From contig NZ_CP027557.1 in NCBI RefSeq assembly GCF_014854695.1, positions 2,728,001 to 2,792,000 on the forward strand: a DNA stretch of 64,000 nt, read 5' to 3'. Made by a program: the position numbers and the translations under genes. This document shows positions 1-64,000 of this stretch, one piece after another; the first letter of the stretch is position 1; every line of letters begins with the position of its first letter. Source of the DNA: Rhodococcus rhodochrous (GTDB lineage Bacteria; Actinomycetota; Actinomycetes; Mycobacteriales; Mycobacteriaceae). The notes below the pieces were generated by a model. It did not search any database. It saw nothing but the letters and a program-made list of their open reading frames with translations, and had not been told where the DNA came from.

Positions 1-122
1 AGGACGAACGGGGGCGGCCGATCTCCGACAACCGGCTGGATCTCGAGTTGGCTCTGCACGTCTGTCATGTGCTCGGACGACCCGTGCTGATTCCCAAGGA
101 GAAGCGTTCGTCCGGCCGCTGA
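1..122 (+). CDS. 3' end of an unidentified gene (partial)
   Basis: An open frame enters from the left edge and ends at the TGA at 120-122, giving about 39 C-terminal residues (starts DERGRPISDN, ends KEKRSSGR). The start lies outside the window. I do not recognise the family. The tail is charged and shows no membrane segment. A gap of about 130 bp separates it from the next gene, so it probably belongs to a separate transcription unit. Confidence 0.4.
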   Translation, partial: DERGRPISDNRLDLELALHVCHVLGRPVLIPKEKRSSGR

Positions 123-252
123 CCCGATTTTTGTGCAGGATCGACAAGAGAAGCGTCGAAGTTGGTCTCGTGGGGACGTGTCCTGGATCACGCCGGCAGC
201 ATAGTGTCGTGCATCACAACCGATACGTGCTCGTCGGACCGAGGAGCTGTAG

Positions 253-1716
253 ATGCCCTTCTCCCGCTTTCCCTTCCTCCCCTGGAACGTCCCCGCCGAG
301 GATCGCTCTCGTGCGGCGGTCCGGGACGACAGGCTCGAACTCACTTACGCTCAGCTCGACGACCGAACCCGCGCTGTCGCAGCACAGTTCGCGCGGCACA
401 GCGTCGGCGCGGGCGACATCGTCGCGATCATGCTGCCGAACCGGGTCGAACTGCTCGTCGCGATGCTCGCGTCGTGGCGTCTCGGTGCTGCTGCGACACC
501 CGTCAATCCGGCGTTCACGGAATCCGAAGCGGCCTATCAGATCTCGGACTCCGGCGCTGTCCTGGTGGTCAACCACTCGGTGGACGCACCGGCCGGCGGC
601 CGACCCAGCATCGCAGTGGACGATCTCGCCGACGAGGGCGACGGCCCCGACCCTGTGGCCCTGCGCGGCGACGAATTGAGCCTGGTCATCTACACCAGCG
701 GGTCCACCGGACGGCCGAAGGGCGTGATGCTCGATCACGACAACGCCGAGGCCATGTCGTCGACGATGGCGCAGCATTTCCGTCTCACCGCCGACGACCA
801 CTGCATGCTCGTCCTGCCATTGTTCCACGTCAACGCGATCATGGTGAGTGCACTGGCGGTCTGGCGTTCGCACGGACAGCTCAGTGTCATCGGGTCGTTC
901 TCCGCGACCCGGTTCTTCGACCACGTGGAAAAGCTCCGTCCCACATACTTTTCCGCTGTACCCGCGATCTACGCGATGCTCGCGGCGTTGCCCGACACCG
1001 TGAGCCCCGACACCTCGTCGCTGCGGTTCGTGGTGTGCGGCGCCGCGCCGGTATCGAAGGAACTGCTGCAGCGGTGCCACGACCGCTTCGGCTTCGTCAT
1101 GGTCGAGGGATACGGACTCACCGAAGCGACCTGTGCGTCCGCCTGCAATCCCGTCGACGGTGTCCGCAAACTCGGAACGGTCGGACCGGCACTGCCCGGA
1201 CAGCGGATCGGGATCATGTCCCCGGAGGATGAACTGCTGGCACCCGGCGAGACAGGGGAGGTGGTCATCGCGGGACCGACGGTCATGCGTGGCTACCTCG
1301 ATCGCCCCGATGCGACCGCCGAGACCGTCCGCGACGGTTGGCTGCACACCGGGGACATCGGGCTCCTGGACGAGGACGGTTATCTGCGCATCGTCGACCG
1401 CGTCAAGGACATGATCATCCGCGGAGGTGAGAACATCTATCCCAAGGAGATCGAAACCGTCCTGACCTCGGTCGACGACGTTCTCGAAGCCGCGGTCGTC
1501 GGGCGGCCCGACCCGGTCCTCGGCGAGGTTCCCGTCGCCTACGTGGAGCTGTACCCGGATGCGACGACGACCGCCGAGGACCTCCTCGAGCACTGCCGGC
1601 GGCACCTGATGCGCGCGAAGGTGCCCGAGCGGATCGACATCCTCGACGCGCTACCGAAGAACCCCGTCGGCAAGATCGACAAACCCTCACTCAGGCGCGC
1701 ATTGCAACACGCCTGA
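253..1716 (+). CDS. Class I acyl-CoA synthetase / AMP-binding ligase
   Basis: Cytosolic adenylate-forming enzyme of 487 residues that activates a carboxylic acid to acyl-AMP and then acyl-CoA. The phosphate-binding loop YTSGSTGRPKG lies near residues 142-153. GYGLTEAT follows in the middle, then TGDIG, then the hinge and A8 motif KDMIIRGGENIYPKEIE near residue 386. The C-terminal catalytic lysine is in NPVGKIDK near residue 473. The length is normal for short- or medium-chain acid:CoA ligases. It starts a plus-strand cluster with a DUF3556 protein, an FAD oxidoreductase and an MpaB-like oxygenase, which suggests a lipid or isoprenoid acid substrate. The substrate cannot be read from the sequence. 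Confidence 0.9.
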   Translation: MPFSRFPFLPWNVPAEDRSRAAVRDDRLELTYAQLDDRTRAVAAQFARHSVGAGDIVAIMLPNRVELLVAMLASWRLGAAATPVNPAFTESEAAYQISDSGAVLVVNHSVDAPAGGRPSIAVDDLADEGDGPDPVALRGDELSLVIYTSGSTGRPKGVMLDHDNAEAMSSTMAQHFRLTADDHCMLVLPLFHVNAIMVSALAVWRSHGQLSVIGSFSATRFFDHVEKLRPTYFSAVPAIYAMLAALPDTVSPDTSSLRFVVCGAAPVSKELLQRCHDRFGFVMVEGYGLTEATCASACNPVDGVRKLGTVGPALPGQRIGIMSPEDELLAPGETGEVVIAGPTVMRGYLDRPDATAETVRDGWLHTGDIGLLDEDGYLRIVDRVKDMIIRGGENIYPKEIETVLTSVDDVLEAAVVGRPDPVLGEVPVAYVELYPDATTTAEDLLEHCRRHLMRAKVPERIDILDALPKNPVGKIDKPSLRRALQHA

Positions 1717-1789
1717 CCCTCATCCCTCGTCCTACCTCGACGCGAGTGCCCCTCGCGGTGATGAGCCCTGCCCACCTTCAGGAGTCACA

Positions 1790-3607
1790 ATGGGATTCAA
1801 GACGGCAGACATGCCACCGGTCGACCCGGCCACCTACGACGACATGCCCTTCATGGAGCGCATGCGGGTGCTGGCGACCCACTGGGCCGAATACGGTTTC
1901 GGCAGCCCCAAACAGATGCACATGCTCTACGTGTACAAGCTGATCTTCTACGTTCTCGGTGGGGTGGCGGTCGTCGGACTCACCACGCCCGGACTGGGTT
2001 TCGCCGATCTCGCCGACTGGTGGGGCGAGCCGATCGTCTACCAGAAGCTGATGGTGTGGACGATCCTGTTCGAGATCACCGGCTACGCGTCGTCCTCCGG
2101 CCCGCTGGCGTTCAAGTTCAAGCCGTTCACGGGTGGCTGGCGTTACTGGACCCGCCGCGGCACCCTGCGGCTCCCACCCTGGCCGAAGGTGGTGCCGTTC
2201 ACCCGCGGTGACCATCGCACCGTCGTCGATGTCGCGATCTACTTCGCGCTCCTGGCCACGCTGCTGTTCCTACTGCTCGGACCCGGCGTCACGACCGCTA
2301 CCCTGCCGGGAAGCGAGGTCGGGTTGCTCCCGCAGTGGGCGCTGCTGACCTATGTCGGCCTCATCGTCGTCATGGGTCTGCGCGACCGCGTGGTCTTCCT
2401 GGCCGCACGCTCGGAACAGTACGTCGCCGTCATGTTCTTCTTCGGCATCTTCAGCAACCACGTCGACATGATCCTGGCCGCCAAGATCGCGCTGGTCACC
2501 GTGTGGTTCGGCGCAGGTGTCTCCAAATTCGGTCACCACTTCACCAATGTGATCCCGCCGATGCTCAGCAACACCCCGTGGATCACTTCGAAGCGGTTCA
2601 AGCGCTCGCTCTACCGCAACTTCCCGCAGGATCTTCGTCCGTCGAAGGTCAGCTGGTTCCTTGCCCACGTCTGCGGCACCGTCGTCGAACTCGTCGTCCC
2701 GCTGGTGCTGCTGTTCTCGACGAACACGACGATCACCTGGCTCGCCATCATCGGCATGGTCATGTTCCACATCTTCATCACCTCGACCTTCCCGCTGGCG
2801 GTCCCGCTCGAGTGGAACGTCTTCTACATGTTCGCCGCCGTCTGGCTCTTCGGTGGATTCCCCGCCGGCGCCGGCTACGGGGTGGGCGACGTAAGCTCCG
2901 TTTGGATCCTCGCGCCGATCCTCGTCGCCTTCCTGCTGTTCCCGATCCTCGGCAACCTGCGCCCCGACCTCGTCTCCTTCCTGCCGTCGATGCGTCAGTA
3001 CGCCGGCAACTGGGCGTCGGCCCTGTGGGCCTTCCGCGGTGACGAGGCGGAGAACAAGCTCAACGAGAACCTCACCAAGTTCAACGACAACCAGATCGAC
3101 CAGCTGAGTGGGGCGTTCGGCAAGGAGGTCGCCGAGATCTTCATGCAGAAGGCAGTCGCATGGCGCACCATGCACAGCCAGGGTCGCGGCCTGATGTCGC
3201 TGATGATGCGGCACCTCGACAAGCTCGAGAACTACCGCATCCGCGAAGGCGAGTTCACCTGCACGACCCTGGTGGGCTGGCAGTTCGGCGACGGTCACCT
3301 GCACAACGAGCAGACCATCAGCGCGGTGCAGGAACGGTGCCGGTTCGAACCGGGAGAATGCGTCATCGTGTGGATCGAGTCCCAGCCGATCCATCGGAAG
3401 ACGCTGGATTACAAGGTGATCGACGCGGCGCTCGGTGTCGTCGAGCGCGGTCACTATCACATCGAGGACGCGGTCTCTGCGCAGCCGTGGCTGCCCGACG
3501 GCCCGATCCCGCACACCGTCACCTGGCGGATGTCCGGCTACGAACCAGCCGGGACGGCCTACCTCCACCCGCAGGTCCGGCCCGATCGTGTCAAGGTTGG
3601 AGCATGA
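1790..3607 (+). CDS. DUF3556 multi-pass membrane protein
   Basis: Protein of 605 residues that looks like the mycobacterial/rhodococcal DUF3556 family, recognised by its opening (GFKTADMPPVDPATYDD) and layout. After a short cytosolic start there are about eight hydrophobic segments between residues 45 and 400, for example LIFYVLGGVAVVGL, YFALLATLLFLLLG and WILAPILVAFLLFPIL. A soluble C-terminal domain of about 200 residues follows. Function is unknown. A GAGTCAC stretch precedes the ATG. The stop overlaps the next start as ATGA, so the FAD oxidoreductase downstream is translationally coupled and the two probably act together, perhaps on a membrane lipid. Confidence 0.85.
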   Translation: MGFKTADMPPVDPATYDDMPFMERMRVLATHWAEYGFGSPKQMHMLYVYKLIFYVLGGVAVVGLTTPGLGFADLADWWGEPIVYQKLMVWTILFEITGYASSSGPLAFKFKPFTGGWRYWTRRGTLRLPPWPKVVPFTRGDHRTVVDVAIYFALLATLLFLLLGPGVTTATLPGSEVGLLPQWALLTYVGLIVVMGLRDRVVFLAARSEQYVAVMFFFGIFSNHVDMILAAKIALVTVWFGAGVSKFGHHFTNVIPPMLSNTPWITSKRFKRSLYRNFPQDLRPSKVSWFLAHVCGTVVELVVPLVLLFSTNTTITWLAIIGMVMFHIFITSTFPLAVPLEWNVFYMFAAVWLFGGFPAGAGYGVGDVSSVWILAPILVAFLLFPILGNLRPDLVSFLPSMRQYAGNWASALWAFRGDEAENKLNENLTKFNDNQIDQLSGAFGKEVAEIFMQKAVAWRTMHSQGRGLMSLMMRHLDKLENYRIREGEFTCTTLVGWQFGDGHLHNEQTISAVQERCRFEPGECVIVWIESQPIHRKTLDYKVIDAALGVVERGHYHIEDAVSAQPWLPDGPIPHTVTWRMSGYEPAGTAYLHPQVRPDRVKVGA

Positions 3608-5037
3608 CCGACGCGGTGATAGTCGGCAGCGGGCCCAACGGGCTCGCTGCCGCCGTCGTCCTCTCCTCCGAGGGCGTACGGGTACGAGTGCTCGAGGCAG
3701 CAGAGACGATCGGTGGCGGTACGCGCAGCAGCGAACTGACCCTGCCGGGCCTGCTCCACGACGAATGCAGCGGCTTCCACCCGCTGGCCGTGGACACACC
3801 CTTCAGCCGGGAGTACGACCTCGCGGAACACGGGCTGAGCTGGTCGTGGCCCGAGGTGCAGTACACCCATCCGCTCGACGGCGGACGTGGCGGCGCGGCC
3901 TATCGATCTGTAGACGACACCGCCGCGGAACTCGGGACCGACGGGTCCATGTGGCGCCGGATCTTCGGCGCGCTGACCGAACGATTCGGCGGCATCACCG
4001 AGGACTTCCTGCGCCCGATGCTGCACGTGCCCGTCCATCCGGTGCTACTCGCCAGATTCGGGATGTTCGCCGCGATGCCCGCCGACGTGCTCGCACGCGC
4101 CTGGTCCACACCCGAGGCGCGCGCCCTCTTCGGTGGGGTGGCGGCCCACGCCCTGCGGCCCTTCGGCTCGCCGATGTCCTCGGCCATCGGCGTCGCGCTG
4201 GGCACGGCCGCGCACGCCTACGGGTGGCCGGTCGCGCAGGGCGGATCGCGCGCCATCGCCGCAGCGATGGCGTCACTGATCGAGAAGAACGGCGGCACCG
4301 TCGAAACCGGGGTACGCGTGGAGTCCCTCGACGAACTCGGCGACCCCGATCTGGTGTTCCTCGACACCTCACCCGCCGACGCCGTGCGGATCGTCGGCGA
4401 CAGGCTGCCCCGCCGCACCGCCCGCGCCTACCGCCGGTACAAGCACGGTCCGGGGGCGTTCAAGGTCGAGTACGCCGTCGAGGGCACCGTGCCCTGGCAG
4501 CACGAACCGTCCCGCCGCGCCGGCACCGTCCACGTCTGCGGTTCGTACGCCGAGACGGCGGCAGCCGAACGCCAGGTGAACCGGGGGATCATGCCCGATC
4601 GTCCCTACGTCCTGGTCGGCCAACAGTTCCTCGCCGACCCGTCGCGATCCGCAGGGAACCTGAACCCGCTCTACGCCTACGCGCACGTCCCGCACGGGTA
4701 CACCGGCGACGCGACCGAGCCGATCACCGCACAGATCGAACGGTTCGCCCCGGGCTTCCGCGACACGATCCGTGCCGTGCACGTGCGGACGACGACCGAG
4801 ATGTCGGTCCACAACGCGAACTACGTGGGTGGGGACATCGTCACCGGAGCCAACAGTGCGGTGCAACTCGTGCTCCGGCCCCGCCCGGCACTGGACCCGT
4901 ACGCGACCGGCGTTCCCGGGGTGTACCTGTGCTCGGCGGCGACTCCGCCGGGTGCCGGGGCGCACGGCATGTGCGGCTACCACGCCGCCCGGTCGGCGTT
5001 GGCGTACCTGCAGACACGAGGTGATCTTCCGGGGTGA
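3604..5037 (+). CDS. FAD-dependent oxidoreductase (phytoene desaturase-like)
   Basis: Protein of 477 residues. The ATG at 3604 was chosen because it overlaps the stop of the upstream gene (ATGA) and puts the dinucleotide-binding motif at the very N-terminus: VGSGPNGLAAAVVLSSEG followed by an acidic residue in VLEAAE and then GGGTRS. This is the layout of flavin amine oxidase/phytoene dehydrogenase-type enzymes. The C-terminal YLCSAATPPGAGAHGMCGYHAA matches the second FAD-contacting region of that superfamily. It sits between a membrane protein and an MpaB-like oxygenase. A role in desaturating or oxidising a hydrophobic substrate is inferred. Confidence 0.85.
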   Translation: MTDAVIVGSGPNGLAAAVVLSSEGVRVRVLEAAETIGGGTRSSELTLPGLLHDECSGFHPLAVDTPFSREYDLAEHGLSWSWPEVQYTHPLDGGRGGAAYRSVDDTAAELGTDGSMWRRIFGALTERFGGITEDFLRPMLHVPVHPVLLARFGMFAAMPADVLARAWSTPEARALFGGVAAHALRPFGSPMSSAIGVALGTAAHAYGWPVAQGGSRAIAAAMASLIEKNGGTVETGVRVESLDELGDPDLVFLDTSPADAVRIVGDRLPRRTARAYRRYKHGPGAFKVEYAVEGTVPWQHEPSRRAGTVHVCGSYAETAAAERQVNRGIMPDRPYVLVGQQFLADPSRSAGNLNPLYAYAHVPHGYTGDATEPITAQIERFAPGFRDTIRAVHVRTTTEMSVHNANYVGGDIVTGANSAVQLVLRPRPALDPYATGVPGVYLCSAATPPGAGAHGMCGYHAARSALAYLQTRGDLPG

Positions 5038-5131
5038 ATGTGCGGTGACGGGCGCGCGCGGCGCGCGAAACTTCGCACACGCAAATAACATTCTCCCGAC
5101 ATGCACTCCCCCCGGTGCTGAAGGAGCCCCC

Positions 5132-5995
5132 GTGACCGCAACCACCCCCCACCCTGCCCAGAACGCGCCGCGTGAAGACGACGGCTACTTCGGCCCCGGC
5201 TCCGTCTCGTGGAGGGTGTACGCCGACCCGTCCTCTCGCGTCGCGGGCATGGCGGGTCTGCTGCTGCAGGCACTCAACCCCGGGATGATGCGGCTGTTCG
5301 AGCACGCGTCGGCCGCGTACGTCGATCCGAAGGGGCGGGACGAGCGCACCGGCCGCTATCTCGACACGGTCATGTTCGGTGACAAGGCCCATGCGGATGC
5401 CGCCGCTGCGTCGGTGCGCCGCATGCACGCGCACGCCGTCTGGGACGACCCGCACACCGGCACCACGCTGCGCGCCGACGAGCCCGCGTGGATCGACTGG
5501 ACGCACAACGCCCTCGCGTTCGCGCTGCTGCGCGGTGCGGAAGCCTTCGGCCTCGACCTGACCCCGGCCGAGCAGGACAAGTTCGTCGTCGAGCAGCACA
5601 TCGCCGCAGAACTCGTCGGCGCGGACCCGGTCCGCCTGCCCGCTACCCGGGCCGACCTCGAGGCGTACGTCGACGAGCAGCGCCACTGGTTGTCGCTGTC
5701 GCTCGCGGCCGCCGAGGTGACGCACGCGCTCCGCAAGCCGAACCTGTGGGGCAATCCGGTGAAGGTGTTCACCTTCGTCGTCGTGCAGGACGGCATGCTG
5801 TCGCTGCTGCCGGAGTGGGCGCGCCTGATGTACGGAATCGAGGGGCGCCCGATGAACCTGCGCGCCGCGGCACGCACCACCAAGCGGCTCATCGGCATCG
5901 CTCGTAAGAACGAGTCGTACGACAAGATGGTCGCCGAGATCACCACGCGCATCGACGAGGCTCCCTACCGCAAGGTGCGTGCGCGCAAGGCCTGA
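5132..5995 (+). CDS. Oxygenase MpaB family protein (DUF2236)
   Basis: Protein of 287 residues from a GTG start preceded by AAGGAG at 5121-5126. It shows family hallmarks: GPGSVSWRVYADPSS near the start, VMFGDKAHADAAAASVRRMHA, and the helical WIDWTHNALAFALLRGAEAFG. The family includes latex-clearing and mycophenolic-acid-type heme oxygenases that cleave isoprenoid chains. That activity is known for some members and only inferred here. It lies last in the 0.25-6.0 kb cluster. The minus-strand gene that follows ends only 7 bp away, so the two are tightly convergent. Confidence 0.85.
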   Translation: MTATTPHPAQNAPREDDGYFGPGSVSWRVYADPSSRVAGMAGLLLQALNPGMMRLFEHASAAYVDPKGRDERTGRYLDTVMFGDKAHADAAAASVRRMHAHAVWDDPHTGTTLRADEPAWIDWTHNALAFALLRGAEAFGLDLTPAEQDKFVVEQHIAAELVGADPVRLPATRADLEAYVDEQRHWLSLSLAAAEVTHALRKPNLWGNPVKVFTFVVVQDGMLSLLPEWARLMYGIEGRPMNLRAAARTTKRLIGIARKNESYDKMVAEITTRIDEAPYRKVRARKA

Positions 5996-6002
5996 CCCTG
6001 TC

Positions 6003-7310
6003 TCAGAAGGAGGGATTCGGCCGGACGAACCGTTCGTCGATGTCGGCGATCGATCGGGCGCCGGTCAATGCCATGGTGAGGTCGAACTCGGCGATCACGT
6101 TGCGGATCACCTCCTCGACACCCTGTCGACCTGCGATCGCCAATCCGTACATGTAGGGCCGGCCGAGCAGCACGGCGTCCGCGCCGAGCGCGAGCGCAAC
6201 GAAGACGTCGGCACCGCTTCGGATCCCGCTGTCCAGCAGCACGGTCGGCTCCCGGCCGATCGCGGCACGGATGTCGAGCAGGGCATCGAGCGAGGCGATC
6301 GATCCGTCGACCTGGCGTCCACCGTGGTTCGACACGACGAGGGCGTCGACTCCGAGATCCACGGCGCGACGCGCATCGTCGGGATGCAGAATTCCCTTGA
6401 GCACGATGGGAAGTCGCGTCCGATCACGCAACGTTGCCAGATGCTCCCAGCTCAGTCCCGGATTGGAGTAGATGTCGAGGAAGGTCTCCGCGGCGGCGCG
6501 CGGCACGGGGGAGCGGAGGTTGTCGAGGAGTCGACCCGGATGGTTGCGGGTCATCGACAGCAGCGTGCGGATCGCGCCGAGTGTGACATCGGGTCGCTCC
6601 GTCACCATCTCGCGGGCGGCGTCGATCCGCTCCCGGACGATGTCGAGGAAGCGGGGATCCGAGGTGTACTGTGCGATGCCCTCGCCACGTGCGAACGGCA
6701 GCGACCCGAGATTCAGGTCCTGCGGACGCCACCCCAGCATCGTCGTGTCGAGGGTGACGACGACGGCTTCGGCGCCGGCTGCTTCGGCCCGTCGCAGCAG
6801 GCTGTCGACGAGATCCTCGTCGGAACTCCAGTACAGCTGGAACCAGCGGGACGCAGAGCCCATCGCGCCGGCACAGTCCTCCATGGAATTGCAGCCTTGG
6901 TTGGAGAAGATGTACGGCACGCCGGTCGCGGCAGCCGCCCGCGCGATCGCCAGGTCGCTGTCGGCAGCCATCAACGCTCCCGCCCCGATCGGGGCCAGCA
7001 GCAGCGGCGAGGAGAGCGACGTGCCCGCCACGGTCGTACGCAGGTCGCGTTCGGTGATGCCGTGGGCCATGCGCGGGACGAACGCCCACCGGTCGAACGC
7101 GCGCCGATTGTTGCGCATGGTGCGTCCCTCACCGGCACCGCCCGCGACATACGCCCAGGCCCGCTTCGAACTCGCACGTCGGGCGGCGCGTTCGAGGTCG
7201 CCGAAGGACGTCGGAACGGCCGGACGCCGGCCCAACGCTCCATTGCGGTACACGACCCCCTGACGTTCCCGGCCGGGGCCGGCGGGTGCAGATGCGGCAG
7301 TTTCGGTCAC
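6003..7310 (-). CDS. FMN-dependent alpha-hydroxy acid oxidase
   Basis: Protein of 435 residues of the lactate 2-monooxygenase / L-lactate dehydrogenase / glycolate oxidase superfamily. The TIM-barrel motifs are visible: LLLAPIGAGALM near the N-terminus, FQLYWSSDED, VVTLDTTMLGWRPQDL, the catalytic and FMN stretch LVVSNHGGRQVDGS, and the phosphate-binding LLDSGIRSGADV and ALGADAVLLGRPYMYGLA. The GTG at 7310 was chosen because GAGAGGGG lies upstream and the residues before it (rich in Ser, Thr and Pro) do not resemble the family. The methyltransferase gene diverges from it. The substrate is a 2-hydroxy acid of unknown identity. Confidence 0.88.
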   Translation of the reverse strand: MTETAASAPAGPGRERQGVVYRNGALGRRPAVPTSFGDLERAARRASSKRAWAYVAGGAGEGRTMRNNRRAFDRWAFVPRMAHGITERDLRTTVAGTSLSSPLLLAPIGAGALMAADSDLAIARAAAATGVPYIFSNQGCNSMEDCAGAMGSASRWFQLYWSSDEDLVDSLLRRAEAAGAEAVVVTLDTTMLGWRPQDLNLGSLPFARGEGIAQYTSDPRFLDIVRERIDAAREMVTERPDVTLGAIRTLLSMTRNHPGRLLDNLRSPVPRAAAETFLDIYSNPGLSWEHLATLRDRTRLPIVLKGILHPDDARRAVDLGVDALVVSNHGGRQVDGSIASLDALLDIRAAIGREPTVLLDSGIRSGADVFVALALGADAVLLGRPYMYGLAIAGRQGVEEVIRNVIAEFDLTMALTGARSIADIDERFVRPNPSF

Positions 7311-7409
7311 GAGTGAGTTCCCCTCTCGAGCGGTGGCGCTTGTCGATCCTTCCTCACGAACCCGGTCGAGTGAACCGGTTACCGGTGTCGAATTCGTAAT
7401 CGGTGCGGT

Positions 7410-7439
7410 GGATCCGACGGCGGGCGTACCGTCGGATCC
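7410..7439. promoter_or_regulatory. 11-bp inverted repeat touching a start codon
   Basis: GGATCCGACGG (7410-7420) and CCGTCGGATCC (7429-7439) form a perfect inverted repeat with an 8-nt spacer. Its right arm ends at the base before the ATG of the methyltransferase gene. No Shine-Dalgarno sequence fits between. It could be an operator in the divergent promoter region or an mRNA hairpin that limits initiation. Confidence 0.5.
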
Positions 7440-8105
7440 ATGACCGAGGACGGCCAGGTTGCCCCGTGGGACGACATCTACCGGGGCGTCGCCGAAGGGT
7501 TTTCGGGCCCCGTACCGTGGAACATCGGCGAACCCCAGCCCGAGATCGCCCGATTGATCGACGAGGGCAGATTCCGCAGCGACGTGCTGGACGCAGGCTG
7601 CGGACATGCCGAGACCTCCCTCCACCTGGCGGCACAGGGCTACACGGTGGTCGGTCTCGACCTGTCACCGACCGCCATCGAGGCCGCTCGAGACGCGGCA
7701 ACGGAGCGGGGTCTGACGACCGCGACCTTTCAGGTCGCCGACATCACTTCGTTCACGGGTTTCGACGGCCGGTTCGCGACGATCGTCGACAGCACCCTGT
7801 TCCATTCGCTGCCTGTGGACCGGCGCCGCGCCTACCTGAGCGCCGTCACTCGTGCCGCTGCTCCGAGTGCGTTCTTCTTCGTCCTTGCCTTCTCGAAGGA
7901 CGCCTTCCCTGAAGAGGGCCAGGGACCCAATCCGGTGACGGACGACGAGTTGCGCGACGCGGTTGCAGAGTTCTGGACCGTCGACGACGTGCGGCCGGCG
8001 TTCATCCACGCATTTCTCGGCGACGAGGATGCTGCCGCGTGGCAGCGTGACGACAAGGGCCGCTCGAAGCTCCCGGCCTGGTTGTTGTCGGCCCACCGCG
8101 GTTGA
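7440..8105 (+). CDS. Class I SAM-dependent methyltransferase
   Basis: Protein of 221 residues with a Rossmann-type methyltransferase core: motif I VLDAGCGHAETSLHLA near residue 50, the acidic end of beta-2 in VGLDLSP, VADITSF as motif II, and DSTLFHSL as motif IV. The N-terminus (WDDIYRGVAEG, then PVPWNIGEPQPEI) matches small methyltransferases annotated as thiopurine or tellurite-type. The ATG directly follows a hairpin (7410-7439) and has no Shine-Dalgarno, so translation may be leaderless or controlled. The methyl acceptor is unknown. Confidence 0.88.
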   Translation: MTEDGQVAPWDDIYRGVAEGFSGPVPWNIGEPQPEIARLIDEGRFRSDVLDAGCGHAETSLHLAAQGYTVVGLDLSPTAIEAARDAATERGLTTATFQVADITSFTGFDGRFATIVDSTLFHSLPVDRRRAYLSAVTRAAAPSAFFFVLAFSKDAFPEEGQGPNPVTDDELRDAVAEFWTVDDVRPAFIHAFLGDEDAAAWQRDDKGRSKLPAWLLSAHRG

Positions 8106-8205
8106 GGGTGCACGCGGACATTCGATTGCAGTGCCGGGGTGCGGAGTTCACCATCGGATCTGTCGGAGCGGACCACCCGCGCCTCGTCATGATCCAGGAG
8201 TCACC

Positions 8206-8686
8206 GTGCACCCGGATGTCCTACCCGGAACCGATCCGCTGGTCGAGTACGGCTGGTCCGAGCAGATCGCGGAACGGTTCGCGAACAACGATATCCAGGG
8301 AACTCCCGGCCGGATCGTGCGGGTCGGTCACCGTCTGTGCGGTGCTGCCGCGTACCGGCGCGATTCGTCGTGCCGACGCGTCGGGACGTTCGGGAGAGCA
8401 GGTTCTCGCCGCGAACGTCGACACCGTTCCGCCTTCCCCCGAGATCGACGAGCTCGCTCAGTACTGCCGCTTTACGGACTGTTCGCACGAGACCGAGCCG
8501 GGATGTGCGGTCCACGCCGCCGTCGACTGTGGCGACCTCGATGCCCGGCGAGTGGAGAGTCATCGCAAACTGCGGCGTGAGAACGAGTGGATCGCGGCCC
8601 GGTCCGATGCCCGGTTGCGGCACGAGCGGACCCGCGAGATCAAGGTGATGAGCCGCGCGATCCGGGCGTATTACCGCGACCGCTGA
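8206..8686 (+). pseudogene. Decayed rsgA (ribosome small-subunit GTPase) remnant
   Basis: From the GTG at 8206 (CCAGGAG upstream) one frame reads PLVEYGWSEQIAERF, then NNDIQGTPGRIVRV, which matches the N-terminal OB-fold of RsgA/EngC. The match then shifts by one frame and continues as GEQVLAANVDTV, the junction before the GTPase core. Next comes directly the C-terminal zinc segment CRFTDCSHETEPGCAV, followed by RKLRRENEWIAARSDARLR. The roughly 170-residue GTPase domain with G1-G4 motifs is missing. A frameshift plus a large in-gene deletion make this a pseudogene. A working rsgA is presumably elsewhere in the genome. Confidence 0.8.
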
Positions 8687-9411
8687 AGTTCTCGGCGCGG
8701 CATACAGGGCGGTCGGTACCAGTCAGTGCAGTTCGCGCGATGAACCGGGGCTTGCTACCGCAACACGCCGCGTCGACCCCGTTTCGGCGCGCTGATCATG
8801 GACGCCCCTGACCGAACGGTCGGGTCTTCGACCTGCGCGAACATACCGGTCGGTACTTCCGATTCGGGTCCGTTGCACCGTGAAGGCGGATGGACTCTTC
8901 TGCTCACGGCAGCGCGTTATCGAGGTGTGTCGTCGGACACGAAATGATTACGACCCGGCTCGGGGGTGTACACCTTCTCGGTCGAATCGAACTGGTCTGT
9001 TCTCGAGGGGGCGACCCATCGCGGCCTCGATTCGATCATCTGTGGGGCGAACCTTCGGCGCGTGCGGTCGTGTCATCGAAGGTGTTGCTACGCAGGGAAT
9101 TCGGTGAGAGCACGTCGATCCTCCGTGGACGAGGGACAGGATCGGCCAGGTGCCGTTGCGGAAGGTTCTCGCTGGGCCGGCCGAATGCGAGGGCCGCAAT
9201 GATCGACTTTCGAGTATGGCGTGGCTCACTTGCTTCGGTTCAGATGGCGTCGGCCACGATCGCTTGAAAACCTCTCGACCTGCGACGTTACCTGGTTGTG
9301 ACCTGATGGTCGCGTGTTGGCCCTCCGTGCGGTGGTAACGATCCCGCCGGTGATGCCCGCGGCCCCGTTCGAAGGCCGAACCCAGCTTCGGCGAATCTTG
9401 GAGCACGACCC
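8687..9411. other. 725-bp region without a supported gene
   Basis: Between the rsgA remnant and the GH19 gene no frame gives a recognisable protein on either strand. The open frames present are short and of arginine- or serine-rich shadow composition. The region may hold a long 5' leader for the secreted GH19 protein. Wall-hydrolase genes in actinobacteria sometimes carry c-di-AMP riboswitches, but I could not match that consensus. It may also be further decay debris. Confidence 0.5.
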
Positions 9412-10221
9412 TTGTCCGTTTCATCATTGCGCCGTTTCCGTGCCGCGGTCGCCACCGCGGCCGTCCTCACCGCCGCGCTCGGCGTCGGCACCTCCGCCGC
9501 CCACGCCGACACCGCACCCACCACCCCCACCCAGACCCGTTTCCAGGAGCCCCGCGACCTGCTCCGGGCGCTCGACTTCGACGCCCTGGCCGCCGACGGC
9601 TGGACCGTGACCGACGACGAGGAAGAGGCCGAATCCGCAGAGACGACCGAGGTGGTCGAACTCGTCGCCGAGACGACTCCCGCGCCGCCCCCCGCCGTCA
9701 CACCCGAGGAGCTGGCTCGCATCGTGCCGGGCATCCCGGCGGAGAAGGTCGAGCAGTTCATCGCACCGCTGAACGACGCGATGGCGCGCAGCGGCATCGA
9801 CAACCCGGTCCGTCAGGCGGCGTTCATCGCCCAGCTGGCCGTCGAATCGGACTCCTTCCGCACCTTCGAGGAGTACGCGTCCGGTCGCGCCTACGAGGGG
9901 CGTGCCGATCTCGGCAACACCCATCCCGGCGACGGTGAGCGCTACAAGGGTCGCGGCGCGATCCAGATCACGGGCCGCCACAACTACGAGAAGGTCAGCG
10001 AGCACATCGGCGTCGACTTCGTCGCGCACCCCGAGCTGCTCGCTGCGCCGGAGAACGCCTTCACCACCGCTGCCTGGTACTGGACGTCGCGCAACCTCAA
10101 CGAGGTCGCGGATACCGCAGGAATCGTCCGGGTGTCCGAGCTCGTCAACGGCGGTCACCACGCCCTCGGTCGCCGCATCGACGACTTCAAGCGTGGTCTG
10201 GACGTGCTGCTCCAGCCGTAA
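9412..10221 (+). CDS. Secreted GH19 chitinase/endolysin-like cell-wall hydrolase
   Basis: Protein of 269 residues. Residues 1 to about 31 form a Sec signal peptide with a basic start, AAVATAAVLTAALGVG and a cut after AHA. An acidic, Pro-rich linker follows to about residue 100. The GH19/lysozyme-like domain begins near residue 105: QAAFIAQLAVESDSF with the likely catalytic Glu145, then the family signature RYKGRGAIQITGRHNY and AWYWTSRNLNEVAD. The start is a TTG with GGAG at 9400-9403, 8 nt upstream; no other start gives a proper signal peptide. It probably cuts peptidoglycan or chitin outside the cell. Confidence 0.85.
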   Translation: MSVSSLRRFRAAVATAAVLTAALGVGTSAAHADTAPTTPTQTRFQEPRDLLRALDFDALAADGWTVTDDEEEAESAETTEVVELVAETTPAPPPAVTPEELARIVPGIPAEKVEQFIAPLNDAMARSGIDNPVRQAAFIAQLAVESDSFRTFEEYASGRAYEGRADLGNTHPGDGERYKGRGAIQITGRHNYEKVSEHIGVDFVAHPELLAAPENAFTTAAWYWTSRNLNEVADTAGIVRVSELVNGGHHALGRRIDDFKRGLDVLLQP

Positions 10222-10279
10222 GCCCGACACGGTCGCACCGGGCCGATGAGTTCGGGGTGCGCCGGCGGTCTATCGGAGC

Positions 10280-10831
10280 ATGAGAAAACTGATCTACGAC
10301 TTCGGCGTGTCCCTCGACGGCTACATCAACGACCGCGACGGCAATATCGACTGGACCGACCCCGACGACGAACTGCACCAGTTCCACAACGACCGGTTCC
10401 GTCAGCTCGAGCTTTCGCTGCACGGCCGGCGGATGTACGAGCTGATGGCCGAGTACTGGCCTCACCTGCCCGAGGACGCCTCGCCCATCGAACGCGACTT
10501 TGCCGAACTGTGGACGACCACGCCGAAGGTCGTCTTCTCCCGCACCCTCACCGAGGTCCACTGGAACAGTCGTCTCGTCGGCGACGACGCGGTGGAGGAG
10601 GTGCGCAGGCTCAAGGCCGAGGGAGACGGCGTCATGGAGGTCGGTGGGGCGAACCTCGCCGCGTCGCTGATCCCGCACGGTCTCATCGACGAGTACCAGG
10701 TGTTCGTCTCACCCGTCCTGCTCGGTGGAGGGACACCGATGTTCCCGCCCCTCGAGAAGCGCGTGGATCTGCGCCTGGTCGAGACACGACAGTTCACGAC
10801 CGCCGTGATGCTCCGCTATCTCGCCGACTGA
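10280..10831 (+). CDS. Dihydrofolate reductase family protein (RibD C-terminal-like)
   Basis: Protein of 183 residues of the DHFR/RibD reductase superfamily. The N-terminal LIYDFGVSLDGYIND, the middle LHGRRMYELMAEYW, and the NADPH-binding MEVGGANLAASLIPHGLIDE are typical, as is VLLGGGTPMFPPL. It is a soluble reductase and the substrate is unknown. It is convergent with the alpha/beta hydrolase gene, whose end lies 18 bp away. Confidence 0.88.
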   Translation: MRKLIYDFGVSLDGYINDRDGNIDWTDPDDELHQFHNDRFRQLELSLHGRRMYELMAEYWPHLPEDASPIERDFAELWTTTPKVVFSRTLTEVHWNSRLVGDDAVEEVRRLKAEGDGVMEVGGANLAASLIPHGLIDEYQVFVSPVLLGGGTPMFPPLEKRVDLRLVETRQFTTAVMLRYLAD

Positions 10832-10849
10832 AAGTCCGCCGGCCGCCGC

Positions 10850-11698
10850 TCAGAAGAGCTCCGGCGTCACCGGCGGCACGTCGTCGAGGAACGCCGTCAC
10901 CATTGGCACCAGCACGTCCGCCTCTCCGGAGATGCCGAGGTGTGACATCGCCGGGAGGATCACGAGGCGTGCCCGGGGAACCTTCTGCAGCATCCCCGTC
11001 GTCGCTGCTTCCTCGTCCCCACCACCGAGCAACCGGAACATCGTCACCGCATGTTCCGGTTTCACGCCGTCCGCGTCGCCGACGATCACCATCGCGTTCG
11101 CAGTGATCGACCGCATCTGTTCGTCCGTGATCTGCTGGTCCTCGATGTTGAGGACCTTCATCTTGTCGACGTAGGCGGCGAACGCCGCGGGATCGGGCGT
11201 GTGCTCCGTGAACGACTTCTCGACCGAGGAACCGGCGAACACCTCGGCATCGAGATGTCCGACGCCCTCGAGCACCGACGCGTACCAACCGTCCTGCCGG
11301 TAGGTGGCCGACAACGTGACGAGCTTTCCGAGAAGGTCCGGATGGCGGAGCGCTACCTGCAACGCCACCCCGCCGCCCTGCGAATAGCCCATCACGTCCG
11401 CACGCTCGACGTTCAGAGCCCGCAGCAACTCCGCCGCATCGTCGCCGAACTGCACGTACGACATCGGACGATCGGTGTCCGGGGTGCGGCCGTGCCCCTG
11501 CTGATCGAAGACGATCACCGGGCGCCGTTCGGCGAAGGCGGTCACCCAGGACGGCATCGACTCGGTGCTCATGAACGCGCCGGGAATCAGCAGCAAGGGC
11601 AGCGGAGCGGACCCGCCGAGTTCGCCGTGCACCTCGAAGTACAGGCTCAGACCGTTGATGGGTAGATGTCCGCTGCGCGAGGGTGTCGAGTCCGCCAT
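10850..11698 (-). CDS. Alpha/beta hydrolase
   Basis: Protein of 282 residues with an alpha/beta-hydrolase fold. The oxyanion region is LLLIPGAFM, then VIVFDQQGHGRTPDTDRP, the nucleophile elbow GYSQGGGVA with Ser, the acid in VIVGDADGVKPEH, and the catalytic His in PAMSHLGISG. All three catalytic residues are present. The fold resembles small-molecule esterases and haloperoxidase-type hydrolases; the substrate is unknown. It lies 12 bp after the DUF899 gene on the same strand and is probably co-transcribed with it. Confidence 0.88.
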   Translation of the reverse strand: MADSTPSRSGHLPINGLSLYFEVHGELGGSAPLPLLLIPGAFMSTESMPSWVTAFAERRPVIVFDQQGHGRTPDTDRPMSYVQFGDDAAELLRALNVERADVMGYSQGGGVALQVALRHPDLLGKLVTLSATYRQDGWYASVLEGVGHLDAEVFAGSSVEKSFTEHTPDPAAFAAYVDKMKVLNIEDQQITDEQMRSITANAMVIVGDADGVKPEHAVTMFRLLGGGDEEAATTGMLQKVPRARLVILPAMSHLGISGEADVLVPMVTAFLDDVPPVTPELF

Positions 11699-11710
11699 GT
11701 CACCCGGCCT

Positions 11711-12415
11711 TCACTGCGCGCCGGTGCCGGGACCGTAGAGCCGCGCCACGTCCGGGGAATCGAGCCACCCCGAATAGGTCGGCGACTGCGGCCAGCCCTC
11801 GGGCGAATCCTGCCATTTCTCCTGACGGCCCCACGGAAGAAGGTCGATCAGCGCGAAGGTGTAGCTGAGCTGTTCGGTGCCGCGGCCGGTGGTGTGCCAG
11901 GTGCGGTAGACCTTGTCGCCGTCGCGCAGGAACACGTTGACCGCGAACCCGCCACCGGGAGGTGCGTCGACGTCGGCGCCGAACGAACTCTCCGACGACG
12001 AGTACCACTCCATCGTGTTGCCCACCTTCGCCTTGTAGGCGAGGGCTTCGTCGATCGGCCCGTTGGTGACGATGACCATGCGGGCGTCGTAGTTGTCGAG
12101 GATGCCGAGCCGGGTCCACTGCGTCGTGAGACTCGTGCATCCGCCGCACTGCCATTCGGCACCGTCGGACCACATGTGGTGATAGGTGATGAGCTGCGAG
12201 CGGCCCTGGAACACATCGACGAGCCGGATCGGGCCGTCGGCGCCGACCAGCGTGTAGTCGGGCAGTTCGACCATCGGCAGCCGGCGGCGCTGCGCTGCGA
12301 TGGCGTCTAGTTCGCGAGTGGCGGCCTTCTCCCGTCGCCGTAGGTCGTCGAGCGCCGACCGCCATGTCTGCTCGTCGACGATCGGAGGAAGGGTGCGGGT
12401 GGTCTGCTGGGTCAT
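11711..12415 (-). CDS. DUF899 thioredoxin-like protein
   Basis: Protein of 234 residues matching the DUF899 family: LITYHHMWSDGAEWQCGGCTS contains the conserved CxxC of the thioredoxin-like fold, and NVFLRDGDKVYRTWHTTGRG is the conserved C-terminal part. It is cytosolic, and a redox or dithiol role is inferred from the fold. The ATG has GGGAG upstream. The dynamin-like gene diverges from it across 136 bp. Confidence 0.88.
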   Translation of the reverse strand: MTQQTTRTLPPIVDEQTWRSALDDLRRREKAATRELDAIAAQRRRLPMVELPDYTLVGADGPIRLVDVFQGRSQLITYHHMWSDGAEWQCGGCTSLTTQWTRLGILDNYDARMVIVTNGPIDEALAYKAKVGNTMEWYSSSESSFGADVDAPPGGGFAVNVFLRDGDKVYRTWHTTGRGTEQLSYTFALIDLLPWGRQEKWQDSPEGWPQSPTYSGWLDSPDVARLYGPGTGAQ

Positions 12416-12551
12416 GACATCTCCCGGAGTCGGACGGATCCGTTCACGAATGTTGACCGGGGCGGGAGCCGGGAATCATCGCGGACGCGGCCACGAGTCC
12501 GAACGCCGGAGTGAGCACGGCCCCGTACCGGCCGGTATGTAGTGTCGTCGC

Positions 12552-14324
12552 GTGTCTCCTGATCCGTCTGTGACCGACCTGATCGACGGCGCGTGCAAGG
12601 TGCTGCGCGCCTACAAGCACGACGAGGTCGCCGACCGCGCCGAACGCAAACTGGCCGACACCGGCCGGCCGACGTCGATCGTGGTGGTGGGGGAGATCAA
12701 GCGCGGCAAGAGTCTGCTGGTCAGTGCTCTCATCGGCCGCGACGGCGCCGCTCTCGACGACGTCGAGCACTCGACCGCCGTCGCAACCCGTTTCGTCACC
12801 GCCACCGACGATTTCCCGGAGGGCACCGCCGAATTGGTGTTCCCCGACGGGCGCCGGCGCATCGACCGCGACGAGCTGGGGGAGTGGATCACCACCGGTG
12901 GCCGCTACGTCCAGGACCCGACCGTCGAGGTGCTGCCGGTCGCGGCGGTCGTGGCGATCGCGTCCGAGAAGCTCTCGAACGCGTCGGTCGTCGACACTCC
13001 CGGCATCGGCGGCCTCGACCCCCGGCACGCCGCGATGGCCGCTCACTCCGCCGATCGGGCCGCCGTGCTCGTGCTGGTGTGCGATGCGTCGACCCCGCTG
13101 ACAGAACCGGAGATGCGGTTCCTGCGCGAGAGCGCTGCCGGGGTGGAGAACGTGCTGGTCGTGGTCACCAAGACCGACAAGAACCTCACCCGCTGGGAAC
13201 AGATCGTCGCGGAGAACCGCCGCGCCGTCGCGGAACACGTCGGTCGCGACATCCCCGTCGTCGCGGTGTCGAGCGTGCGTGCCCTGGCCGCGACCGCGCT
13301 ACCGCTCTCCCCGGTGCGCGAGCGCAGCCTCGTCTGCTCCGGGCTCCCAGGACTGTGGGGGATGCTCGACGAGCGGGTCGCCGCCGCACGGCACCGCCCC
13401 GAAGCCGACGCGCTGCGCGTCGCCCTCGACGGGTTGCGACGCATCGAAACCGGAATCAGCGACGAACTCTCCGTCGTGCGCCACGGCGAATCCGCGACCC
13501 CGGACCTGACCGCCGAGATGGAACGGCTCGAGGGCCTCGAGGACGAGGCGCAGCAATGGGAACAGCACCTGCAGCGCGACCTCACCCTCGCACGGCAACG
13601 GGCGATCACCCGCCTCGACGAGGAGATCGCCCGCGTGCGCGAGGACTGGACGACACGCATCAACAAGTCGTCGATGCAGGTGCTGCGGCGCTCCCCGCAG
13701 GTGTTCACCGCCCAGATCCAGACCGACCTGCTCGACGCGATGGCCACCACCGCGCAGGTCTTCCTCGACGACCTCGAGAAGATCGTCACCGACCTCTTCG
13801 ACGACCCGCAGCAGTGGGAGCACATCCGCGAGATCACCCTCGAGGCGCTGCAGACCGATCCATTGGTGACCGGGGAGGTGGGCTCGAAACGCCAAGGGCT
13901 GCTGGATCCGAGCGTGCTGACGATGGGCATGATCGGCACCACCATGCTCGGCGCGGTGATCGGGGCCGGTGCCATCGCCGGCGTCGCCTGGGTGGCGATC
14001 AATCTCGGGTTCAAGGCGATGCGCACCGGCAAGACGAACCTGCTGACCTGGCTGCGCGAGACCCTCGCGACCGTGCGGACCGTCACGACCCGCATGCTCG
14101 AGGCCGCGATGGCCACCACCCGCCCGGAGATCGTGCTGCGTCGCCGCAAACACCTCCAGGACCGGATCACCGAGTTGCAGAAGCGTATCGACGAGGCCAA
14201 GCGCGCCGCGCGGGCGGACGCCGCGACCCGCACCGCGAACATCGAACGACTGGAGAAGAACCTGCGCATCACCCGCGCCCGCATCACCCCGATGGAGACG
14301 GCTCTGAGGGGAGGTGCCGCATGA
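12552..14324 (+). CDS. Dynamin-like GTPase, first of a pair (IniA-like)
   Basis: Protein of 590 residues. The G1 P-loop GEIKRGKSLLVSALIG is near residues 42-57, G3 is VVDTPGIGG near residue 149, and G4 is VVTKTDKN near residue 210. A helical stalk with predicted coiled coil spans about 300-450. A hydrophobic hairpin MGMIGTTMLGAVIGAGAIAGVAWVAI (shown in part) near residues 460-485 could insert in the membrane. A basic coiled coil ends the protein. This is the architecture of bacterial dynamin-like proteins such as mycobacterial IniA, which remodel membranes under envelope stress. It overlaps the next dynamin gene by four bases (ATGA), so the two are made together. Confidence 0.85.
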   Translation: MSPDPSVTDLIDGACKVLRAYKHDEVADRAERKLADTGRPTSIVVVGEIKRGKSLLVSALIGRDGAALDDVEHSTAVATRFVTATDDFPEGTAELVFPDGRRRIDRDELGEWITTGGRYVQDPTVEVLPVAAVVAIASEKLSNASVVDTPGIGGLDPRHAAMAAHSADRAAVLVLVCDASTPLTEPEMRFLRESAAGVENVLVVVTKTDKNLTRWEQIVAENRRAVAEHVGRDIPVVAVSSVRALAATALPLSPVRERSLVCSGLPGLWGMLDERVAAARHRPEADALRVALDGLRRIETGISDELSVVRHGESATPDLTAEMERLEGLEDEAQQWEQHLQRDLTLARQRAITRLDEEIARVREDWTTRINKSSMQVLRRSPQVFTAQIQTDLLDAMATTAQVFLDDLEKIVTDLFDDPQQWEHIREITLEALQTDPLVTGEVGSKRQGLLDPSVLTMGMIGTTMLGAVIGAGAIAGVAWVAINLGFKAMRTGKTNLLTWLRETLATVRTVTTRMLEAAMATTRPEIVLRRRKHLQDRITELQKRIDEAKRAARADAATRTANIERLEKNLRITRARITPMETALRGGAA

Positions 14325-15760
14325 GTGCCCCGCATACCCCACCGCAAGCCGCGCCCGATCCGATGCACCAGCGCATCGACGCGGCCCTGCACCAACTCGC
14401 CGCGCTGAGCGGCGATCTCGTCGCCCACGCCAACCGCATCGGCGCGATCCTGTGGTCGCCGCCGCGTATCGTCGTCGTCGGGCGGCTCAAGGCCGGCAAA
14501 TCCACCCTGGTGAACGCGTTGATCGGGGCGCCGGTCGCCGAGACCGCGGCGCTCGAGGCCACCAATGTCGTCACCGTCTACGAGAACGGTGCGCCCTCCC
14601 GCGCCGACGTGGTGTCCACCGATGGCACCCGCCGACCCGTGCCGCTGGCACTCGGCACCACCGTCGACCTCGGCGTCCCGCCGGAGCAGGTCGCGTACGT
14701 GCACCGCTACCTGCCCTCCCATGCGCTGAGCACCATCACCCTCGTCGACACCCCCGGTCTGGCGACACTGACTGTCACCAATGCCGCCGCAACCGAGCGC
14801 GCCCTGATCGACGGATTCGAGCAGACCCGCTCGGCGTCCGTCGACGCCGACGCGGCGGTGTTCCTGTTCGACTCGATGCCGCGCACCGACGAGGTCGAAT
14901 TTCTGCAGCGCCTCGGCTTCACTCCGCTGAACACACTCGGAGTGCTGTCGCGCGCAGACGGTTTCGGCCGTGGGGTGCTCGGCAACCGCGATCCGCTCGG
15001 ACACGCCGCCGAACACGCGAACGTGCTCGCGCGGCGGTTGGCGGGACAGGTCGGCACGGTGGTGCCGGTCGCCGGGTTGCTCGCGCAGACCTCCCACACC
15101 GGTGCGTTCACCGACGCCGACGCCCGCGCGCTCGCGGCGCTCGACCCACTGGTCCCGTTGGAGCTGTTCGATCTGCTCGACGCCGATCCGGCCGCGCTGC
15201 CGGTGCCACGCGACCAGGTGTGGCGACTGCTGGAGCTGATCGGGGAGTACGGGCTCGTGCACGCCCGCGCGCAGGCAACGGGTGGGGCGCACCAGGTCAA
15301 CCAGTGGTTGTCCGGGGTGTCCGGCGTCCATCCGCTGCGAGCGGTGCTCGAACAGTCGTTGCGTCGCTTCGCGGTGCTGCACCGCGCCGGCCGGATCCTC
15401 GCCGAACTCGACGCCCTCGTCTATTCGCATCCGGCGCGCGACGCCATCCGGCAGATCGTCTCGGCGCTGCGCACTGACCCGGCGCTGGTGCCGGTGGAGT
15501 TGTTGCGGGCGTTGCGATCTCTGCTGCAGGCCGACCCGAGCGTGCCAGCGGTCGACGAACTGGTCCAGGTGCTGCGCGGCGGCACGATCACCGAGGCGTT
15601 GGGGCTGGAGTCGACGGCGTCACCCGAGCAGATCCGAGCGATGGCGCAACAGAAGCTTGTCGCGGTGCAGGCGCAGACGGTGTCGACGCGGTCTGCGGCG
15701 GAGGACACGGCGCTGACAGCGCTTGCGCACGCTTACACGGTGATCGTCCGCGGACACTGA
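14321..15760 (+). CDS. Dynamin-like GTPase, second of a pair (IniC-like)
   Basis: Protein of 479 residues. The P-loop GRLKAGKSTLVNALIG is near residues 52-67, the G2 Thr lies in ALEATNVVTVY, G3 is LVDTPGLATL near residue 145, and the G4 position reads LSRADG rather than the usual NKxD. It lacks the hydrophobic hairpin of the upstream partner. A large plus small dynamin pair mirrors the IniA/IniC arrangement and suggests hetero-oligomerisation. The ATG overlaps the upstream stop. It is convergent with a minus-strand stress-type operon that ends 13 bp away. Confidence 0.83.
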   Translation: MSAPHTPPQAAPDPMHQRIDAALHQLAALSGDLVAHANRIGAILWSPPRIVVVGRLKAGKSTLVNALIGAPVAETAALEATNVVTVYENGAPSRADVVSTDGTRRPVPLALGTTVDLGVPPEQVAYVHRYLPSHALSTITLVDTPGLATLTVTNAAATERALIDGFEQTRSASVDADAAVFLFDSMPRTDEVEFLQRLGFTPLNTLGVLSRADGFGRGVLGNRDPLGHAAEHANVLARRLAGQVGTVVPVAGLLAQTSHTGAFTDADARALAALDPLVPLELFDLLDADPAALPVPRDQVWRLLELIGEYGLVHARAQATGGAHQVNQWLSGVSGVHPLRAVLEQSLRRFAVLHRAGRILAELDALVYSHPARDAIRQIVSALRTDPALVPVELLRALRSLLQADPSVPAVDELVQVLRGGTITEALGLESTASPEQIRAMAQQKLVAVQAQTVSTRSAAEDTALTALAHAYTVIVRGH

Positions 15761-15773
15761 CCCGGTCGGCGGG

Positions 15774-16136
15774 TTACGCGCCGAGATCGGGCTCGTCGAC
15801 GTTGTCGGTGAAGCCGAACGAGGCTGCCTCGTCGTCGGATGAAGCCTCGCCGTTGTCGTCGTCGACAAGGCCGGGGTCGGTTCCACCTGCGCTGTCGAGG
15901 TCGGCATCGGGGTCGAGGGCAGGATCGAGGTCGACAGAGTCGACGGTGACCGTCTCCGGAACGATCTCGTCGTCGTCCGGGACCAACGAGATATCGACCG
16001 CGGCAGTGCCGGGGTCGGTGGCGATGTCGAGCGCGCGCTCCCAGACCTGATCGGGCAGTTCCGGTAGGTCGGCGAGCACATCGATACCGAGCAGCTCCCC
16101 CAGTGAGGGCAGCGGATCGGTCTCATCGCTTGTCAT
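15774..16136 (-). CDS. Small acidic protein downstream of an ECF sigma factor
   Basis: Protein of 120 residues, not recognised. The ATG at 16136 was chosen for its upstream GGAAGAG. The first 50 residues (SLGELLGIDVLADLPELPDQ, then VWERALDIATDP) look helical and could fold. The rest is extremely rich in Asp and Glu and probably disordered. No membrane segment and no zinc-binding anti-sigma motif is visible. It follows the sigma gene by 89 bp on the same strand, so it may be an unconventional sigma partner or an output of that operon. The role is inferred from position only. Confidence 0.7.
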   Translation of the reverse strand: MTSDETDPLPSLGELLGIDVLADLPELPDQVWERALDIATDPGTAAVDISLVPDDDEIVPETVTVDSVDLDPALDPDADLDSAGGTDPGLVDDDNGEASSDDEAASFGFTDNVDEPDLGA

Positions 16137-16225
16137 GGGCTCTTCCTTCTTCCCCCGTTGTCCGTCGTCGTCAGGTTGGAGTCGTGCGGGCCCCGGAATG
16201 TTCCTGCCACGTCCCAATCTACCGG

Positions 16226-16771
16226 TCAGGGATCGAGACCGGCGGGATCGAGGCGGGTGGGATCGAGCAGTTCGACGAGTTGTGCTCGCCCCCGGTTGAT
16301 GCGGGTCTTGACCGTCGCGACCGGCACGTTCTGATGCTCGGCGATCTCGGCGTAACTCATCTGGGCGTATTCGCGGAGCACCACCGCGACGCGGAACTGT
16401 TCCGGGAGTTGGGCAAGCGCGTGACGCACCGCGTCGGTGTCGACGACGCGATCGGCCGGTCCCGGCACCGTGGAGGTCCGACCGAGGTCGATCTCGTCGT
16501 CGGGGATCTCACGGCGCTTGCGCACGATCGCCAGCGCGGCATTGCTCGCGATGCGATAGAGCCAGGAACCGAAGCGGGAGGTGCCCCGGAATTTGTCCAG
16601 GTTCTGCCAGGCGGCGATCAACGCGTCCTGCAGGGCGTCCTCGGCGTCGTGGCGGTTGCCGGTGATCTGCACACATACCGCCCACACCTGGGTGCGGGAC
16701 GGTTCCACCAGTGCGGCGAACGCGGCGCGGTCGCCGGACCGGCACCGCTCGATCAACTCGGTCTCGTTCAT
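16226..16771 (-). CDS. ECF-type RNA polymerase sigma factor
   Basis: Protein of 181 residues with sigma region 2 (DAEDALQDALIAAWQNLDKF, then SRFGSWLYRIASNAAL) and region 4 (LPEQFRVAVVLREYAQMSYA followed by EIAEHQNVPVATVKTRINRG). The length is normal for an ECF sigma factor. No classical membrane anti-sigma gene follows; instead a small acidic protein is downstream. A strong hairpin at 16819-16868 separates it from the lipoprotein gene upstream, so it may have its own promoter. It is a candidate regulator of the neighbouring Hsp70/dynamin module. Confidence 0.92.
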   Translation of the reverse strand: MNETELIERCRSGDRAAFAALVEPSRTQVWAVCVQITGNRHDAEDALQDALIAAWQNLDKFRGTSRFGSWLYRIASNAALAIVRKRREIPDDEIDLGRTSTVPGPADRVVDTDAVRHALAQLPEQFRVAVVLREYAQMSYAEIAEHQNVPVATVKTRINRGRAQLVELLDPTRLDPAGLDP

Positions 16772-16818
16772 GGCACCCCCATCTGTACGCGGAGTAACCT
16801 ACCCGGCCGCGTCGCGCA

Positions 16819-16868
16819 GCGGTCCGGTGACCGTCATCGGTGGCGCGCACCGACGTTCACCGGACCGC
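16819..16868. terminator. Strong hairpin between lipoprotein and sigma genes
   Basis: GCGGTCCGGTGA (16819-16830) pairs perfectly with TCACCGGACCGC (16857-16868). Inside it, TCGGTG and CACCGA can pair further. It lies just after the minus-strand DUF7373 gene. There is no clear T-run, which is common for high-GC actinobacterial terminators. Confidence 0.55.
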
Positions 16869-16876
16869 GAGGGAGG

Positions 16877-18166
16877 TCAGTTCTCACCCAGGCCCATTTC
16901 CTCGGCGCGGACGAACTTGACGTACTGCGTCGCGACGCGCTGTGGCACGGTGCGCAGGGTGTCGGAATCGGGGTTCTCGTTGCCGATCGAGCGGAAGCCG
17001 GACAGTTCGGCCATGTAGCGGCCGTAGGTCATCAGGCACGCGGCGGCTCGGCCCTCGGCGACGTCTCCCGACCAGCAGGTGGTGTTCGGAAGTCCCTGCG
17101 TCAGCGAGGGATCCTCGACGAGGTCCGGATAGGCCTCCGCCGTGTGTGCTGCGAACGCGTCCTTCAGGACCTCGGCCTCGTCGGGGCCGGCGGTGCGATA
17201 GACGACGCTGTTGACCTTCGCGACACGATCGGTGCCGGTCTGCTCGAACACCACCCCGGTGTCGGCCGGAGCGGAGTCGTAGTGCAACCAGCCGTCGGGT
17301 CCGTAGACCGCCATGTCGGAGTTACGCGAGTACTCGCTGTCGACGAATCCCACGGCTCGGGCCATCACCTTGTCCAGATCGATCGGCAGCGAGGCGATCT
17401 CGTCGGTGGGGGTGGCCGGGAACCGGTCGAGCAGTTCGATCTGCCGCTGCACGCCGCGGGTCGCGGCATCGGTGATCCACTCGGTCCCACTGCTGTCGTC
17501 GCCGCTGTAGGTGTAGACGACGAACATGCCGCGTGTGGTGAGCGTGCTCAGGGAGATGGTGTCCAGTTCCGGCCAGGAGTGGGTGGTGGCCAGCGTGTCG
17601 GGTAGCTCCGGCAGCGATATCGGGGTTTCCGGACCGGTGGCGAACGGGCCGTCCGCGGGCGCGAGCTTGTACTCGTACAGGGCCTGTGCGGCGCCGGAGG
17701 CGTCCTCGGTGGTGGGGAAGCGCCAGACACTGACACCGAATTCGCGGCTGTCGTCGTCGGTGCTCCGGAAGCTGGTGAAGGCGTTGATGATCGAGAACTC
17801 TTTCAGGATCTCGTTCTCGCTGCCGGAGAAGATGTTGCCCGTGCCGCCGAGGAACACCCCGTTGGTCGATCCGCCGACGGAGAGAGCCGGGTCGACGGTG
17901 TGCGGGTGGACGACGAACTCGGCGAGTCGCTGGCCTTCCACCGCCGGACCGAAATCCTCGGCCGCCATGCCCAGCGCAACGAAATCGCGCGGCTGGGTGT
18001 TGTAGTCACCGGTATCGAGCGAGTCGAGATCTACACCGGCAGAGGTCTGTTCGGTCGTGGTCTCGTCGACGACGGTGGCGTCGCTGTCGGAGGAGCAGCC
18101 GGCCACGGTGACGACGGTGACGGCCGCCAGGGCCAGGGCGAGACGGCCGGTTCGAGGGATGTGCAT
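16877..18166 (-). CDS. DUF7373-type lipoprotein
   Basis: Protein of 429 residues with a lipoprotein signal: basic start, LALALAAVTVVTVAGC with the lipobox VAGC near residue 24, then an acidic Ser/Thr-rich linker. The body has repeated motifs seen in the DUF7373 family of actinobacterial lipoproteins, for example FGVSVWRFPTTEDASGAAQ and WLHYDSAP. It is expected on the outer face of the membrane. Function is unknown. It sits 52 bp after the membrane-anchored Hsp70 gene, and AGGAG precedes the start. A link to extracytoplasmic sensing is inferred. Confidence 0.82.
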   Translation of the reverse strand: MHIPRTGRLALALAAVTVVTVAGCSSDSDATVVDETTTEQTSAGVDLDSLDTGDYNTQPRDFVALGMAAEDFGPAVEGQRLAEFVVHPHTVDPALSVGGSTNGVFLGGTGNIFSGSENEILKEFSIINAFTSFRSTDDDSREFGVSVWRFPTTEDASGAAQALYEYKLAPADGPFATGPETPISLPELPDTLATTHSWPELDTISLSTLTTRGMFVVYTYSGDDSSGTEWITDAATRGVQRQIELLDRFPATPTDEIASLPIDLDKVMARAVGFVDSEYSRNSDMAVYGPDGWLHYDSAPADTGVVFEQTGTDRVAKVNSVVYRTAGPDEAEVLKDAFAAHTAEAYPDLVEDPSLTQGLPNTTCWSGDVAEGRAAACLMTYGRYMAELSGFRSIGNENPDSDTLRTVPQRVATQYVKFVRAEEMGLGEN

Positions 18167-18218
18167 GAGAAGAGGACTCCTGAAGAGGAAGGTATGGAAA
18201 AGGGGAGACGGAGGGCGC

Positions 18219-20045
18219 TCAGGCGTTCCAACCGAGTTCGGCGAGCAGTGCCTCGCCGCGCTCCGTCGTCATCGAGAACTGCGCGACGAGTCCGGTGGAC
18301 TTGTCGATGACGGTGAAGTACGAGTTGCCGCCCGGTGGGTGGTCGTAGTCGGCGATGCGCGTGCCGTCCGCCGAGACGATCCTGGTGTTGTCGTTCTTGG
18401 CGTCGCGGAGCCGGATGAAGTTCGAGCGTGCGTACTGATCGTCCCGGTACGCCGACACGGATTCGTAGTCGGTGGGCTCCATGCCCAGCGCCTTCCCGAG
18501 GTTGGAATTGGGGCTGATCTGGCACCGCACCTGCATGGCACCCTCCAAGGAGAAGCCGGACTTCTCGCACGAACTCGACCCGGTGAGCAACTTGGTGGGC
18601 AGCAGTTCCACCACCTCGTCGGTGCTCTCGCTGCGATAGACCGAATCCGACGTCGCCGGAGGCGGTGCTCCGCTGTCCGACCTGTCCTCGGCCACAGCGG
18701 GGGCGGCTGCGGCGCCGGCCGACGCTCCGTCGTCCGCGTCCCCACGGGTGAGTCCGAAGACCGCCCCGGCGGCGACGAGCACCGCCAGCACGGCGCCTCC
18801 GGCGATGAGCAGGGGCCGAGACGGTCGTGACCGCTCCGTGTCGCGCGTCGTTGCCGAGTCCGGTTGTGCCGCCGGGGTACCCGGACGGGGAACGCCGGGT
18901 CGCGGTGTTGCGGGGCGGGGAGTGTCCGGCCGCAGTACCTCGGTGTCGCGGTCGGCGGCGGGTTCGGTGGTGCGTCCGCCGGCGACGAACCCTGCCGCGC
19001 CCTTGGCCACGACGGTCTTCGGGTCGTCGAGGGTGGCGATGGACCCGAGTTCGGACAGCCGCCGATGCACGTACGGGATTCGGGAGGAGCCGCCGGTCAG
19101 ATACAGCGCCTGCAGACCCGACCGGTCCACCCCGGCATCGCGCAGCACCTGGGCGGCGAGCTGCACGCCACGGGTGATCTGCGGTTCGATGAGCTGCTCG
19201 AACTCGTCGCGGGTGATGGTGAAGGTCAGGTCCGCGCCGTTGCCGGTGACCCGGATCGTCGCCGAGGGGTGCTCGGAGAGCAGTTCCTTGGCGCGGCGGA
19301 TCTGATCGTCGAGGGTGCGTCGGGCGTCGAGTCCGTCCGGGGTGTGCAACCACGCCGCCAGGTCCGGGGCGTCGTCGCGCAGGCGTTCGTCGACCCACCG
19401 GGCGACGGTGGCATCGAGGTTCTTGCCGCCGAGGGTGTTGTCGCCGCCGGCCCGGATCACCTCGAAGGTCCACTCGCTCGTCGCGGTGAGAACGGCGATG
19501 TCGAGGGTGCCGCCACCGAAGTCGAAGACCGCGATCGTCGAGCCCTTGACGATCTTCGCGTCGTGCTGGCGCGAGTAGTAGAACGCCGCGGCGCGGGGTT
19601 CGGAGATCAGCGAGACGCTGCCGCCGAGACCGGCCAGGGACGCGGCGTGCCGCAGCACGTCGAGTTCGCGCTGGGACCAGGCCTCGGGGTGGGTGAGCAC
19701 GACCTCCGCCGGAGGATGGTTGTTGTGCCGGGGCAACGCCTGGTTGTAGACGGTGCGCAGGACCGAGGCGATGGTGTGGGCGACGGGGACGTCCTGGCCG
19801 CGGACCATCACCGATCCGACCGCGACGTGGGTCTTGGGGTAGGCGACGAAGCCGGCCGGGTCCACGGTGGCCTGGTTGATGGCCACGTCGCCGGTGGTGA
19901 TCGCACCGGTGTGGTCGACGTACACCGAGGACGGCATGAGGTTGGAGGTGTGGGTCAGCGGCAGTGATTCGACCCGGTCCGGGCCGATCCGGTGTGCCGC
20001 CGACGTGTTGGACGTGCCGAAATCGACCGCCAGAACCCAGCTCAT
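18219..20045 (-). CDS. Membrane-anchored Hsp70-family ATPase
   Basis: Protein of 608 residues. The N-terminal 380 residues are an Hsp70/actin-type ATPase: phosphate-1 motif AVDFGTSNTSA, phosphate-2 AVFDFGGGTLDIAV, adenosine motif LYLTGGSSRIPYV. The usual beta-sandwich substrate-binding domain is missing. Instead there is a Pro/Thr-rich linker, one transmembrane segment LLIAGGAVLAVLVAAGAVFG near residues 420-440, and an outer domain of about 160 residues with two Cys in CEKSGFSLEGAMQVRC. The ATG at 20045 was chosen because it begins SWVLAVDFG and has GAGAGGC upstream. A mini-GrpE gene precedes it. A signalling rather than folding role is plausible. Confidence 0.88.
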   Translation of the reverse strand: MSWVLAVDFGTSNTSAAHRIGPDRVESLPLTHTSNLMPSSVYVDHTGAITTGDVAINQATVDPAGFVAYPKTHVAVGSVMVRGQDVPVAHTIASVLRTVYNQALPRHNNHPPAEVVLTHPEAWSQRELDVLRHAASLAGLGGSVSLISEPRAAAFYYSRQHDAKIVKGSTIAVFDFGGGTLDIAVLTATSEWTFEVIRAGGDNTLGGKNLDATVARWVDERLRDDAPDLAAWLHTPDGLDARRTLDDQIRRAKELLSEHPSATIRVTGNGADLTFTITRDEFEQLIEPQITRGVQLAAQVLRDAGVDRSGLQALYLTGGSSRIPYVHRRLSELGSIATLDDPKTVVAKGAAGFVAGGRTTEPAADRDTEVLRPDTPRPATPRPGVPRPGTPAAQPDSATTRDTERSRPSRPLLIAGGAVLAVLVAAGAVFGLTRGDADDGASAGAAAAPAVAEDRSDSGAPPPATSDSVYRSESTDEVVELLPTKLLTGSSSCEKSGFSLEGAMQVRCQISPNSNLGKALGMEPTDYESVSAYRDDQYARSNFIRLRDAKNDNTRIVSADGTRIADYDHPPGGNSYFTVIDKSTGLVAQFSMTTERGEALLAELGWNA

Positions 20046-20148
20046 CTCGATCGTGCCTCTCGAATGCGAACCCACAAAACCTGCATGGACGGTGCGATGA
20101 CCGTCGCGGACTCTATAGCGGCGACCGGTCGTCGCCCGGTGGCGGGTG

Positions 20149-20466
20149 TCACGACGCCCCCGGAGCCGGGCACTGCGCCGGAGGAACCTGCACCCGCACC
20201 TCGACGTAGCGCAGGATCTGCCCCTCGTGACACCAGCCGGGCCGGATCATCGCGGCGACCAGGTTCTCCTCCGCCGGTGCCGTTGCCGGCGTCACCGCCA
20301 CCGCACGGTGACGGCTCGGATCGAACCGCGTACCGGGCTCGATGGCCAGACGTTCGACCCCCAGCTCGGCGAGTCGTGCGGTCGCGGCGGCGCGCTCGGG
20401 CCCGTCCGCCGCGACGTCCGCCGCCGCGATCAGTTCGTCGATCCGCTCACGGATCTGCGGTGACAT
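20149..20466 (-). CDS. Mini-GrpE nucleotide-exchange factor
   Basis: Protein of 105 residues from the ATG at 20466. The last 65 residues carry the GrpE head signature (GVERLAIEPGTRFDPSRHRA, then GWCHEGQILRYVEVRVQ). The first 40 residues form a short helix (PQIRERIDELIAAADVAAD). Ordinary GrpE is about 180-200 residues with a long coiled coil that also reaches the substrate domain. Here that stalk is largely absent, which fits an Hsp70 partner without a substrate domain. The Hsp70 gene follows 103 bp downstream and the repeat protein lies 40 bp upstream. Confidence 0.8.
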   Translation of the reverse strand: MSPQIRERIDELIAAADVAADGPERAAATARLAELGVERLAIEPGTRFDPSRHRAVAVTPATAPAEENLVAAMIRPGWCHEGQILRYVEVRVQVPPAQCPAPGAS

Positions 20467-20506
20467 CACCTGCTTGCCCTTCGTCTCGGATCGGTCGGAG
20501 TGGTTC

Positions 20507-21262
20507 TCAGGCCAGATCGGAACCGGCGTCGGTCGACTCGGAACCGTTGTCGAAGGCCGAGACGTCGACGTAGTCGTCGGCGATGCCGTCGCCGTCGTAG
20601 TCCACCGCACCGGAGTGCAGGTCGATCACCACGTCGACCTCACCGTCGCCGTCCTCGTCGAAGACGGCCAGATCGAGGCGGCCGTCACCGTCGAGATCAC
20701 CGGCGACGGCGTCGATGTAGCCGTCGCCGTCGCGGTCGAACTCGATCAGGTCGGCGTTGCCGTCGCCGTCGGAGTCGCTGATCTGCGCGTCGGTCCTGCC
20801 GTCGCCGTCGTAGTCCACCAGCGACAGGTCGACCTGACCGTCGCCGTCCACGTCGACGTCGGCGACGCGGGTGCCGTCACCGAGGGTGTACTCGTCGAGC
20901 ACGACCGGCTCGGTGGAGGCGGATCCGGACGTCACGCTCGAGGTGGACTCGGCGTTCTCCGCGGCGGTGCGATCGGAGGCCGAGGAGGCCGATCCGGCGG
21001 AGCTCGACGCACCCGAGTTGCTCGCCGAGCCGTAGGACGAGTCCGAGCTCGAGGAGCCGGAGCTGTCGTACCGCTCGTAACGCTCGTAGGACTCGTAGCT
21101 CGTCGATCCCGACTGGTCGGCCGAAGACGAACCGTAGGAGGAGTTGCCGTCGTAGGAGGACTGCGAGCCGTACGACGAGTCCGCGCGGTCGCTTGCGGTG
21201 GACTGCGATGCGGCCCGGTCGGAGTTCGAGGAGCTGCTGCCGGGAAAGGAATTGGTAGCCAT
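20507..21262 (-). CDS. Ser/Tyr-rich low-complexity protein with DxDGDG repeats
   Basis: Protein of 251 residues. Residues 1-115 are low complexity, dominated by Ser, Gly, Tyr, Asp and Ala with repeated SSYGS, SSYDG and YERYERYD motifs. Residues 130-235 hold about seven Ca-binding-like DxDGDGxxD loops such as DVDGDGQVD, DYDGDGRTD, DRDGDGYID and DLDGDGRLD at intervals of roughly 12-16 residues. No signal peptide or membrane helix is visible, so a cytosolic location is expected unless a non-Sec route is used. AAAGAGG precedes the ATG. It heads the operon with mini-GrpE and Hsp70. Function is unknown. Confidence 0.78.
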   Translation of the reverse strand: MATNSFPGSSSSNSDRAASQSTASDRADSSYGSQSSYDGNSSYGSSSADQSGSTSYESYERYERYDSSGSSSSDSSYGSASNSGASSSAGSASSASDRTAAENAESTSSVTSGSASTEPVVLDEYTLGDGTRVADVDVDGDGQVDLSLVDYDGDGRTDAQISDSDGDGNADLIEFDRDGDGYIDAVAGDLDGDGRLDLAVFDEDGDGEVDVVIDLHSGAVDYDGDGIADDYVDVSAFDNGSESTDAGSDLA

Positions 21263-21428
21263 GGTCGGTGCCTCTTTCGGTGTCTCGGTGACTGACACAG
21301 GTAAGAGGGACCGGGAGGCGGAAAGGTTCCCGCCGAATCGAAAAAGTTTCCGAGATTCCTGATCGGCGGTGGAAACCCCAGGTCACGGCGCTGCAACCGG
21401 TCGAGGTTCGTGTCGGTCGTGGAACGCA

Positions 21429-21462
21429 GAACGGTGCGGCCGCATCAGCGACCGCACCGTTC
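21429..21462. terminator. Terminator of the urease operon
   Basis: GAACGGTGCGG (21429-21439) and CCGCACCGTTC (21452-21462) form a perfect 11-bp stem with a 12-nt loop. It lies 20 bp beyond the stop of the last minus-strand gene of the urease operon and upstream of the divergent-side stress operon. Confidence 0.65.
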
Positions 21463-21481
21463 GATGGGGTCCGGAGGACCG

Positions 21482-22417
21482 TTACGCGCCCTGGCGGACC
21501 GGCATGCGGCGGCCCATCGTGGCGAGGGCTGCGCCGAGCACTGCGGTGGCGGCGAGTCCGGCCAGTGCCGCAAGGAATTCGGTGCCGCTGAGCGTGCCAT
21601 AATCCGCAAGGCCGGGAAGACCGGCGAAGGCAGCGTCACCGACCGGCAGCGAATAGGCACCGACGATGTGCTCGAGACCGTCCGGGCTTCCGGACGCGAC
21701 GAGCGCCAGCGCACAGGCGCTGACCACGCCCAGACCGCCGATCGCGGCGAGACCACGTCGGACGGCAACAGGAGTGACGGAGGACCGTGCGTCCCACGCG
21801 GCGACGCCGGGCGCGAACGCCATCACGGCGCTCAGCACAGCGGCGGTGATGAGAGCTTCACCTAGACCGATGGCGAGGTGGACCGCCGTCAGATTGCCGA
21901 TGAACGCTGCTGCGGCGCCGGTTCCGGCGGTCACCGAGTACGCGACGCCGAGAACCGCGGCACTCACCGGCACGGACAGACCGGCGCCGACGGCGGCGGT
22001 GGTCCGCGTCAGCTTCCCGAGGCCGAGTCGCTCGGCGCCGGTACGGACGGCGGCGGTGACGAGGACAGGCAGCACCGCCATCAGCAGCACGTTCACCCCG
22101 AGGGCGTTGATCCCGCCGTCCCCGAACAGCAATGCCTGCACGCCGACCACGGCGGTCATCGCGAGAAGGGCGAGCCGGGGCCCGAGGAGCGCGGTCGCGA
22201 GAGCGCCGCCGATGAGATGGCCGCTGATGCCGCCGGCGATGGGATAGTTGACCATCTGAGCACCGAAGATCATTGCGGCGGTCGTTCCGGCGAGAAGGGT
22301 GTCCCGGGTCGTGATGCGCGGCCGCCCGGCGGTGGCGGCGAGGACGACCGCACCGGTGGCGATCGCCGCGGCGGGCGCGGTGGCGCTCATGGGGAGGAAA
22401 TGGTCAGGGACGTGCAT
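21482..22417 (-). CDS. CbiM-like nickel/cobalt ECF permease with PDGLE tail
   Basis: Membrane protein of 311 residues. It starts MHVPDHFLP, the CbiM/NikM N-terminus in which the first residues bind the metal. The membrane part includes GAQMVNYPIAGGISGHLIGG and LGPRLALLAMTAVVG, with about seven helices. Near residue 250 is SPDGLEHIVGAYSLP, the PDGLE/CbiN-type module. It overlaps the end of ureD by 14 bp. With urease upstream, nickel is the likely ion. No ATPase (NikO) or T-component (NikQ) gene is next to it. Confidence 0.83.
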   Translation of the reverse strand: MHVPDHFLPMSATAPAAAIATGAVVLAATAGRPRITTRDTLLAGTTAAMIFGAQMVNYPIAGGISGHLIGGALATALLGPRLALLAMTAVVGVQALLFGDGGINALGVNVLLMAVLPVLVTAAVRTGAERLGLGKLTRTTAAVGAGLSVPVSAAVLGVAYSVTAGTGAAAAFIGNLTAVHLAIGLGEALITAAVLSAVMAFAPGVAAWDARSSVTPVAVRRGLAAIGGLGVVSACALALVASGSPDGLEHIVGAYSLPVGDAAFAGLPGLADYGTLSGTEFLAALAGLAATAVLGAALATMGRRMPVRQGA

Positions 22418-23135
22418 GGGTGAGACTCCCTTCGAGGGTGGACGGGTGAACGTGTGCGGAGCGCCAGGAGCGCCAGGTCGACTCGAGCGGCGAGGAGTGG
22501 GTATAGGCACCGAGGAACCGCAGCAGGTTGCCGGGCCCTTCGAGCTGGACGACGCCGTCGCCCTCGGCGCGTCGCCCGTAGGTTGCGATGACGTCGTGCA
22601 CCCGGGCGGAACCGAGGATCCCGGGCTCGGGGAACGCGCCGTGCGCGTACAACTCCTCGACGAAGAGGGGACGACGATCGAGAGTGACCGAGGTACGGCT
22701 GCGGATCGCACCCCCGCTTTCTCCGTGGCGCCCGAGGACGAGGGTCTCCCGCATGCTCGCGGCGGCGTCGGAGGCGAGTTCGATCCGGGTGTCGCGGTGC
22801 ACGCGGGCGCCGGTGGCGATCACGAACGGGTAGGTGTCCCAGACGAGGGTGCCGCCCTCGGCGACGGTGATCCGCACGTCCCACCGGGACAGCCGGTTGT
22901 CGGCGTCGTAGGCGACGGTGCCCCCGATGTCCTGCAGTTCGAGTGTGCACCCGACGTCGACGTGGACGTCGACGGTCACCGCGTCACCACCGAGCAACAA
23001 CGCGCCGGCGGCGACGACGGCGACCCGCGCGTGGTCCGGACCGACCTCGACCGTGCGGGGGACGAGCATGCCCGCCCGCAGGGTCAGGCGTGCCCGGCCC
23101 GGTGCGCGGTCGATACGGATCGTGGTGCGGGACAT
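22404..23135 (-). CDS. ureD: Urease accessory protein UreD
   Basis: Protein of 243 residues matching UreD/UreH: RARLTLRAGMLVPRTVEVGP, GCTLELQDIGGTVAYDAD, VWDTYPFVIATGA and GPGNLLRFLGAYTH. UreD docks on the urease apoprotein and helps deliver nickel from UreG. It is cytosolic. It follows ureG by 2 bp and overlaps the start of the nickel permease gene, so all are in one operon. Confidence 0.88.
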   Translation of the reverse strand: MSRTTIRIDRAPGRARLTLRAGMLVPRTVEVGPDHARVAVVAAGALLLGGDAVTVDVHVDVGCTLELQDIGGTVAYDADNRLSRWDVRITVAEGGTLVWDTYPFVIATGARVHRDTRIELASDAAASMRETLVLGRHGESGGAIRSRTSVTLDRRPLFVEELYAHGAFPEPGILGSARVHDVIATYGRRAEGDGVVQLEGPGNLLRFLGAYTHSSPLESTWRSWRSAHVHPSTLEGSLTHARP

Positions 23136-23137
23136 GA

Positions 23138-23899
23138 TCAGTCGTGCGTGTGTGCGACGGCGTGATCGTGCCCGTGCCCGTGCCCGTGCCCGTGCCCGTG
23201 GCTGTGGTCGTGGTCGTCCTCGTCGGCGTGGAAGTGCGGAGCCATCGGACCGGGATCGACCGGGGTGTGCGACCCGGCGCGGTGGGCTGCCAGCATCTCG
23301 CGCACCCAGTCGCCGAGCGCCTGCACGGATGAGGCGTCGGTCCGCGACAGCGCCAGCACCGGTCCGCCCTCGCGGGCCTTCTCGGCGTCGGCGACCATCT
23401 GCGGCACGTCGACACCCACATAGGGGGAGAGATCGGTCTTGTTCACCACGAGCAGGTCGGCGCGGCTGATGCCGGGACCGCCCTTGCGGGCGACGTCGCC
23501 ACCGCCCGCGACATCGAGCACGAAGATCTGCGCGTCGACGAGCGCGGGGGAGAAGGTCGCGGTGAGGTTGTCGCCGCCGCTCTCCACCAGGACGACATCG
23601 AGCGGCGCGAAGTCGCGTTCGAGATCCTCGACGGCCAGCAGGTTCATGGTCACGTCGTCACGGATCGCGGTGTGCGGGCACGCACCGGTCTCCACCGCGC
23701 GGATGCGCTCGGGATCGAGCACGCCCGCCGAGCGGAGGAAGCGCGCGTCCTCGTCGGTGTAGATGTCGTTGGTGATCACGCCGAGCTGCAGCTCGGACGC
23801 GAGGGTGCGGCAGATCGTCGCGATCAGCGAACTCTTGCCCGTGCCGACGGGACCGGCGACGCCGAGACGGAGCGAACGGGTGGTGGTGTGTTCAGGCAC
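23138..23899 (-). CDS. ureG: Urease accessory GTPase UreG with His-rich tail
   Basis: Protein of 253 residues from a GTG. The P-loop is [19 protein letters not shown]. The nickel and dimer region reads [15 protein letters not shown] with the conserved CPH, followed by [11 protein letters not shown] and [11 protein letters not shown]. The C-terminus carries a run of alternating His and Gly ([13 protein letters not shown]), which is unusual because UreG normally has a short His stretch at its N-terminus or none. With no ureE in the window, this tail may store nickel in its place. The start overlaps the end of ureF by 8 bp. Confidence 0.92.
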
Positions 23900-24587
23900 G
23901 GAACAGCCTTTCTGGAGCGGATGCGTGGGCTTCGGCCCACAGTTCGGTCTGGGGGCCACCGGTGGCCGGGATGTCCGCCGGATCGGTGAGAGCGGACAGC
24001 TCGGCGATGAGCGGTTCGAGATGAGCGCATGCCTCGAGCGCCCATCGCGAACCGGTGGCCGGGTCGGTGGGGTGCAGTTTGAGGAAGGCCGCGACGATCG
24101 CCTGCGCCTCCTCGTACAGCACCAGTCGGGCGGTGTCGATCGCTGGAATGCGCGCGAGCGCTGCGATGGCCCCGACCACCAGTCCCCGCGACGGCCGCGG
24201 GGTCCGGACGTCGAGATCGTCGAGAACAGTGGAGGGCCACAGGTTCCGGGCCAGTCGCAGATAACCGCGGGCCAGCAACCGGGACGCATCGCGTTGGGCC
24301 GGGCCCGGAGTGCGCGCCGCCCAGTGGTCCTCGATCTCGTCGATCCGTAGCGCCAGGGCCGCTCCGGCGGCGGAGTCCACCGCGTGCCGGGTCACCACGG
24401 CGACACCGGCCTCGACCGCCGCCGAGGTGCGCAACCGTGCGACGAGGAAGCGGCGCACCTCGGTCGGTGACATCCCACCCTGGAGCGCGGGCTCGAGCCC
24501 ACCCGAGTTGACGTTCCCGCCGACCGGCGCGCGCCCGTCCGCGAGGAGGAGCAGCACCGTGGTGGGGGACAGAGTGTCGGGCAACAT
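23892..24587 (-). CDS. ureF: Urease accessory protein UreF
   Basis: Protein of 231 residues with the UreF pattern: [21 protein letters not shown] near the N-terminus, [20 protein letters not shown] in the middle and a helical C-terminal half. UreF links UreD to UreG during metallocentre assembly. The ATG shares one base with the ureC stop (TGATG), so translation is coupled. Confidence 0.83.
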
Positions 24588-26287
24588 CAGAACATCGAAT
24601 ACAGCTGCGCGAGCGGCAGTTCGGTGGCGGGCGCCGGAACGACCCGCTCGCCGTCGATGTCGATGTCGAAGGTGTCGGGACGGATCTCGATGCGCGGCAA
24701 CACGTCGTTCTGCTTCATGTCGGCCTTGCCGATGTGCCGGGTCGGCCGCAGCGGCAGCAGTCTGCGGCGCAACCCGAGCCGTTCTGCCAGGCCCTCGTCG
24801 AGGGCGGCGGGGGAGACGAACGACACCGATGTGTGCGGGGCGAGCGCATCGCCGAACGCCGGTCGCTGCAGCACCGGCTGCGGAGTCGGGATCGACGCGT
24901 TGGGGTCGCCGAGCGCGGCCCAGGCGATCGATCCGCCCTTGATGACCAGCGACGGCCGGATACCGAAGAACTTCGGATCCCACAGCACGAGGTCGGCGAG
25001 CTTGCCCTCCTCGATCGAACCGAGTTCGTGGTCGACGCCGTGCGCGATCGCGGGGTTGATCGTGTACTTCGCGACGTAGCGACGAGCCCGTTCGTTGTCG
25101 GCGGGCATGCCGCCGTCGAGCGCCCCGCGCCGGTTCTTCATCACGTGCGCGACCTGCCAGGTGCGGGTGACGACCTCACCGATGCGGCCCATCGCCTGGG
25201 CGTCGGACGAGGTGATCGACAGGGCGCCCATGTCGTGCAGGATGTCCTCGGCCGCGATGGTGGTGGCCCGGATCCGGGACTCGGCGAACGCGAGGTCCTC
25301 CGGCACGGCGGGGTTGAGGTGATGGCAGACCATCAGCATGTCGAGATGCTCGTCGACGGTGTTGATCGTGTGCGGCAACGTCGGGTTGGTCGAGCCCGGG
25401 ATGATGTGCGGCAATCCGGCAATGCTCAGGATGTCCGGGGCGTGCCCGCCGCCGGCGCCTTCGACGTGGAAGGCGTGGATCGAGCGTCCGCCGATCGCAG
25501 CGAGCGTGCTCTCCACGAAGCCCGCCTCGTTGAGCGAGTCCGAATGCAGCGCGACCTGCAGTCCGTGCTCGTCGGCCGCGCGCAACGCCGCATCGATCGC
25601 GGCCGGTGTGGAGCCCCAGTCCTCGTGCACCTTGTACCCGGCGGCACCGGCGAGGGCCTGCTCGCGCAGCCCCTCCGCAGAGACGGTGTTGCCCTTGCCG
25701 AGCAGCAGCACGTTCACCGGCAGCACGTCGAGCGCGCGGTGCATCTGCATCAGGTGCCACGGACCCGGCGTGACGGTGGTGGCCTTCGATCCCTCGGACG
25801 GACCGGTCCCACCGCCGGCGATGGTGGTGATGCCGGTGGCAAGCGCCTCGACGATCTGCGACGGCGACAGCAGGTGCACGTGCGAGTCGAAGGCGCCCGC
25901 GGTGAGGATGCGACCTTCACCGGAGATGACGTCGGTGGACGGGCCGATCTGCAGCTTCGGGTGCACTCCGTCGGCGATGTCGGGGTTGCCGGCGCGACCG
26001 AGGGCGACGATGCGGCCATCGCGGATGCCGACGTCGGCGCGCACGATGCCCCACCAGTCCAGCACGATCACGTTCGTGATCACGGTGTCGGGAGCGCCCT
26101 CGGCTCGGGTCGTCACACCTTGGGCCATCGATTCGCGGATGGATTTGCCGCCACCGAAGACGGCTTCCTCGCCGCCGAAGGTGCGGTCCTCCTCGATCTG
26201 GATCCACAGGTCGGTGTCGCCCAGGCGCACCTGGTCACCGACCGTCGGTCCGTACAGTGCCGCGTACTCGGCGCGTGTGATCTCCAC
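24587..26287 (-). CDS. ureC: Urease alpha subunit UreC
   Basis: Catalytic subunit of 566 residues. It hydrolyses urea to ammonia and carbamate with two nickel ions. Visible hallmarks: the first metal-binding HVHLLSP, the carbamylated lysine in [12 protein letters not shown], the metal His in [11 protein letters not shown] and [15 protein letters not shown], and the mobile flap [20 protein letters not shown] with its Cys. The GTG was chosen for the upstream AGGAGG and the conserved [16 protein letters not shown] start. The length is normal. Confidence 0.97.
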
Positions 26288-26291
26288 GTTC

Positions 26292-26621
26292 TCAGTCCTC
26301 CTGCTTCCGCACCTGGATGCCGGGTACGACGCGTTGTCCGCGCAGGGCGACGGCACCCAGCTCGCGGCTGCTGCCGGGTTCGAAGCGCTGCGAGGTCCCC
26401 GACGGGATGTCCAGGCGGAAGCCCTGCGCGCGTTCGCGGTCGAATTCGAGGGCCGCATTCGCGTCCGGCAGGTGGATGTGTGAGCCGATCTGGATGGGAC
26501 GATCCCCGGTGTTGAGGAAGACGAGGGTGATGCGCTCGTCGTCGGAGCGGTCCGCGTTGAGGGTGAGGGAGCCCTCGGCGACGCGAATCGCTCCGGGTCC
26601 CGAAGTCGGTCCGGATGCCAT
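26292..26621 (-). CDS. ureB: Urease beta subunit UreB
   Basis: Protein of 109 residues with family motifs [24 protein letters not shown] (here [18 protein letters not shown]), [20 protein letters not shown] and [10 protein letters not shown]. It packs with UreA and UreC in the urease core. It follows ureA by 13 bp and precedes ureC by 4 bp. Confidence 0.93.
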
Positions 26622-26634
26622 GTCGGGGCTCCTT

Positions 26635-26937
26635 TCAGGAAATCGGGTGGTGGATCGTGACGAGTTTGCGTCCGTCCGGGAAAGTGGCCTCGACCTGCAC
26701 GTCGGCCAACATCTCGGCGACGCCGTCCATCACCTCGTCGCGGGCGAGGACCTCGCGGCCCTTCACCATGAGGTCGGCGACGGCGGCGCCTTCGCGTGCC
26801 CGTTCGATCACCCAGGTGGACAACAGGGCAACGGCTTCGGGATAGTTCAGTCGGACGCCGCGGTCCCGCCGGTCGCGCGCCACCATGCCGGCGACGGCCA
26901 GAAGGAGTTTCTCGGTGTCGGCGGGAGTCAGCTGCAT
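26635..26937 (-). CDS. ureA: Urease gamma subunit UreA
   Basis: Protein of 100 residues, the normal UreA length, starting [20 protein letters not shown] and containing [40 protein letters not shown] and KLVTIHHPI. It is the first gene of the minus-strand operon ureABC-F-G-D plus nickel permease. A promoter should lie in the roughly 190 bp before it; no clear box was identified. Confidence 0.95.
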
Positions 26938-27127
26938 ATGTCGTTCTTTCGTACGAGTCGGCGGTCGTGCAATCGATGCCGATCATGCGCGGCTGTTGTT
27001 TCGCGGACGTTACCCCCGCGTATCGCGGAGAAATCCGGACACGCCGACCTCAGAAGTGCTGCCGCACTGCGTGACCGCGACGACACCCGGAGCGGGATGT
27101 CTCTACCGTCGTTCGTGGTCGAACAGT

Positions 27128-27165
27128 CCTACGGCCGCTCCCGATCGATCGGAAACGGCCGTAGG
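27128..27165. terminator. Hairpin after the CoA-transferase operon
   Basis: CCTACGGCCG (27128-27137) and CGGCCGTAGG (27156-27165) form a perfect 10-bp stem; the loop contains GATCGATC. It lies 25 bp beyond the minus-strand CoA-transferase stop and upstream of ureA. No T-run is obvious. Confidence 0.55.
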
Positions 27166-27190
27166 TCAGCAATATTCGAGACGTTCGTCG

Positions 27191-28366
27191 CTAGGACGGA
27201 ACAGTGACCTCCTGATATCCCGCGAGGATGTCGTCGGTGTGTTCCCCGTGCAGCGGCGGCGCCGACCGCAGCGGTGGTCGCTGCCCACCGAAATTGACCG
27301 GGAACGCGATCTGTTCGAGCGGACCCGACGGGTGGTCGACGGTGCCGACCATGCCGATCGCGGCGGTGTGCGGATCGCCGTAGATCTCGTCGAGATGCCG
27401 GATGGGGGAGACCGGCACGTCGTGGTCTTCCAGGACGCGGCACCAGTGCTGCACCGTCCCGGTCGCGAACGCCGCGGTGAGGACCTCGTCGAGTTCGCTG
27501 CGATGCTCGATGCGATCACGATTGCGGAGGAACCGCACATCGGTCGCAAGTTCCGGTCTTTCCAGTGCCGTGCACAGCTTCTCCCACAATCCGTCGTTCC
27601 CGACCGCGACGACGAAATAACCGTCGTTCGCCGGATACGCCTGGTAGGGCGCGAGATTGGGGTGCGCGGAGCCCAGGGCGTGCGGGCGCTCCCGGGTGGC
27701 GAAGTAGTTCGTGGCCCAGTTGACGTGCATCGCCAGCTGGCATTCGAACAACGACGTGGTGACGTACTGGCCGCGACCGGTGCGAGCGCGTTCGACCAGC
27801 GCGGCGAGCACCCCGATGACCCCGAACAGGGCCGCACCGAGATCGCCCATCGCGTAGCCGGCCTTCATCGGCGCGCCGTTCGGTTCCCCGGTCAGCGACA
27901 TCAGACCGCCTGCGGCCTGGGCGACCATGTCGTAACCGGGCTGGTCGGCCAGCGGGCCCTCGTCACCGAAGGCCGAGATGTGCAGCACGATCAGGTGCGG
28001 ATACTGCTCGGACAGGGCGCGGTAGTCGAAGATCTTCTGCAGACCGCTGCCCGGCTTGAAGTTCTCGACCACGACGTCGGCGTCGGCGAGCATCCGGTGC
28101 ACGATCCGCTGCCCTTCCTCGGACTTGAGGTCGATGGTCACCGACTTCTTGCCGCGGTTGACCGCGAGGTAATAGGTGGCGTCGTCGCCGACGAAGGGCG
28201 GCCCCCACACCCGGGTGGGGTCGCCATCGTCGGGGTGCTCGACCTTGGTGACATCGGCGCCGAGGTCGGCGAACGACATGGTCGCGTACGGTCCGGCGAG
28301 GATTTTCGACAGGTCGAGGACCTTGACGCCGGCGAGCGGGGCGGGGCCGGTGGGATTCGTGCTCAT
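27191..28366 (-). CDS. CaiB/BaiF family CoA transferase
   Basis: Class III CoA transferase of 391 residues: VKVLDLSKILAGPYATMSFA, LGADVTKVEHPDDGDPTR, NRGKKSVTIDLKSEEGQ, VVENFKPGSGLQK, and MKAGYAMGDLGAALFG, which carries the Asp that forms the acyl-anhydride intermediate. It moves CoA between a donor acyl-CoA and a free carboxylic acid. Its start overlaps the stop of the acyl-CoA dehydrogenase gene (ATGA), so the two form one catabolic unit: activation then dehydrogenation. The acid is unknown. Confidence 0.9.
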   Translation of the reverse strand: MSTNPTGPAPLAGVKVLDLSKILAGPYATMSFADLGADVTKVEHPDDGDPTRVWGPPFVGDDATYYLAVNRGKKSVTIDLKSEEGQRIVHRMLADADVVVENFKPGSGLQKIFDYRALSEQYPHLIVLHISAFGDEGPLADQPGYDMVAQAAGGLMSLTGEPNGAPMKAGYAMGDLGAALFGVIGVLAALVERARTGRGQYVTTSLFECQLAMHVNWATNYFATRERPHALGSAHPNLAPYQAYPANDGYFVVAVGNDGLWEKLCTALERPELATDVRFLRNRDRIEHRSELDEVLTAAFATGTVQHWCRVLEDHDVPVSPIRHLDEIYGDPHTAAIGMVGTVDHPSGPLEQIAFPVNFGGQRPPLRSAPPLHGEHTDDILAGYQEVTVPS

Positions 28367-30084
28367 GAGCGGGCTCCTGTCAGTGCAGTCGGTGCCGCAT
28401 CGGCGGCGGCCGCGGCGGCCGCGACGGACGGGTCGACGTCGGTGCCGTCGGTGATCGCGGCGAGGTGGTCGACAGCGACGGCATTCGGCTCACCGGCCAG
28501 GCCGTCCAGGTAGGCGTGGGCGACGAGCAACGACCGGTGGCCGAGACCGCGCTCGATGCGGTGCGACGCCAGGTCCACGAGCAGGGTCGCCATCACCGTC
28601 CGTGCGAGATCGTCGGTGTAGATCGCGCAGCGGGTCTGCGCGTGCGTGTCGTCGCCGGCGAGCAGGTCCTCGCCGCGCGCCTCGAGTGCATTCCAGCGTT
28701 CCCGCAGTGCCGCGACCGCCGGGGCGCATTCCGGATGCGCCGCGTCGAGCAGGGTGCGCTGCGCGTCGGCGAGGACCCGGTGCGCGCCGCTCTTGCGCAT
28801 GGACCGCAGTACGTCGAGCGCGATGACGTTGCTCGAACCCTCCCAGATCGATCCGAGATGCGAGTCGCGGACGAGGCGGGCGAACACGCGGTCCTCGATA
28901 TAGCCGCTGCCACCCCGGATCTCCATCGCCTCACCGGTGACGGTGCGGGCACGTTTGCAGATGTAGTGCTTGGCGACGGGCGTGAGGATCCGGACGACAC
29001 CGCGGGCCTGCTCGTCGCCCTTGTCGGCACGGTCGAGGGTCGCACCGCTGTAGGCGACGAGTGCGAGCGCGGCCTCGGCGTCGAGCAGCAGCGGCAGCAG
29101 GGTGGCGCGCATGAGCGGTTGATCGAACAGGGACCTCCCGAAGACCTCCCGTTCCCTCGTGTGAGCGACGGCGTCGCGCACGGCACGCCGGATCAGGGCG
29201 CTCGAGCGCATCGCGTTCGACAGGCGGGAGGTGTTGAGCATCTCCGTCATCTGCCGGAATCCACGGTCGAGGTCGCCGACCTGCAGCGCGTACGCGCCGT
29301 GCAGGGTGATCTCACCACTGGGCATCGATCGCGTGCCGAGCTTGTCCTTGAGCCGGTCGATCGTGTACGAGTTCCGGCTGCCGTCGGGAAGTTGCTTGGG
29401 CAGCATGAACATTCCCACCCCGCGCGTGGAGTTCTCGTCGCCGCCGGGGAACCGGGCGAGGGTGATCACGACGTCGGCGTCCGGGTTGGAGGCGAACCAC
29501 TTACGTCCGGTCAATCGCCATGTGGTGCCGTCGAATTCGGCCCGGGTCTCGGTCTTCGCGATGTCCGTTCCGGCCTGGGTCTCGGTCATGAACATCGCGC
29601 CGGTCAGGGCGGTGGCGGGATCGGGGGAGGTCAGGCCGTCGATCCACGGACCGAACACCGTAGGGTCGCCGAACATCCGCAGGGTGCGCGCGGCGGCATC
29701 GGTCATCGACACCGGGCAGGCGAGGCCGAACTCGGCCTGCACGAACAGATACGACGCCAGGTACTTGACGAGATGCGGGGGTGTGTCCGTCCAACCGTGG
29801 ATCGGGCGGTGCGACAGTGCCGAGAGGCCGTATTCGCTGTAGGCGGCGCGGCACAGTTCGAGATAGGCGGGGTGGTATTCGATGCGGTCGATCCGTTCGC
29901 CGTCGGGGTCGTACTGGTGCAGTACCGGCGGATGGGCGTTCGCGGTGGCCGCGAGCGCGTCGAGACGGTCGGCGGCGTCGGCACCCAGACGATCGAGGAG
30001 GCGGTCGGTGAGCGGCCGGTCGGCGTCGGAGATCCAGCGGTCGAGTACCGCGTGCAGGGCCGGGTCGGTGTGGGCGTAGTTCAT
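28363..30084 (-). CDS. Acyl-CoA dehydrogenase, AidB-like
   Basis: Protein of 573 residues, longer than the usual 380 and in the range of AidB-type acyl-CoA dehydrogenases. The FAD region reads GAMFMTETQAGTDIAKTETR with WRLTGRKWFAS. The C-terminal half has CKRARTVTGEAMEIRGGSGY and IWEGSSNVIALDVLRSM, the latter holding the Glu of the AidB/long-type group. The last 100 residues are a helical extension. It oxidises the acyl-CoA likely made by the coupled CoA transferase. LysR diverges upstream. Confidence 0.88.
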   Translation of the reverse strand: MNYAHTDPALHAVLDRWISDADRPLTDRLLDRLGADAADRLDALAATANAHPPVLHQYDPDGERIDRIEYHPAYLELCRAAYSEYGLSALSHRPIHGWTDTPPHLVKYLASYLFVQAEFGLACPVSMTDAAARTLRMFGDPTVFGPWIDGLTSPDPATALTGAMFMTETQAGTDIAKTETRAEFDGTTWRLTGRKWFASNPDADVVITLARFPGGDENSTRGVGMFMLPKQLPDGSRNSYTIDRLKDKLGTRSMPSGEITLHGAYALQVGDLDRGFRQMTEMLNTSRLSNAMRSSALIRRAVRDAVAHTREREVFGRSLFDQPLMRATLLPLLLDAEAALALVAYSGATLDRADKGDEQARGVVRILTPVAKHYICKRARTVTGEAMEIRGGSGYIEDRVFARLVRDSHLGSIWEGSSNVIALDVLRSMRKSGAHRVLADAQRTLLDAAHPECAPAVAALRERWNALEARGEDLLAGDDTHAQTRCAIYTDDLARTVMATLLVDLASHRIERGLGHRSLLVAHAYLDGLAGEPNAVAVDHLAAITDGTDVDPSVAAAAAAADAAPTALTGARS

Positions 30085-30099
30085 GGTCGTCCGTTCGTG

Positions 30100-30279
30100 T
30101 CAGGAGGCGTCGGCCGTCGTCCGGGCGGGTGCGGGGCGTGGTTCGTCGGGCTCGGTGCCGGTCGGTGAGCGTTTGAGCAGGGTGGTCATGCAGACGAGAG
30201 AGAACAGCACGTACCCGATCCCGAGGCCGACGACCGGCCGGATCGAGTCGGTGCGCTCGAGGAGGAACTGGCTCGCCAT
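30100..30279 (-). CDS. Small putative membrane protein or transporter remnant
   Basis: An open frame of 59 residues (ATG at 30279; a GTG at 30294 is also possible) with one clear hydrophobic helix VVGLGIGYVLFSLVCMTTLL and a Pro/Arg-rich tail. It ends 15 bp before the acyl-CoA dehydrogenase start on the same strand. It may be a small membrane subunit or the last helix of a lost MFS transporter. Codon use fits coding sequence, but no family is recognised. Confidence 0.4.
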   Translation of the reverse strand: MASQFLLERTDSIRPVVGLGIGYVLFSLVCMTTLLKRSPTGTEPDEPRPAPARTTADAS

Positions 30280-30322
30280 CGGGATCACTATCACCGGCGC
30301 AACCGTGTAATGTCCAAGACCT

Positions 30323-30336
30323 AATCGAGCACGATT
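30323..30336. promoter_or_regulatory. Candidate LysR operator
   Basis: AATCG-AGCA-CGATT is an inverted repeat in the region between the lysR gene and the minus-strand operon, the usual place for a LysR-type binding site that controls both directions. No binding data are available. Confidence 0.35.
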
Positions 30337-30367
30337 GTGTAGATAAACCGACAAAATCGAGGTCGGC

Positions 30368-31246
30368 ATGGAACTTCGGCAACTGCAGGCCTTCCTGGCG
30401 GTGGCCGAGGAGTTGCACTTCGGACGCGCAGCGGAGCGACTGCATATCGCCCAGTCGCCGCTCAGCCAGACGATCCGCGCGCTCGAACGCGAACTCGGCG
30501 CCGAGTTGTTCGCCCGCACCACGCGCTCGGTGCAACTCACCGCGGCCGGTGAATCGCTGCTCGGACCCGCACGCGTGATCGCCGCGCAGATCGAGATCGC
30601 CCGGACCGTCGTGCGGTCGACGGCCTCGGGTGTCACCGGGGTGGTGAGCGTCGGGTTCGGCGGCGCGAGCGGATACACGGTGATCTCGCAGCTGACCCGG
30701 CTGCTCGAGGAGCGTTGTCCCGGCATCGAGCTGGATCTGCGTCCGCAGACCTACACGGGGGAAGTGCTCGATCTCGTCTCGCAAGGACTGCTCGACATGG
30801 GGATCGTCGGCCTCCCGGTGCCCCGGGACGTCGCCACCGAGACGGTGCGGCAGGAATCGCTCATGGTCGCGCTGCCGGCCGACCATCGGCTGGCGGCGCG
30901 GGAGGAACTCGATGCCGCCGATCTGACCGGCGAGCGGTTCGTCGTGTATCCCGCCGCCCACGGGTCGAGCGTGCGGGAGATGACCTTCACGGTGTGTCAC
31001 TCCGCCGGATTCACCCCGGTGATCGCCCGGGAGGCGCCGGATCCCTACAGCCTGCTGGCCCTCGTCGGAGCCGGGGTGGGGGTAGCGGTCGTCGTCGCGT
31101 CGACCACCGACATCACCGTGACGGGCGTGCGATACGTCCCGCTGCGGAACAGTCCGGTGCTGCCGATCGCGCTCGCGTGGCGCTGCGACAACCCGGCACC
31201 GGCGGTCCGGCGGGTGGTGGATGTGCTGCGCGCCCATGTGAACTGA
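30368..31246 (+). CDS. LysR-type transcriptional regulator
   Basis: Protein of 292 residues. The N-terminal winged helix reads MELRQLQAFLAVAEELHFGR, then AAERLHIAQSPLSQTIRALE. An effector-binding domain starts near residue 90 with GVVSVGFGGASGYTVISQL. It diverges from the acyl-CoA dehydrogenase/CoA-transferase operon and therefore probably controls it, with a CoA-ester or free acid as inducer. It lies on the same strand as the catabolic regulon downstream but is separated by 231 bp. Confidence 0.9.
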   Translation: MELRQLQAFLAVAEELHFGRAAERLHIAQSPLSQTIRALERELGAELFARTTRSVQLTAAGESLLGPARVIAAQIEIARTVVRSTASGVTGVVSVGFGGASGYTVISQLTRLLEERCPGIELDLRPQTYTGEVLDLVSQGLLDMGIVGLPVPRDVATETVRQESLMVALPADHRLAAREELDAADLTGERFVVYPAAHGSSVREMTFTVCHSAGFTPVIAREAPDPYSLLALVGAGVGVAVVVASTTDITVTGVRYVPLRNSPVLPIALAWRCDNPAPAVRRVVDVLRAHVN

Positions 31247-31415
31247 CCGCTGCCGCGCCCTGGTATCTGCCCTGCGGGTAGTGCGGGCGTGCCAACGTGG
31301 AAGGCACCCTCGAAGGGCCCGACGCTCGAGCGGAGGAGGTGACCCGACGGTGCCTGTGCCTGCATAGGTCATGCGGGACGGAAAGTCAACGGTTGACGGA
31401 TGTCGAGTGCTGCAG

Positions 31416-31454
31416 GTTACATCTTAGCGGTAAGCCATTTAGGGCTTAAGTAAC
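31416..31454. promoter_or_regulatory. Imperfect copy of the catabolic-regulon operator
   Basis: Bounded by GTTAC and GTAAC. Inside is ATCTTAGCGGTAAGCC (31421-31436), which resembles the perfect site ATCTTAGCGCTAAGAT found upstream of the other units, followed by AAGCC-ATTTAG-GGCTT, a second inverted repeat. It lies 24 bp before the MFS start codon, where a repressor would block transcription. Confidence 0.6.
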
Positions 31455-31477
31455 TGGAACACGAAACCGAGGACCCC

Positions 31478-32854
31478 ATGACACCGGTATCGACCACCAT
31501 GTCCAGTAGTGCGGAAATGATCAGTGCACGCCTCGAACGGCTGCCGATGAGCCGGTGGCACATCAAGGCGCGGGTCGCCGTCGGCGCCGTGACCTTCTTC
31601 GACGGCTTCGACCAGCTGATGATCGCGTACTCCCTCCCCGTCCTGATCCCCAAATGGAATCTCACCCCCGCCTCCGTCGCGTGGGTGATCGCCATCGGCG
31701 GCATCGGCATGCTCGTCGGCGCACTCGGTGGCGGCTGGCTCGCCGACCGCATGGGCCGCCTCAACGTCATCATCGCCTCGCTCGCGCTCTATGCGGTGAT
31801 GAGCCTGGGCATGGCGTTCACCGACTCGCTGATGCTCTTCCTGGTCTTCCGCTTCGTCCAGGGCATCGGACTCGGCGCCGAAGTCCCCGTCGCCGCCACC
31901 TATATCGGCGAGATCACCAAGGCCCACAAGCGCGGACGCTTCGTGCTGCTCTACGAGGTGATCTTCCCCGTCGGCCTCGTGGCCTCCGCGATCGTCTCCG
32001 CCTGGGTGGTCCCGCGCTTCGGCTACCAGATCCTCTTCGCCCTCGGCGCCATCCCGATCCTGCTGCTGCCGGCCCTGTTCCGGCTGCCCGAGTCGCCCCG
32101 CTGGCTCGCCGCGCGCGGACGCCTCGACGATGCCGACGCCGCGATGCGCCGGATCGAGACCGAGATCTCCGGTCGCCACGGTGAACTGCCCGAACCCCGC
32201 CCGATCGTCTCCGCCGTCGCCGTCGACACCTCCCGCGGCCGCTTCATCGAGGCGTTCCAAGGTGTGTACCTGCGCCGCACCCTCATGCTCGCCGCGATCT
32301 GGGGCAGCGCCTACTTCGTCAATTACGGCATCGCCTCCTGGCTGCCCACCCTCTACCGCACCGTCTTCGAGGTCAGCGTCGACACCGCGCTGCACTACTC
32401 GATCTTCACGACCGTCGCCGGTCTCGTCGGCTGCCTGGCCGTCGCGTTCCTCATCGACAATCTCGGCCGTCGCATCTGCATCACGTCGTCGATGGTTCTG
32501 TGCGCGGCGCTGCTGTTCCTGCTCGCCGGTACCGGCACCGGTTCGGCCGTGACGGTGCTGCTGTGGTCGGCCGGCGCGGCACTGTTCGTCTTCGCAGTGA
32601 ACATGGCCCTGTACGTCTACACCGCCGAGCTGTACCCGACCCGGATGCGCGCCATCGGTTGCGCGATCGGCGGCGCCGCCGGCCGCCTCGGCATCATCGT
32701 CGGCCCGCTCGTCCTGGGCGGCATCCTCGACGCCGGCGGCACCCTGACCCTGGTCTTCGGGCTGTTCGGACTCGTCGCCCTCGTCGGCGCGATCGTCGTG
32801 GGCCTGTTCGCGACCGAAACCCGTGAGAAGACCCTCGAGGAGATCTCCCAGTGA
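31478..32854 (+). CDS. MFS transporter, aromatic-acid:H+ symporter type
   Basis: Twelve-helix carrier of 458 residues. Family motifs: FFDGFDQLMIAYSLPVL in helix 1, GWLADRMGRLNVI as the MFS loop 2-3 motif, FVQGIGLGAEVPVAATYIGE in helix 4, RLPESPRWLAARGR after helix 6, and ELYPTRMRAIGCAIGGAAGR in helix 11. The DGFD motif and these loops are typical of the AAHS/sugar-porter-like branch used for aromatic acids. It is the first gene of a unit with the aldehyde dehydrogenase (GTGA overlap) and probably imports the substrate of the regulon. Confidence 0.87.
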   Translation: MTPVSTTMSSSAEMISARLERLPMSRWHIKARVAVGAVTFFDGFDQLMIAYSLPVLIPKWNLTPASVAWVIAIGGIGMLVGALGGGWLADRMGRLNVIIASLALYAVMSLGMAFTDSLMLFLVFRFVQGIGLGAEVPVAATYIGEITKAHKRGRFVLLYEVIFPVGLVASAIVSAWVVPRFGYQILFALGAIPILLLPALFRLPESPRWLAARGRLDDADAAMRRIETEISGRHGELPEPRPIVSAVAVDTSRGRFIEAFQGVYLRRTLMLAAIWGSAYFVNYGIASWLPTLYRTVFEVSVDTALHYSIFTTVAGLVGCLAVAFLIDNLGRRICITSSMVLCAALLFLLAGTGTGSAVTVLLWSAGAALFVFAVNMALYVYTAELYPTRMRAIGCAIGGAAGRLGIIVGPLVLGGILDAGGTLTLVFGLFGLVALVGAIVVGLFATETREKTLEEISQ

Positions 32855-34368
32855 CCACCGCACTCCACCCCGCCGTCACGGACACCGATCTCGACTTCGT
32901 GCCCGTCCCCGACGAGATGCTCGTAGCCGGTACCTGGCGCCGTGCTACCGGCCCGGCCTTCGAGGTCACCGACCCCGCCACCGGCCGCGTCCTGCAGACC
33001 GTGCACCAGGCCGTCGCCGCCGACGTCGACGACGCCGTCGCGGCCGGGAAGGCCGCCTCCGAGGATCCGGCCTGGCGCGGACTGCTTCCGCACCAGCGCG
33101 CCCGCTACCTGCACCGCATCGCCGACGGCATCGAAGAGAACTCCGCGCGACTGGCACTGTTGCAGAGCTACAACACCGGCAAGACGCTCGCCGAGACCAC
33201 CGCCCTCGTCGGCAGTGCGGCGGGAACCTTCCGGTACTTCGCGGCGGTCCTCGAATCCGGGGACGACGACCTGACCGTGCCGCGCGGCAACTACCTGTCG
33301 ATAAGCGTGCACGAACCGATCGGCGTGATCGGGGCGATCGCCCCGTGGAACTCGCCCGTCGCGAGCGACGCCCAGAAGATCGCACCCGCCCTTGCCGCCG
33401 GTAACGCCGTCGTCCTCAAGCCGGCCGAGTGGACGCCACTCGTGTCGCTTGCGCTGGGAAGGATCATCGACGACAGCGGTCTGCCCGCCGGATTGCTGTC
33501 GGTGCTGCCGGGCAAGGGCTCGATCGTCGGCGATGCGATCGTGCAGCATCCGGGCATCGGCAAGGTCACCTTCACCGGCGGCACCCGCACCGGTCGCACG
33601 ATCGCCCACGCCGCGGCCGAGAAGCTCATGCCCGTCTCCCTCGAACTCGGTGGCAAGTCGCCGACGATCGTGCTCGACGACGCCGACATCGAGCAGGCCG
33701 TCGCGGGGGTGATGTACGGGATCTTTTCGTCGAGCGGACAGAGTTGCATCGCCGGTTCGCGGCTGTTCGTCGACCGGTCCCTGTACGAACCGTTCGTCGC
33801 GCGGCTCGTCGAACGCACCCGCGCTCTGCGCATCGGCAACGGCCGCGATCCGCTCACCCAGGTCGGCCCGCTCGTGCACCACGCCCACCGCGACTCGGTC
33901 GCCTCGTACGTCGACCTCGCCCGCCGCGAAGGCGGACGTGTCCTGTGCGGGGGAGCGGTACCCGACGATCCCGCCCTCGCGGACGGCGCCTACTACCTCC
34001 CGACGATCGTGGACGGGTTGAGCAACGACGCCCGCGTGTGCCGCGAGGAGATCTTCGGCCCGGTGCTCGTGGTCCTGCCGTTCGACGGGGTGGACGATCT
34101 CGTCGCGCAGGCCAACGATTCGGTGTTCGGTCTGGCCGCCGGGATCTGGACCCGCGACTACCGCCGTGCGTGGCGGCTCGCGCGGCGCCTCGACGCCGGC
34201 ACGGTCTGGATCAACACCTACAAGCGGTTCAGCATCTCCACCCCCTTCGGTGGGGTGAAGGAGAGCGGTCTCGGTGTCGAGAAGGGCCGCGACGGCATCG
34301 CCGCTTATTCGCGGTGCAAGAGCGTGTATTTCGGTCTCGACGACAGCCCCGACACCTGGGCGGACTGA
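32851..34368 (+). CDS. Aldehyde dehydrogenase (NAD(P)+)
   Basis: Protein of 505 residues of the ALDH superfamily: IGVIGAIAPWNSPVASDAQK for the cofactor site, VSLELGGKSPTIVLDD with the general-base Glu, SSSGQSCIAGSRLFVD with the catalytic Cys near residue 299, and EEIFGPVLVVLPFD. It converts an aldehyde to the acid. The GTG start overlaps the MFS stop. In this regulon it could oxidise an aldehyde made by the TPP-dependent decarboxylase; this link is inferred. Confidence 0.93.
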   Translation: MTTALHPAVTDTDLDFVPVPDEMLVAGTWRRATGPAFEVTDPATGRVLQTVHQAVAADVDDAVAAGKAASEDPAWRGLLPHQRARYLHRIADGIEENSARLALLQSYNTGKTLAETTALVGSAAGTFRYFAAVLESGDDDLTVPRGNYLSISVHEPIGVIGAIAPWNSPVASDAQKIAPALAAGNAVVLKPAEWTPLVSLALGRIIDDSGLPAGLLSVLPGKGSIVGDAIVQHPGIGKVTFTGGTRTGRTIAHAAAEKLMPVSLELGGKSPTIVLDDADIEQAVAGVMYGIFSSSGQSCIAGSRLFVDRSLYEPFVARLVERTRALRIGNGRDPLTQVGPLVHHAHRDSVASYVDLARREGGRVLCGGAVPDDPALADGAYYLPTIVDGLSNDARVCREEIFGPVLVVLPFDGVDDLVAQANDSVFGLAAGIWTRDYRRAWRLARRLDAGTVWINTYKRFSISTPFGGVKESGLGVEKGRDGIAAYSRCKSVYFGLDDSPDTWAD

Positions 34369-34408
34369 TCCCCGGCCACCCGGCCGGAATCGCCTCTGTA
34401 CACCCAAA

Positions 34409-34426
34409 TATCTTAGCGCTAAGATA
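34409..34426. promoter_or_regulatory. Perfect 18-bp palindromic operator
   Basis: TATCTTAGCGCTAAGATA is a perfect palindrome 29 bp before the ATG of the extradiol-dioxygenase gene. The same core occurs at 39999-40014 and 43372-43389 and imperfectly at 31421. MarR proteins bind such short palindromes as dimers; a MarR gene lies in the same regulon. Confidence 0.82.
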
Positions 34427-34455
34427 GTTACCTGTAAGACATTGGAGGGATCGTC

Positions 34456-35385
34456 ATGAACGAACCGATCGCCCGACTGCGGCGCCTACGCTCCGTCGAG
34501 CTCCGCACACACGCTGCCGCCGAATCCACCGACTTCTACTCCCAGGTCTGGGGCCTGCGCGTCGTCGAACAGGGCCGCGAAGGCGCTTGGCTGCGCGGCA
34601 CCGGCGACCAGCACCACGCCCTGCAGCTCACCCAGGCCGAGCGAAACGGGCTGGGCCGCGTCAGCTTCGCCGTCTCCACTCCCGCCGAGGTCGACGAGGC
34701 CGCACGACGCGTCGCCGCCCGCGGCATCCCCGTCGTCTTCGGTCCCGGCCCCCTGGACGACGTCGGCGGCGGCTACGGACTGCGCATCGTCGATCCCGAG
34801 GGCCGCGTCCTCGAGCTCGTCGCCGACACCCTCGCCGTCCCCGCCCTCGGCCGCGAGGACGCCGTCCCGGTCGGGGTCACCCACGTCGTGCTCAACACCG
34901 TCGACATCGACGCCGCCGTCCGCTTCTACTGCGACGTGCTCGGCATGCGGGTCTCCGACTGGTCCGAACACCAGATGGCATTCCTGCGCTGCAACTCCGA
35001 TCACCACAGCATCGCCTTCAACCAGGCGCAGTGGACGTCGGTCAACCACGTCGCCTACGAGATGCCCACCGTGGACCACTTCATGCGCGGCATCGGCCGG
35101 CTGCGCCACCACGGCCAGCTGCCCCTGTGGGGGCCGGGCAAGCACGGACCCGGCGACAACACCTTCTCCTATTTCGCCGACCCCGCCGGCCTGGTGTGCG
35201 AGTACACCTCCGGCATCGCACAGGTCGACGAGGACCGCTGGCTGTGCCGGGTGTGGCGCCGCGTCCCGGAACTGTCCGACCTCTGGGGCACCGCCGGACC
35301 ACCCTCGCGTCAGGTGCGTGAGCACATGGCCGGCATCCCTGACCCCGGTGCCTTCGAACGCTACGACCTCGAGCAGGCGTCATGA
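34456..35385 (+). CDS. Two-domain extradiol (type I, VOC) ring-cleavage dioxygenase
   Basis: Protein of 309 residues with two paired VOC domains. In the C-terminal domain the iron ligands of type I extradiol enzymes can be placed: His in GVTHVVLNTVDI, His in SVNHVAYEMP, and Glu in GLVCEYTSG. The active-site His is in SDHHSIAFNQ. It would cleave a catecholic ring next to the hydroxyls. GGAGGG precedes the start. The stop overlaps the hydrolase start (ATGA), as expected for a meta-cleavage pair. The substrate is not identified. Confidence 0.85.
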   Translation: MNEPIARLRRLRSVELRTHAAAESTDFYSQVWGLRVVEQGREGAWLRGTGDQHHALQLTQAERNGLGRVSFAVSTPAEVDEAARRVAARGIPVVFGPGPLDDVGGGYGLRIVDPEGRVLELVADTLAVPALGREDAVPVGVTHVVLNTVDIDAAVRFYCDVLGMRVSDWSEHQMAFLRCNSDHHSIAFNQAQWTSVNHVAYEMPTVDHFMRGIGRLRHHGQLPLWGPGKHGPGDNTFSYFADPAGLVCEYTSGIAQVDEDRWLCRVWRRVPELSDLWGTAGPPSRQVREHMAGIPDPGAFERYDLEQAS

Positions 35386-36173
35386 TCCACGTCGCCGACT
35401 ACGGCACCGGACCGGCCGTGCTGATGCTGCACGGCATCGGCGGCAGCTGCGACAGCTTCTCCCCGCAGTTCTCCGGCCTCGGTGACTCCCTGCGCATCCT
35501 CGCCTGGGACGCGCCCGGTTACGGCCACAGCGACGATCCCGACCGCCCGTTCGACCTCGACGACTACGCCGACGCCGCCGCCGACGTCATCCGCGCACAC
35601 TGCGACGACGGCGCCCATGTCCTCGGCATGTCGTGGGGAGGCGTCGTCGCGACCCGGCTGGCCCTGCGCCACCCGGGCCTCGTACGCAGCCTGATCCTCG
35701 GAGACTCCACCGTCGGCTCGGGCACCGACGCCGACACCGCCTCGGCGATGCGCTCCCGGGCGGCCGACCTCGCAGCGAACGGCCCCGCCGACTTCGCTGC
35801 CCGGCGCGCACCGCGCCTGCTCTCACCCGAGGCACCCGCCGACCTCGTCGACCGCGCAACGGACATCATGGCCGGCTCGGTCCGGCTACCCGGCTACGGC
35901 CACGCCGCCGAGTCGATGGCCGCGACCGACCACACCGGCGACCTCGCGCACATCGACGTCCCCACTCTCGTGTTGTGCGGCGACGCCGACACCGTCACCG
36001 GTGTCCCCGCGAGTCAAGTACTCGCCGGCGGCATCCCCGGCGCGGTCTTCGTGACCCTCCGCGGCGCCGGGCACCTCGCCAACCAGGAACGCCCCGACGC
36101 CTTCAACGCGTGGACCGAATCCTTCGTCCACATCACCGAACGCCTGCGCGAACACACCCCCGCGCACGTCTGA
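35382..36173 (+). CDS. Alpha/beta hydrolase, likely meta-cleavage product hydrolase
   Basis: Protein of 263 residues. LMLHGIGGSCDSF gives the oxyanion region, LGMSWGGVVATRLA the nucleophile Ser, LVLCGDADTVTG the Asp, and LRGAGHLANQERP the His. The intact triad and its coupling to the extradiol dioxygenase point to hydrolytic C-C cleavage of the ring-opened dienoate. Other esterase roles remain possible. Confidence 0.86.
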   Translation: MIHVADYGTGPAVLMLHGIGGSCDSFSPQFSGLGDSLRILAWDAPGYGHSDDPDRPFDLDDYADAAADVIRAHCDDGAHVLGMSWGGVVATRLALRHPGLVRSLILGDSTVGSGTDADTASAMRSRAADLAANGPADFAARRAPRLLSPEAPADLVDRATDIMAGSVRLPGYGHAAESMAATDHTGDLAHIDVPTLVLCGDADTVTGVPASQVLAGGIPGAVFVTLRGAGHLANQERPDAFNAWTESFVHITERLREHTPAHV

Positions 36174-36206
36174 CCCCCCGCATCTATCCCGGAACGGAGC
36201 ATCACC

Positions 36207-36713
36207 ATGGCACTCGACTACACCACCTCGGACCTGAAGGAATTCACGGACTCGCTCATCCTCACCCGCGGCACCCGCCACGAGGACTGGGACACCCTCG
36301 GATTCCAGGCCAAGGCCGGCGACCGGTTCCGCCGCGCCCAGATCCGCTACGTCGGTTCCGGTGCCACCGGCAACCACGAGAACGACAACCGCACCATCCC
36401 GTCGCGCGGCTTCACCTTCTCCAACATGCTGCTGCCCGCCGGTGCCGAAGGCCCCGAGCACACCCACCACGACGCCGAGGAAGCGTTCTTCGTCCTCGAA
36501 GGCGAGGTCGAGGTCGGCATCCACCGCGACGGCGTCGTCGAGAAGCGCACACTCGGGTACCGCGACATGATCGTCGTTCCTGCCGGTGTGCCGCGCAGCC
36601 TCAAGAACACCGGCACCACCGACGCCCTGTTCTGCGTCATCATCGGCACGCAGAAGCCGCAGGTCCCGACCTACCCGGAGACCTCCGCCGTCTTCGGCAT
36701 CTCCCGGGACTGA
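36207..36713 (+). CDS. Cupin-domain protein
   Basis: Protein of 168 residues with a single cupin barrel: EGPEHTHHDAEEAFFVLEGE (metal ligands His, His, Glu) and RDMIVVPAGVPRSLKNTG for the second motif. It may be a small metal-dependent enzyme (isomerase or dioxygenase) or a binding protein. It is 33 bp after the hydrolase, in the same unit. A precise role cannot be given. Confidence 0.82.
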   Translation: MALDYTTSDLKEFTDSLILTRGTRHEDWDTLGFQAKAGDRFRRAQIRYVGSGATGNHENDNRTIPSRGFTFSNMLLPAGAEGPEHTHHDAEEAFFVLEGEVEVGIHRDGVVEKRTLGYRDMIVVPAGVPRSLKNTGTTDALFCVIIGTQKPQVPTYPETSAVFGISRD

Positions 36714-36715
36714 GC

Positions 36716-37477
36716 GTGGGCACCCTCGACGACCGCACGATCGTCGTCACCGGAGCGGCGCGCGGCCTCGGACTGGCCATCGCGCGCCGCCTCGGCGACG
36801 CCGGCGCCGCGGTCTGGATTGCCGACATCAACCCGCACGGTGAGGACGCCGCCGCGAAACTGCGCGCCGACGGCATCGCCGCGCGGTTCGTACACGTCGA
36901 CCTCGCCGACGCCGACTCCGTCGATGCCTTCGCCGCGCAGGTCACCGCCGACGGACCGATCTACGGACTGGTCAACAACGCCGCGCTCGCCGACGGCGTC
37001 GGCGGCAAGGCCGTGCACGAGCTGGCCGTCGAGGACTGGGACCGGGTGCTCAACGTGAACCTGCGGGGCACCTTCCTCGTCAGCCGCGCCCTCGTCCCGT
37101 CGATCCTCGATTACGCCGAGCAGCACGGCACCGGCCGGGTCGTCGCCATCGGTTCCGACGCCGCGCTGTACGGATCGCCGCGCCTGACGCACTACATCGC
37201 CTCCAAGGGCGGAGTGTCGGCGCTGACCCGCACGATGGCCCGCGACCTCGGCCCGTATGGGGTCACCGTCAACACCGTCTCGCCCGGCCTGACGGAAAGC
37301 GAATCGGCACAGTTCGTTCCGCAACACCGGCACGATCTGTACCGGCTGAACCGGGCGTTGACCCGGCCGCAGCAACCCGCCGATCTCGTCGGCGCCGTCG
37401 CCTTCCTCATGGGTGACGAGGCGTCGTACATCACCGGGCAGGAACTGGTCGTCGACGGCGGCTTCGTCCTGCACTGA
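36716..37477 (+). CDS. SDR-family oxidoreductase (canonical)
   Basis: Protein of 253 residues from a GTG two bases after the cupin stop. The Rossmann motif is VVTGAARGLGLAIARRLG, then VNNAAL, the catalytic Ser in AIGSDAALYG and the YxxxK motif in THYIASKGG; the C-terminal YITGQELVVDGG is also typical. All active-site residues are present. It would oxidise or reduce a hydroxyl or keto group of a pathway intermediate. Confidence 0.9.
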   Translation: MGTLDDRTIVVTGAARGLGLAIARRLGDAGAAVWIADINPHGEDAAAKLRADGIAARFVHVDLADADSVDAFAAQVTADGPIYGLVNNAALADGVGGKAVHELAVEDWDRVLNVNLRGTFLVSRALVPSILDYAEQHGTGRVVAIGSDAALYGSPRLTHYIASKGGVSALTRTMARDLGPYGVTVNTVSPGLTESESAQFVPQHRHDLYRLNRALTRPQQPADLVGAVAFLMGDEASYITGQELVVDGGFVLH

Positions 37478-37517
37478 CTCTTCGAGTCCTGCACTGATCT
37501 CACGGAAGGACCGGGTC

Positions 37518-38300
37518 GTGGACCTGCTTCTGAACAACCGCACCTGTCTCGTCACCGGCGGCAGCTCCGGCATCGGCCTCGCGACCGTCGCCATGTTGCT
37601 CGCGGAAGGTGCCAACGTCGTCACCTGCGCCCGCGACCTCGATCGACTGAACACTGCGCTGGACGCGTTGCCCGGCCGCGACCGGGCGCACGCCGCAGCC
37701 TGCGACGTCCGCGACCCCGCCGCGGTGGCTGCTCTCGTCCAGGGCGGATACGAGCGGTTCGGCGGACTCGACGGCCTGGTCAACAACGCCGGCAACTCGC
37801 GGATGAAGGCCCGCGCCGAGACCACCCTCGACGACTGGCGCGACGAGTTCGACCTGAAGTTCTCGAGCGTGCTCAACACCGTCGACGCAGCGCTCCCGCT
37901 GCTGCGGAAATCGGATGCGGCGTCGATCGTCAACATCTCCGCGGTGCTCGCGCGTCAGCCCGAGACCAAGCTGGTCACTACCAGCGCCGCACGGGCCGGA
38001 CTGCTCAATCTGAGCAAGTCGCTGTCGCTGGAACTGGCCCGCGACGGGATCCGCGTCAACTCGGTCGCCCTCGGTCTCGTCGACACCGGCCAGTGGCGTC
38101 GCCGCTACGAGAACTCCGGCTACACCGGAAGTTTCGACGAGTGGGAGGCCGAGATCGCCGCCGACCGCGGTATCGGGCTCGGACGCTTCGGCACCGCCGA
38201 CGAGGTGGCCTTCCACATCGTCGGCCTGCTCTCACCCCGCTCGTCGTACGTGACGGGCACCAGCATCGACGTGTGCGGCGGTGTCGCGCGCTATGTCTGA
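37518..38300 (+). CDS. SDR-family protein with altered active site
   Basis: Protein of 260 residues. GTG start after GGAAGGA at 37504-37510. The cofactor motif TGGSSGIGLATVAMLL and the VNNAGNS motif are intact. At the place of the usual YSAAK catalytic motif the sequence reads TSAARAGLLN, so both the Tyr and the Lys are replaced (Thr and Arg). The Ser in VNISAVLA is kept. An SDR branch with an imperfect catalytic tetrad is known. The protein may use another mechanism or bind without classical reduction. Confidence 0.85.
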   Translation: MDLLLNNRTCLVTGGSSGIGLATVAMLLAEGANVVTCARDLDRLNTALDALPGRDRAHAAACDVRDPAAVAALVQGGYERFGGLDGLVNNAGNSRMKARAETTLDDWRDEFDLKFSSVLNTVDAALPLLRKSDAASIVNISAVLARQPETKLVTTSAARAGLLNLSKSLSLELARDGIRVNSVALGLVDTGQWRRRYENSGYTGSFDEWEAEIAADRGIGLGRFGTADEVAFHIVGLLSPRSSYVTGTSIDVCGGVARYV

Positions 38301-38310
38301 AAGGAATGTC

Positions 38311-39954
38311 ATGACCGCACGCTCGGGTAACGGTGGGGATCTGCTGGTCCAGGTGCTGCGCGAGGCCGGTGTCGACACCGTCTTCGGCATCGTCAGCGTG
38401 CACAACCAGCCGCTGGTGGAAGCGGTGAGCCGGCAACTGCGGTTCGTGCCCGTGCGGCACGAGGCGACCGCCGTCAACGCCGCCGACGGATACGCCCGTG
38501 CCACCGGAGGACTCGGCTGTGCCCTCACCAGCACCGGCACCGGGGCCGGCAACGCCGCCGGATCCCTCATCGAATCCCTCAGTGCCGGAACGCCGGTGCT
38601 CCATGTGACGGGACAGATCGAGTCGCGCTTCCTCGGCTCGGGACGCGGGTTCATCCACGAGACGAAGGACCAGCTCGGCATGCTCGAGGCGGTCTCGGCG
38701 CACGCCGCGACGATCCTCGACACCGGCAGCGCCGGAAAAGTACTGCGCGAAGCCGTCGCCCACGCGTTGTCGACGCCCGGTGGACCGGCCAGCATCGAAT
38801 GGCCGATCGACCTGCAGTACGCAGACGACTACATCCTCGAACCGGCACCGGTGACGCTCGGGACGCCGCGCAGCGCGGATCGCACCCAGGTGGAGGCGGC
38901 GCTCGCTGCGATCGCGCAGGCTCGGCGACCGGTGATCTGGGCGGGCGGCGGAGCAGCGCGGGCAGGGGACGCGCTGACCGCCCTCGTCGACCGCTGGGGT
39001 GTGCCGCTGCTGACCAGCAACTCCGGTCGCGGCGCCGTGCCGGAGAGCCACCCGCTGTGCATCGGCAATTACGGCTCGTCGCCGCTCGGCCGGGCGCTGC
39101 TCGCCGACGCCGACCTCGTGGTCTCGCTGGGCACCCACTTCCGTTCCAACGAGACCGGCGACTATTCGATCCCGATGCCCCCGCGGCACGTGCAGGTGGA
39201 CCTGGATCCGGCCGCGCCCGGCCGCGTGTTCGCCGCGGATCTGCCGGTCGTCGGCGAGGTCGGTGAATTCCTCTCGGCGGTACTGGGACTCGATGGACTC
39301 GGCGATGCCGTCGAGGCAGCGTGGACGGAACGCGCCTGCGAGACTCGGCAGCGTGTACGGGAGAACCAGCGCCACGGACTCGGTGACCACGCGGTCTTGT
39401 GCGATGCGGTGCGCGCCGTGCTGCCCGACGATGCCGTCATCGCCCGGGACGTGACGATCGCGTCGAGTTCGTGGGGCAACCGACTCCTGCCCGTCTACGA
39501 CCCGCGCAGCAACATCTTCCCGCGCGGCGGCGGCATCGGGCAGGGCCTCGGCATGGCGATCGGCGCGGCCCTGGCCGACGAGACCCGGCCGACCCTGGCG
39601 CTCGTCGGGGACGGGGGACTGGCGGTGCACCTCGGTGAGGTCCTGACGATGGCGCAGGAGAAGCCGTGGCTGGTGCTCCTCGTGTGCAATGACGGCGGTT
39701 ACGGCGTACTGCGCAACATGCAGACCGGCTCGGGGCAACGGCCCTACGCCGTCGACCTGACCACCCCGGACTTCGCGCTGCTCGCGCGGGCGATCGGGGT
39801 CGAGTACCGGCGCATCGGATCGGCGGGGGAGGCGCACCCGGTGCTCGAGGGTGCAGTGTCGCTGCAGGCCCCGGCGATCGTCGAGGTCGACCTGGCCTCG
39901 TACGGGGAGATGCCGGCGCCGTTCACGCCGCCGGTGACGGTCCCGGGCACGTAG
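38311..39954 (+). CDS. Thiamine-pyrophosphate enzyme (decarboxylase/acetolactate-synthase-like)
   Basis: Protein of 547 residues with the three-domain TPP fold. The N-terminal catalytic Glu lies in VRHEATAVNAADGYARATGG, the middle domain starts near residue 195 (ARRPVIWAGGGAARAG), and the C-terminal TPP/Mg motif is GDGGLAVHLGEVLTMAQEKP followed by CNDGGYG. Members include benzoylformate decarboxylase and acetolactate synthase. No regulatory subunit is nearby, so decarboxylation or lyase chemistry on a 2-oxo acid is more likely than branched-chain biosynthesis. ATG chosen for the AAGGA upstream. Confidence 0.88.
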   Translation: MTARSGNGGDLLVQVLREAGVDTVFGIVSVHNQPLVEAVSRQLRFVPVRHEATAVNAADGYARATGGLGCALTSTGTGAGNAAGSLIESLSAGTPVLHVTGQIESRFLGSGRGFIHETKDQLGMLEAVSAHAATILDTGSAGKVLREAVAHALSTPGGPASIEWPIDLQYADDYILEPAPVTLGTPRSADRTQVEAALAAIAQARRPVIWAGGGAARAGDALTALVDRWGVPLLTSNSGRGAVPESHPLCIGNYGSSPLGRALLADADLVVSLGTHFRSNETGDYSIPMPPRHVQVDLDPAAPGRVFAADLPVVGEVGEFLSAVLGLDGLGDAVEAAWTERACETRQRVRENQRHGLGDHAVLCDAVRAVLPDDAVIARDVTIASSSWGNRLLPVYDPRSNIFPRGGGIGQGLGMAIGAALADETRPTLALVGDGGLAVHLGEVLTMAQEKPWLVLLVCNDGGYGVLRNMQTGSGQRPYAVDLTTPDFALLARAIGVEYRRIGSAGEAHPVLEGAVSLQAPAIVEVDLASYGEMPAPFTPPVTVPGT

Positions 39955-39998
39955 ACGAGCTGAAAAAAGAAATCTCGCTCGACTGTGGCGCGCGTAAC

Positions 39999-40014
39999 AT
40001 CTTAGCGCTAAGAT
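39999..40014. promoter_or_regulatory. Perfect 16-bp palindromic operator
   Basis: ATCTTAGCGCTAAGAT, identical to the core of the site at 34409-34426. It lies 34 bp before the ATG of the reductase gene and so controls the Rieske oxygenase unit. Confidence 0.82.
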
Positions 40015-40048
40015 ACTAAGCACTGAATCAATTACTCGGAGGGTGATC

Positions 40049-40999
40049 ATGGCTGCTGAGACCGTCGACCTCATGGTCCGTCAGATGCGGGTCGAATCCA
40101 CCGGAGTCCTCTCGCTCCGACTGGAGCGACCCGACGGAGCGGCCGTGGACCACTGGACCCCCGGCGCCCACCTCGACCTGCACCTCGGCGGTGGTCACAT
40201 CCGGCAGTACTCCCTGTGCGGCGACCCCGACGACAAGACCGGCTACCGCGTCGCCGTACTGCACGAGAAGGCCGGCCGCGGCGGATCCCGTCGTGTCCAC
40301 GAAATCATCCGCCCGGGCGACGTCGTCACCGTCAGCGCCCCGCGCAACAACTTCGAGCTGCTGCCCTCGCCGCGCTACGTCTTCCTCGCCGGCGGCATCG
40401 GCATCACCCCCATCCTCGCGATGGTCCGCGAAGCCGACCGCGCCGGTGTCGACTGGGAGCTGCACTACGGCGGCCGCTCGAAGGAGACGATGGCCTTCCT
40501 CGACGAACTCGCGCCCTACGGCGACCGGGTGCACCTCGTCGCCGAGGACGCCGACGGAATGCTCGACCTGCCATCGATCCTCGGCGATTCCCGGCCCGAC
40601 ACCCTCGTCTACGCCTGCGGGCCCGAAGGGTTGCTCACCGCCGTCGAGTCTTTCGCCGACCGCTGGCCGGCCGAGGCCATCCGGCTCGAACGGTTCAAGG
40701 CCAAGGAACGCGAGGCCGACGCTGCTGCCGACGCGTCGTTCACGGTGGTGTGCGAACGCTCCGGAATCTCCGCCACCGTCACACCCGAGAAGACCGTCCT
40801 CGACACCCTCGAGGAAGCCGGTGTGGACGTACCGAACTCGTGCCGCGAAGGAATCTGCGGCACCTGTGAGACCCGCGTCCTGTGTGGGACCCCCGACCAC
40901 CGCGACTCGCTGCTCTCGGCCGCCGAACAGGAGTCCGGCGCCACCATGATGATCTGTGTCTCCCGCGCCCGCTCCGCCGAGCTGGTGCTGGATCTGTAG
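40049..40999 (+). CDS. Phthalate-dioxygenase-reductase-type FMN/2Fe-2S reductase
   Basis: Protein of 316 residues: FMN-binding RQYSLCGDPDD near residue 50, NAD-binding YVFLAGGIGITPILAMVREA near residue 110, and a C-terminal plant-type ferredoxin CREGICGTCETRVLCG with a fourth Cys in MMICVSRA. It passes electrons from NADH to the Rieske oxygenase encoded two genes later. The ATG was chosen over a GTG six bases earlier because that GTG overlaps the GGAGGG ribosome site. Confidence 0.92.
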   Translation: MAAETVDLMVRQMRVESTGVLSLRLERPDGAAVDHWTPGAHLDLHLGGGHIRQYSLCGDPDDKTGYRVAVLHEKAGRGGSRRVHEIIRPGDVVTVSAPRNNFELLPSPRYVFLAGGIGITPILAMVREADRAGVDWELHYGGRSKETMAFLDELAPYGDRVHLVAEDADGMLDLPSILGDSRPDTLVYACGPEGLLTAVESFADRWPAEAIRLERFKAKEREADAAADASFTVVCERSGISATVTPEKTVLDTLEEAGVDVPNSCREGICGTCETRVLCGTPDHRDSLLSAAEQESGATMMICVSRARSAELVLDL

Positions 41000-41012
41000 A
41001 AAGGACCTCCCG

Positions 41013-41228
41013 ATGGATCGGTACCTGGTGATCAATCAGGCCCGCACGGCCGACCCCACCCCCTACGAGATCAAACTCGCCAAGGCCATCGAAGCCGTCT
41101 TCGGATCCGGCGTCCACGACCTCAACGGACTCGTCCGCGGACTCAACGCCTCCGGAATCCACGCGCCCGACGCGCAGGAATGGACCGCCGAATCGTTCAC
41201 CGCCGAGATGCGCCGGATCGGAGCCTGA
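41013..41228 (+). CDS. Small recombinase-like helix-turn-helix protein
   Basis: Protein of 71 residues (DRYLVINQARTADPTPYEIK, later DLNGLVRGLNASGIHAPDAQ and WTAESFTAEMRRIGA). The pattern resembles the small recombinase-like HTH proteins found beside Rieske oxygenase genes. It lies between reductase and oxygenase, 13 bp after the first and 2 bp before the second. It may be an accessory subunit rather than a regulator. Function is unproven. Confidence 0.75.
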   Translation: MDRYLVINQARTADPTPYEIKLAKAIEAVFGSGVHDLNGLVRGLNASGIHAPDAQEWTAESFTAEMRRIGA

Positions 41229-41230
41229 CC

Positions 41231-42256
41231 ATGGTCAATCGACTGCACCGCAACCTGACCGCCGACGAGATCTTCGCGACCGGCATGCGCAACCAGTGGC
41301 ACGCCGTGTGCCCCTCCGGCTTCGTGGAACGCGGCAGCATCCGCAAGCTGCGCCGGCTGGGGGAGGACTGGGTCCTCTACCGCGGCTCCGACGGCACCGT
41401 CCGCATGCTCGCAGACCGCTGCCCGCACCGCGGCGCACCGCTCTCGCAGGGTGTGCACCTCGGCGACCGCATCGCCTGCAAATACCACGGCGTCGAGGTC
41501 GACGGCACCGGCACCGTCGCGAAGGTTCCGGGTATGCCCGGCTGCAACCTAGAAGGCAAGAAGCTGGTGACTTCCCTGCCCGTGCGCGAGGTGGGCGGCG
41601 CGATCCTCGCGTGGTTCGGCACCGACCCCGACGTCGAACCCGCACCGCTGGATCTTCCGGACCCGCTTGTGGACGAGGATGTCTCGGCCTTCCTCTGCTA
41701 CGCCGAATGGGAAGCACCGTGGCGGTTCGCCCTCGAGAACCTCCTCGACCCCATGCACGGTGCGTTCCTGCACCACGAATCGCACTCGATGTTCGGCGGC
41801 GAGACCTCCGCGCGGTTCCGTATCCGCGAGACCGATCGCGGTTTCTTCTTCGAGAAGACCGATCAGCGCGGCGTCAACTTCGACTGGGTCGAGTACTGCC
41901 GCACCGGCGTCGACTGGGTGGACCTCGAGATCCCGTATCCGCCCACGGCCGGCCCGGGCGGACCGTTCGGGATCGTCGGCATGGGCACCCCCATCGACGC
42001 CGAGACCACAGCGGTGTTCTTCTGGCGTTACCGCCGGGTGCAGGGCTGGGAACGCGACGTGTGGCGGTTCCTGTACCGCACGGTGCTCGAGGAACGTCAC
42101 TGGGAGGTCCTCGAACAGGACCGCATCATGCTCGAGGGCATGGCCCCCGACGCAGATCAGGCCGAGAACCTCTACCAGCACGACCTCGGGGTGATGCGCC
42201 TGCGACGCCTGTACCGTTCCCGCGCCGACGAACTCGCCAAGGAGATGGCCGGCTGA
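41231..42256 (+). CDS. Rieske non-heme iron oxygenase, large subunit
   Basis: Protein of 341 residues. The Rieske cluster ligands are Cys64 and His66 in CPHRGAP and Cys83 and His86 in CKYHG. The mononuclear iron site is in ENLLDPMHGAFLHHESH, with the two His and the bridging Asp. The single subunit with an FMN/2Fe-2S reductase is the phthalate/vanillate-type two-component system. It would hydroxylate or O/N-demethylate the imported aromatic acid. The exact substrate is unknown. Confidence 0.93.
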   Translation: MVNRLHRNLTADEIFATGMRNQWHAVCPSGFVERGSIRKLRRLGEDWVLYRGSDGTVRMLADRCPHRGAPLSQGVHLGDRIACKYHGVEVDGTGTVAKVPGMPGCNLEGKKLVTSLPVREVGGAILAWFGTDPDVEPAPLDLPDPLVDEDVSAFLCYAEWEAPWRFALENLLDPMHGAFLHHESHSMFGGETSARFRIRETDRGFFFEKTDQRGVNFDWVEYCRTGVDWVDLEIPYPPTAGPGGPFGIVGMGTPIDAETTAVFFWRYRRVQGWERDVWRFLYRTVLEERHWEVLEQDRIMLEGMAPDADQAENLYQHDLGVMRLRRLYRSRADELAKEMAG

Positions 42257-42264
42257 CGAACGGA

Positions 42265-42296
42265 AGAGCGGCGGAGACTTCGGTCTCCGCCGCTCT
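42265..42296. terminator. Bidirectional terminator with TTCG loop
   Basis: AGAGCGGCGGAGAC (42265-42278) and GTCTCCGCCGCTCT (42283-42296) form a perfect 14-bp stem closed by a TTCG tetraloop, which is a very stable hairpin. It lies between the convergent Rieske gene and marR. Confidence 0.85.
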
Positions 42297-42350
42297 CGCG
42301 TATGTGGGGTGTGTGATCCGTCGGCATGCAACGGTATCGATGATCAGTGG

Positions 42351-42872
42351 TCAGCCACCCTGGTGCCGGACGAGTGAGTGCTCGAGCTTGCGCAGCAACT
42401 GCACGAGTTCGGCCTTATCGTTCTTCGACAGCTCGGCGAGCATGCGCGTCTCGTTCTCGAAGTGCGCGACAGCGATCTCGTCGATGAGTTTCTTTCCGGC
42501 AGGAGTGAGTTCGGCGTAGACGATGCGCCGATCCTCTGCGTCGCGTTCGCGCCGCACCAGTCCGGCCTTCTCGAGGCGGTCGATGCGCAGTGTGATCCCA
42601 CCTGTGGTGACCAGTGAACTCTCCGCGAGCTGACCCGAGGTCATGCGGTACGGCTTTCCGGCGCGGCGCAGTGCGGCCAGGACGTCGAACGAAGCCATGT
42701 TGATGCCGTACTCGTCGAAGACTCGGCCGATCGCACTCTGATACCGCAGATACGTGCGGTGAAGGCGTCCCAGCACCTCGAGGGGAGTGACGTCCAGTCC
42801 GGGCCACTCACGGGCCCACTGGTCGACGATGTCGTCGACGGCGTCACGGTCGGGAACCCTGTCGCGCCCCAC
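42351..42872 (-). CDS. MarR-family regulator, probable controller of the catabolic regulon
   Basis: Protein of 173 residues from a GTG with AGGAGG upstream. The winged helix reads FDVLAALRRAGKPYRMTSGQ, then LAESSLVTTGGITLRIDRLE and LVRRERDAEDRRIVYAELTP, all typical of MarR. A long C-terminal helix ends the protein. It lies behind ridA on the same strand. Four palindromes in the regulon, and a weaker one just before this gene, are plausible binding sites. The effector would be the substrate or an intermediate. Confidence 0.88.
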   Translation of the reverse strand: MGRDRVPDRDAVDDIVDQWAREWPGLDVTPLEVLGRLHRTYLRYQSAIGRVFDEYGINMASFDVLAALRRAGKPYRMTSGQLAESSLVTTGGITLRIDRLEKAGLVRRERDAEDRRIVYAELTPAGKKLIDEIAVAHFENETRMLAELSKNDKAELVQLLRKLEHSLVRHQGG

Positions 42873-42910
42873 GTTGCCCTCCTCGTGCTGTCGGAAATAT
42901 CCGGGCTCAG

Positions 42911-42928
42911 TGGTTGAGCGCCAAGACA
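42911..42928 (-). promoter_or_regulatory. Degenerate operator before marR
   Basis: On the minus strand TGTCTTGGCGCTCAACCA matches 12 of 18 positions of the palindrome TATCTTAGCGCTAAGATA, with the left half best kept. It is 39 bp before the marR start. Weak autoregulation would fit. Confidence 0.35.
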
Positions 42929-42973
42929 TCCTTCACGATACGGGCAACGCGGGGCGCGTGGGGAGTTCGGGTC

Positions 42974-43336
42974 TCAGCGCGTCGCGGTGGCGATCGCGTC
43001 GATCTCGACGGTCGCACCGTAGGGCAGGGCGCTGACCTCGACGAAGGTGCGGGCCGGTCGGGGCTCGGCGAACAGTCGCTCGAACTGGCGGTTCGCCTCC
43101 TCGCGCAGCGACAGGTCGGTGACGTAGTAGGTGAGCTTGGCGACGTCCTCCAGTTTGCCGCCGACCACGGCGAGTCGGTCGGTCATGCGGTCGATCGCGG
43201 CGTCGAGGGCTTCGTCGCGTCCCTCGACTGCGACGCCTTCGGGGTCGACGGACAGGGCGCCGGAGACGAAGACGAGATCGCCGGCGACGAAGGCAGGGCT
43301 GTAGGGATGGTGGGCGCTGACGGTGGTCAGGGACAT
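42974..43336 (-). CDS. RidA/YjgF-family protein
   Basis: Protein of 120 residues of the RidA family: SPAFVAGDLVFVSGALSVDP, a helix rich in acidic residues, KLTYYVTDL, and PARTFVEVSALPYGATVEID with the conserved Arg that binds the substrate carboxylate. RidA proteins hydrolyse reactive enamines/imines. In a ring-cleavage regulon this could mean that a nitrogen-containing intermediate arises. The ATG lies 9 nt after AGGAG. A near-perfect operator is 36 bp upstream. Confidence 0.87.
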   Translation of the reverse strand: MSLTTVSAHHPYSPAFVAGDLVFVSGALSVDPEGVAVEGRDEALDAAIDRMTDRLAVVGGKLEDVAKLTYYVTDLSLREEANRQFERLFAEPRPARTFVEVSALPYGATVEIDAIATATR

Positions 43337-43371
43337 CGTGATCACTCCTGGTTGCGGGACACGGTGCCATT

Positions 43372-43389
43372 TATCTTAGCGCTAAGGTA
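43372..43389. promoter_or_regulatory. Near-perfect palindromic operator before ridA
   Basis: TATCTTAGCGCTAAGGTA differs from the perfect 18-bp site by one base. It is located 36 bp upstream of the minus-strand ridA start and would control ridA and possibly marR. Confidence 0.78.
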
Positions 43390-43517
43390 AGTGTGGTGCC
43401 AGGGTCGAATCATCCTTGGAAGGAGTCGGTATCGGAATCCGTCGCGGACGTCAGCTCAGTGCGCCGACACTCTTACCGGTCAGCGTCACGCGACCGCCAG
43501 TACAGATGCACCGGCAA

Positions 43518-43916
43518 CTACCGAGTCGCGAGGACCGATCGGGCATGGTTGAGCACGGTGTTCAGTGCGCGTTCGGCGGCGGCGCGATCGGACGGGTCGA
43601 CGGCATCCCAGATACCGGACGTCAGCTCCTCGATGCGATGTTCGATCCTCGCCACGGTATCTTGTCCGGATGCGCTGAGCCGGTCGTCGCGGACCAGCCC
43701 GCGAGCGATCAGGGAATCGACGACCTCCGCAGTGTCCGGTGCGTAGGTGGTGTTGTGGAGCAGCGCGGCGAGAGTCCGCGAACCGTCGGATCGTTCGGCG
43801 AGGCGCAGTGCGACCCACTGTGTCTCGACCAGGTCCTCGTCGGCAAGGGCTACGGCCAGCAGAGCGTTGAGGGCCTTCTCGGTGCGGCCGATGAGTTGTG
43901 GTCCGAAAGCGATCAT
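43518..43916 (-). CDS. MarR-like winged-helix protein
   Basis: Protein of 132 residues with the all-helical plus wing pattern of MarR regulators (ALADEDLVETQWVALRLAER, then VDSLIARGLVRDDRLSASGQ). GGAGGG precedes the ATG. A perfect 20-bp palindrome lies 39 bp upstream and is its likely operator. It diverges from a small gene and an alpha/beta hydrolase-like gene, which it may control. Confidence 0.75.
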   Translation of the reverse strand: MIAFGPQLIGRTEKALNALLAVALADEDLVETQWVALRLAERSDGSRTLAALLHNTTYAPDTAEVVDSLIARGLVRDDRLSASGQDTVARIEHRIEELTSGIWDAVDPSDRAAAERALNTVLNHARSVLATR

Positions 43917-43954
43917 GGTTCCCTCCGCGAGTGTCGTTGTGCGGACAGCGCAGC

Positions 43955-43974
43955 ACCTCGAGTCGACTCGAGGT
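43955..43974. promoter_or_regulatory. Perfect 20-bp palindrome between divergent genes
   Basis: ACCTCGAGTCGACTCGAGGT is self-complementary over all 20 bases. It sits 39 bp before the MarR-like gene and 112 bp before the divergent small gene. A MarR dimer operator is the simplest reading. Confidence 0.65.
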
Positions 43975-44085
43975 CAACCGTCGGGACCGATGAGATCGGG
44001 GAGTTGTACCGGTCTGTCCGAGTAACACCGATCCGCGTCACCGAAGCGGACGGGACCGAATCCCGATCGAGAAGGAGCCGAGATC

Positions 44086-44205
44086 ATGGGACAGGCACAA
44101 CACACCACAAGGGCCACCGAGGACGTGATCGACCGGTTCGACCGGGCGTTCCGCTACTCGAAGACCGCACCGACCGTCGCCGCACTGGAGGTTGAGCGGC
44201 AGTGA
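44086..44205 (+). CDS. 39-residue small protein coupled to a hydrolase-like gene
   Basis: A short frame from ATG 44086 (AAGGAG 8 bases earlier) to TGA 44203-44205. It contains TRATEDVIDRFDRAFRYSKT and ends in AALEVERQ. It probably forms one amphipathic helix. The stop overlaps the GTG of the next gene (GTGA), which supports real translation. The family is not recognised. It may be a leader peptide, a small partner or a stabiliser of the downstream protein. Confidence 0.6.
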   Translation: MGQAQHTTRATEDVIDRFDRAFRYSKTAPTVAALEVERQ

Positions 44206-45047
44206 CCACCGTCAGCGCCAACGGGGTCGACCTCGGCGTCGAGTTCTTCGGCGACGACGACGCTCCACTCGTCCTGCTCGTCGGCGGGACGACGATGCTC
44301 TCGTGGCCCGACGAACTGTGTGAGCGGCTCGCGGCGGGTGGGCGTCATGTCGTGCGGTACGACCTGCGGGATTGCGGAGAGTCGACGACGAAGGACCCGG
44401 ACGCGCCCGGCTACACCCTGCGCGACCTCGCCGACGACGCGGCAGCCCTCGTCGATGCGCTCGATGGCAGGCCGGCGCATATCGCGGGCATCGGTGTCGG
44501 CGGCATGGTCGCCCAGGTCGCTGCGCTCGACCATCCCGCCACGTTCCGGGCCCTGACTCTGGTCGGGACGCGTCCGGTCGCCCCGGGCCCGTGCGACCGC
44601 GACCTTCCCGATCACGACGCAGCGACGATGAAGCGCATGTTCGCACTTCCGATGCCCGAGTGGGCCGATCGCACGGCCGTGGCAGAGTTCGCCGCTGCCC
44701 GCGCAGCAGTCCTCGGCGACGATCCGGTCGCCGCGCGCGCGGTCGCCGAGCGCATCTGGGACCGCACACCGAACGATCAACCGTCGGCCCACTCCGCGAA
44801 TCAGCTCGGGATGGTCTTCTCCAGGCTCGATTGCACGCCCCGTTGGCGAGAACGCTTGCCCGAGGTCGGTATCCCGGCCCTCGTCGTGCACGGTCGCCGG
44901 GATGCGTTCTTCCCCGTCGGCAACGGAGAAGCCATCGCACGCGAGATCCCGGGAGCGCGGTTGCTCGTCCTGGGCGATGCCGGCACCGCGGTCCCCGTTG
45001 CGGCGGTCGACGAGATCGCCGCGGCGATGCTCACGTTGGATCGGTAG
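44202..45047 (+). CDS. Alpha/beta-hydrolase-fold protein lacking catalytic Ser and His
   Basis: Protein of 281 residues with a clear fold match to aclacinomycin-methylesterase-like hydrolases (VVRYDLRDCGESTTKDPDAP and RRDAFFPVGNGEAIA). At the nucleophile elbow, usually GxSxGG, the sequence is GIGVGGMVAQ, so Ser is Gly. Where the catalytic His is expected (GAGH), the sequence is GDAGTAVP. Only the acid Asp seems present. It is probably not a classical hydrolase; binding, sensing or non-hydrolytic chemistry are options. Confidence 0.82.
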   Translation: MTTVSANGVDLGVEFFGDDDAPLVLLVGGTTMLSWPDELCERLAAGGRHVVRYDLRDCGESTTKDPDAPGYTLRDLADDAAALVDALDGRPAHIAGIGVGGMVAQVAALDHPATFRALTLVGTRPVAPGPCDRDLPDHDAATMKRMFALPMPEWADRTAVAEFAAARAAVLGDDPVAARAVAERIWDRTPNDQPSAHSANQLGMVFSRLDCTPRWRERLPEVGIPALVVHGRRDAFFPVGNGEAIAREIPGARLLVLGDAGTAVPVAAVDEIAAAMLTLDR

Positions 45048-45051
45048 TTGC

Positions 45052-45453
45052 TCACGCGGACCAGGACCGCCAGCGCAGCCTGTCGATGGTGATCACCGGT
45101 CCCGGTGGTCGTTTCGCCTGGTACTGCGAGTATTTGCGGACGAGCGCGTCGATGCCCGCAGTTCCCTCGGGAGTATCGGCGTCGTGGGCCGTGGCGATGC
45201 CGTCGATGCGGACCCACCACAGCTGCGACCAGTCGTCGCTGTAGTGGTCGACGAGCACGCACACCCGCGGGTTCTCTGCGATGTCGGCGAGGCGACGTAG
45301 ACGCCGGGTGGATTTGGGTTTGTCGTCGACGCAGGTGTGGATCACGTCGCCGTCGAGGGCGAACACGATCGGAACGAGGTGCGGCTCGCCCGATCCGTCG
45401 GCGGTGGCGAGGCGGGCCACGCGGGCATCGGCGACACTGCGACGGACATCCAT
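45052..45453 (-). CDS. PPOX-class (F420-type) pyridoxamine-oxidase-fold protein
   Basis: Protein of 133 residues from the ATG at 45453. VADARVARLATADGSGEPHL, VPIVFALDGDVIHTCVD, KPKSTRRLRRLADIAENPRV and SQLWWVRIDGIA match the split-barrel family whose mycobacterial members bind F420 or FMN. The substrate is unknown. It follows the DNA ligase gene by about 22 bp on the same strand. Confidence 0.87.
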   Translation of the reverse strand: MDVRRSVADARVARLATADGSGEPHLVPIVFALDGDVIHTCVDDKPKSTRRLRRLADIAENPRVCVLVDHYSDDWSQLWWVRIDGIATAHDADTPEGTAGIDALVRKYSQYQAKRPPGPVITIDRLRWRSWSA

Positions 45454-45475
45454 GCGCCTCACGGTAACCGGACGG

Positions 45476-46444
45476 TCAGTGGCGGCCGGGCAGATCGACC
45501 TCCGGCACCGTCTTGTCGGTGCGTAGTCCTCGCCAGCTCGGATGCCGGAGGCTTCCGCCTGCGTACTCCCGGTACTCGACCTCTCCGACGAGGATGGGTT
45601 CCACCCAGTGGGCTCTGTGGGTCTCCCGTGCCGGCGGCGCAACTGCCAGCGGGGTCGTCGGTCGCTCCAAGGGACGCAGCTGCGATCGCAACTCACGTCT
45701 GGTCGCAGCGGTGAACCCCGTCCCGACCCGGCCGATGAACACCAACCGTTCCTCGTCGTCGTGGGCGCCGAGCAGCAGTGAACCGATGCCGCCGGCGGCC
45801 TTGCCGGATCCGGGGAGCCACCCGACGACGACCACCTCGGTGTTCCGACGCAGCAGCGTCTTGATCCAGCCGTCGCTGCGGGTCCCGGGTAGATACGGTG
45901 CGTCCGGGTCCTTGGCGACGATCCCTTCGAGGCCGTGTTCGCGCGCGACCGTGAGCATGGTCGGTGCGTCGACATCGGTCCAGTAGGGCGACAGCTGAAC
46001 CCGCGGTCCGGGGACGATCAGATCGTCGAGGACGGCCCGGCGCTCCAGATAGGACAACTCCGTCGTGGACTGTCCGTCGAGAGCGAGGACGTCGAACAGG
46101 TAGATCAGGACCGGTAGCTCGGCACGTAGCTCCTCGGTGGGGCGGTGGACGTGCATGCGGCGCTGCAACCGGGCGAAGGAGGGCCGACCCTCGGCGTCGA
46201 GGGTGACGATCTCACCGTCGACGATGCAGTCCCGGCCGTCCGTCGCAGTGGTGAGCGGGCGGGGGAGTTCGGGGAAGCTCCGGGTGATGTCGTTGCCGGT
46301 GCGGCTGGTCAGCCGGCACTGCCCGTCGGCCACCGTGGCGAGGGTGCGCTGGCCGTCCCATTTCATCTCGAACGCCCAGTTCCCGGTCGGCGGCGGACCG
46401 AGGGTCGCCAGCATCGGGGACAGTTCCGTCGTCGTGGAGGGCAT
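45476..46444 (-). CDS. ATP-dependent DNA ligase (LigD-ligase-domain type)
   Basis: Protein of 322 residues. The nucleotidyl-transfer Lys28 is in FEMKWDGQRTLA; other motifs are IVDGEIVTLD (III), LIYLFDVLALDG (IIIa), GLEGIVAKDPDAPYLPGTRS (IV) and WIKTLLRRNTEVVVVGW (V). The C-terminal OB domain follows. It is a stand-alone ligase like the ligase domain of LigD or LigC, used in end-joining or repair. No Ku or primase gene is adjacent. Confidence 0.92.
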   Translation of the reverse strand: MPSTTTELSPMLATLGPPPTGNWAFEMKWDGQRTLATVADGQCRLTSRTGNDITRSFPELPRPLTTATDGRDCIVDGEIVTLDAEGRPSFARLQRRMHVHRPTEELRAELPVLIYLFDVLALDGQSTTELSYLERRAVLDDLIVPGPRVQLSPYWTDVDAPTMLTVAREHGLEGIVAKDPDAPYLPGTRSDGWIKTLLRRNTEVVVVGWLPGSGKAAGGIGSLLLGAHDDEERLVFIGRVGTGFTAATRRELRSQLRPLERPTTPLAVAPPARETHRAHWVEPILVGEVEYREYAGGSLRHPSWRGLRTDKTVPEVDLPGRH

Positions 46445-46548
46445 GTCCCGAGTCTGCGGTACGGGGCCGGGACGGGACCGGAGAATGCGCGGTCTCGTCC
46501 GTCGGTGCGTCCCTCGCGCCGCGACCCGGGCCGTGCGAGGCTGACGTC

Positions 46549-47484
46549 ATGACGCGTGCCGCGACGCAGAACATGACCCTCGTTCCCGGAGGCACGTTCT
46601 GGATGGGGTCCGAGGACTTCTATCCGGAGGAGCGACCGGTCCACCAGGTGACGGTCGACGGGTTCTGGATGGACACGCACCCGGTGACCGTCGCCGAGTT
46701 CCGGCGCTTCGTGAAGGACACCGGATACGTCACCACCGCGGAAGTCGCGCCGGACCCCGCCGATTATCCCGGCGCCGATCCGTCCCTGCTCGTGCCTGGC
46801 TCGCTCGTGTTCACGCCTCCTCCGGGGCCGGTACCGCTCGACGACTACACGAGGTGGTGGTCGTTCGTCCCGGGTGCCGACTGGCGCCATCCCGAGGGAC
46901 CGGGCAGTTCCGTCGGCGGGCGGGAACGGCATCCCGTCACCCACGTGTCGTGGTTCGATGCCCGCGCCTACGCCGAGTGGGCCGGCAAGGAGCTGCCGAC
47001 GGAGGCGGAATGGGAGTTCGCCGCCCGCGGCGGACTCGACCGCACGGCCTTCACATGGGGGGACGAACACGAACCGAAAGGCCGACCCGGCGGGAACGTC
47101 TGGCAGGGCGAGTTCCCGTGGCAGAACCTCGAAACGGACGGATTCGCCGGAACCTCACCTGTCGGACACTTCCGGCCGAACGGATACGGGCTCCACGACA
47201 TGGCGGGCAACGTGTGGGAGTGGACCGCCGACTACTTCACCGCGAACCATGCTTCGAGCAGTAAGAACGTCGCGCCGGCGTCGTCGTGCTGCATCCCGAC
47301 GAATCCCCGTGTCGACAAGGCCGAACACGATCCGCGCGAGGCGTATCCGCGCCGTGTCATCAAGGGCGGATCGCATCTGTGCGCCCCGAACTACTGCCTG
47401 CGGTACCGACCCGCGGCCCGCCAGGGTGACACCGAGGAGACCGCGACGTGCCATATCGGATTCCGCTGCATCATTCGCCCGTAA
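46549..47484 (+). CDS. Formylglycine-generating enzyme (sulfatase-modifying)
   Basis: Protein of 311 residues of the FGE-sulfatase/SUMF1 fold: LVPGGTFWMGSEDFYPEERP at the N-terminus, HPVTHVSWFDARAYAEWAG, LPTEAEWEFAARGG, GNVWEWTADYF, and near the end GGSHLCAPNYCLRYRP, with the two Cys that bind copper in active FGE. It turns the Cys of CxPxR in sulfatases into formylglycine. The arylsulfatase gene begins 88 bp downstream and is the likely client. Confidence 0.93.
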   Translation: MTRAATQNMTLVPGGTFWMGSEDFYPEERPVHQVTVDGFWMDTHPVTVAEFRRFVKDTGYVTTAEVAPDPADYPGADPSLLVPGSLVFTPPPGPVPLDDYTRWWSFVPGADWRHPEGPGSSVGGRERHPVTHVSWFDARAYAEWAGKELPTEAEWEFAARGGLDRTAFTWGDEHEPKGRPGGNVWQGEFPWQNLETDGFAGTSPVGHFRPNGYGLHDMAGNVWEWTADYFTANHASSSKNVAPASSCCIPTNPRVDKAEHDPREAYPRRVIKGGSHLCAPNYCLRYRPAARQGDTEETATCHIGFRCIIRP

Positions 47485-47498
47485 CAGGGCAGGTTTCA

Positions 47499-47510
47499 CC
47501 CTGATCAGGG
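47499..47510. promoter_or_regulatory. 12-bp palindrome before the arylsulfatase gene
   Basis: CCCTGATCAGGG is a perfect palindrome between the FGE and arylsulfatase genes, 62 bp before the arylsulfatase start. It could be an operator, for example for sulfur control; this is a weak inference. Confidence 0.25.
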
Positions 47511-47572
47511 GTGTGTGCGGCCCGATACCGGTGGTGTACTGGGAACGGATGGGGTGAGAAGAGGCATCCACC

Positions 47573-49900
47573 ATGAGCCAGGATCTGCGTCCGGATCCGA
47601 TCCCGGGCGGAGAAACTCTGCCGTTCCCACCGGTGCCGTCGGGAAGCATCGCAGGACGGACCATGCAGGAATCGGTCTACAGCCCACGCGCACAACACCG
47701 TCGCCTTCCCGACGACGCCCCGAATATCCTGGTCGTCCTCATCGACGACGCGGGCCCCGGTCTGCCGAGCGCATTCGGCGGCGAGGTGAGCACACCGACC
47801 CTCGATCGCCTGCTCGACGAAGGCATCAGCTACAACCGCTTCCACACCACGGCGATGTGCTCGCCCACCCGCGCATCGTTGTTGACCGGACGCAATCATC
47901 ACCGCGTCGGAAACGGGCAGATCGCCGAACTCGCCAACGACTGGGACGGATATTCCGGGCACATCCCGAAATCGAGCGCCACCGGGGCCGAGGTGCTGCG
48001 CCACTACGGTTACACCACAGCGGCTTTCGGCAAGTGGCACAACACTCCTGCGGAGGAGACCACCGCAGCGGGTCCCTTCGACAACTGGCCCACCGGAGTC
48101 GGTTTCGACTACTTCTACGGTTTCCTCGCCGGCGAGGCGTCGCAGTACGAGCCGAATCTCGTCCGCAACACCACCGTCGTCCTGCCCCCGAAGAGTCCCG
48201 AGGAGGGCTACCACCTCAGTGAGGACCTCGCCGACGACGCGATCGGCTGGTTGCGCCGCCACAAGGCACTCGATCCGTCCCGGCCGTTCTTCATGTACTG
48301 GGCCAGCGGGTGCCTGCACGGGCCGCACCACATCATGAAGCCGTGGGCCGACCGGTATGCGGGCAAATTCGACGACGGATGGGACGCCTACCGCGAGCGC
48401 GTGTTCGAGCGGGCCAAGGAGAAGGGCTGGATCCCGCCGGAGGCCGAACTCACCGAGCGGCACCCCACCATGACGGCGTGGGACGACATCCCCGACGACG
48501 AGAAGCCCTTCCAGCGTCGTCTCATGGAGGTCGCGGCCGGATACGCCGAACACTGCGACGTCCAGGTGGGGCGGCTGTTCGACGAACTCGACCGGCTGGG
48601 CTACCGCGACAACACCCTGGTCTTCTACATCTGGGGCGACAACGGGTCGTCCGGTGAAGGCCAGAACGGCACCATCAGCGAACTGCTCGCGCAGAACGGG
48701 ATCCCCACGACCACGGCCCAGCACATCGCGGCGCTCGACGAGCTCGGCGGACTCGATGTTCTCGGCTCGCCGAAGACCGACAACATGTATCACGCAGGGT
48801 GGGCCTGGGCGGGCAGCACGCCCTACAAGGGCATGAAGCTTCTCGCGTCCCATCTCGGGGGAACCCGCAATCCCATGGTGGTGCGCTGGCCTGCGCGCAT
48901 CACGCCGGATCGCGCCCCTCGCACCCAGTTCCTGCACTGCAACGACCTGGTGCCTACCTTCTACGAGCTGCTGGGCATCGCACCGCCGCGGATCGTCGAC
49001 GGGATTCCGCAGGATCCGATCGACGGCGCGGGTTTCGCCCGGACCTTCGTGGACCGTGACGCGCCGGCGGGTAAACTCACCCAGTACTTCGAGGTCATGG
49101 GCAGCCGAGCGATCTACCACGACGGATGGATGGCGTCGGCTTTCGGTCCCCGCGCACCGTGGTTGCCCGGTCTGCCCGGCGGGATCCGCGATTGGAGCCC
49201 GGACGACGACACCTGGGAGCTCTACAACCTCGACGAGGACTGGACGCAGAACCGCGACCTCGCCGAGCAGTACCCCGAGAAGTTGGCCCAGATGCGGGAG
49301 ATGTTCGCGATCGAAGCAGCCAAGAACAACGCTCTTCCCATCGGTGGGGGGCTCTGGGTCGCGGCGATCCATCCGGAGCAACGCATCACCACGCCGTACA
49401 CGAGTTGGGATTTCACCGGCGACGTCACCCGTATGCCCGAATTCTGTGCTCCTGCACTGGGAAACAAGAACAACCGGGTCTGCATCGAGGTGACCTTCCC
49501 GGAGCGGGCGCACGGCGTCCTGTACGCGCTGGGGGCCAACGGTGGTGGTCTGACGTGCTTCGCGGACGACGGTTACCTCTGCTACGAGTACAACCTGTTC
49601 ATCCTGATGCGGACGAAGATGCGCTCGGAGAGCCGCGTCGCGCCCGGACACCACCTCGTCGAGGTGGTCACCAAGTACGCCGAAGCGCGCCCCGGTGGTC
49701 CGTTGAACGTCCGGATGTCCGTCGACGGGCAGTCGGTGGGGGAGACCGTCGTACCGGTCAGTGCGCCGTTGCTGTTCACGGCGAACGACTGCCTGGACAT
49801 CGGCACCTGCCTGGGTTCACCGGTCTCGCTCGACTACTTCGACCGCGCACCGTTCCCGTTCGACGGGAGCATCGACAGGATGACCGTCGAATACACCTGA
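47573..49900 (+). CDS. Arylsulfatase (formylglycine type)
   Basis: Protein of 775 residues. ILVVLIDDAGPGLPSAFGGE supplies the metal-binding Asp pair, and TTAMCSPTRASLLTGRNHHR holds the CxPxR motif with Cys96 to be converted to formylglycine. KWHN and DNGSSGEGQNG follow in the expected places. The large size and C-terminal beta-rich domain match the long actinobacterial AtsA-like enzymes. No signal peptide is seen, so it is probably cytosolic and used for sulfur supply from sulfate esters. GAAGAGG precedes the ATG. Confidence 0.93.
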   Translation: MSQDLRPDPIPGGETLPFPPVPSGSIAGRTMQESVYSPRAQHRRLPDDAPNILVVLIDDAGPGLPSAFGGEVSTPTLDRLLDEGISYNRFHTTAMCSPTRASLLTGRNHHRVGNGQIAELANDWDGYSGHIPKSSATGAEVLRHYGYTTAAFGKWHNTPAEETTAAGPFDNWPTGVGFDYFYGFLAGEASQYEPNLVRNTTVVLPPKSPEEGYHLSEDLADDAIGWLRRHKALDPSRPFFMYWASGCLHGPHHIMKPWADRYAGKFDDGWDAYRERVFERAKEKGWIPPEAELTERHPTMTAWDDIPDDEKPFQRRLMEVAAGYAEHCDVQVGRLFDELDRLGYRDNTLVFYIWGDNGSSGEGQNGTISELLAQNGIPTTTAQHIAALDELGGLDVLGSPKTDNMYHAGWAWAGSTPYKGMKLLASHLGGTRNPMVVRWPARITPDRAPRTQFLHCNDLVPTFYELLGIAPPRIVDGIPQDPIDGAGFARTFVDRDAPAGKLTQYFEVMGSRAIYHDGWMASAFGPRAPWLPGLPGGIRDWSPDDDTWELYNLDEDWTQNRDLAEQYPEKLAQMREMFAIEAAKNNALPIGGGLWVAAIHPEQRITTPYTSWDFTGDVTRMPEFCAPALGNKNNRVCIEVTFPERAHGVLYALGANGGGLTCFADDGYLCYEYNLFILMRTKMRSESRVAPGHHLVEVVTKYAEARPGGPLNVRMSVDGQSVGETVVPVSAPLLFTANDCLDIGTCLGSPVSLDYFDRAPFPFDGSIDRMTVEYT

Positions 49901-49926
49901 ACGCAGCTCTTCGAGCGCCTTACCGA

Positions 49927-49951
49927 CTCCGGGCGGTGGATCCGCCCGGAG
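49927..49951. terminator. Bidirectional terminator
   Basis: CTCCGGGCGG (49927-49936), loop TGGAT, CCGCCCGGAG (49942-49951): a perfect 10-bp stem between the convergent arylsulfatase and aldo/keto reductase genes. Confidence 0.8.
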
Positions 49952-49963
49952 CCGCGAGGTCTG

Positions 49964-50794
49964 TCAGTTGAACTCGTCCGGATGAGGTCCGGTGCGCAGA
50001 TCGCGATCGGCACCGGCGATGGTCGACATGTCCTCGTCGGTCAGCTCGAAGTCGAAGACCTCGAAGTTCTCCCGGATCCGGGACGGCGTGACGGACTTGG
50101 GGATGACGACGTTGCCGAGCTGCAGATGCCAGCGCAGCACCACCTGGGCCGGCGACTTGCCGGTGCGTCCGGCGATCGACGTGATCGCCTCGTCGTCCAG
50201 CACGGCGCCCTGGGCGAGCGGGCTCCATGCCTCGGTGGCGATGCCGTGCTCGGCGTGGAAGGCGCGCAGTTCGCTCTGCTGCAGACCGGGGTGCAGTTCG
50301 ATCTGGTTGATCGTCGGGACGAGCGAGCTGCCGTCCAGCAGGCGCTGGAGATGGGCGGGCTGGAAGTTCGACACGCCCGCAGCGCGGAGGCGTCCTTCCA
50401 CGACGAGGCGTTCGAGCGCACGCCAGGTGTCGGCATAGAGATCGCGGGCCGGAGTCGGCCAGTGGATCAGGTAGAGGTCGAGACGATCGAGGCCGAGCGC
50501 GGCAAGGCTGGTGTCGAAGGCGCGGAGGGTGGCGTCGTAACCCTGATCGGAGTTCCACACCTTCGTCGTGATGAACAGCTCGTCGCGGGACAGTCCGGAA
50601 TCCGCCAGCGCGCGGCCGACGCCGGCCTCGTTGCCGTAGGCCGCGGCGGTGTCGATGTGGCGATAACCGGTCTCGAGTGCGGCGCTGACGGCCGCGGTGG
50701 TCTCGTCCTCGGGGATCTGGAAGACGCCGAAGCCGAGCTGGGGGATCTCGACGCCGTTGTTCAGGGTGACGGTGGGGATCGTGGACGATGTCAC
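49964..50794 (-). CDS. Aldo/keto reductase
   Basis: Protein of 276 residues of the 2,5-diketo-gluconate-reductase-like AKR group: GFGVFQIPEDET, GYRHIDTAAAYGNEAGVGRA with the catalytic Asp and Tyr, ITTKVWNSDQGY with the Lys, LIHWPTPARDLYADTWRALE with the His, and VIPKSVTPSRIREN for NADPH binding. Start is GTG with AAGGAG upstream. The N-terminus borders a pseudogene zone. Confidence 0.92.
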   Translation of the reverse strand: MTSSTIPTVTLNNGVEIPQLGFGVFQIPEDETTAAVSAALETGYRHIDTAAAYGNEAGVGRALADSGLSRDELFITTKVWNSDQGYDATLRAFDTSLAALGLDRLDLYLIHWPTPARDLYADTWRALERLVVEGRLRAAGVSNFQPAHLQRLLDGSSLVPTINQIELHPGLQQSELRAFHAEHGIATEAWSPLAQGAVLDDEAITSIAGRTGKSPAQVVLRWHLQLGNVVIPKSVTPSRIRENFEVFDFELTDEDMSTIAGADRDLRTGPHPDEFN

Positions 50795-50834
50795 GAGGTG
50801 GTGCTCCTTCGGGGGTGTTCGCGTAGTTCGGGAT

Positions 50835-51014
50835 CAGAGCGGACGCGGCCAGGACGGCCCCGACGGCGTTGGGTGCCGTGTACCCGAATCCGGCGGATAT
50901 CACCATGCCGCCGAGCCAGGCGGCCAGAGCGTTGCCGAGATTGAAGGCACCGATGTTGGCGGCGGACGCCAGGGTCGGGGCGCCGTGCGCATGGTCGAGG
51001 ACGTGCTTCTGCAA
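50835..51014 (-). pseudogene. MFS transporter remnant (C-terminal helices only)
   Basis: Minus-strand reading from about 51014 gives LQKHVLDHAHGAPTLASAAN, then IGAFNLGNALAAWLGGMVIS and AGFGYTAPNAVGAVLAASAL, matching helices 10-12 of DHA1 drug-efflux MFS proteins. Everything upstream of this point is missing, and the homology stops where a MarR remnant begins on the other strand. The frame runs on out of phase into the aldo/keto reductase gene, so the end is also lost. It is a broken gene. Confidence 0.78.
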
Positions 51015-51252
51015 GGACCGCGGGTTGCTGTCGCGCTATCTGTGTCCCACCGATCGCCGCGGCATCTACACCGACGTCACCGACGCCGGCCGGCGCCTGC
51101 TCGAGGAGGCCCGGCCCACCCGCAACGCCGCCTTGCGGGAGGCGCTCGACGAAGCCGCGGCCGAACCCGTCCTCGCGCCGCTGGTCGACGCCATCCGGCA
51201 GTTGCAGGACGGTGATCGGCCGGATGCCGCAGGGGGCCCGGAACGACGCTGA
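51013..51252 (+). pseudogene. MarR regulator remnant (C-terminal part)
   Basis: Plus-strand frame from about 51013 reads KDRGLLSRYLCPTDRRGIYT, then DVTDAGRRLLEEARPTRNAA, and ends at the TGA 51250-51252. This is the wing and C-terminal helices of a MarR protein. The recognition helix and everything before it are absent. It directly abuts the MFS remnant. The pair looks like a divergent efflux-pump/regulator unit that lost both 5' halves. Confidence 0.78.
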
Positions 51253-51339
51253 CGGGGCCATCTCGCGGCGACGTCCTCCGCGCGCAGACCTCTCGGAACA
51301 GGTGAGATCACGCGGCCGGGTCGGGTATCGTCTCCCCTG

Positions 51340-52512
51340 GTGTGCCGGGAAGTCTGGTCGGCGGGAACAGCTTTCTTCGACGACTACCATGCCCTGCGGG
51401 AGACCCGGATCGGTCCGGCATCGTGGCACCTGGACCTGACCCTGGGCACCTGGGCGGCCGACGGCCTGCTCGCCGTGTTCTTCTTCGTCGTCGGCGTCGA
51501 ACTCAAACGGGAATTCGTCGAAGGCAGTCTGCGGGATCTGCGGCGTGCCGCCATGCCGGTGACCGCCGCCCTGGGCGGCATGATCGTCCCGGCCGTGATC
51601 TTCGCCGTCATCAATCTTCGTGGTGGCGCCGACGCGTTGAACGGATGGGCGGTCCCGACGGCGACCGACATCGCGTTCGCCGTAGCGATTCTCGCCGTCA
51701 TCGGTAGTCATCTCCCGTCGGCGCTGCGAACGTTCCTGCTCACCCTCGCCGTGGTCGACGACCTGCTCGCCGTGAGCGTGATCGCGGTCTTCTACACCGA
51801 CGAGGTGAACCTGCTCTACCTGGGCGGGGCGCTGATCCCGTTGGCGCTGTTCGGCATCGCGCTCCGACGCGGCTTCGGTTCCTGGTGGCTCCTGGTGCCG
51901 TTGGCTGCAGTGACCTGGTGGCTGGTCCACGAATCCGGTGTGCACGCGACCATCGCCGGTGTACTGCTCGGCTTCGCGGTTCCCGTCGCCCGGCAGGTGG
52001 GGGACCGCACGATTCCGGTCGCCGAGCACGTCGAACACCGGATCCGGCCGCTGTCCGCCGGTATTGCCGTGCCGGTCTTCGCCTTCTTCGCCGCCGGCGT
52101 CACCGTCGGAGGATTCACCGGCCTGGCGAACGCCCTCACCGATCCCATCTCCGCCGGGGTGATCGCCGGTCTGGTCGTCGGCAAGGTCGTCGGGATCTTC
52201 GGGGTCAGCTACCTGGTGGCGCGCTTCACCCGAGCACATCTCGACGACGAGCTGAGTTGGGTGGACGTGCTGGGTGTGTCCCTGCTCGGCGGTATCGGCT
52301 TCACGGTGTCCCTGCTCATCGGCGATCTCGCCTACGGTGCAGGAACCGTCGCGGCCGATCACGTGAAGGTCGCCGTGCTGTGCGGATCGTTGCTCAGCGC
52401 CGCTCTGGCCTCGACTGTTCTCGTCGCCCGTAACCGTGCCTACCGCACGATCAGGGCGGCCGAGCAGGTCGACGAGGACGGCGACGGGATTCCCGACGTC
52501 TATCAGCGATGA
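51340..52512 (+). CDS. nhaA: Na+/H+ antiporter NhaA, N-terminally short
   Basis: Membrane protein of 390 residues. [54 protein letters not shown] with a conserved Asp, and [17 protein letters not shown] with the Asp pair needed for ion exchange identify NhaA. The first helix, normally a GG(I/V)LLL...WANS segment before YHALRE, is absent: the frame offers only GTG 51340 and 15 polar residues. No Shine-Dalgarno is clear. Either the gene was cut by the neighbouring deletion or the start is unusual. An acidic [13 protein letters not shown] tail ends the protein. Confidence 0.82.
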
Positions 52513-53777
52513 TCGATACCTCGGATCGCGGTCGGGACGGTCGGCCGTGGTGGGTCCAGCCGACCGTGCGGTCACCGCAGGCCCTGCTGAAGTGCGTCTT
52601 CTGGCCGGTCGCCGTGATGCTCGTCGTCCATCGCACGGTGATCCTCGCCGTCGACGGTGCACGCACGGACGACTTCACCGGTGTCTACCGCGCAGCCGTC
52701 GCCTTCTGGAACCGTGAACCGGTCTACACAGCGACGTACGAACACGTCGACCCGCACTACCTCTACCCGCCGTCGGGTTCGCTGCTGATCGCACCGTTCG
52801 CGGCCCTCGAACACGAAGTCTCACGATGGGCGTTCATCGGGGTCAACGCGGCGGCCGTCCTCGTTGCCGTGTACCTGGTCGTGCGGATGTTCGGGTACAT
52901 GGCACGATCGGCGGCGTTCCCGATCGCGGTGGCGGTCGCCTTCGCGTCCGAATCGGTGATCAACACCCTGGTGTTCACCAACATCAACGGTGTGGTCCTA
53001 CTCGGTCAGATGGCGTTCCTGACGTTGTTGCTGGCGCGGCGGGACCTCTGGGCCGGCGCCGCGATCGGGGTGACCTTCGCGATCAAACCGATTCTCGCGC
53101 CGTTGCTGTTGCTTCCCGTGCTGCGCCGCCAGAGCAAGACTCTCCTGACCGCCGCAGCGGTGCCGGTCGGGCTCACCGCACTCGCGTGGCCGTGGGCTGC
53201 GGATCCGTGGCAGTTCGTCGAACGCACCGTTCCGTATCTGTTGCAGTCCCGCGACTACTTCAACAGTTCGATCACCGGCAACGGCACCTATTACGGTCTG
53301 CCCGAACCCCTGATCCTCGCGTTGCGCATCGGTTTCGCGTTCCTCGCCGCGGCCACGCTGTATCTGCTCCACCGCTACCACCGGCACGAGGAGGTGTTCT
53401 TCGTCGTCACCGGTGCCGGTGTGCTGATGACCGCATCGTTTCTGCTCGGTTCGCTCGGGCAGATGTACTACTCGATGCTGCTGTTCCCGTTGCTCATGAG
53501 CGTGGTCCTGCCGCAGTCCGTGATGCGGAACTGGCCGGCATGGCTGGCGGTGTACGGCTTCCTCAGCGCCGACGAATGGTATTCGGGCAGATGGGTGCAG
53601 GCGGGCCGGTACGCCGAGTACATGCGCCCGACACTGGGCTGGTCGCTGCTGCTCATCGTGATATTCGCGGTGCTGGTCGATCGCCGACGATCCGCACGCG
53701 TCCCCGAACCGGTCACAGACCCTTCGGTGGACATCGCTCGGACAGGGCGTCAGAACGCGTCGGCGCCGAAACTCTGA
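52509..53777 (+). CDS. aftC: Arabinofuranosyltransferase AftC homologue (GT-C, GT87)
   Basis: Polytopic glycosyltransferase of 422 residues. It shares long signatures with mycobacterial Aft[17 protein letters not shown] with the catalytic Asp pair near residues 54-55, [53 protein letters not shown] and [13 protein letters not shown]. AftC adds alpha-1,3-linked arabinofuranose branch points in arabinogalactan/lipoarabinomannan from decaprenyl-phospho-arabinose. About ten helices are expected. The ATG overlaps the nhaA stop (ATGA). The 3' end overlaps the convergent regulator gene by 28 bp. Confidence 0.88.
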
Positions 53778-54460
53778 GCATAGTAACCGCGGATGTGCTC
53801 GACGATGCGCTTGCGGGCGAGCGTGGCATCGCCGGCGCGGACCGCGTCGACGAGACCGCGGTGCTCGTGACGCAGCCGCACGCAGGTCGCGGGCCAATCG
53901 GTGTGTGGTGCGCCCGCGAGGACGTAGCTCTCGATGGAGTCGCGCAGACCGGCCATCATCGCCGCGACGACGAGGTTGCCCGCCGCGTCGGCCATCGCGA
54001 CATGGAACTGGGCGTCGAGAACGAGGAACTCGGGTGCAGCCAACTCCGGATCGTCCATCGCGTCCAGCAGTTCCTCGGCCGGGGTGAGTTCCGGTGCCGG
54101 GGTCCGGTTGGCCAGCGTCTGCATCACTTCCGTCTCGAGTACCAGACGTGTGCGGACGATGTCGGAGACCGGGAAGTTCTGCGCCGCGACCTGCAGACGC
54201 ATGAGCATAGACATCCCGCCGGTGGGTCGCGAGACGATCATCGCGCCGGCGTTCGGCCCGGACCCCGTGTGGGTGCTGAGCAGCCCGAGGGCCTCCATCA
54301 CCCGCAGTGCCTCACGAACCGAAGACCGGCCGACGCCGAGTTGTGCGGCGAGCGTGCGCTCCGGGGGCAGACGCTGGCCCGGGCCGAGTTCTCCCGAGAC
54401 CAGCATCTGCTCCAAGTGGTTCAGTACCTGCTCCCACGCACGACCCTCGGACGACGACAT
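53750..54460 (-). CDS. lldR: FadR-subfamily GntR regulator of lactate genes (LldR-like)
   Basis: Protein of 236 residues. The winged helix reads GPGQRLPPERTLAAQLGVGR, then SSVREALRVMEALGLL. The FCD effector domain has His and Asp metal ligands in LDAQFHVAMADAAGN and LRHEHRGLVDAVRAGD. It lies 26 bp after the lactate permease gene on the same strand. Two identical GTGGTCAGACCAC sites in the lctP/lldE intergenic region match the TGGT-N3-ACCA operator form of this subfamily. Lactate is the likely inducer. Confidence 0.87.
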   Translation of the reverse strand: MSSSEGRAWEQVLNHLEQMLVSGELGPGQRLPPERTLAAQLGVGRSSVREALRVMEALGLLSTHTGSGPNAGAMIVSRPTGGMSMLMRLQVAAQNFPVSDIVRTRLVLETEVMQTLANRTPAPELTPAEELLDAMDDPELAAPEFLVLDAQFHVAMADAAGNLVVAAMMAGLRDSIESYVLAGAPHTDWPATCVRLRHEHRGLVDAVRAGDATLARKRIVEHIRGYYAQSFGADAF

Positions 54461-54486
54461 GACTTCAGAGCCTAGTCGATTCCGGA

Positions 54487-56226
54487 TCAGGGGAGCATCC
54501 AGGACAACACCAGCGTGGACTGCAGGTAGACCAGCACACAGAGGATGACGAGCATCGCGACGCTGTAGCCGATCACCTTGCGCAACAACACCGATTCGCT
54601 GCCCGGCTGATCGACGGCGGTGGCGGCGATGGTGAGGTTCTGCGGGCTGATCAGCTTGCCGACCACACCACCGGAGGTGTTCGCCGCGACCAGCAGGGTC
54701 GGGTCGATGCCGGCGGTCTGCCCGGCGGCCTGCTGCAGGCGGGCGAACAGGGCGTTGGCGGATGTGTCCGAGCCGGTGACGGCGGTGCCGAGCCAGCCGA
54801 GGATCGGGGAGAACAGGGCGAAGATCGCGCCGGTGCCGGCGAGCCACGTGCCGATCGCGACGGTCTGGCCGGACTGGTTCATCACGTAGCTCAGGCCCAG
54901 GACGGTGGCCACCGTGGCGATGGCGAGCTTCATCCGCACGACGGTGGTGCCGAAGGTGGCCACGGCCTGGCGGACGGTCAGCGGGAACATGCCGCCGCTG
55001 TCCCACCGCGCGTAGACGAGGGTGACGATCGCGCCGCTGAGCAGCAGCAGTGTTCCCGGCGACGACAACCACGAGAAGGTGTAGACCGCGCTGCTCGACG
55101 CGTCGCCGTTGCCTGTGAGCAGATTGCCGTACAGGCCGGGCCACTCGATCTTGACATCGGTGGCGGCGAGACGCTCCGGCAGATCGACACCGACGGTCCA
55201 CAGCTTCGCAATACCGAACACGGTGATGACCAGCAGGTACGGGAACAGGGCCATGACGACGCGCGAGGTGGTCAGCGACTCGTCGGCGACGGGACGCTGC
55301 GGAGCACGAGCGGCTCCGGGGCCCTCCTTGCCGGCCTGGACCGCGATGGTATCGGTGCGGGTGCGCGAGAGCTGGCCCTCGGGGGTCCGCGGCTTCCAGA
55401 GCTGCAGCATCAGTACGGCGGCGGTGAGACCGGCGAGCGAGGCGACGACATCGGTGAGTTCGTACGAGAAGTGGCTCGAGCACCAGAACTGGGCGAGCGC
55501 GAAGGTCGTGCCGGTGACCAGTGCGATCGGCCAGGCCTGCCGGACACCGCGACGACCGTCGACGAGGAAGAGCAGCAACAACGGCACGAAGAGAGCCAGG
55601 ATCGGTGTCTGACGGCCGACGACGGCGGCGATCTCGGTGGCGGGGATGTCGGTCAGGGCGCCGGCGGTGGTGATCGGGATGGCCATGGCGCCGAAGGCGA
55701 CCGGTGCGGTGTTGGCGATCAGGACCGTGACCGCGGCCCGCAGGGCGGGCATGCCGAGGGTGACGAGCATGGCGCCGGTGATAGCGACGGGCGCGCCGAA
55801 TCCGGCGAGTGCTTCGAGCATGCCGCCGAAGCAGAAGGCGATGAGCATCGCCTGGATCCGCATGTCGCCGTGACCGATCGAGTTGAAGATGCGCCGCAGA
55901 TCCTCGAACCGGCCGCTGACGACGGTGAGTTCGTAGAACCAGATCGCAGTGATCACGATCCACATCACCGGGAAGAGCCCGAAGGTAATACCCTGCAGGG
56001 CGGACAGGCCGGCCAGCGGCGCGGGCATGTCGAAGCCGATGATCGCGACGACGAGAGCGACGACGAGGGCGCCGAGTCCGGAATACCAGGCCTTGAGTTT
56101 GAAGCCGGCGAGCAGGACGAAGAAGGTCAGCAGCGGCGCAAGGCCCACGAGAGCCGATGCGGTGAGGCTGCCTGCGATGGCGTCAGTGGCGGGTGTGAAT
56201 GTCACCGCCGATATCCGGGTTGCCAC
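54487..56226 (-). CDS. lldP: L-lactate permease (LctP/LldP)
   Basis: Membrane protein of 579 residues with about 14 helices of the lactate permease family. Recognised stretches are GMLEALAGFGAPVAITGAML, LIANTAPVAFGAMAIPITTA, and near the C-terminus VAANTSGGVVGKLISPQNLT. It imports lactate (or glycolate) with protons. It diverges from the lldEFG genes over 199 bp holding two operators. Confidence 0.92.
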   Translation of the reverse strand: MATRISAVTFTPATDAIAGSLTASALVGLAPLLTFFVLLAGFKLKAWYSGLGALVVALVVAIIGFDMPAPLAGLSALQGITFGLFPVMWIVITAIWFYELTVVSGRFEDLRRIFNSIGHGDMRIQAMLIAFCFGGMLEALAGFGAPVAITGAMLVTLGMPALRAAVTVLIANTAPVAFGAMAIPITTAGALTDIPATEIAAVVGRQTPILALFVPLLLLFLVDGRRGVRQAWPIALVTGTTFALAQFWCSSHFSYELTDVVASLAGLTAAVLMLQLWKPRTPEGQLSRTRTDTIAVQAGKEGPGAARAPQRPVADESLTTSRVVMALFPYLLVITVFGIAKLWTVGVDLPERLAATDVKIEWPGLYGNLLTGNGDASSSAVYTFSWLSSPGTLLLLSGAIVTLVYARWDSGGMFPLTVRQAVATFGTTVVRMKLAIATVATVLGLSYVMNQSGQTVAIGTWLAGTGAIFALFSPILGWLGTAVTGSDTSANALFARLQQAAGQTAGIDPTLLVAANTSGGVVGKLISPQNLTIAATAVDQPGSESVLLRKVIGYSVAMLVILCVLVYLQSTLVLSWMLP

Positions 56227-56279
56227 ACGAAACTCCTGTGGTTGCGCCGCTGTTGGCGGCGGATCTGATTTCGACCGAT

Positions 56280-56292
56280 GTGGTCAGACCAC
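56280..56292. promoter_or_regulatory. Lactate-regulator operator 1
   Basis: GTGGTCAGACCAC, a perfect inverted repeat around a central A, 54 bp before the lldP start on the minus strand. It is identical to the site at 56392-56404. Confidence 0.8.
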
Positions 56293-56391
56293 GTGAAAGT
56301 ACACCATGGTCCGCGTCACAGTCGACCCGTGACGGAATTTGCGGTCACTGTCCGAAAATGTGCGGCGGATCTCCGGAACGTGTGGTTCAAT

Positions 56392-56404
56392 GTGGTCAGA
56401 CCAC
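56392..56404. promoter_or_regulatory. Lactate-regulator operator 2
   Basis: Second exact copy of GTGGTCAGACCAC, centred 112 bp from the first and 21 bp before the lldE start. The spacing would place it over the lldE promoter start, where a bound FadR-type dimer blocks transcription. Confidence 0.8.
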
Positions 56405-56425
56405 ACCCCCGATGCGGAGATCTCC

Positions 56426-57190
56426 ATGCGAATCGCCCTGTTCGCGACGTGCCTCGGCGACACGATGTTCCCGAAGGCCGTTTCGGCCACCGCCCTGCTC
56501 CTCACCCGGCTCGGGCACGACGTCGTCTTCCCCGAACGCCAGACCTGCTGCGGCCAGATGCACGTCAACACCGGCTACCAACCCGACGCGCTGCCGCTCG
56601 TCGAGAACTACGTCGACGCCTTCGACGACAGCAGCATCGACGCCGTCGTCGCCCCTTCCGGATCGTGCGTCGGATCCGTCCGTCACCAGCACGAAATCGT
56701 CGCCTCCCGTTACGGTTCCGCGTCGTTGTGCGGGCGGGTCGACACCGTCAAGGCCAAGACGTACGAGTTGTCCGAATTCCTCGTCGACGTCCTCGGCGTC
56801 ACCGACGTCGGTGCGTATTTCCCTCACCGGGTGACCTATCACCCCACCTGCCACTCGTTGCGGATGCTGCGGGTGGGGGAGAAGCCGCTCCAGCTGTTGC
56901 GTGCCGTGCGCGAGATCGACCTCGTCGAACTGCCCGAGGCCGACTCGTGCTGCGGCTTCGGCGGCACCTTCGCGATCAAGAACGCCGAGACCTCCACCGC
57001 GATGCTCGCCGACAAGCTGAGCAATGTCGCCGCCACCGGCGCCGAATACTGCAGCGCCGGCGACTCGTCGTGCCTGATGCACATAGGTGGCGGTCTCACA
57101 CGACTGCGCACCGGTACCCGCACCATCCACCTCGCCGAGATCCTCGCCTCCGTGGAACCGGCCGTCGCCCCCAAGGGAGTGCCCGCGTGA
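56426..57190 (+). CDS. lldE: Lactate utilisation Fe-S protein LldE/LutA
   Basis: Protein of 254 residues of the CCG family: RIALFATCLGDTMFPKAV at the start, ERQTCCGQMHVNTGY, VTYHPTCHSLRMLRVGEKP and ADSCCGFGGTFAIKN carry the cysteines of two CCG domains that bind iron-sulfur clusters. It is one of three proteins that oxidise L-lactate to pyruvate in the membrane-linked LutABC/LldEFG system. The start codon follows GGAGA at 56416-56420. Confidence 0.92.
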   Translation: MRIALFATCLGDTMFPKAVSATALLLTRLGHDVVFPERQTCCGQMHVNTGYQPDALPLVENYVDAFDDSSIDAVVAPSGSCVGSVRHQHEIVASRYGSASLCGRVDTVKAKTYELSEFLVDVLGVTDVGAYFPHRVTYHPTCHSLRMLRVGEKPLQLLRAVREIDLVELPEADSCCGFGGTFAIKNAETSTAMLADKLSNVAATGAEYCSAGDSSCLMHIGGGLTRLRTGTRTIHLAEILASVEPAVAPKGVPA

Positions 57191-58689
57191 CCGCACTCGG
57201 TATGCCCGTCGTCCCGCCACGAGGATCCGGAAATCTGCGCGGTATCAAAGCGTTTCCCGACGCGGCGCACCAGGAACTCGCGAACCCCCAGTTGCGGCGC
57301 AACATCGGCAAGGCCACCCACACCATCCGCGCCAAGCGACTGAACGTCACCGGGGAACTGCCCGACTGGGAACAACTGCGCGACGCCGGCGCCGCCATCA
57401 AGACCGACGTGCTCAACCGCCTCCCGGAACTGCTCACCCAGCTCGAGGAGGCGGTGACCGCGCGGGGCGGCGTGGTGCACTGGGCGGCCGACGCCGCCGA
57501 GGCCAACGCCATCGTCACCGAGCTGATCCGGAAGACGGGATCCGACGAGGTCATCAAGGTCAAATCGATGGCCACCCAGGAGATCGGGCTCAACGAGTAC
57601 CTCGAGGAACAGGGGATCGCGGCCTACGAGACCGACCTCGCCGAGCTCATCGTCCAACTCGGCCACGACAAGCCCTCGCACATCCTCGTGCCCGCCATCC
57701 ACCGCAACCGCGCCGAGATCCGCGAGATCTTCCTACGTGAGATGCCGGACGTCGACCCCGACCTCGACGACAACCCCCGCCATCTCGCCGCCGCGGCACG
57801 AAAGTTCCTGCGACACAAGTTCATGACGGTGCCGGTGGCGGTGTCGGGCGCGAACTTCGGCATCGCCGAGACCGGCACCCTCGTCGTCGTCGAATCCGAG
57901 GGCAACGGCCGCATGTGCCTGACGCTGCCGCAGACACTCATCACCGTCATGGGCATCGAGAAGCTGCTGCCCACCTTCCGCGACCTCGAGGTGTTCCTGC
58001 AGCTGCTGCCGCGCTCGTCGACTGGGGAGCGCATGAACCCCTACACCTCGATGTGGACCGGTGTCACCCCCGGCGACGGCCCGCAGGAATTCCACCTCGT
58101 GCTGCTCGACAACGGCCGCACCGCCGCGCTCGCCGACGATATCGGACGCGAAGCGCTGCACTGCATCCGGTGCTCGGCGTGCCTGAACGTGTGCCCGGTC
58201 TACGAGCGCACGGGAGGCCACGCCTACGGCTCGACCTATCCGGGCCCGATCGGCGCCGTCCTCAGCCCGCAGTTGGCCGGGATGGACCAACCCGACGACC
58301 CCAACGCCAGCCTGCCGTTCGCATCGAGCCTGTGCGGTGCCTGCTACGACGCCTGTCCCGTCAAGATCGACATCCCCTCGTTGCTGGTGGAACTGCGCCA
58401 CCAGAAGGTCGAACACGCCCGCTTCGGACCCGAGGCCGCGGCGATGAAGGCCGCGTCGCTGGCCATGTCGTCCTCTCGACGCTGGACGGCCGCGCAGAAG
58501 GCCGCCGGACTCGGCCGCGTCCTCGCCGGCAAGAAGGGGAGAATCACCAATCTGCCCGGTCCGCTCGCCGGCTGGACCGACGCTCGCGACATGCCGGCCC
58601 CGCCGAAACAGACCTTCCGGCAATGGTGGGCCTCCGACGAAGGACGTGCCGCACTCGCGAAGGCACGCGAGGAAGGACAGCAGCGATGA
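57187..58689 (+). CDS. lldF: Lactate utilisation Fe-S protein LldF/LutB
   Basis: Protein of 500 residues. The N-terminal LUD domain includes VSGANFGIAETGTLVVVESE. The C-terminal part has two 4Fe-4S ferredoxin motifs, CIRCSACLNVCPVYE and CGACYDACPVKI. The GTG start overlaps the lldE stop (GTGA). It passes electrons from lactate oxidation toward the quinone pool with LldE and LldG. Confidence 0.94.
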   Translation: MTALGMPVVPPRGSGNLRGIKAFPDAAHQELANPQLRRNIGKATHTIRAKRLNVTGELPDWEQLRDAGAAIKTDVLNRLPELLTQLEEAVTARGGVVHWAADAAEANAIVTELIRKTGSDEVIKVKSMATQEIGLNEYLEEQGIAAYETDLAELIVQLGHDKPSHILVPAIHRNRAEIREIFLREMPDVDPDLDDNPRHLAAAARKFLRHKFMTVPVAVSGANFGIAETGTLVVVESEGNGRMCLTLPQTLITVMGIEKLLPTFRDLEVFLQLLPRSSTGERMNPYTSMWTGVTPGDGPQEFHLVLLDNGRTAALADDIGREALHCIRCSACLNVCPVYERTGGHAYGSTYPGPIGAVLSPQLAGMDQPDDPNASLPFASSLCGACYDACPVKIDIPSLLVELRHQKVEHARFGPEAAAMKAASLAMSSSRRWTAAQKAAGLGRVLAGKKGRITNLPGPLAGWTDARDMPAPPKQTFRQWWASDEGRAALAKAREEGQQR

Positions 58690-59309
58690 GCAGCCGCGAC
58701 GCGATTCTCGGCCGGATCCGTTCGGCGCAGACTCTGGCACCGCCGACACCGGTCGAGGTACCGCGTGACTACCGTCTCGGACGCACCCTGCCGGACGCCG
58801 AACGCCGTGAGCTGCTGGTCGACCGGCTGGTCGACTACAAGGCCCACGTGCACGAAAGCACACCGGAGGATCTGCATGTTGTGCTGGCGAAGATCCTCAC
58901 GGCTCGTGGGGTGCGCCGCGTCGGGATCCCGGAGGGCCTGGATCGGTCGTGGCTGGCGGAATTCGGTGACGAGGTGGTGGTCGACTCCATCGACCGGCCC
59001 GCAGCCGACCTCGGTGATCTCGACGGGGTCGTCACCGCTTCGGCCGTCACCTGCGCCGAGACGGGCACGATCTTCCTCGACGGCAGCCCCGACCAGGGGC
59101 GACGCGCGCTCACGCTGGTGCCCGACCTGCACGTGTGCGTCGTGGCGATGAGCGACGTCGAGGTGGGAGTGCCCGAAGCGCTGGCCCGGCTCGTCCCGGA
59201 ACGGCCTATCACCATGATCAGTGGACCGTCCGCGACGTCGGACATCGAACTCGAACGCGTCGAGGGCGTGCACGGCCCCCGCACCCTGGAGGTGGTGATG
59301 ATCGGATGA
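58686..59309 (+). CDS. lldG: Lactate utilisation protein LldG/LutC
   Basis: Protein of 207 residues of the LUD family: SSRDAILGRIRSAQTLAPPT at the N-terminus, then GVVTASAVTCAETGTIFLDG and ITMISGPSATSDIELERVEG followed by VHGPRTLEVVMI, the signature C-terminus. It is coupled to lldF by ATGA overlap. It completes the lactate oxidation complex. Confidence 0.93.
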   Translation: MSSRDAILGRIRSAQTLAPPTPVEVPRDYRLGRTLPDAERRELLVDRLVDYKAHVHESTPEDLHVVLAKILTARGVRRVGIPEGLDRSWLAEFGDEVVVDSIDRPAADLGDLDGVVTASAVTCAETGTIFLDGSPDQGRRALTLVPDLHVCVVAMSDVEVGVPEALARLVPERPITMISGPSATSDIELERVEGVHGPRTLEVVMIG

Positions 59310-59569
59310 CCGTGCTGACCGAGCGTGTCCGGCCACGACTCGGATGGCAACAGCATGCCAACTGCCGGACCTCTGACGAGTACTTCTTCTTCGCCCCGGA
59401 GGGCGAGCCACCGAGCATCCGCAGGCGGCGCGAGGTCGTCGCGAAACGCATCTGCGCGAACTGCCCGGTGCTGGTCGAGTGCCGCACCCACGCGATGCTC
59501 AGCGGCGAACCGCACGGAGTGTGGGGTGGACTGTCGGAACACGAACGGCTGCAACACCTGAAACGTTGA
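59306..59569 (+). CDS. WhiB-family iron-sulfur regulator
   Basis: Protein of 87 residues with the four cluster cysteines at 20, 50, 53 and 59 (HANC and CANCPVLVEC) and the WhiB turn GVWGGLSEHER. A basic tail ends the protein. Such proteins hold a redox- or NO-sensitive 4Fe-4S cluster and bind the primary sigma factor. The ATG overlaps the lldG stop (ATGA), so it is made with the lactate proteins. Which WhiB subtype it is cannot be decided from the sequence alone. Confidence 0.9.
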   Translation: MTVLTERVRPRLGWQQHANCRTSDEYFFFAPEGEPPSIRRRREVVAKRICANCPVLVECRTHAMLSGEPHGVWGGLSEHERLQHLKR

Positions 59570-59581
59570 GCGCACGCAATC

Positions 59582-59624
59582 TTCGGTGTTTCCGACATCG
59601 CTGAGCGCGGTCGGGAACACCGAA
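59582..59624. terminator. Terminator of the lldEFG-whiB operon
   Basis: TTCGGTGTTTCCGAC (59582-59596) pairs with GTCGGGAACACCGAA (59610-59624), a 15-bp stem with one G-T wobble and a 13-nt loop, beginning 12 bp after the whiB stop. Confidence 0.8.
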
Positions 59625-59772
59625 ATCGAGAACGGCTACGCACGGCCGGCGCGGCCCACCCCGTCGAAATGGGGTAGTCGTCTACGCAGGCGCCGGTATC
59701 GGCCGGTTCCCATACTGATCCCGCGGGGTTCTCCCGCATCTCTTGTCACCCTTCGGATCAGAGGAAACCATC

Positions 59773-60972
59773 ATGATGACGGACGATGTCGACGGCCCCG
59801 TCGAAGCCGAGACCACGGGCCGGCAGATCATCACTTTCACCGAGGACAGCACCCATGAGGAACGGGTGGCCGCACTCGAATCGATCGGCGGCGTGACCTC
59901 GATCGCGTCCAGCGACGAGACGGGACCGGAAGCGGTACCCGCCGACGAACTCGAATCCGCCGACGCGACCATCTTCGAACGACTCGGGGTGGCTGTCGCC
60001 GCGGTCGACGGGTCGCAGGTCGAATCGCTCGAGGAAGTCGCGCGGCAGGATCCGGCGATCGTGGCCGTGGAACCCGAACATGTCATCCATACCCTGGCGG
60101 CACCACTCGCCATGGAGACACATCTGGCGGACGGCCGCAGGCACACCTGGGGTCTGCAGGCCACCCGTGCGCTCGCGTCGCAGTTCGACGGCTCCGGTGT
60201 TCGAGTGGCCGTGCTCGACACCGGATTCGACCTGAACCATCCCGACTTCGCGGGCCGGACGATCATCAGCAAATCGTTCATTGCAGGCCAGGCGGTCCAG
60301 GACGGAAACGGGCACGGCACCCACTGTGTCGGCACGTCCTGTGGACCGAGGAATCTACCGAACGCGCGGGGTTACGGCGTCGCGCCGAAGGCGTCGATCT
60401 TCGTCGGGAAGGTGCTGAGCAATCAGGGCAGTGGGTCCGACTCCACGATCCTTGCCGGGATCGAGTGGGCGTTGGCCAACGGATGCCAGGTCGTCTCGAT
60501 GTCGCTGGGCGCCAACGTTCCTCAACCGGTGATGGCCTACGAGGCCGTCGGCCAGCGCGCACTGGCCGCCGGGACGCTGATCATCGCTGCTGCGGGAAAC
60601 AACGCTCGTCGGCCGGCGGACCCCGGATTCGTCGGAAGTCCCGCGAACTCGCCGTCGATCATGGCGGTCGCGGCACTGGCGTCCGACCTGAGGATGGCGG
60701 CGTTCTCGGCCAGGGCCACCGTGGTCCCGGGCGGCGCGATCGACATCGCCGCACCCGGTGTCGATGTGTACTCGTCGTGGCCGATGCCGGACCGCTACAA
60801 CACGATCAGCGGCACGTCCATGGCCACGCCGCACGTGGCCGGATTGGCGGCGCTCATCGTGCAGAGCACAGCGAAGACCGGGAAGGAACTCTGGAAGACG
60901 CTGGTCGACGGGGCCGAGGTGCTGCCGTTGCCGCAGACCGATGCGGGCGCGGGGTTGGCCACCGCACCGTGA
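59773..60972 (+). CDS. S8 (subtilisin-like) serine protease
   Basis: Protein of 399 residues. The catalytic triad is Asp149 (VAVLDTGFDLNHPDF), His181 (GNGHGTHCVGTSCG) and Ser349 (SGTSMATPHVAGLAALI), with the oxyanion Asn in IAAAGNNARRP. Residues 15-125 look like an I9-type propeptide (IITFTEDSTHEERVAALESI, then IVAVEPEHVIHTLA). No Sec signal is present at the ATG with AGAGGAA upstream, nor at an in-frame ATG 30 bases earlier. It is either cytosolic or exported by another route. The lipoprotein gene overlaps its stop. Confidence 0.9.
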   Translation: MMTDDVDGPVEAETTGRQIITFTEDSTHEERVAALESIGGVTSIASSDETGPEAVPADELESADATIFERLGVAVAAVDGSQVESLEEVARQDPAIVAVEPEHVIHTLAAPLAMETHLADGRRHTWGLQATRALASQFDGSGVRVAVLDTGFDLNHPDFAGRTIISKSFIAGQAVQDGNGHGTHCVGTSCGPRNLPNARGYGVAPKASIFVGKVLSNQGSGSDSTILAGIEWALANGCQVVSMSLGANVPQPVMAYEAVGQRALAAGTLIIAAAGNNARRPADPGFVGSPANSPSIMAVAALASDLRMAAFSARATVVPGGAIDIAAPGVDVYSSWPMPDRYNTISGTSMATPHVAGLAALIVQSTAKTGKELWKTLVDGAEVLPLPQTDAGAGLATAP

Positions 60973-60983
60973 GTCGGTACCCG

Positions 60984-61436
60984 ATGCGCAAGGCCTCCGT
61001 CGTCCTGGCGGTGTTGTCGGTCGTAGTCCTGGTGTCGGTGACGGCCTGCTCGCACGACGCCACGAATCCGCAACGAGGGGGCACCTCGGAGGACGGGGAG
61101 ACATCCATGGTGGAAACACCCCGAGAGCACCTGGTCGTCCTTGCCTCCGCGCAGGCCGAGGCGGCCCTTGCCGGCATCGAGGCAGCGGCCCCGGTGACCC
61201 AATTGCTCCGGCCACGGCTGCTCCTCGTCCTCACGGATCCCGATGCGAGGGAGAACATTCGAAGAATCCTCGGTGTCTACGGCACCGCCCCCGACAGGGA
61301 ACCACTCGGTTTGTCGCCCGAGGAACAGTTGTTCGTGGACGCCTGGGTCGCCCGATGCGCGCCGAAGACGCGCCCCGGCGAGGGCTCGAACTGGGACACT
61401 CCCGGGTTCGAACCGCCGGATATCCCCGGCCGGTGA
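60984..61436 (+). CDS. Small putative lipoprotein downstream of a protease
   Basis: Protein of 150 residues from ATG 60984; a GTG at 60969 overlaps the protease stop and would add five residues. Residues 1-21 are a lipoprotein signal (MRKASVVLAVLSVVVLVSVT then AC), with the lipid-bearing Cys after VTA. The mature part has a segment, HLVVLASAQAEAALAGIEAA, that resembles the compact ferredoxin-like fold of protease propeptides, but this is a guess. Tight coupling suggests it inhibits, anchors or assists the protease. Confidence 0.72.
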   Translation: MRKASVVLAVLSVVVLVSVTACSHDATNPQRGGTSEDGETSMVETPREHLVVLASAQAEAALAGIEAAAPVTQLLRPRLLLVLTDPDARENIRRILGVYGTAPDREPLGLSPEEQLFVDAWVARCAPKTRPGEGSNWDTPGFEPPDIPGR

Positions 61437-61482
61437 CTTACCGGACCGGTTTGCACACCATTTTCGACATCAGGAGCATGAC

Positions 61483-63489
61483 ATGGCCGGCGACCTGAAC
61501 ATCACGGAACGCGTCGTGCGTGCAGACGACGTACGCGCAGCCGATCCGAGCGACGAGGCACAGGAACGAACGATCCACCGCTACGGGCGGATGGCCATCC
61601 TTGCCGCTCCGGGGGAGTCCGCGGAGGAATCCGTCCCGGAGATCGGAGACATGCGGGACCTCGTCGACGACCCCACCGAGGTCGAGACACTGGGCCTCGC
61701 GGCGCAACGGCTGCGCCAATCCGCCGACTACCGTCGTGCGAAGGAGAACCGACCCCGCGACGGTCAAGAGTGGGACATGGGGGATTGCACGTCGGTTGTG
61801 CCCGTCCCGCCCCAGGTGGCAGAGCGCGACAGTCAGCAGGAAGCGGGACCGACGAGTTCCTATCTCGAGGGGTCGGTGGCGGTCGGCATCGTCATCGTTC
61901 AGGGACCGACTGCGGCATTGAGCTTCTCCGAGGCCGAGGTGGTGAAGGTGGTCGCCGAGGTCCAGAACGGTCTGGGTTGGCTCGCCACCGCAAACCCCTT
62001 GGCGGGCATTTCCTTCTCGTACGACATCCAGAACGTGAACCTGAGTGTGCCGGCGGATCCGTCCGCCGCCGACCTCGAGGCGCACTGGCGTGATCCGGCG
62101 ATGGGCGCGCTGGGATACAGTGCCGACTGGAACGGCGTGGGTGCTTATGTCGAGGACATCCGCAGCCGTTACGGAACCCGCTGGACCTACTGCGCCTTCT
62201 TCACGAAGTATCCACTCGGTCACTTCGCGTACGCGGGTGCGCCACGGGTCGTCATGGACTACAACAACGACGGCTGGGGCCCGGACAACATCGACCGGGT
62301 GTTCGCGCACGAGACCGGGCACATCTTCGGCTGCCCGGACGAGTACGCGGACAGCAGATGCACGTGCGGCGGTGCCTTCGGACGATACGGACTCGCCAAC
62401 GGCAACTGCGAGAACTGCGCGGCCGAAGGTGGCGTCCCGTGCCTGATGAAGGGCAACACGTTCACCGTCTGCGGCTTCACTCCCGGGCACCTCGGATGGG
62501 CGCCGCAGCTCGCCGTCAACAATTTCGGGTACAACGCCGGATCGTGGCGCACCGATCGGCATCCGCGGTTCCTCGCCGACACCACGGGCAACCGCCGGGC
62601 CGACATCGTCGGATTCGGTGATGCCGGTGTGTACGTGTCGCGCGCTCAGCCCAACGGACGCTTCGAGACACCGCGCCTCGTCGTCAAGGACTTCGCGTAC
62701 CAGGCCGGTGGCTGGCGGGTGGAGCGGCATCCGCGGTTCCTGGCCGACACCACGGGTGACGGTCGTGCGGACATCGTCGGTTTCGGTGATGCGGGGGTGT
62801 ATGTGTCTCGAGCGCAGGCCGATGGGTCGTTCGGGCCGGTGACCCGGGTGGTCGCCGATTTCGGGTACGTCGCGGGTGGTTGGCGGGTGGAGCGGCATCC
62901 GCGGTTCCTGGCCGACACCACGGGTGACGGTCGTGCGGACATCGTCGGTTTCGGTGATGCGGGGGTGTACGTGTCCCGGGCACAGGCGGACGGGTCGTTC
63001 GGGCCGGTCACGCGCGTCGTCGACGACTTCGGATACAACGCGGGTGGATGGCGCGTGGAGCGGCATCTACGGTTCCTCGCGGACACGACCGGGGACGGCC
63101 GGGCCGACATCGTCGGATTCGGCGAGGCGGGCGTGTATGTCTCCCTGGCGCGAGCCGATGGGACGTACGGGCCGGTCACGCGCGTCGTCGACAACTTCGC
63201 CTACAGCGCCGGAGGATGGCGGATCGATCGGCACCCGCGGTTCCTGGCCGACACCACCGGGGACGGCCGGGCGGACATCGTCGGATTCGGCAATGCCGGC
63301 GTCTACGTGTCGCGGGCACTGGGCAACGGCGGGTTCGACGCGCCCGGATTGATCGTCACCAACTTCGGTTACGACGCCGGTGGGTGGCGGGTCGACCAGC
63401 ATCCGCGGTTCCTGGCGGACACCACAGGTGACGGTCGCGCCGACATCATCGGGTTCGGCAGCGCCGGAGTGTGGCTGCACAGATCGTGA
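61483..63489 (+). CDS. Metzincin-like metalloprotease with six C-terminal repeats
   Basis: Protein of 668 residues from ATG 61483 (AGGAG at 61472-61476). Residues 1-130 are an acidic N-terminal part. The catalytic zinc motif is HETGHIFGCPDEY with His276, Glu277 and His280. A Cys-rich segment follows (CTCGGAFGRYG, ENCAAEGGVPCLMKG). Residues 345-668 hold six FG-GAP/VCBS-like repeats with the core FLADTTGDGRADIVGFGDAG. No classical signal peptide is visible, as in the S8 protease upstream. The repeats may bind sugar or calcium. It lies 46 bp after the lipoprotein gene. Confidence 0.85.
   Translation: MAGDLNITERVVRADDVRAADPSDEAQERTIHRYGRMAILAAPGESAEESVPEIGDMRDLVDDPTEVETLGLAAQRLRQSADYRRAKENRPRDGQEWDMGDCTSVVPVPPQVAERDSQQEAGPTSSYLEGSVAVGIVIVQGPTAALSFSEAEVVKVVAEVQNGLGWLATANPLAGISFSYDIQNVNLSVPADPSAADLEAHWRDPAMGALGYSADWNGVGAYVEDIRSRYGTRWTYCAFFTKYPLGHFAYAGAPRVVMDYNNDGWGPDNIDRVFAHETGHIFGCPDEYADSRCTCGGAFGRYGLANGNCENCAAEGGVPCLMKGNTFTVCGFTPGHLGWAPQLAVNNFGYNAGSWRTDRHPRFLADTTGNRRADIVGFGDAGVYVSRAQPNGRFETPRLVVKDFAYQAGGWRVERHPRFLADTTGDGRADIVGFGDAGVYVSRAQADGSFGPVTRVVADFGYVAGGWRVERHPRFLADTTGDGRADIVGFGDAGVYVSRAQADGSFGPVTRVVDDFGYNAGGWRVERHLRFLADTTGDGRADIVGFGEAGVYVSLARADGTYGPVTRVVDNFAYSAGGWRIDRHPRFLADTTGDGRADIVGFGNAGVYVSRALGNGGFDAPGLIVTNFGYDAGGWRVDQHPRFLADTTGDGRADIIGFGSAGVWLHRS
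62563..63489 (+). repeat. In-gene tandem repeat, period 168 bp, six copies
   Basis: The motif CCGCGGTTCCT (CTACGGTTCCT in copy 4) starts at 62563, 62731, 62899, 63067, 63235 and 63403, exactly 168 bp apart each time (56 codons). The last copy is cut by the stop codon. Copies 2 and 3 are almost identical over their first 70 bases, which points to recent duplication or gene conversion. Confidence 0.93.
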
Positions 63490-63501
63490 CCGTACTCGAG
63501 C

Positions 63502-63542
63502 GAGGAGTTCCGGCCGATGCGACGCACCGGCCGGAACCCCTC
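63502..63542. terminator. Bidirectional terminator
   Basis: GTTCCGGCCG (63507-63516) and CGGCCGGAAC (63528-63537) form a perfect 10-bp stem extended by GAGG/CCTC with one mismatch. It lies between the convergent metalloprotease and peptidase genes. Confidence 0.75.
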
Positions 63543-63550
63543 ATCCACGT

Positions 63551-64000
63551 CTATGCCGATCCCAGCAGGCGTGCTGTAGCAGCAACGTTCATGCGCAGGA
63601 TCTCGAGTGCGAGGTCGTAGTCGATGGAATCGAGCGTGTCGCGCGCACTATGGATGTTCGCGTTCGTGCTGTCGGCTCCTTCGATGGTCAGCACCGCGGG
63701 GATGCACTTCTCGAGGAACGGCACGTGATCGCTGTTGAGCGGATGCAGGCTGGTCTGCACAGCCGGCGTCGTGTAGGTCGCGGCGGCCCGGGCAAGTTCG
63801 TCGATCAGGTGCTGCGACAGGCTCGCGCCGGCGAGAAGAACGGTGGGCTGCGGGGCATTGAGCGAGGCGATCATGTCCAGGTTGACGACGCTCCGGATGA
63901 GCTCCCGTTCTGCGGTCGACAGGCCGGCGACGTAGGCGAGGCTGCCGGAACTCGACGTGGATGTCGGTGTAACTGGGGCTCTGCAACAGCAGTTTGTGGT
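63551..64000 (-). CDS. M28-like metallopeptidase, 3' part (cut by window edge)
   Basis: The last 149 residues of a gene whose start is beyond the right edge. YVAGLSTAERELIRSVVNLD, MIASLNAPQPTVLLAG, then SLHPLNSDHVPFLEKCIPAV and IHSARDTLDSIDYDLALEIL match the C-terminal half of M28 family aminopeptidases (conserved SDH and H-x-x-x-D stretch). The first 20 or so visible residues (Ser/Thr-rich) do not match the family; a frameshift or a divergent insert near 63940 is possible. Confidence 0.7.
   Translation of the reverse strand, partial: TTNCCCRAPVTPTSTSSSGSLAYVAGLSTAERELIRSVVNLDMIASLNAPQPTVLLAGASLSQHLIDELARAAATYTTPAVQTSLHPLNSDHVPFLEKCIPAVLTIEGADSTNANIHSARDTLDSIDYDLALEILRMNVAATARLLGSA

Follow-up and report, generated by a model that had tools for sequence, protein, structure and literature searches.

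A transmembrane Hsp70 associated with paired IniA-type dynamins in Rhodococcus rhodochrous suggests an undescribed membrane-remodelling machine

Main finding

Rhodococcus rhodochrous carries a block of eight genes that joins two dynamin-like GTPases to a transmembrane Hsp70, a reduced GrpE, a lipoprotein and an ECF sigma factor. The block was read in a window of 64,000 nucleotides, the whole stretch of DNA analysed (NZ_CP027557.1). It is conserved among relatives in many actinobacteria, often together with a common control signal, and suggests an undescribed machine that reshapes or mends the cell membrane. The module and its regulon are well supported; its mechanism and its role under stress we infer. 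The chances are judged to be even that the block represents an ECF-controlled membrane-remodelling machine of the IniA/IniC type, switched by the transmembrane Hsp70.

Composition of the block

The initial annotation had proposed a dynamin pair facing six minus-strand genes, and this was borne out. Each of the eight genes corresponds to an open reading frame, and domains and places are as claimed. A simple coding-bias caller also picked seven of the eight, with third-position GC of 0.79-0.90; the one missed, dyn2, is masked by overlapping frames. Pfam searches of the eight proteins found no toxin or nuclease domain and no DnaJ.

The adjacent dynamin genes form one unit on the plus strand (12552-15760) with a 4-base overlap. 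The first, dyn1 (12552..14324, 590 aa), encodes an IniA-like GTPase with a Dynamin_N domain (Pfam, 1.6e-12). The second, dyn2 (14321..15760, 479 aa), occupies the IniC position and matches Dynamin_N (6.9e-10) and MMR_HSR1 (4.7e-10). The closest solved structure to both is IniA of M. smegmatis (6j72), with E 1.5e-17 for dyn1 over residues 7-340 and E 3.6e-6 for dyn2. By its domain and its sequence relation to IniA, dyn1 is an IniA-type dynamin. According to the work on the IniA structure, IniA catalyzes GTP-dependent fission and cuts membranes in vitro; IniC was unstable after purification and hence could not be studied (PMC6715688).

The Hsp70 (18219..20045, minus strand, 608 aa) matches only positions 106-369 of the 599 in the Pfam HSP70 profile (1e-32). 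Its ATPase domain (residues 1-351, 18993..20045) retains the catalytic residues; D8, T11, K71, E149, D175, T180, D182, G318 and G319 are invariant across 27 aligned proteins. The substrate-binding domain is absent, the profile match stopping at 369. In its place follow a proline-rich linker, one hydrophobic stretch predicted as a membrane helix (residues 412-430, 18756..18812, mean hydropathy 2.57 over 19 residues) and an outer domain of 178 residues (431-608, 18222..18755). All 27 aligned proteins have a hydrophobic stretch of at least 2.15 behind the ATPase domain. After six of the 27 proteins had been set aside beforehand, the alignment of the remaining 21 tails showed two cysteines and one proline to be invariant.

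The DUF7373 lipoprotein (16877..18166, minus strand, 429 aa) contains both of its domains (Pfam DUF7373 4.6e-40, DUF7373_C 3.3e-14) and the lipobox VAGC, and C24 is nearly invariant in 17 aligned rows. In Smaragdicoccus, Hsp70 and a whole DUF7373 domain form one fusion protein, with DUF7373 following the membrane helix in the place of the outer domain, and the 20-kb stretches around these fusion loci contain no separate DUF7373 gene. The fusion supports the earlier proposal that lipoprotein and Hsp70 are linked outside the membrane.

The mini-GrpE (20149..20466, minus strand) consists of the head domain only. Its 105 aa match the end of the Pfam GrpE profile (positions 105-163 of 165, 2.2e-7), and the long N-terminal dimerising helices are missing, as the match begins at profile position 105. 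A homologue of the same length on plasmid pRJH1 is named 'nucleotide exchange factor GrpE' by NCBI. At nine loci in several genera, the GrpE head carries a predicted membrane helix. Plasmid pLRE138 and a Rhodococcus locus (L119) share the order dyn1-GrpE-dyn2-Hsp70 with 4-base overlaps throughout. GrpE is an accessory of the module; of the 36 genomes with the module, 7 have a head domain near it in the sequence stretches retrieved.

The DxDGDG-repeat protein (20507..21262, minus strand) has a Ser/Tyr-rich N-terminus, and profile searches found no family above its cut-off. Its frame probably starts at the ATG at 21262, as in a relative (L033); the upstream GTG at 21298 is possible. The acidic protein (15774..16136, minus strand, 120 aa) matched no family even at E 1. 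Its gene adjoins the sigma gene, and homologues occur in the stretches of 18 of the 36 module genomes, often next to the sigma gene; the protein may act as a partner of the sigma factor or regulate it.

Distribution in genomes and plasmids

In a set of 121 family genomes, the dynamin pair and the Hsp70 have strong matches in the same 36 and in none of the other 85, with cut-offs placed in gaps of the E-values. Dynamins and Hsp70 lie within 20 kb of each other in 31 of these 36 and on different contigs in four. Presence varies inside single genera, and gene order is reshuffled among loci while membership is kept. Outside the family, a dynamin pair stands beside such an Hsp70 in Actinomadura (L116, L117) and Gulosibacter (L111, L112). 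Both matches in a phylum sample of 296 have the same arrangement. Of 27 named loci that were mapped, ten include the Hsp70 but no labelled dynamin in the stretch; three of these ten are on contigs shorter than 7 kb. The initial annotation had named rare co-occurrence of dynamins and Hsp70 as the refuting outcome; the genome counts contradict it and speak for a real conserved unit.

The module also resides on plasmids and is complete on the linear plasmid pLRE138. In 72,556 plasmid records (E 1e-40), dyn1 was detected in 33, the Hsp70 in 39 and both in 32, all from Rhodococcus, Prescottella or Gordonia. Seven of the Hsp70 plasmids, including pRJH1, lack such a dynamin, and one dyn1 plasmid (CP096038) lacks such an Hsp70.

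Sigma factor and predicted promoter

The sigma gene (16226..16771, minus strand) encodes 181 aa with regions 2 and 4 and little else (Pfam Sigma70_r2 1.9e-17, Sigma70_r4_2 5e-16), as in ECF factors. Its clade is present in 35 of the 36 module genomes versus 5 of the 85 without the module. Related loci share a predicted ECF-type promoter, GGAAC-N16/17-GCATC. Spacers of 16 and 17 account for 44 and 32 sites, while each of twelve other spacers yields 0-4. This two-block motif of fixed spacing precedes genes of the neighbourhood, and the sigma factor is its candidate reader.

A matrix trained on other loci was scored over all positions of the window. The best position (21.5) lies upstream of the DGD gene (21298..21333, minus strand) and the second best (14.4) upstream of the acidic gene (16172..16207, minus strand); the third best scored 7.1. 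The scan of the window gave no ECF site ahead of the dynamins or the sigma gene. The promoter precedes module genes in 23 of the 36 genomes, and in none of the remaining 13 does it stand before any module gene. The sites most often precede DGD, lipoprotein and acidic genes; they were found before dyn1 in 4 of 31 and before dyn2 and the sigma gene in none. Transcription of the block by the ECF factor, as the initial annotation had it, is supported in part, by the promoters in the 23 genomes; within the window such a site stands before the DGD and acidic genes only.

Comparison with known systems

The closest described system is iniBAC (IniB, IniA, IniC, with the regulator IniR). Both loci have two adjacent dynamin-like GTPases, the first IniA-related, and, next to them, a repeat protein of low complexity. 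A membrane Hsp70-like protein is also encoded near ini-type dynamin pairs: of 68 family genomes with a dynamin of the more distant, ini-type group, 58 have such a gene at a distance of at most 15 kb, among them the window's own genome at its second, ini-type locus. The window's DGD protein, however, does not match the IniB N-terminal domain (NF038175), which is present at that other locus (E 2.8e-21), and an ECF sigma factor, a GrpE head and a DUF7373 lipoprotein are additional parts of the block. The window's Hsp70 keeps all catalytic residues, whereas some are lost in 28 of the 29 Hsp70-like proteins read at ini-type loci, so that the partnership there does not require ATP cycling. The earlier description of the block as an undescribed system requires a qualifier, since iniBAC is known and a 2017 paper notes, in one sentence, that a gene resembling dnaK lies next to iniR in M. 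smegmatis (PMC5760070). The same paper describes the iniBAC promoter as responding to ethambutol and isoniazid more strongly and specifically than any other in mycobacteria.

With DnaK-GrpE the block shares an Hsp70 ATPase domain with an intact catalytic set and a GrpE head domain. It differs in that the Hsp70 carries a membrane helix and an outer domain instead of a substrate-binding domain, the GrpE lacks the long helices and is predicted to be membrane-anchored in several genera, and a DnaJ is missing from the block.

Alternative explanations

A role in defence against phages or plasmids is unlikely. After an attack by phages, the dynamins would protect the membrane or seal it, and Hsp70 and lipoprotein would sense surface damage. 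The dynamin pair resembles the defence candidates LeoA and LeoBC in PADLOC: dyn1 matches LeoBC (5.6e-16, residues 14-578) and also LeoA, and dyn2 matches LeoA (4.1e-7) without any stretch passing by itself. The patchy spread over 36 of 121 genomes and the 32 plasmid records with dyn1 and Hsp70 point in the same direction. However, IniA matches dyn1 comparably well, the six non-dynamin proteins have no PADLOC match at 0.001, and toxin and nuclease domains are absent from the block. An ECF regulon with lipoprotein and repeat proteins would also fit stress physiology better.

A sigma-control circuit is likewise improbable. In that case the main target of the Hsp70 would be the sigma factor or its acidic partner, in the way that E. 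coli DnaK acts on sigma-32, with the dynamins as one output among several. The Hsp70 block has the sigma and acidic genes as neighbours, one locus (L175) has lipoprotein, sigma and acidic genes without Hsp70 and dynamins, and the promoters favor the DGD, lipoprotein and acidic genes. Yet the Hsp70 lacks the substrate-binding domain, the part by which DnaK holds sigma-32. The tightest gene coupling, moreover, is among Hsp70, dynamins and GrpE, and two Hsp70-dynamin neighbourhoods (L190, L191) are without this sigma factor in their 20-kb stretch.

A plasmid accessory, keeping the envelope at mating junctions or offsetting envelope stress caused by transfer, is a quite remote reading. It would agree with the complete module on pLRE138 and with the plasmid counts, confined to three genera. 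The window's module, however, sits on a 5.46-Mb contig, and only one of the 33 dyn1 plasmids was typed as conjugative, beside 22 mobilizable and 10 non-mobilizable ones. Across 61 loci, the only gene clusters recurring in more than 9 were module parts.

That the genes merely travel together without a common function is very improbable and already contradicted by much of the data: parts do stand apart (pRJH1, L175, CP096038, and G073 with the module split over two contigs), but shared presence and absence inside several genera, membership kept through reshuffling and the 4-base overlaps oppose it, and the grouping is far from chance because of the co-occurrence, the fusion and the common promoter.

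Proposed mechanism and implications

In the membrane-remodelling machine proposed here, the Hsp70 tail and the lipoprotein would form one outer assembly at the interface of membrane and wall. The state of this assembly may be passed through the helix to the Hsp70 ATPase. Hsp70s elsewhere drive the assembly and disassembly of protein coats. Cycling between ATP and ADP, reset by the mini-GrpE, could accordingly load or strip dynamins at that place, after which the dynamins would use GTP hydrolysis to cut, seal or bud the membrane, as IniA does in vitro. Under envelope stress, the sigma factor would raise the DGD-GrpE-Hsp70-lipoprotein genes and the acidic gene, the acidic protein being its likeliest regulator. 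The DGD protein stands where iniBAC has IniB and is perhaps a scaffold.

A wider proposal is put forward tentatively, and the odds are somewhat against it. Actinobacterial dynamin pairs of the IniA/IniC kind may not act alone; a membrane Hsp70, joined outside to a lipoprotein, may be their dedicated loader and unloader and serve as a transmembrane switch. It would be ATP-driven in the lineage of the window, in some relatives with a membrane-bound exchange factor, and at ini-type loci would have turned into a non-catalytic membrane adaptor of Hsp70 fold, or be missing. If true, the Hsp70 ATPase would have a new use, in a protein that is tied to dynamins and has a membrane helix where the substrate domain would be; the decayed Hsp70 of ini-type loci allows a natural comparison. 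The conserved Hsp70-like neighbour would give the ini dynamins a missing component and a testable reason for the instability of IniC, and the predicted promoter provides a direct handle on the signal.

Gene order in the window

The window covers bases 2,728,001-2,792,000 of a 5.46-Mb contig, in a genome of 6.09 Mb, and its closest relatives among the matches listed are from Rhodococcus. The initial annotation had proposed an undescribed module of dynamins, Hsp70 and companions (12552-21262), and domain searches confirmed each of its named parts. The plus strand carries the dynamin genes dyn1 and dyn2, with a 4-base overlap between them. A minus-strand row ends 13 bases behind them, encoding a protein with DxDGDG repeats (DGD protein), a mini-GrpE, a transmembrane Hsp70, a DUF7373 lipoprotein, an ECF sigma factor and an acidic protein. 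A single transcript of this six-gene row from the DGD promoter is possible, since the intergenic gaps are only 40 to 105 bases. A urease-like cluster, recognised by eye, adjoins the block (22404-26986).

Joint inheritance and spread

A sample of 121 family genomes was searched with Hsp70, dyn1, dyn2 and the sigma factor. Hsp70 matched in 36 genomes at 2.4e-58 or better, dyn1 in 36 at 2e-67 or better (next match 3e-28) and dyn2 in 36 at 9e-47 or better (next 7e-35); the cut-offs defining the 36 module genomes were chosen after the gaps in the E-values were seen. The genome sets of dyn1 and Hsp70 are identical by script comparison, and the dyn2 set was matched to them by eye. Weaker Hsp70 matches occur in three more genomes, G011, G041 and G050 (1e-37 to 1e-45). 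The distance between dyn1 and Hsp70 is at most 20 kb in 31 of the 36, and the two lie on separate contigs in four (G026, G073, G113, G055). In genome G042, dyn1 is split across both ends of one contig, from which we infer a circular replicon opened within dyn1. The sigma clade is present in 40 genomes, comprising 35 of the 36 (absent from G027) and 5 of the 85 others; some module genomes, e.g. G079, carry it on another contig. Fisher tests of co-occurrence gave 1.3e-31 and 6.9e-24, both ignoring phylogeny. Among the five sigma-clade genomes outside the 36, G066 has the order lipoprotein-sigma-acidic (locus L175), and no module gene is labelled beside sigma in the other four. L175:9426-12097, from a relative in the same genus, carries just three genes of the module, those of the lipoprotein, the sigma factor and the acidic protein. 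In the window's genus, three of eight genomes carry the module.

Named loci among the matches listed belong to Rhodococcus, Gordonia, Williamsia, Skermania, Millisia, Corynebacterium, Smaragdicoccus, Gulosibacter and Actinomadura. At least 80 loci were obtained, of which 27 were mapped (L093-L119); the remaining 53 unmapped loci are mostly from other phyla. Labelled dynamins are present in 17 of the 27. The ten mapped loci lacking them are L097, L099, L100, L102, L104, L107, L108, L109, L114 and L115; L107-L109 are contigs below 7 kb, and for L099 and L100 the matching genomes are G090 and G074, which have dynamins at a distance of about 15 kb. Among 296 genomes sampled across the phylum, the Actinomadura-type Hsp70 has two relatives at 1e-40, both adjoining a dynamin pair.

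Plasmid life is a rival explanation for the role of the module. A search of 72,556 plasmid records at 1e-40 detected dyn1 in 33 of them and Hsp70 in 39, with 32 records in common (compared by eye). Plasmid pRJH1 (L192:5037-11583) holds a partial module of DGD, GrpE, Hsp70, lipoprotein and sigma genes, and dyn1 is absent from the whole record at 1e-40. IS3 elements flank its sigma gene on either side, and its Hsp70 is annotated as two pieces.

Hsp70, GrpE and DGD proteins

The Hsp70 family match of the window protein ends where the ATPase domain ends. In an alignment of 27 of the 42 listed proteins of this kind, the positions that we take to correspond to DnaK D8, T11, K70, E171, D194, T199 and D201 are invariant. 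Behind the ATPase domain follow a proline-rich linker and a 19-residue hydrophobic stretch, located much closer to the protein end in the Hsp70 of L070 than in the other aligned proteins. Outer tails were aligned for 21 of the 27, L045, L058, L060, L068, L070 and L071 having been excluded beforehand; these tails share two invariant cysteines and an invariant proline.

Within a single genus, two species possess an Hsp70 of 920-921 aa with DUF7373 as outer part. The fusion protein of L068, the Smaragdicoccus niigatensis locus also fetched as L110, matches DUF7373 with Pfam values of 1.5e-38 and 4e-20, and blast links tie the Hsp70s of L068 and L069 to DUF7373. Single-linkage clustering had first merged Hsp70 and DUF7373; the source was the fusion proteins, which were confirmed as real. 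No separate DUF7373 gene is labelled in the 20-kb stretches of fusion-bearing loci. Because DUF7373 elsewhere is a lipoprotein, the fusion supports a predicted topology with the ATPase inside and the tail outside, and it ties the lipoprotein to Hsp70. A 1256-aa ORF from Gulosibacter (L112) was rejected as an Hsp70-dynamin fusion, its first half being another frame of the Hsp70 gene. Three window-type Hsp70 genes in tandem adjoin dynamins in L040:7862-13453, and two each are found in L098, L119 and plasmid pLRE138. Multiple copies may provide different outer domains serving one dynamin pair.

The mini-GrpE consists of the GrpE head and nothing more. A membrane helix is predicted ahead of the head at nine loci (L054, L068, L069, L071, L078, L087, L098, L110, L119), which overlap in that L110 and L068 are one locus and L071 and L078 one genome. 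No such helix is predicted in the window, L033, L093 and Actinomadura L116 and L117. The head was found in only 7 of the 36 module genomes, a lower bound like all gene counts in the fetched stretches, as overlapping frames and contig ends masked some genes (e.g. dyn2 of the window). GrpE lies between both dynamin genes in L098, L119 and pLRE138. On pLRE138, the annotated dynamin gene (8402-10225) is followed by the gene of a 160-aa protein, a GrpE head by profile (10222-10704, 2e-30), and by the annotated GTPase (10701-12146) and Hsp70 (12143-13924) genes, and neighbours overlap by 4 bases each. The dynamin-GrpE-dynamin-Hsp70 genes of L119 have the same overlaps, while GrpE and dyn2 abut in L098. 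Coupling by 4-base overlaps is typical for subunits of one machine.

The DGD proteins of the window (20507-21262) and of L033, L037, L052, L077, L093 and L106 contain no strongly hydrophobic stretch. Several share an ending, an acidic stretch that terminates in D-L/M-A/V or a similar motif, which may serve as an export or docking tag.

A shared ECF-type promoter

Regions upstream of 221 module genes were searched without bias for spaced word pairs, and CGACG-type words came out on top. GGAAC-N16-GCAT was within the first ranks, GGAAC-GCAT holding ranks 4 and 5; this pair was picked for its resemblance to ECF promoters and then checked with a scan over spacer lengths and with scrambled controls. 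GGAAC-Nk-GCATC occurs 44 times at k=16 and 32 times at k=17 in 845 kb of loci, against 0-4 times at any of twelve further spacers in the range 10-23. Counts for six scrambled word pairs were likewise 0-4, and the reversed pair had 4 sites. The k=16 sites lie outside called genes in 28 of 44 cases, though called genes cover 81% of bases. A looser pattern admits the variant of the window's genus and is partly circular, having been written after that variant was seen; by it, a site precedes DGD in 17 of 24 genomes, the lipoprotein in 9/18, the acidic gene in 6/17, Hsp70 in 5/34, GrpE in 2/7 and dyn1 in 4/31. It found none before sigma (0/29) and dyn2 (0/31), and none in gene-internal control regions except for sigma (2/31). 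At least one such site is present in 23 of the 36 module genomes and none in 13.

Both window strands were scored with a weight matrix built on 52 sites from other loci; it ranked the DGD site first (21.5) and the acidic-gene site second (14.4), followed by 7.1. One of ten shuffles produced a chance site scoring 20.6; in 60 larger shuffles, 14.4 was reached by six sites and 21.4 by none. By itself, a site scoring like that of the acidic gene is expected by chance in roughly one window in ten; the acidic-gene site gains weight from its position. A pattern from both window sites, partly circular as it was written after these were seen, matches perfectly at just two places in the genome, both in the window (backward control: none), and with one mismatch at three further places elsewhere. 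As promoter and sigma factor keep company, we infer that the module sigma factor reads GGAAC/GCATC; sigma control is itself a rival account of the module's role. The promoter also precedes a low-complexity protein family starting with MTTPAPQN (L052:18425, plus strand; L075:9000, minus strand), perhaps further regulon members or IniB-like. In Gulosibacter (L111:14429-18236), three successive DGD-repeat genes have their own promoter copy each.

Proposed mechanism and relation to iniBAC

Established at the level of sequence are the parts, their predicted topology, joint inheritance, the fusion, gene coupling and the shared promoter. In the proposed mechanism, the outer tail and the lipoprotein would set the Hsp70 ATPase cycle from outside, and GrpE, where present, would reset it. 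The cycle would govern dynamin loading or removal at the inner face of the membrane. The signal may be envelope stress, by analogy with iniBAC. IniA is described as binding and cutting membranes with GTP (PMC6715688). Defence is a further rival role; ordinary chaperoning is unlikely because the window-type Hsp70 has no substrate-binding domain.

IniA/IniC dynamins, DnaK/GrpE, DUF7373 and ECF factors are each known singly. Among the papers listed from an open-licence library, which covers few subscription journals and preprints, none deals with a dynamin-Hsp70 module by title or abstract; a term search of PMC5434932 likewise gave no occurrence. The module is classed here as an iniBAC-like dynamin system and not as iniBAC, since the IniB domain was tested for and is absent.

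A second dynamin locus of the same genome (G000:C1:4436000-4443900; L074:476-7892) has the order iniB-iniA-iniC, with an IniB domain at 2.8e-21. It includes a divergent membrane Hsp70-like gene with catalytic residues replaced in its protein. The ATPase part of this protein served as query (E about 1e-30 or better) for genomes with ini-type pairs, i.e. more distant dynamin pairs resembling iniBAC. An Hsp70-like gene lies at most 15 kb from the ini-type dyn2 match in 58 of 68 such genomes; among the remaining ten, five had no match at the cut-off, three had it on another contig and two at 16.8 and 17.8 kb. Catalytic residues were read in 29 matches from 27 genomes (20 hand-picked to span the match list plus 7 loci). 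At least one of six core residues is changed in 28 of the 29; these 28 include a fragment with gaps at three of the six positions. Typically the residues corresponding to D8, K70 and T199 are lost together, and only the match of L083 keeps all six. A helix behind the ATPase part is predicted in 27 of the 29. An initial set of Hsp70-like proteins from the surroundings of ini-type dynamins, with five degenerate and four intact members, was superseded: the genes of L079, L090 and L091 are not matches of the ini-type query. The proteins of L079 and L091 are probably DnaK, because GrpE/DnaJ-sized genes adjoin. In M. smegmatis, a dnaK-like gene adjoins iniR according to a one-sentence report (PMC5760070).

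The decay of the ini-type Hsp70 argues that binding and anchoring are as important as ATP cycling. Given the ini-type Hsp70 neighbours and their residue loss, the company of dynamins and Hsp70 extends beyond the window module, which is the lineage with an intact Hsp70 ATPase.
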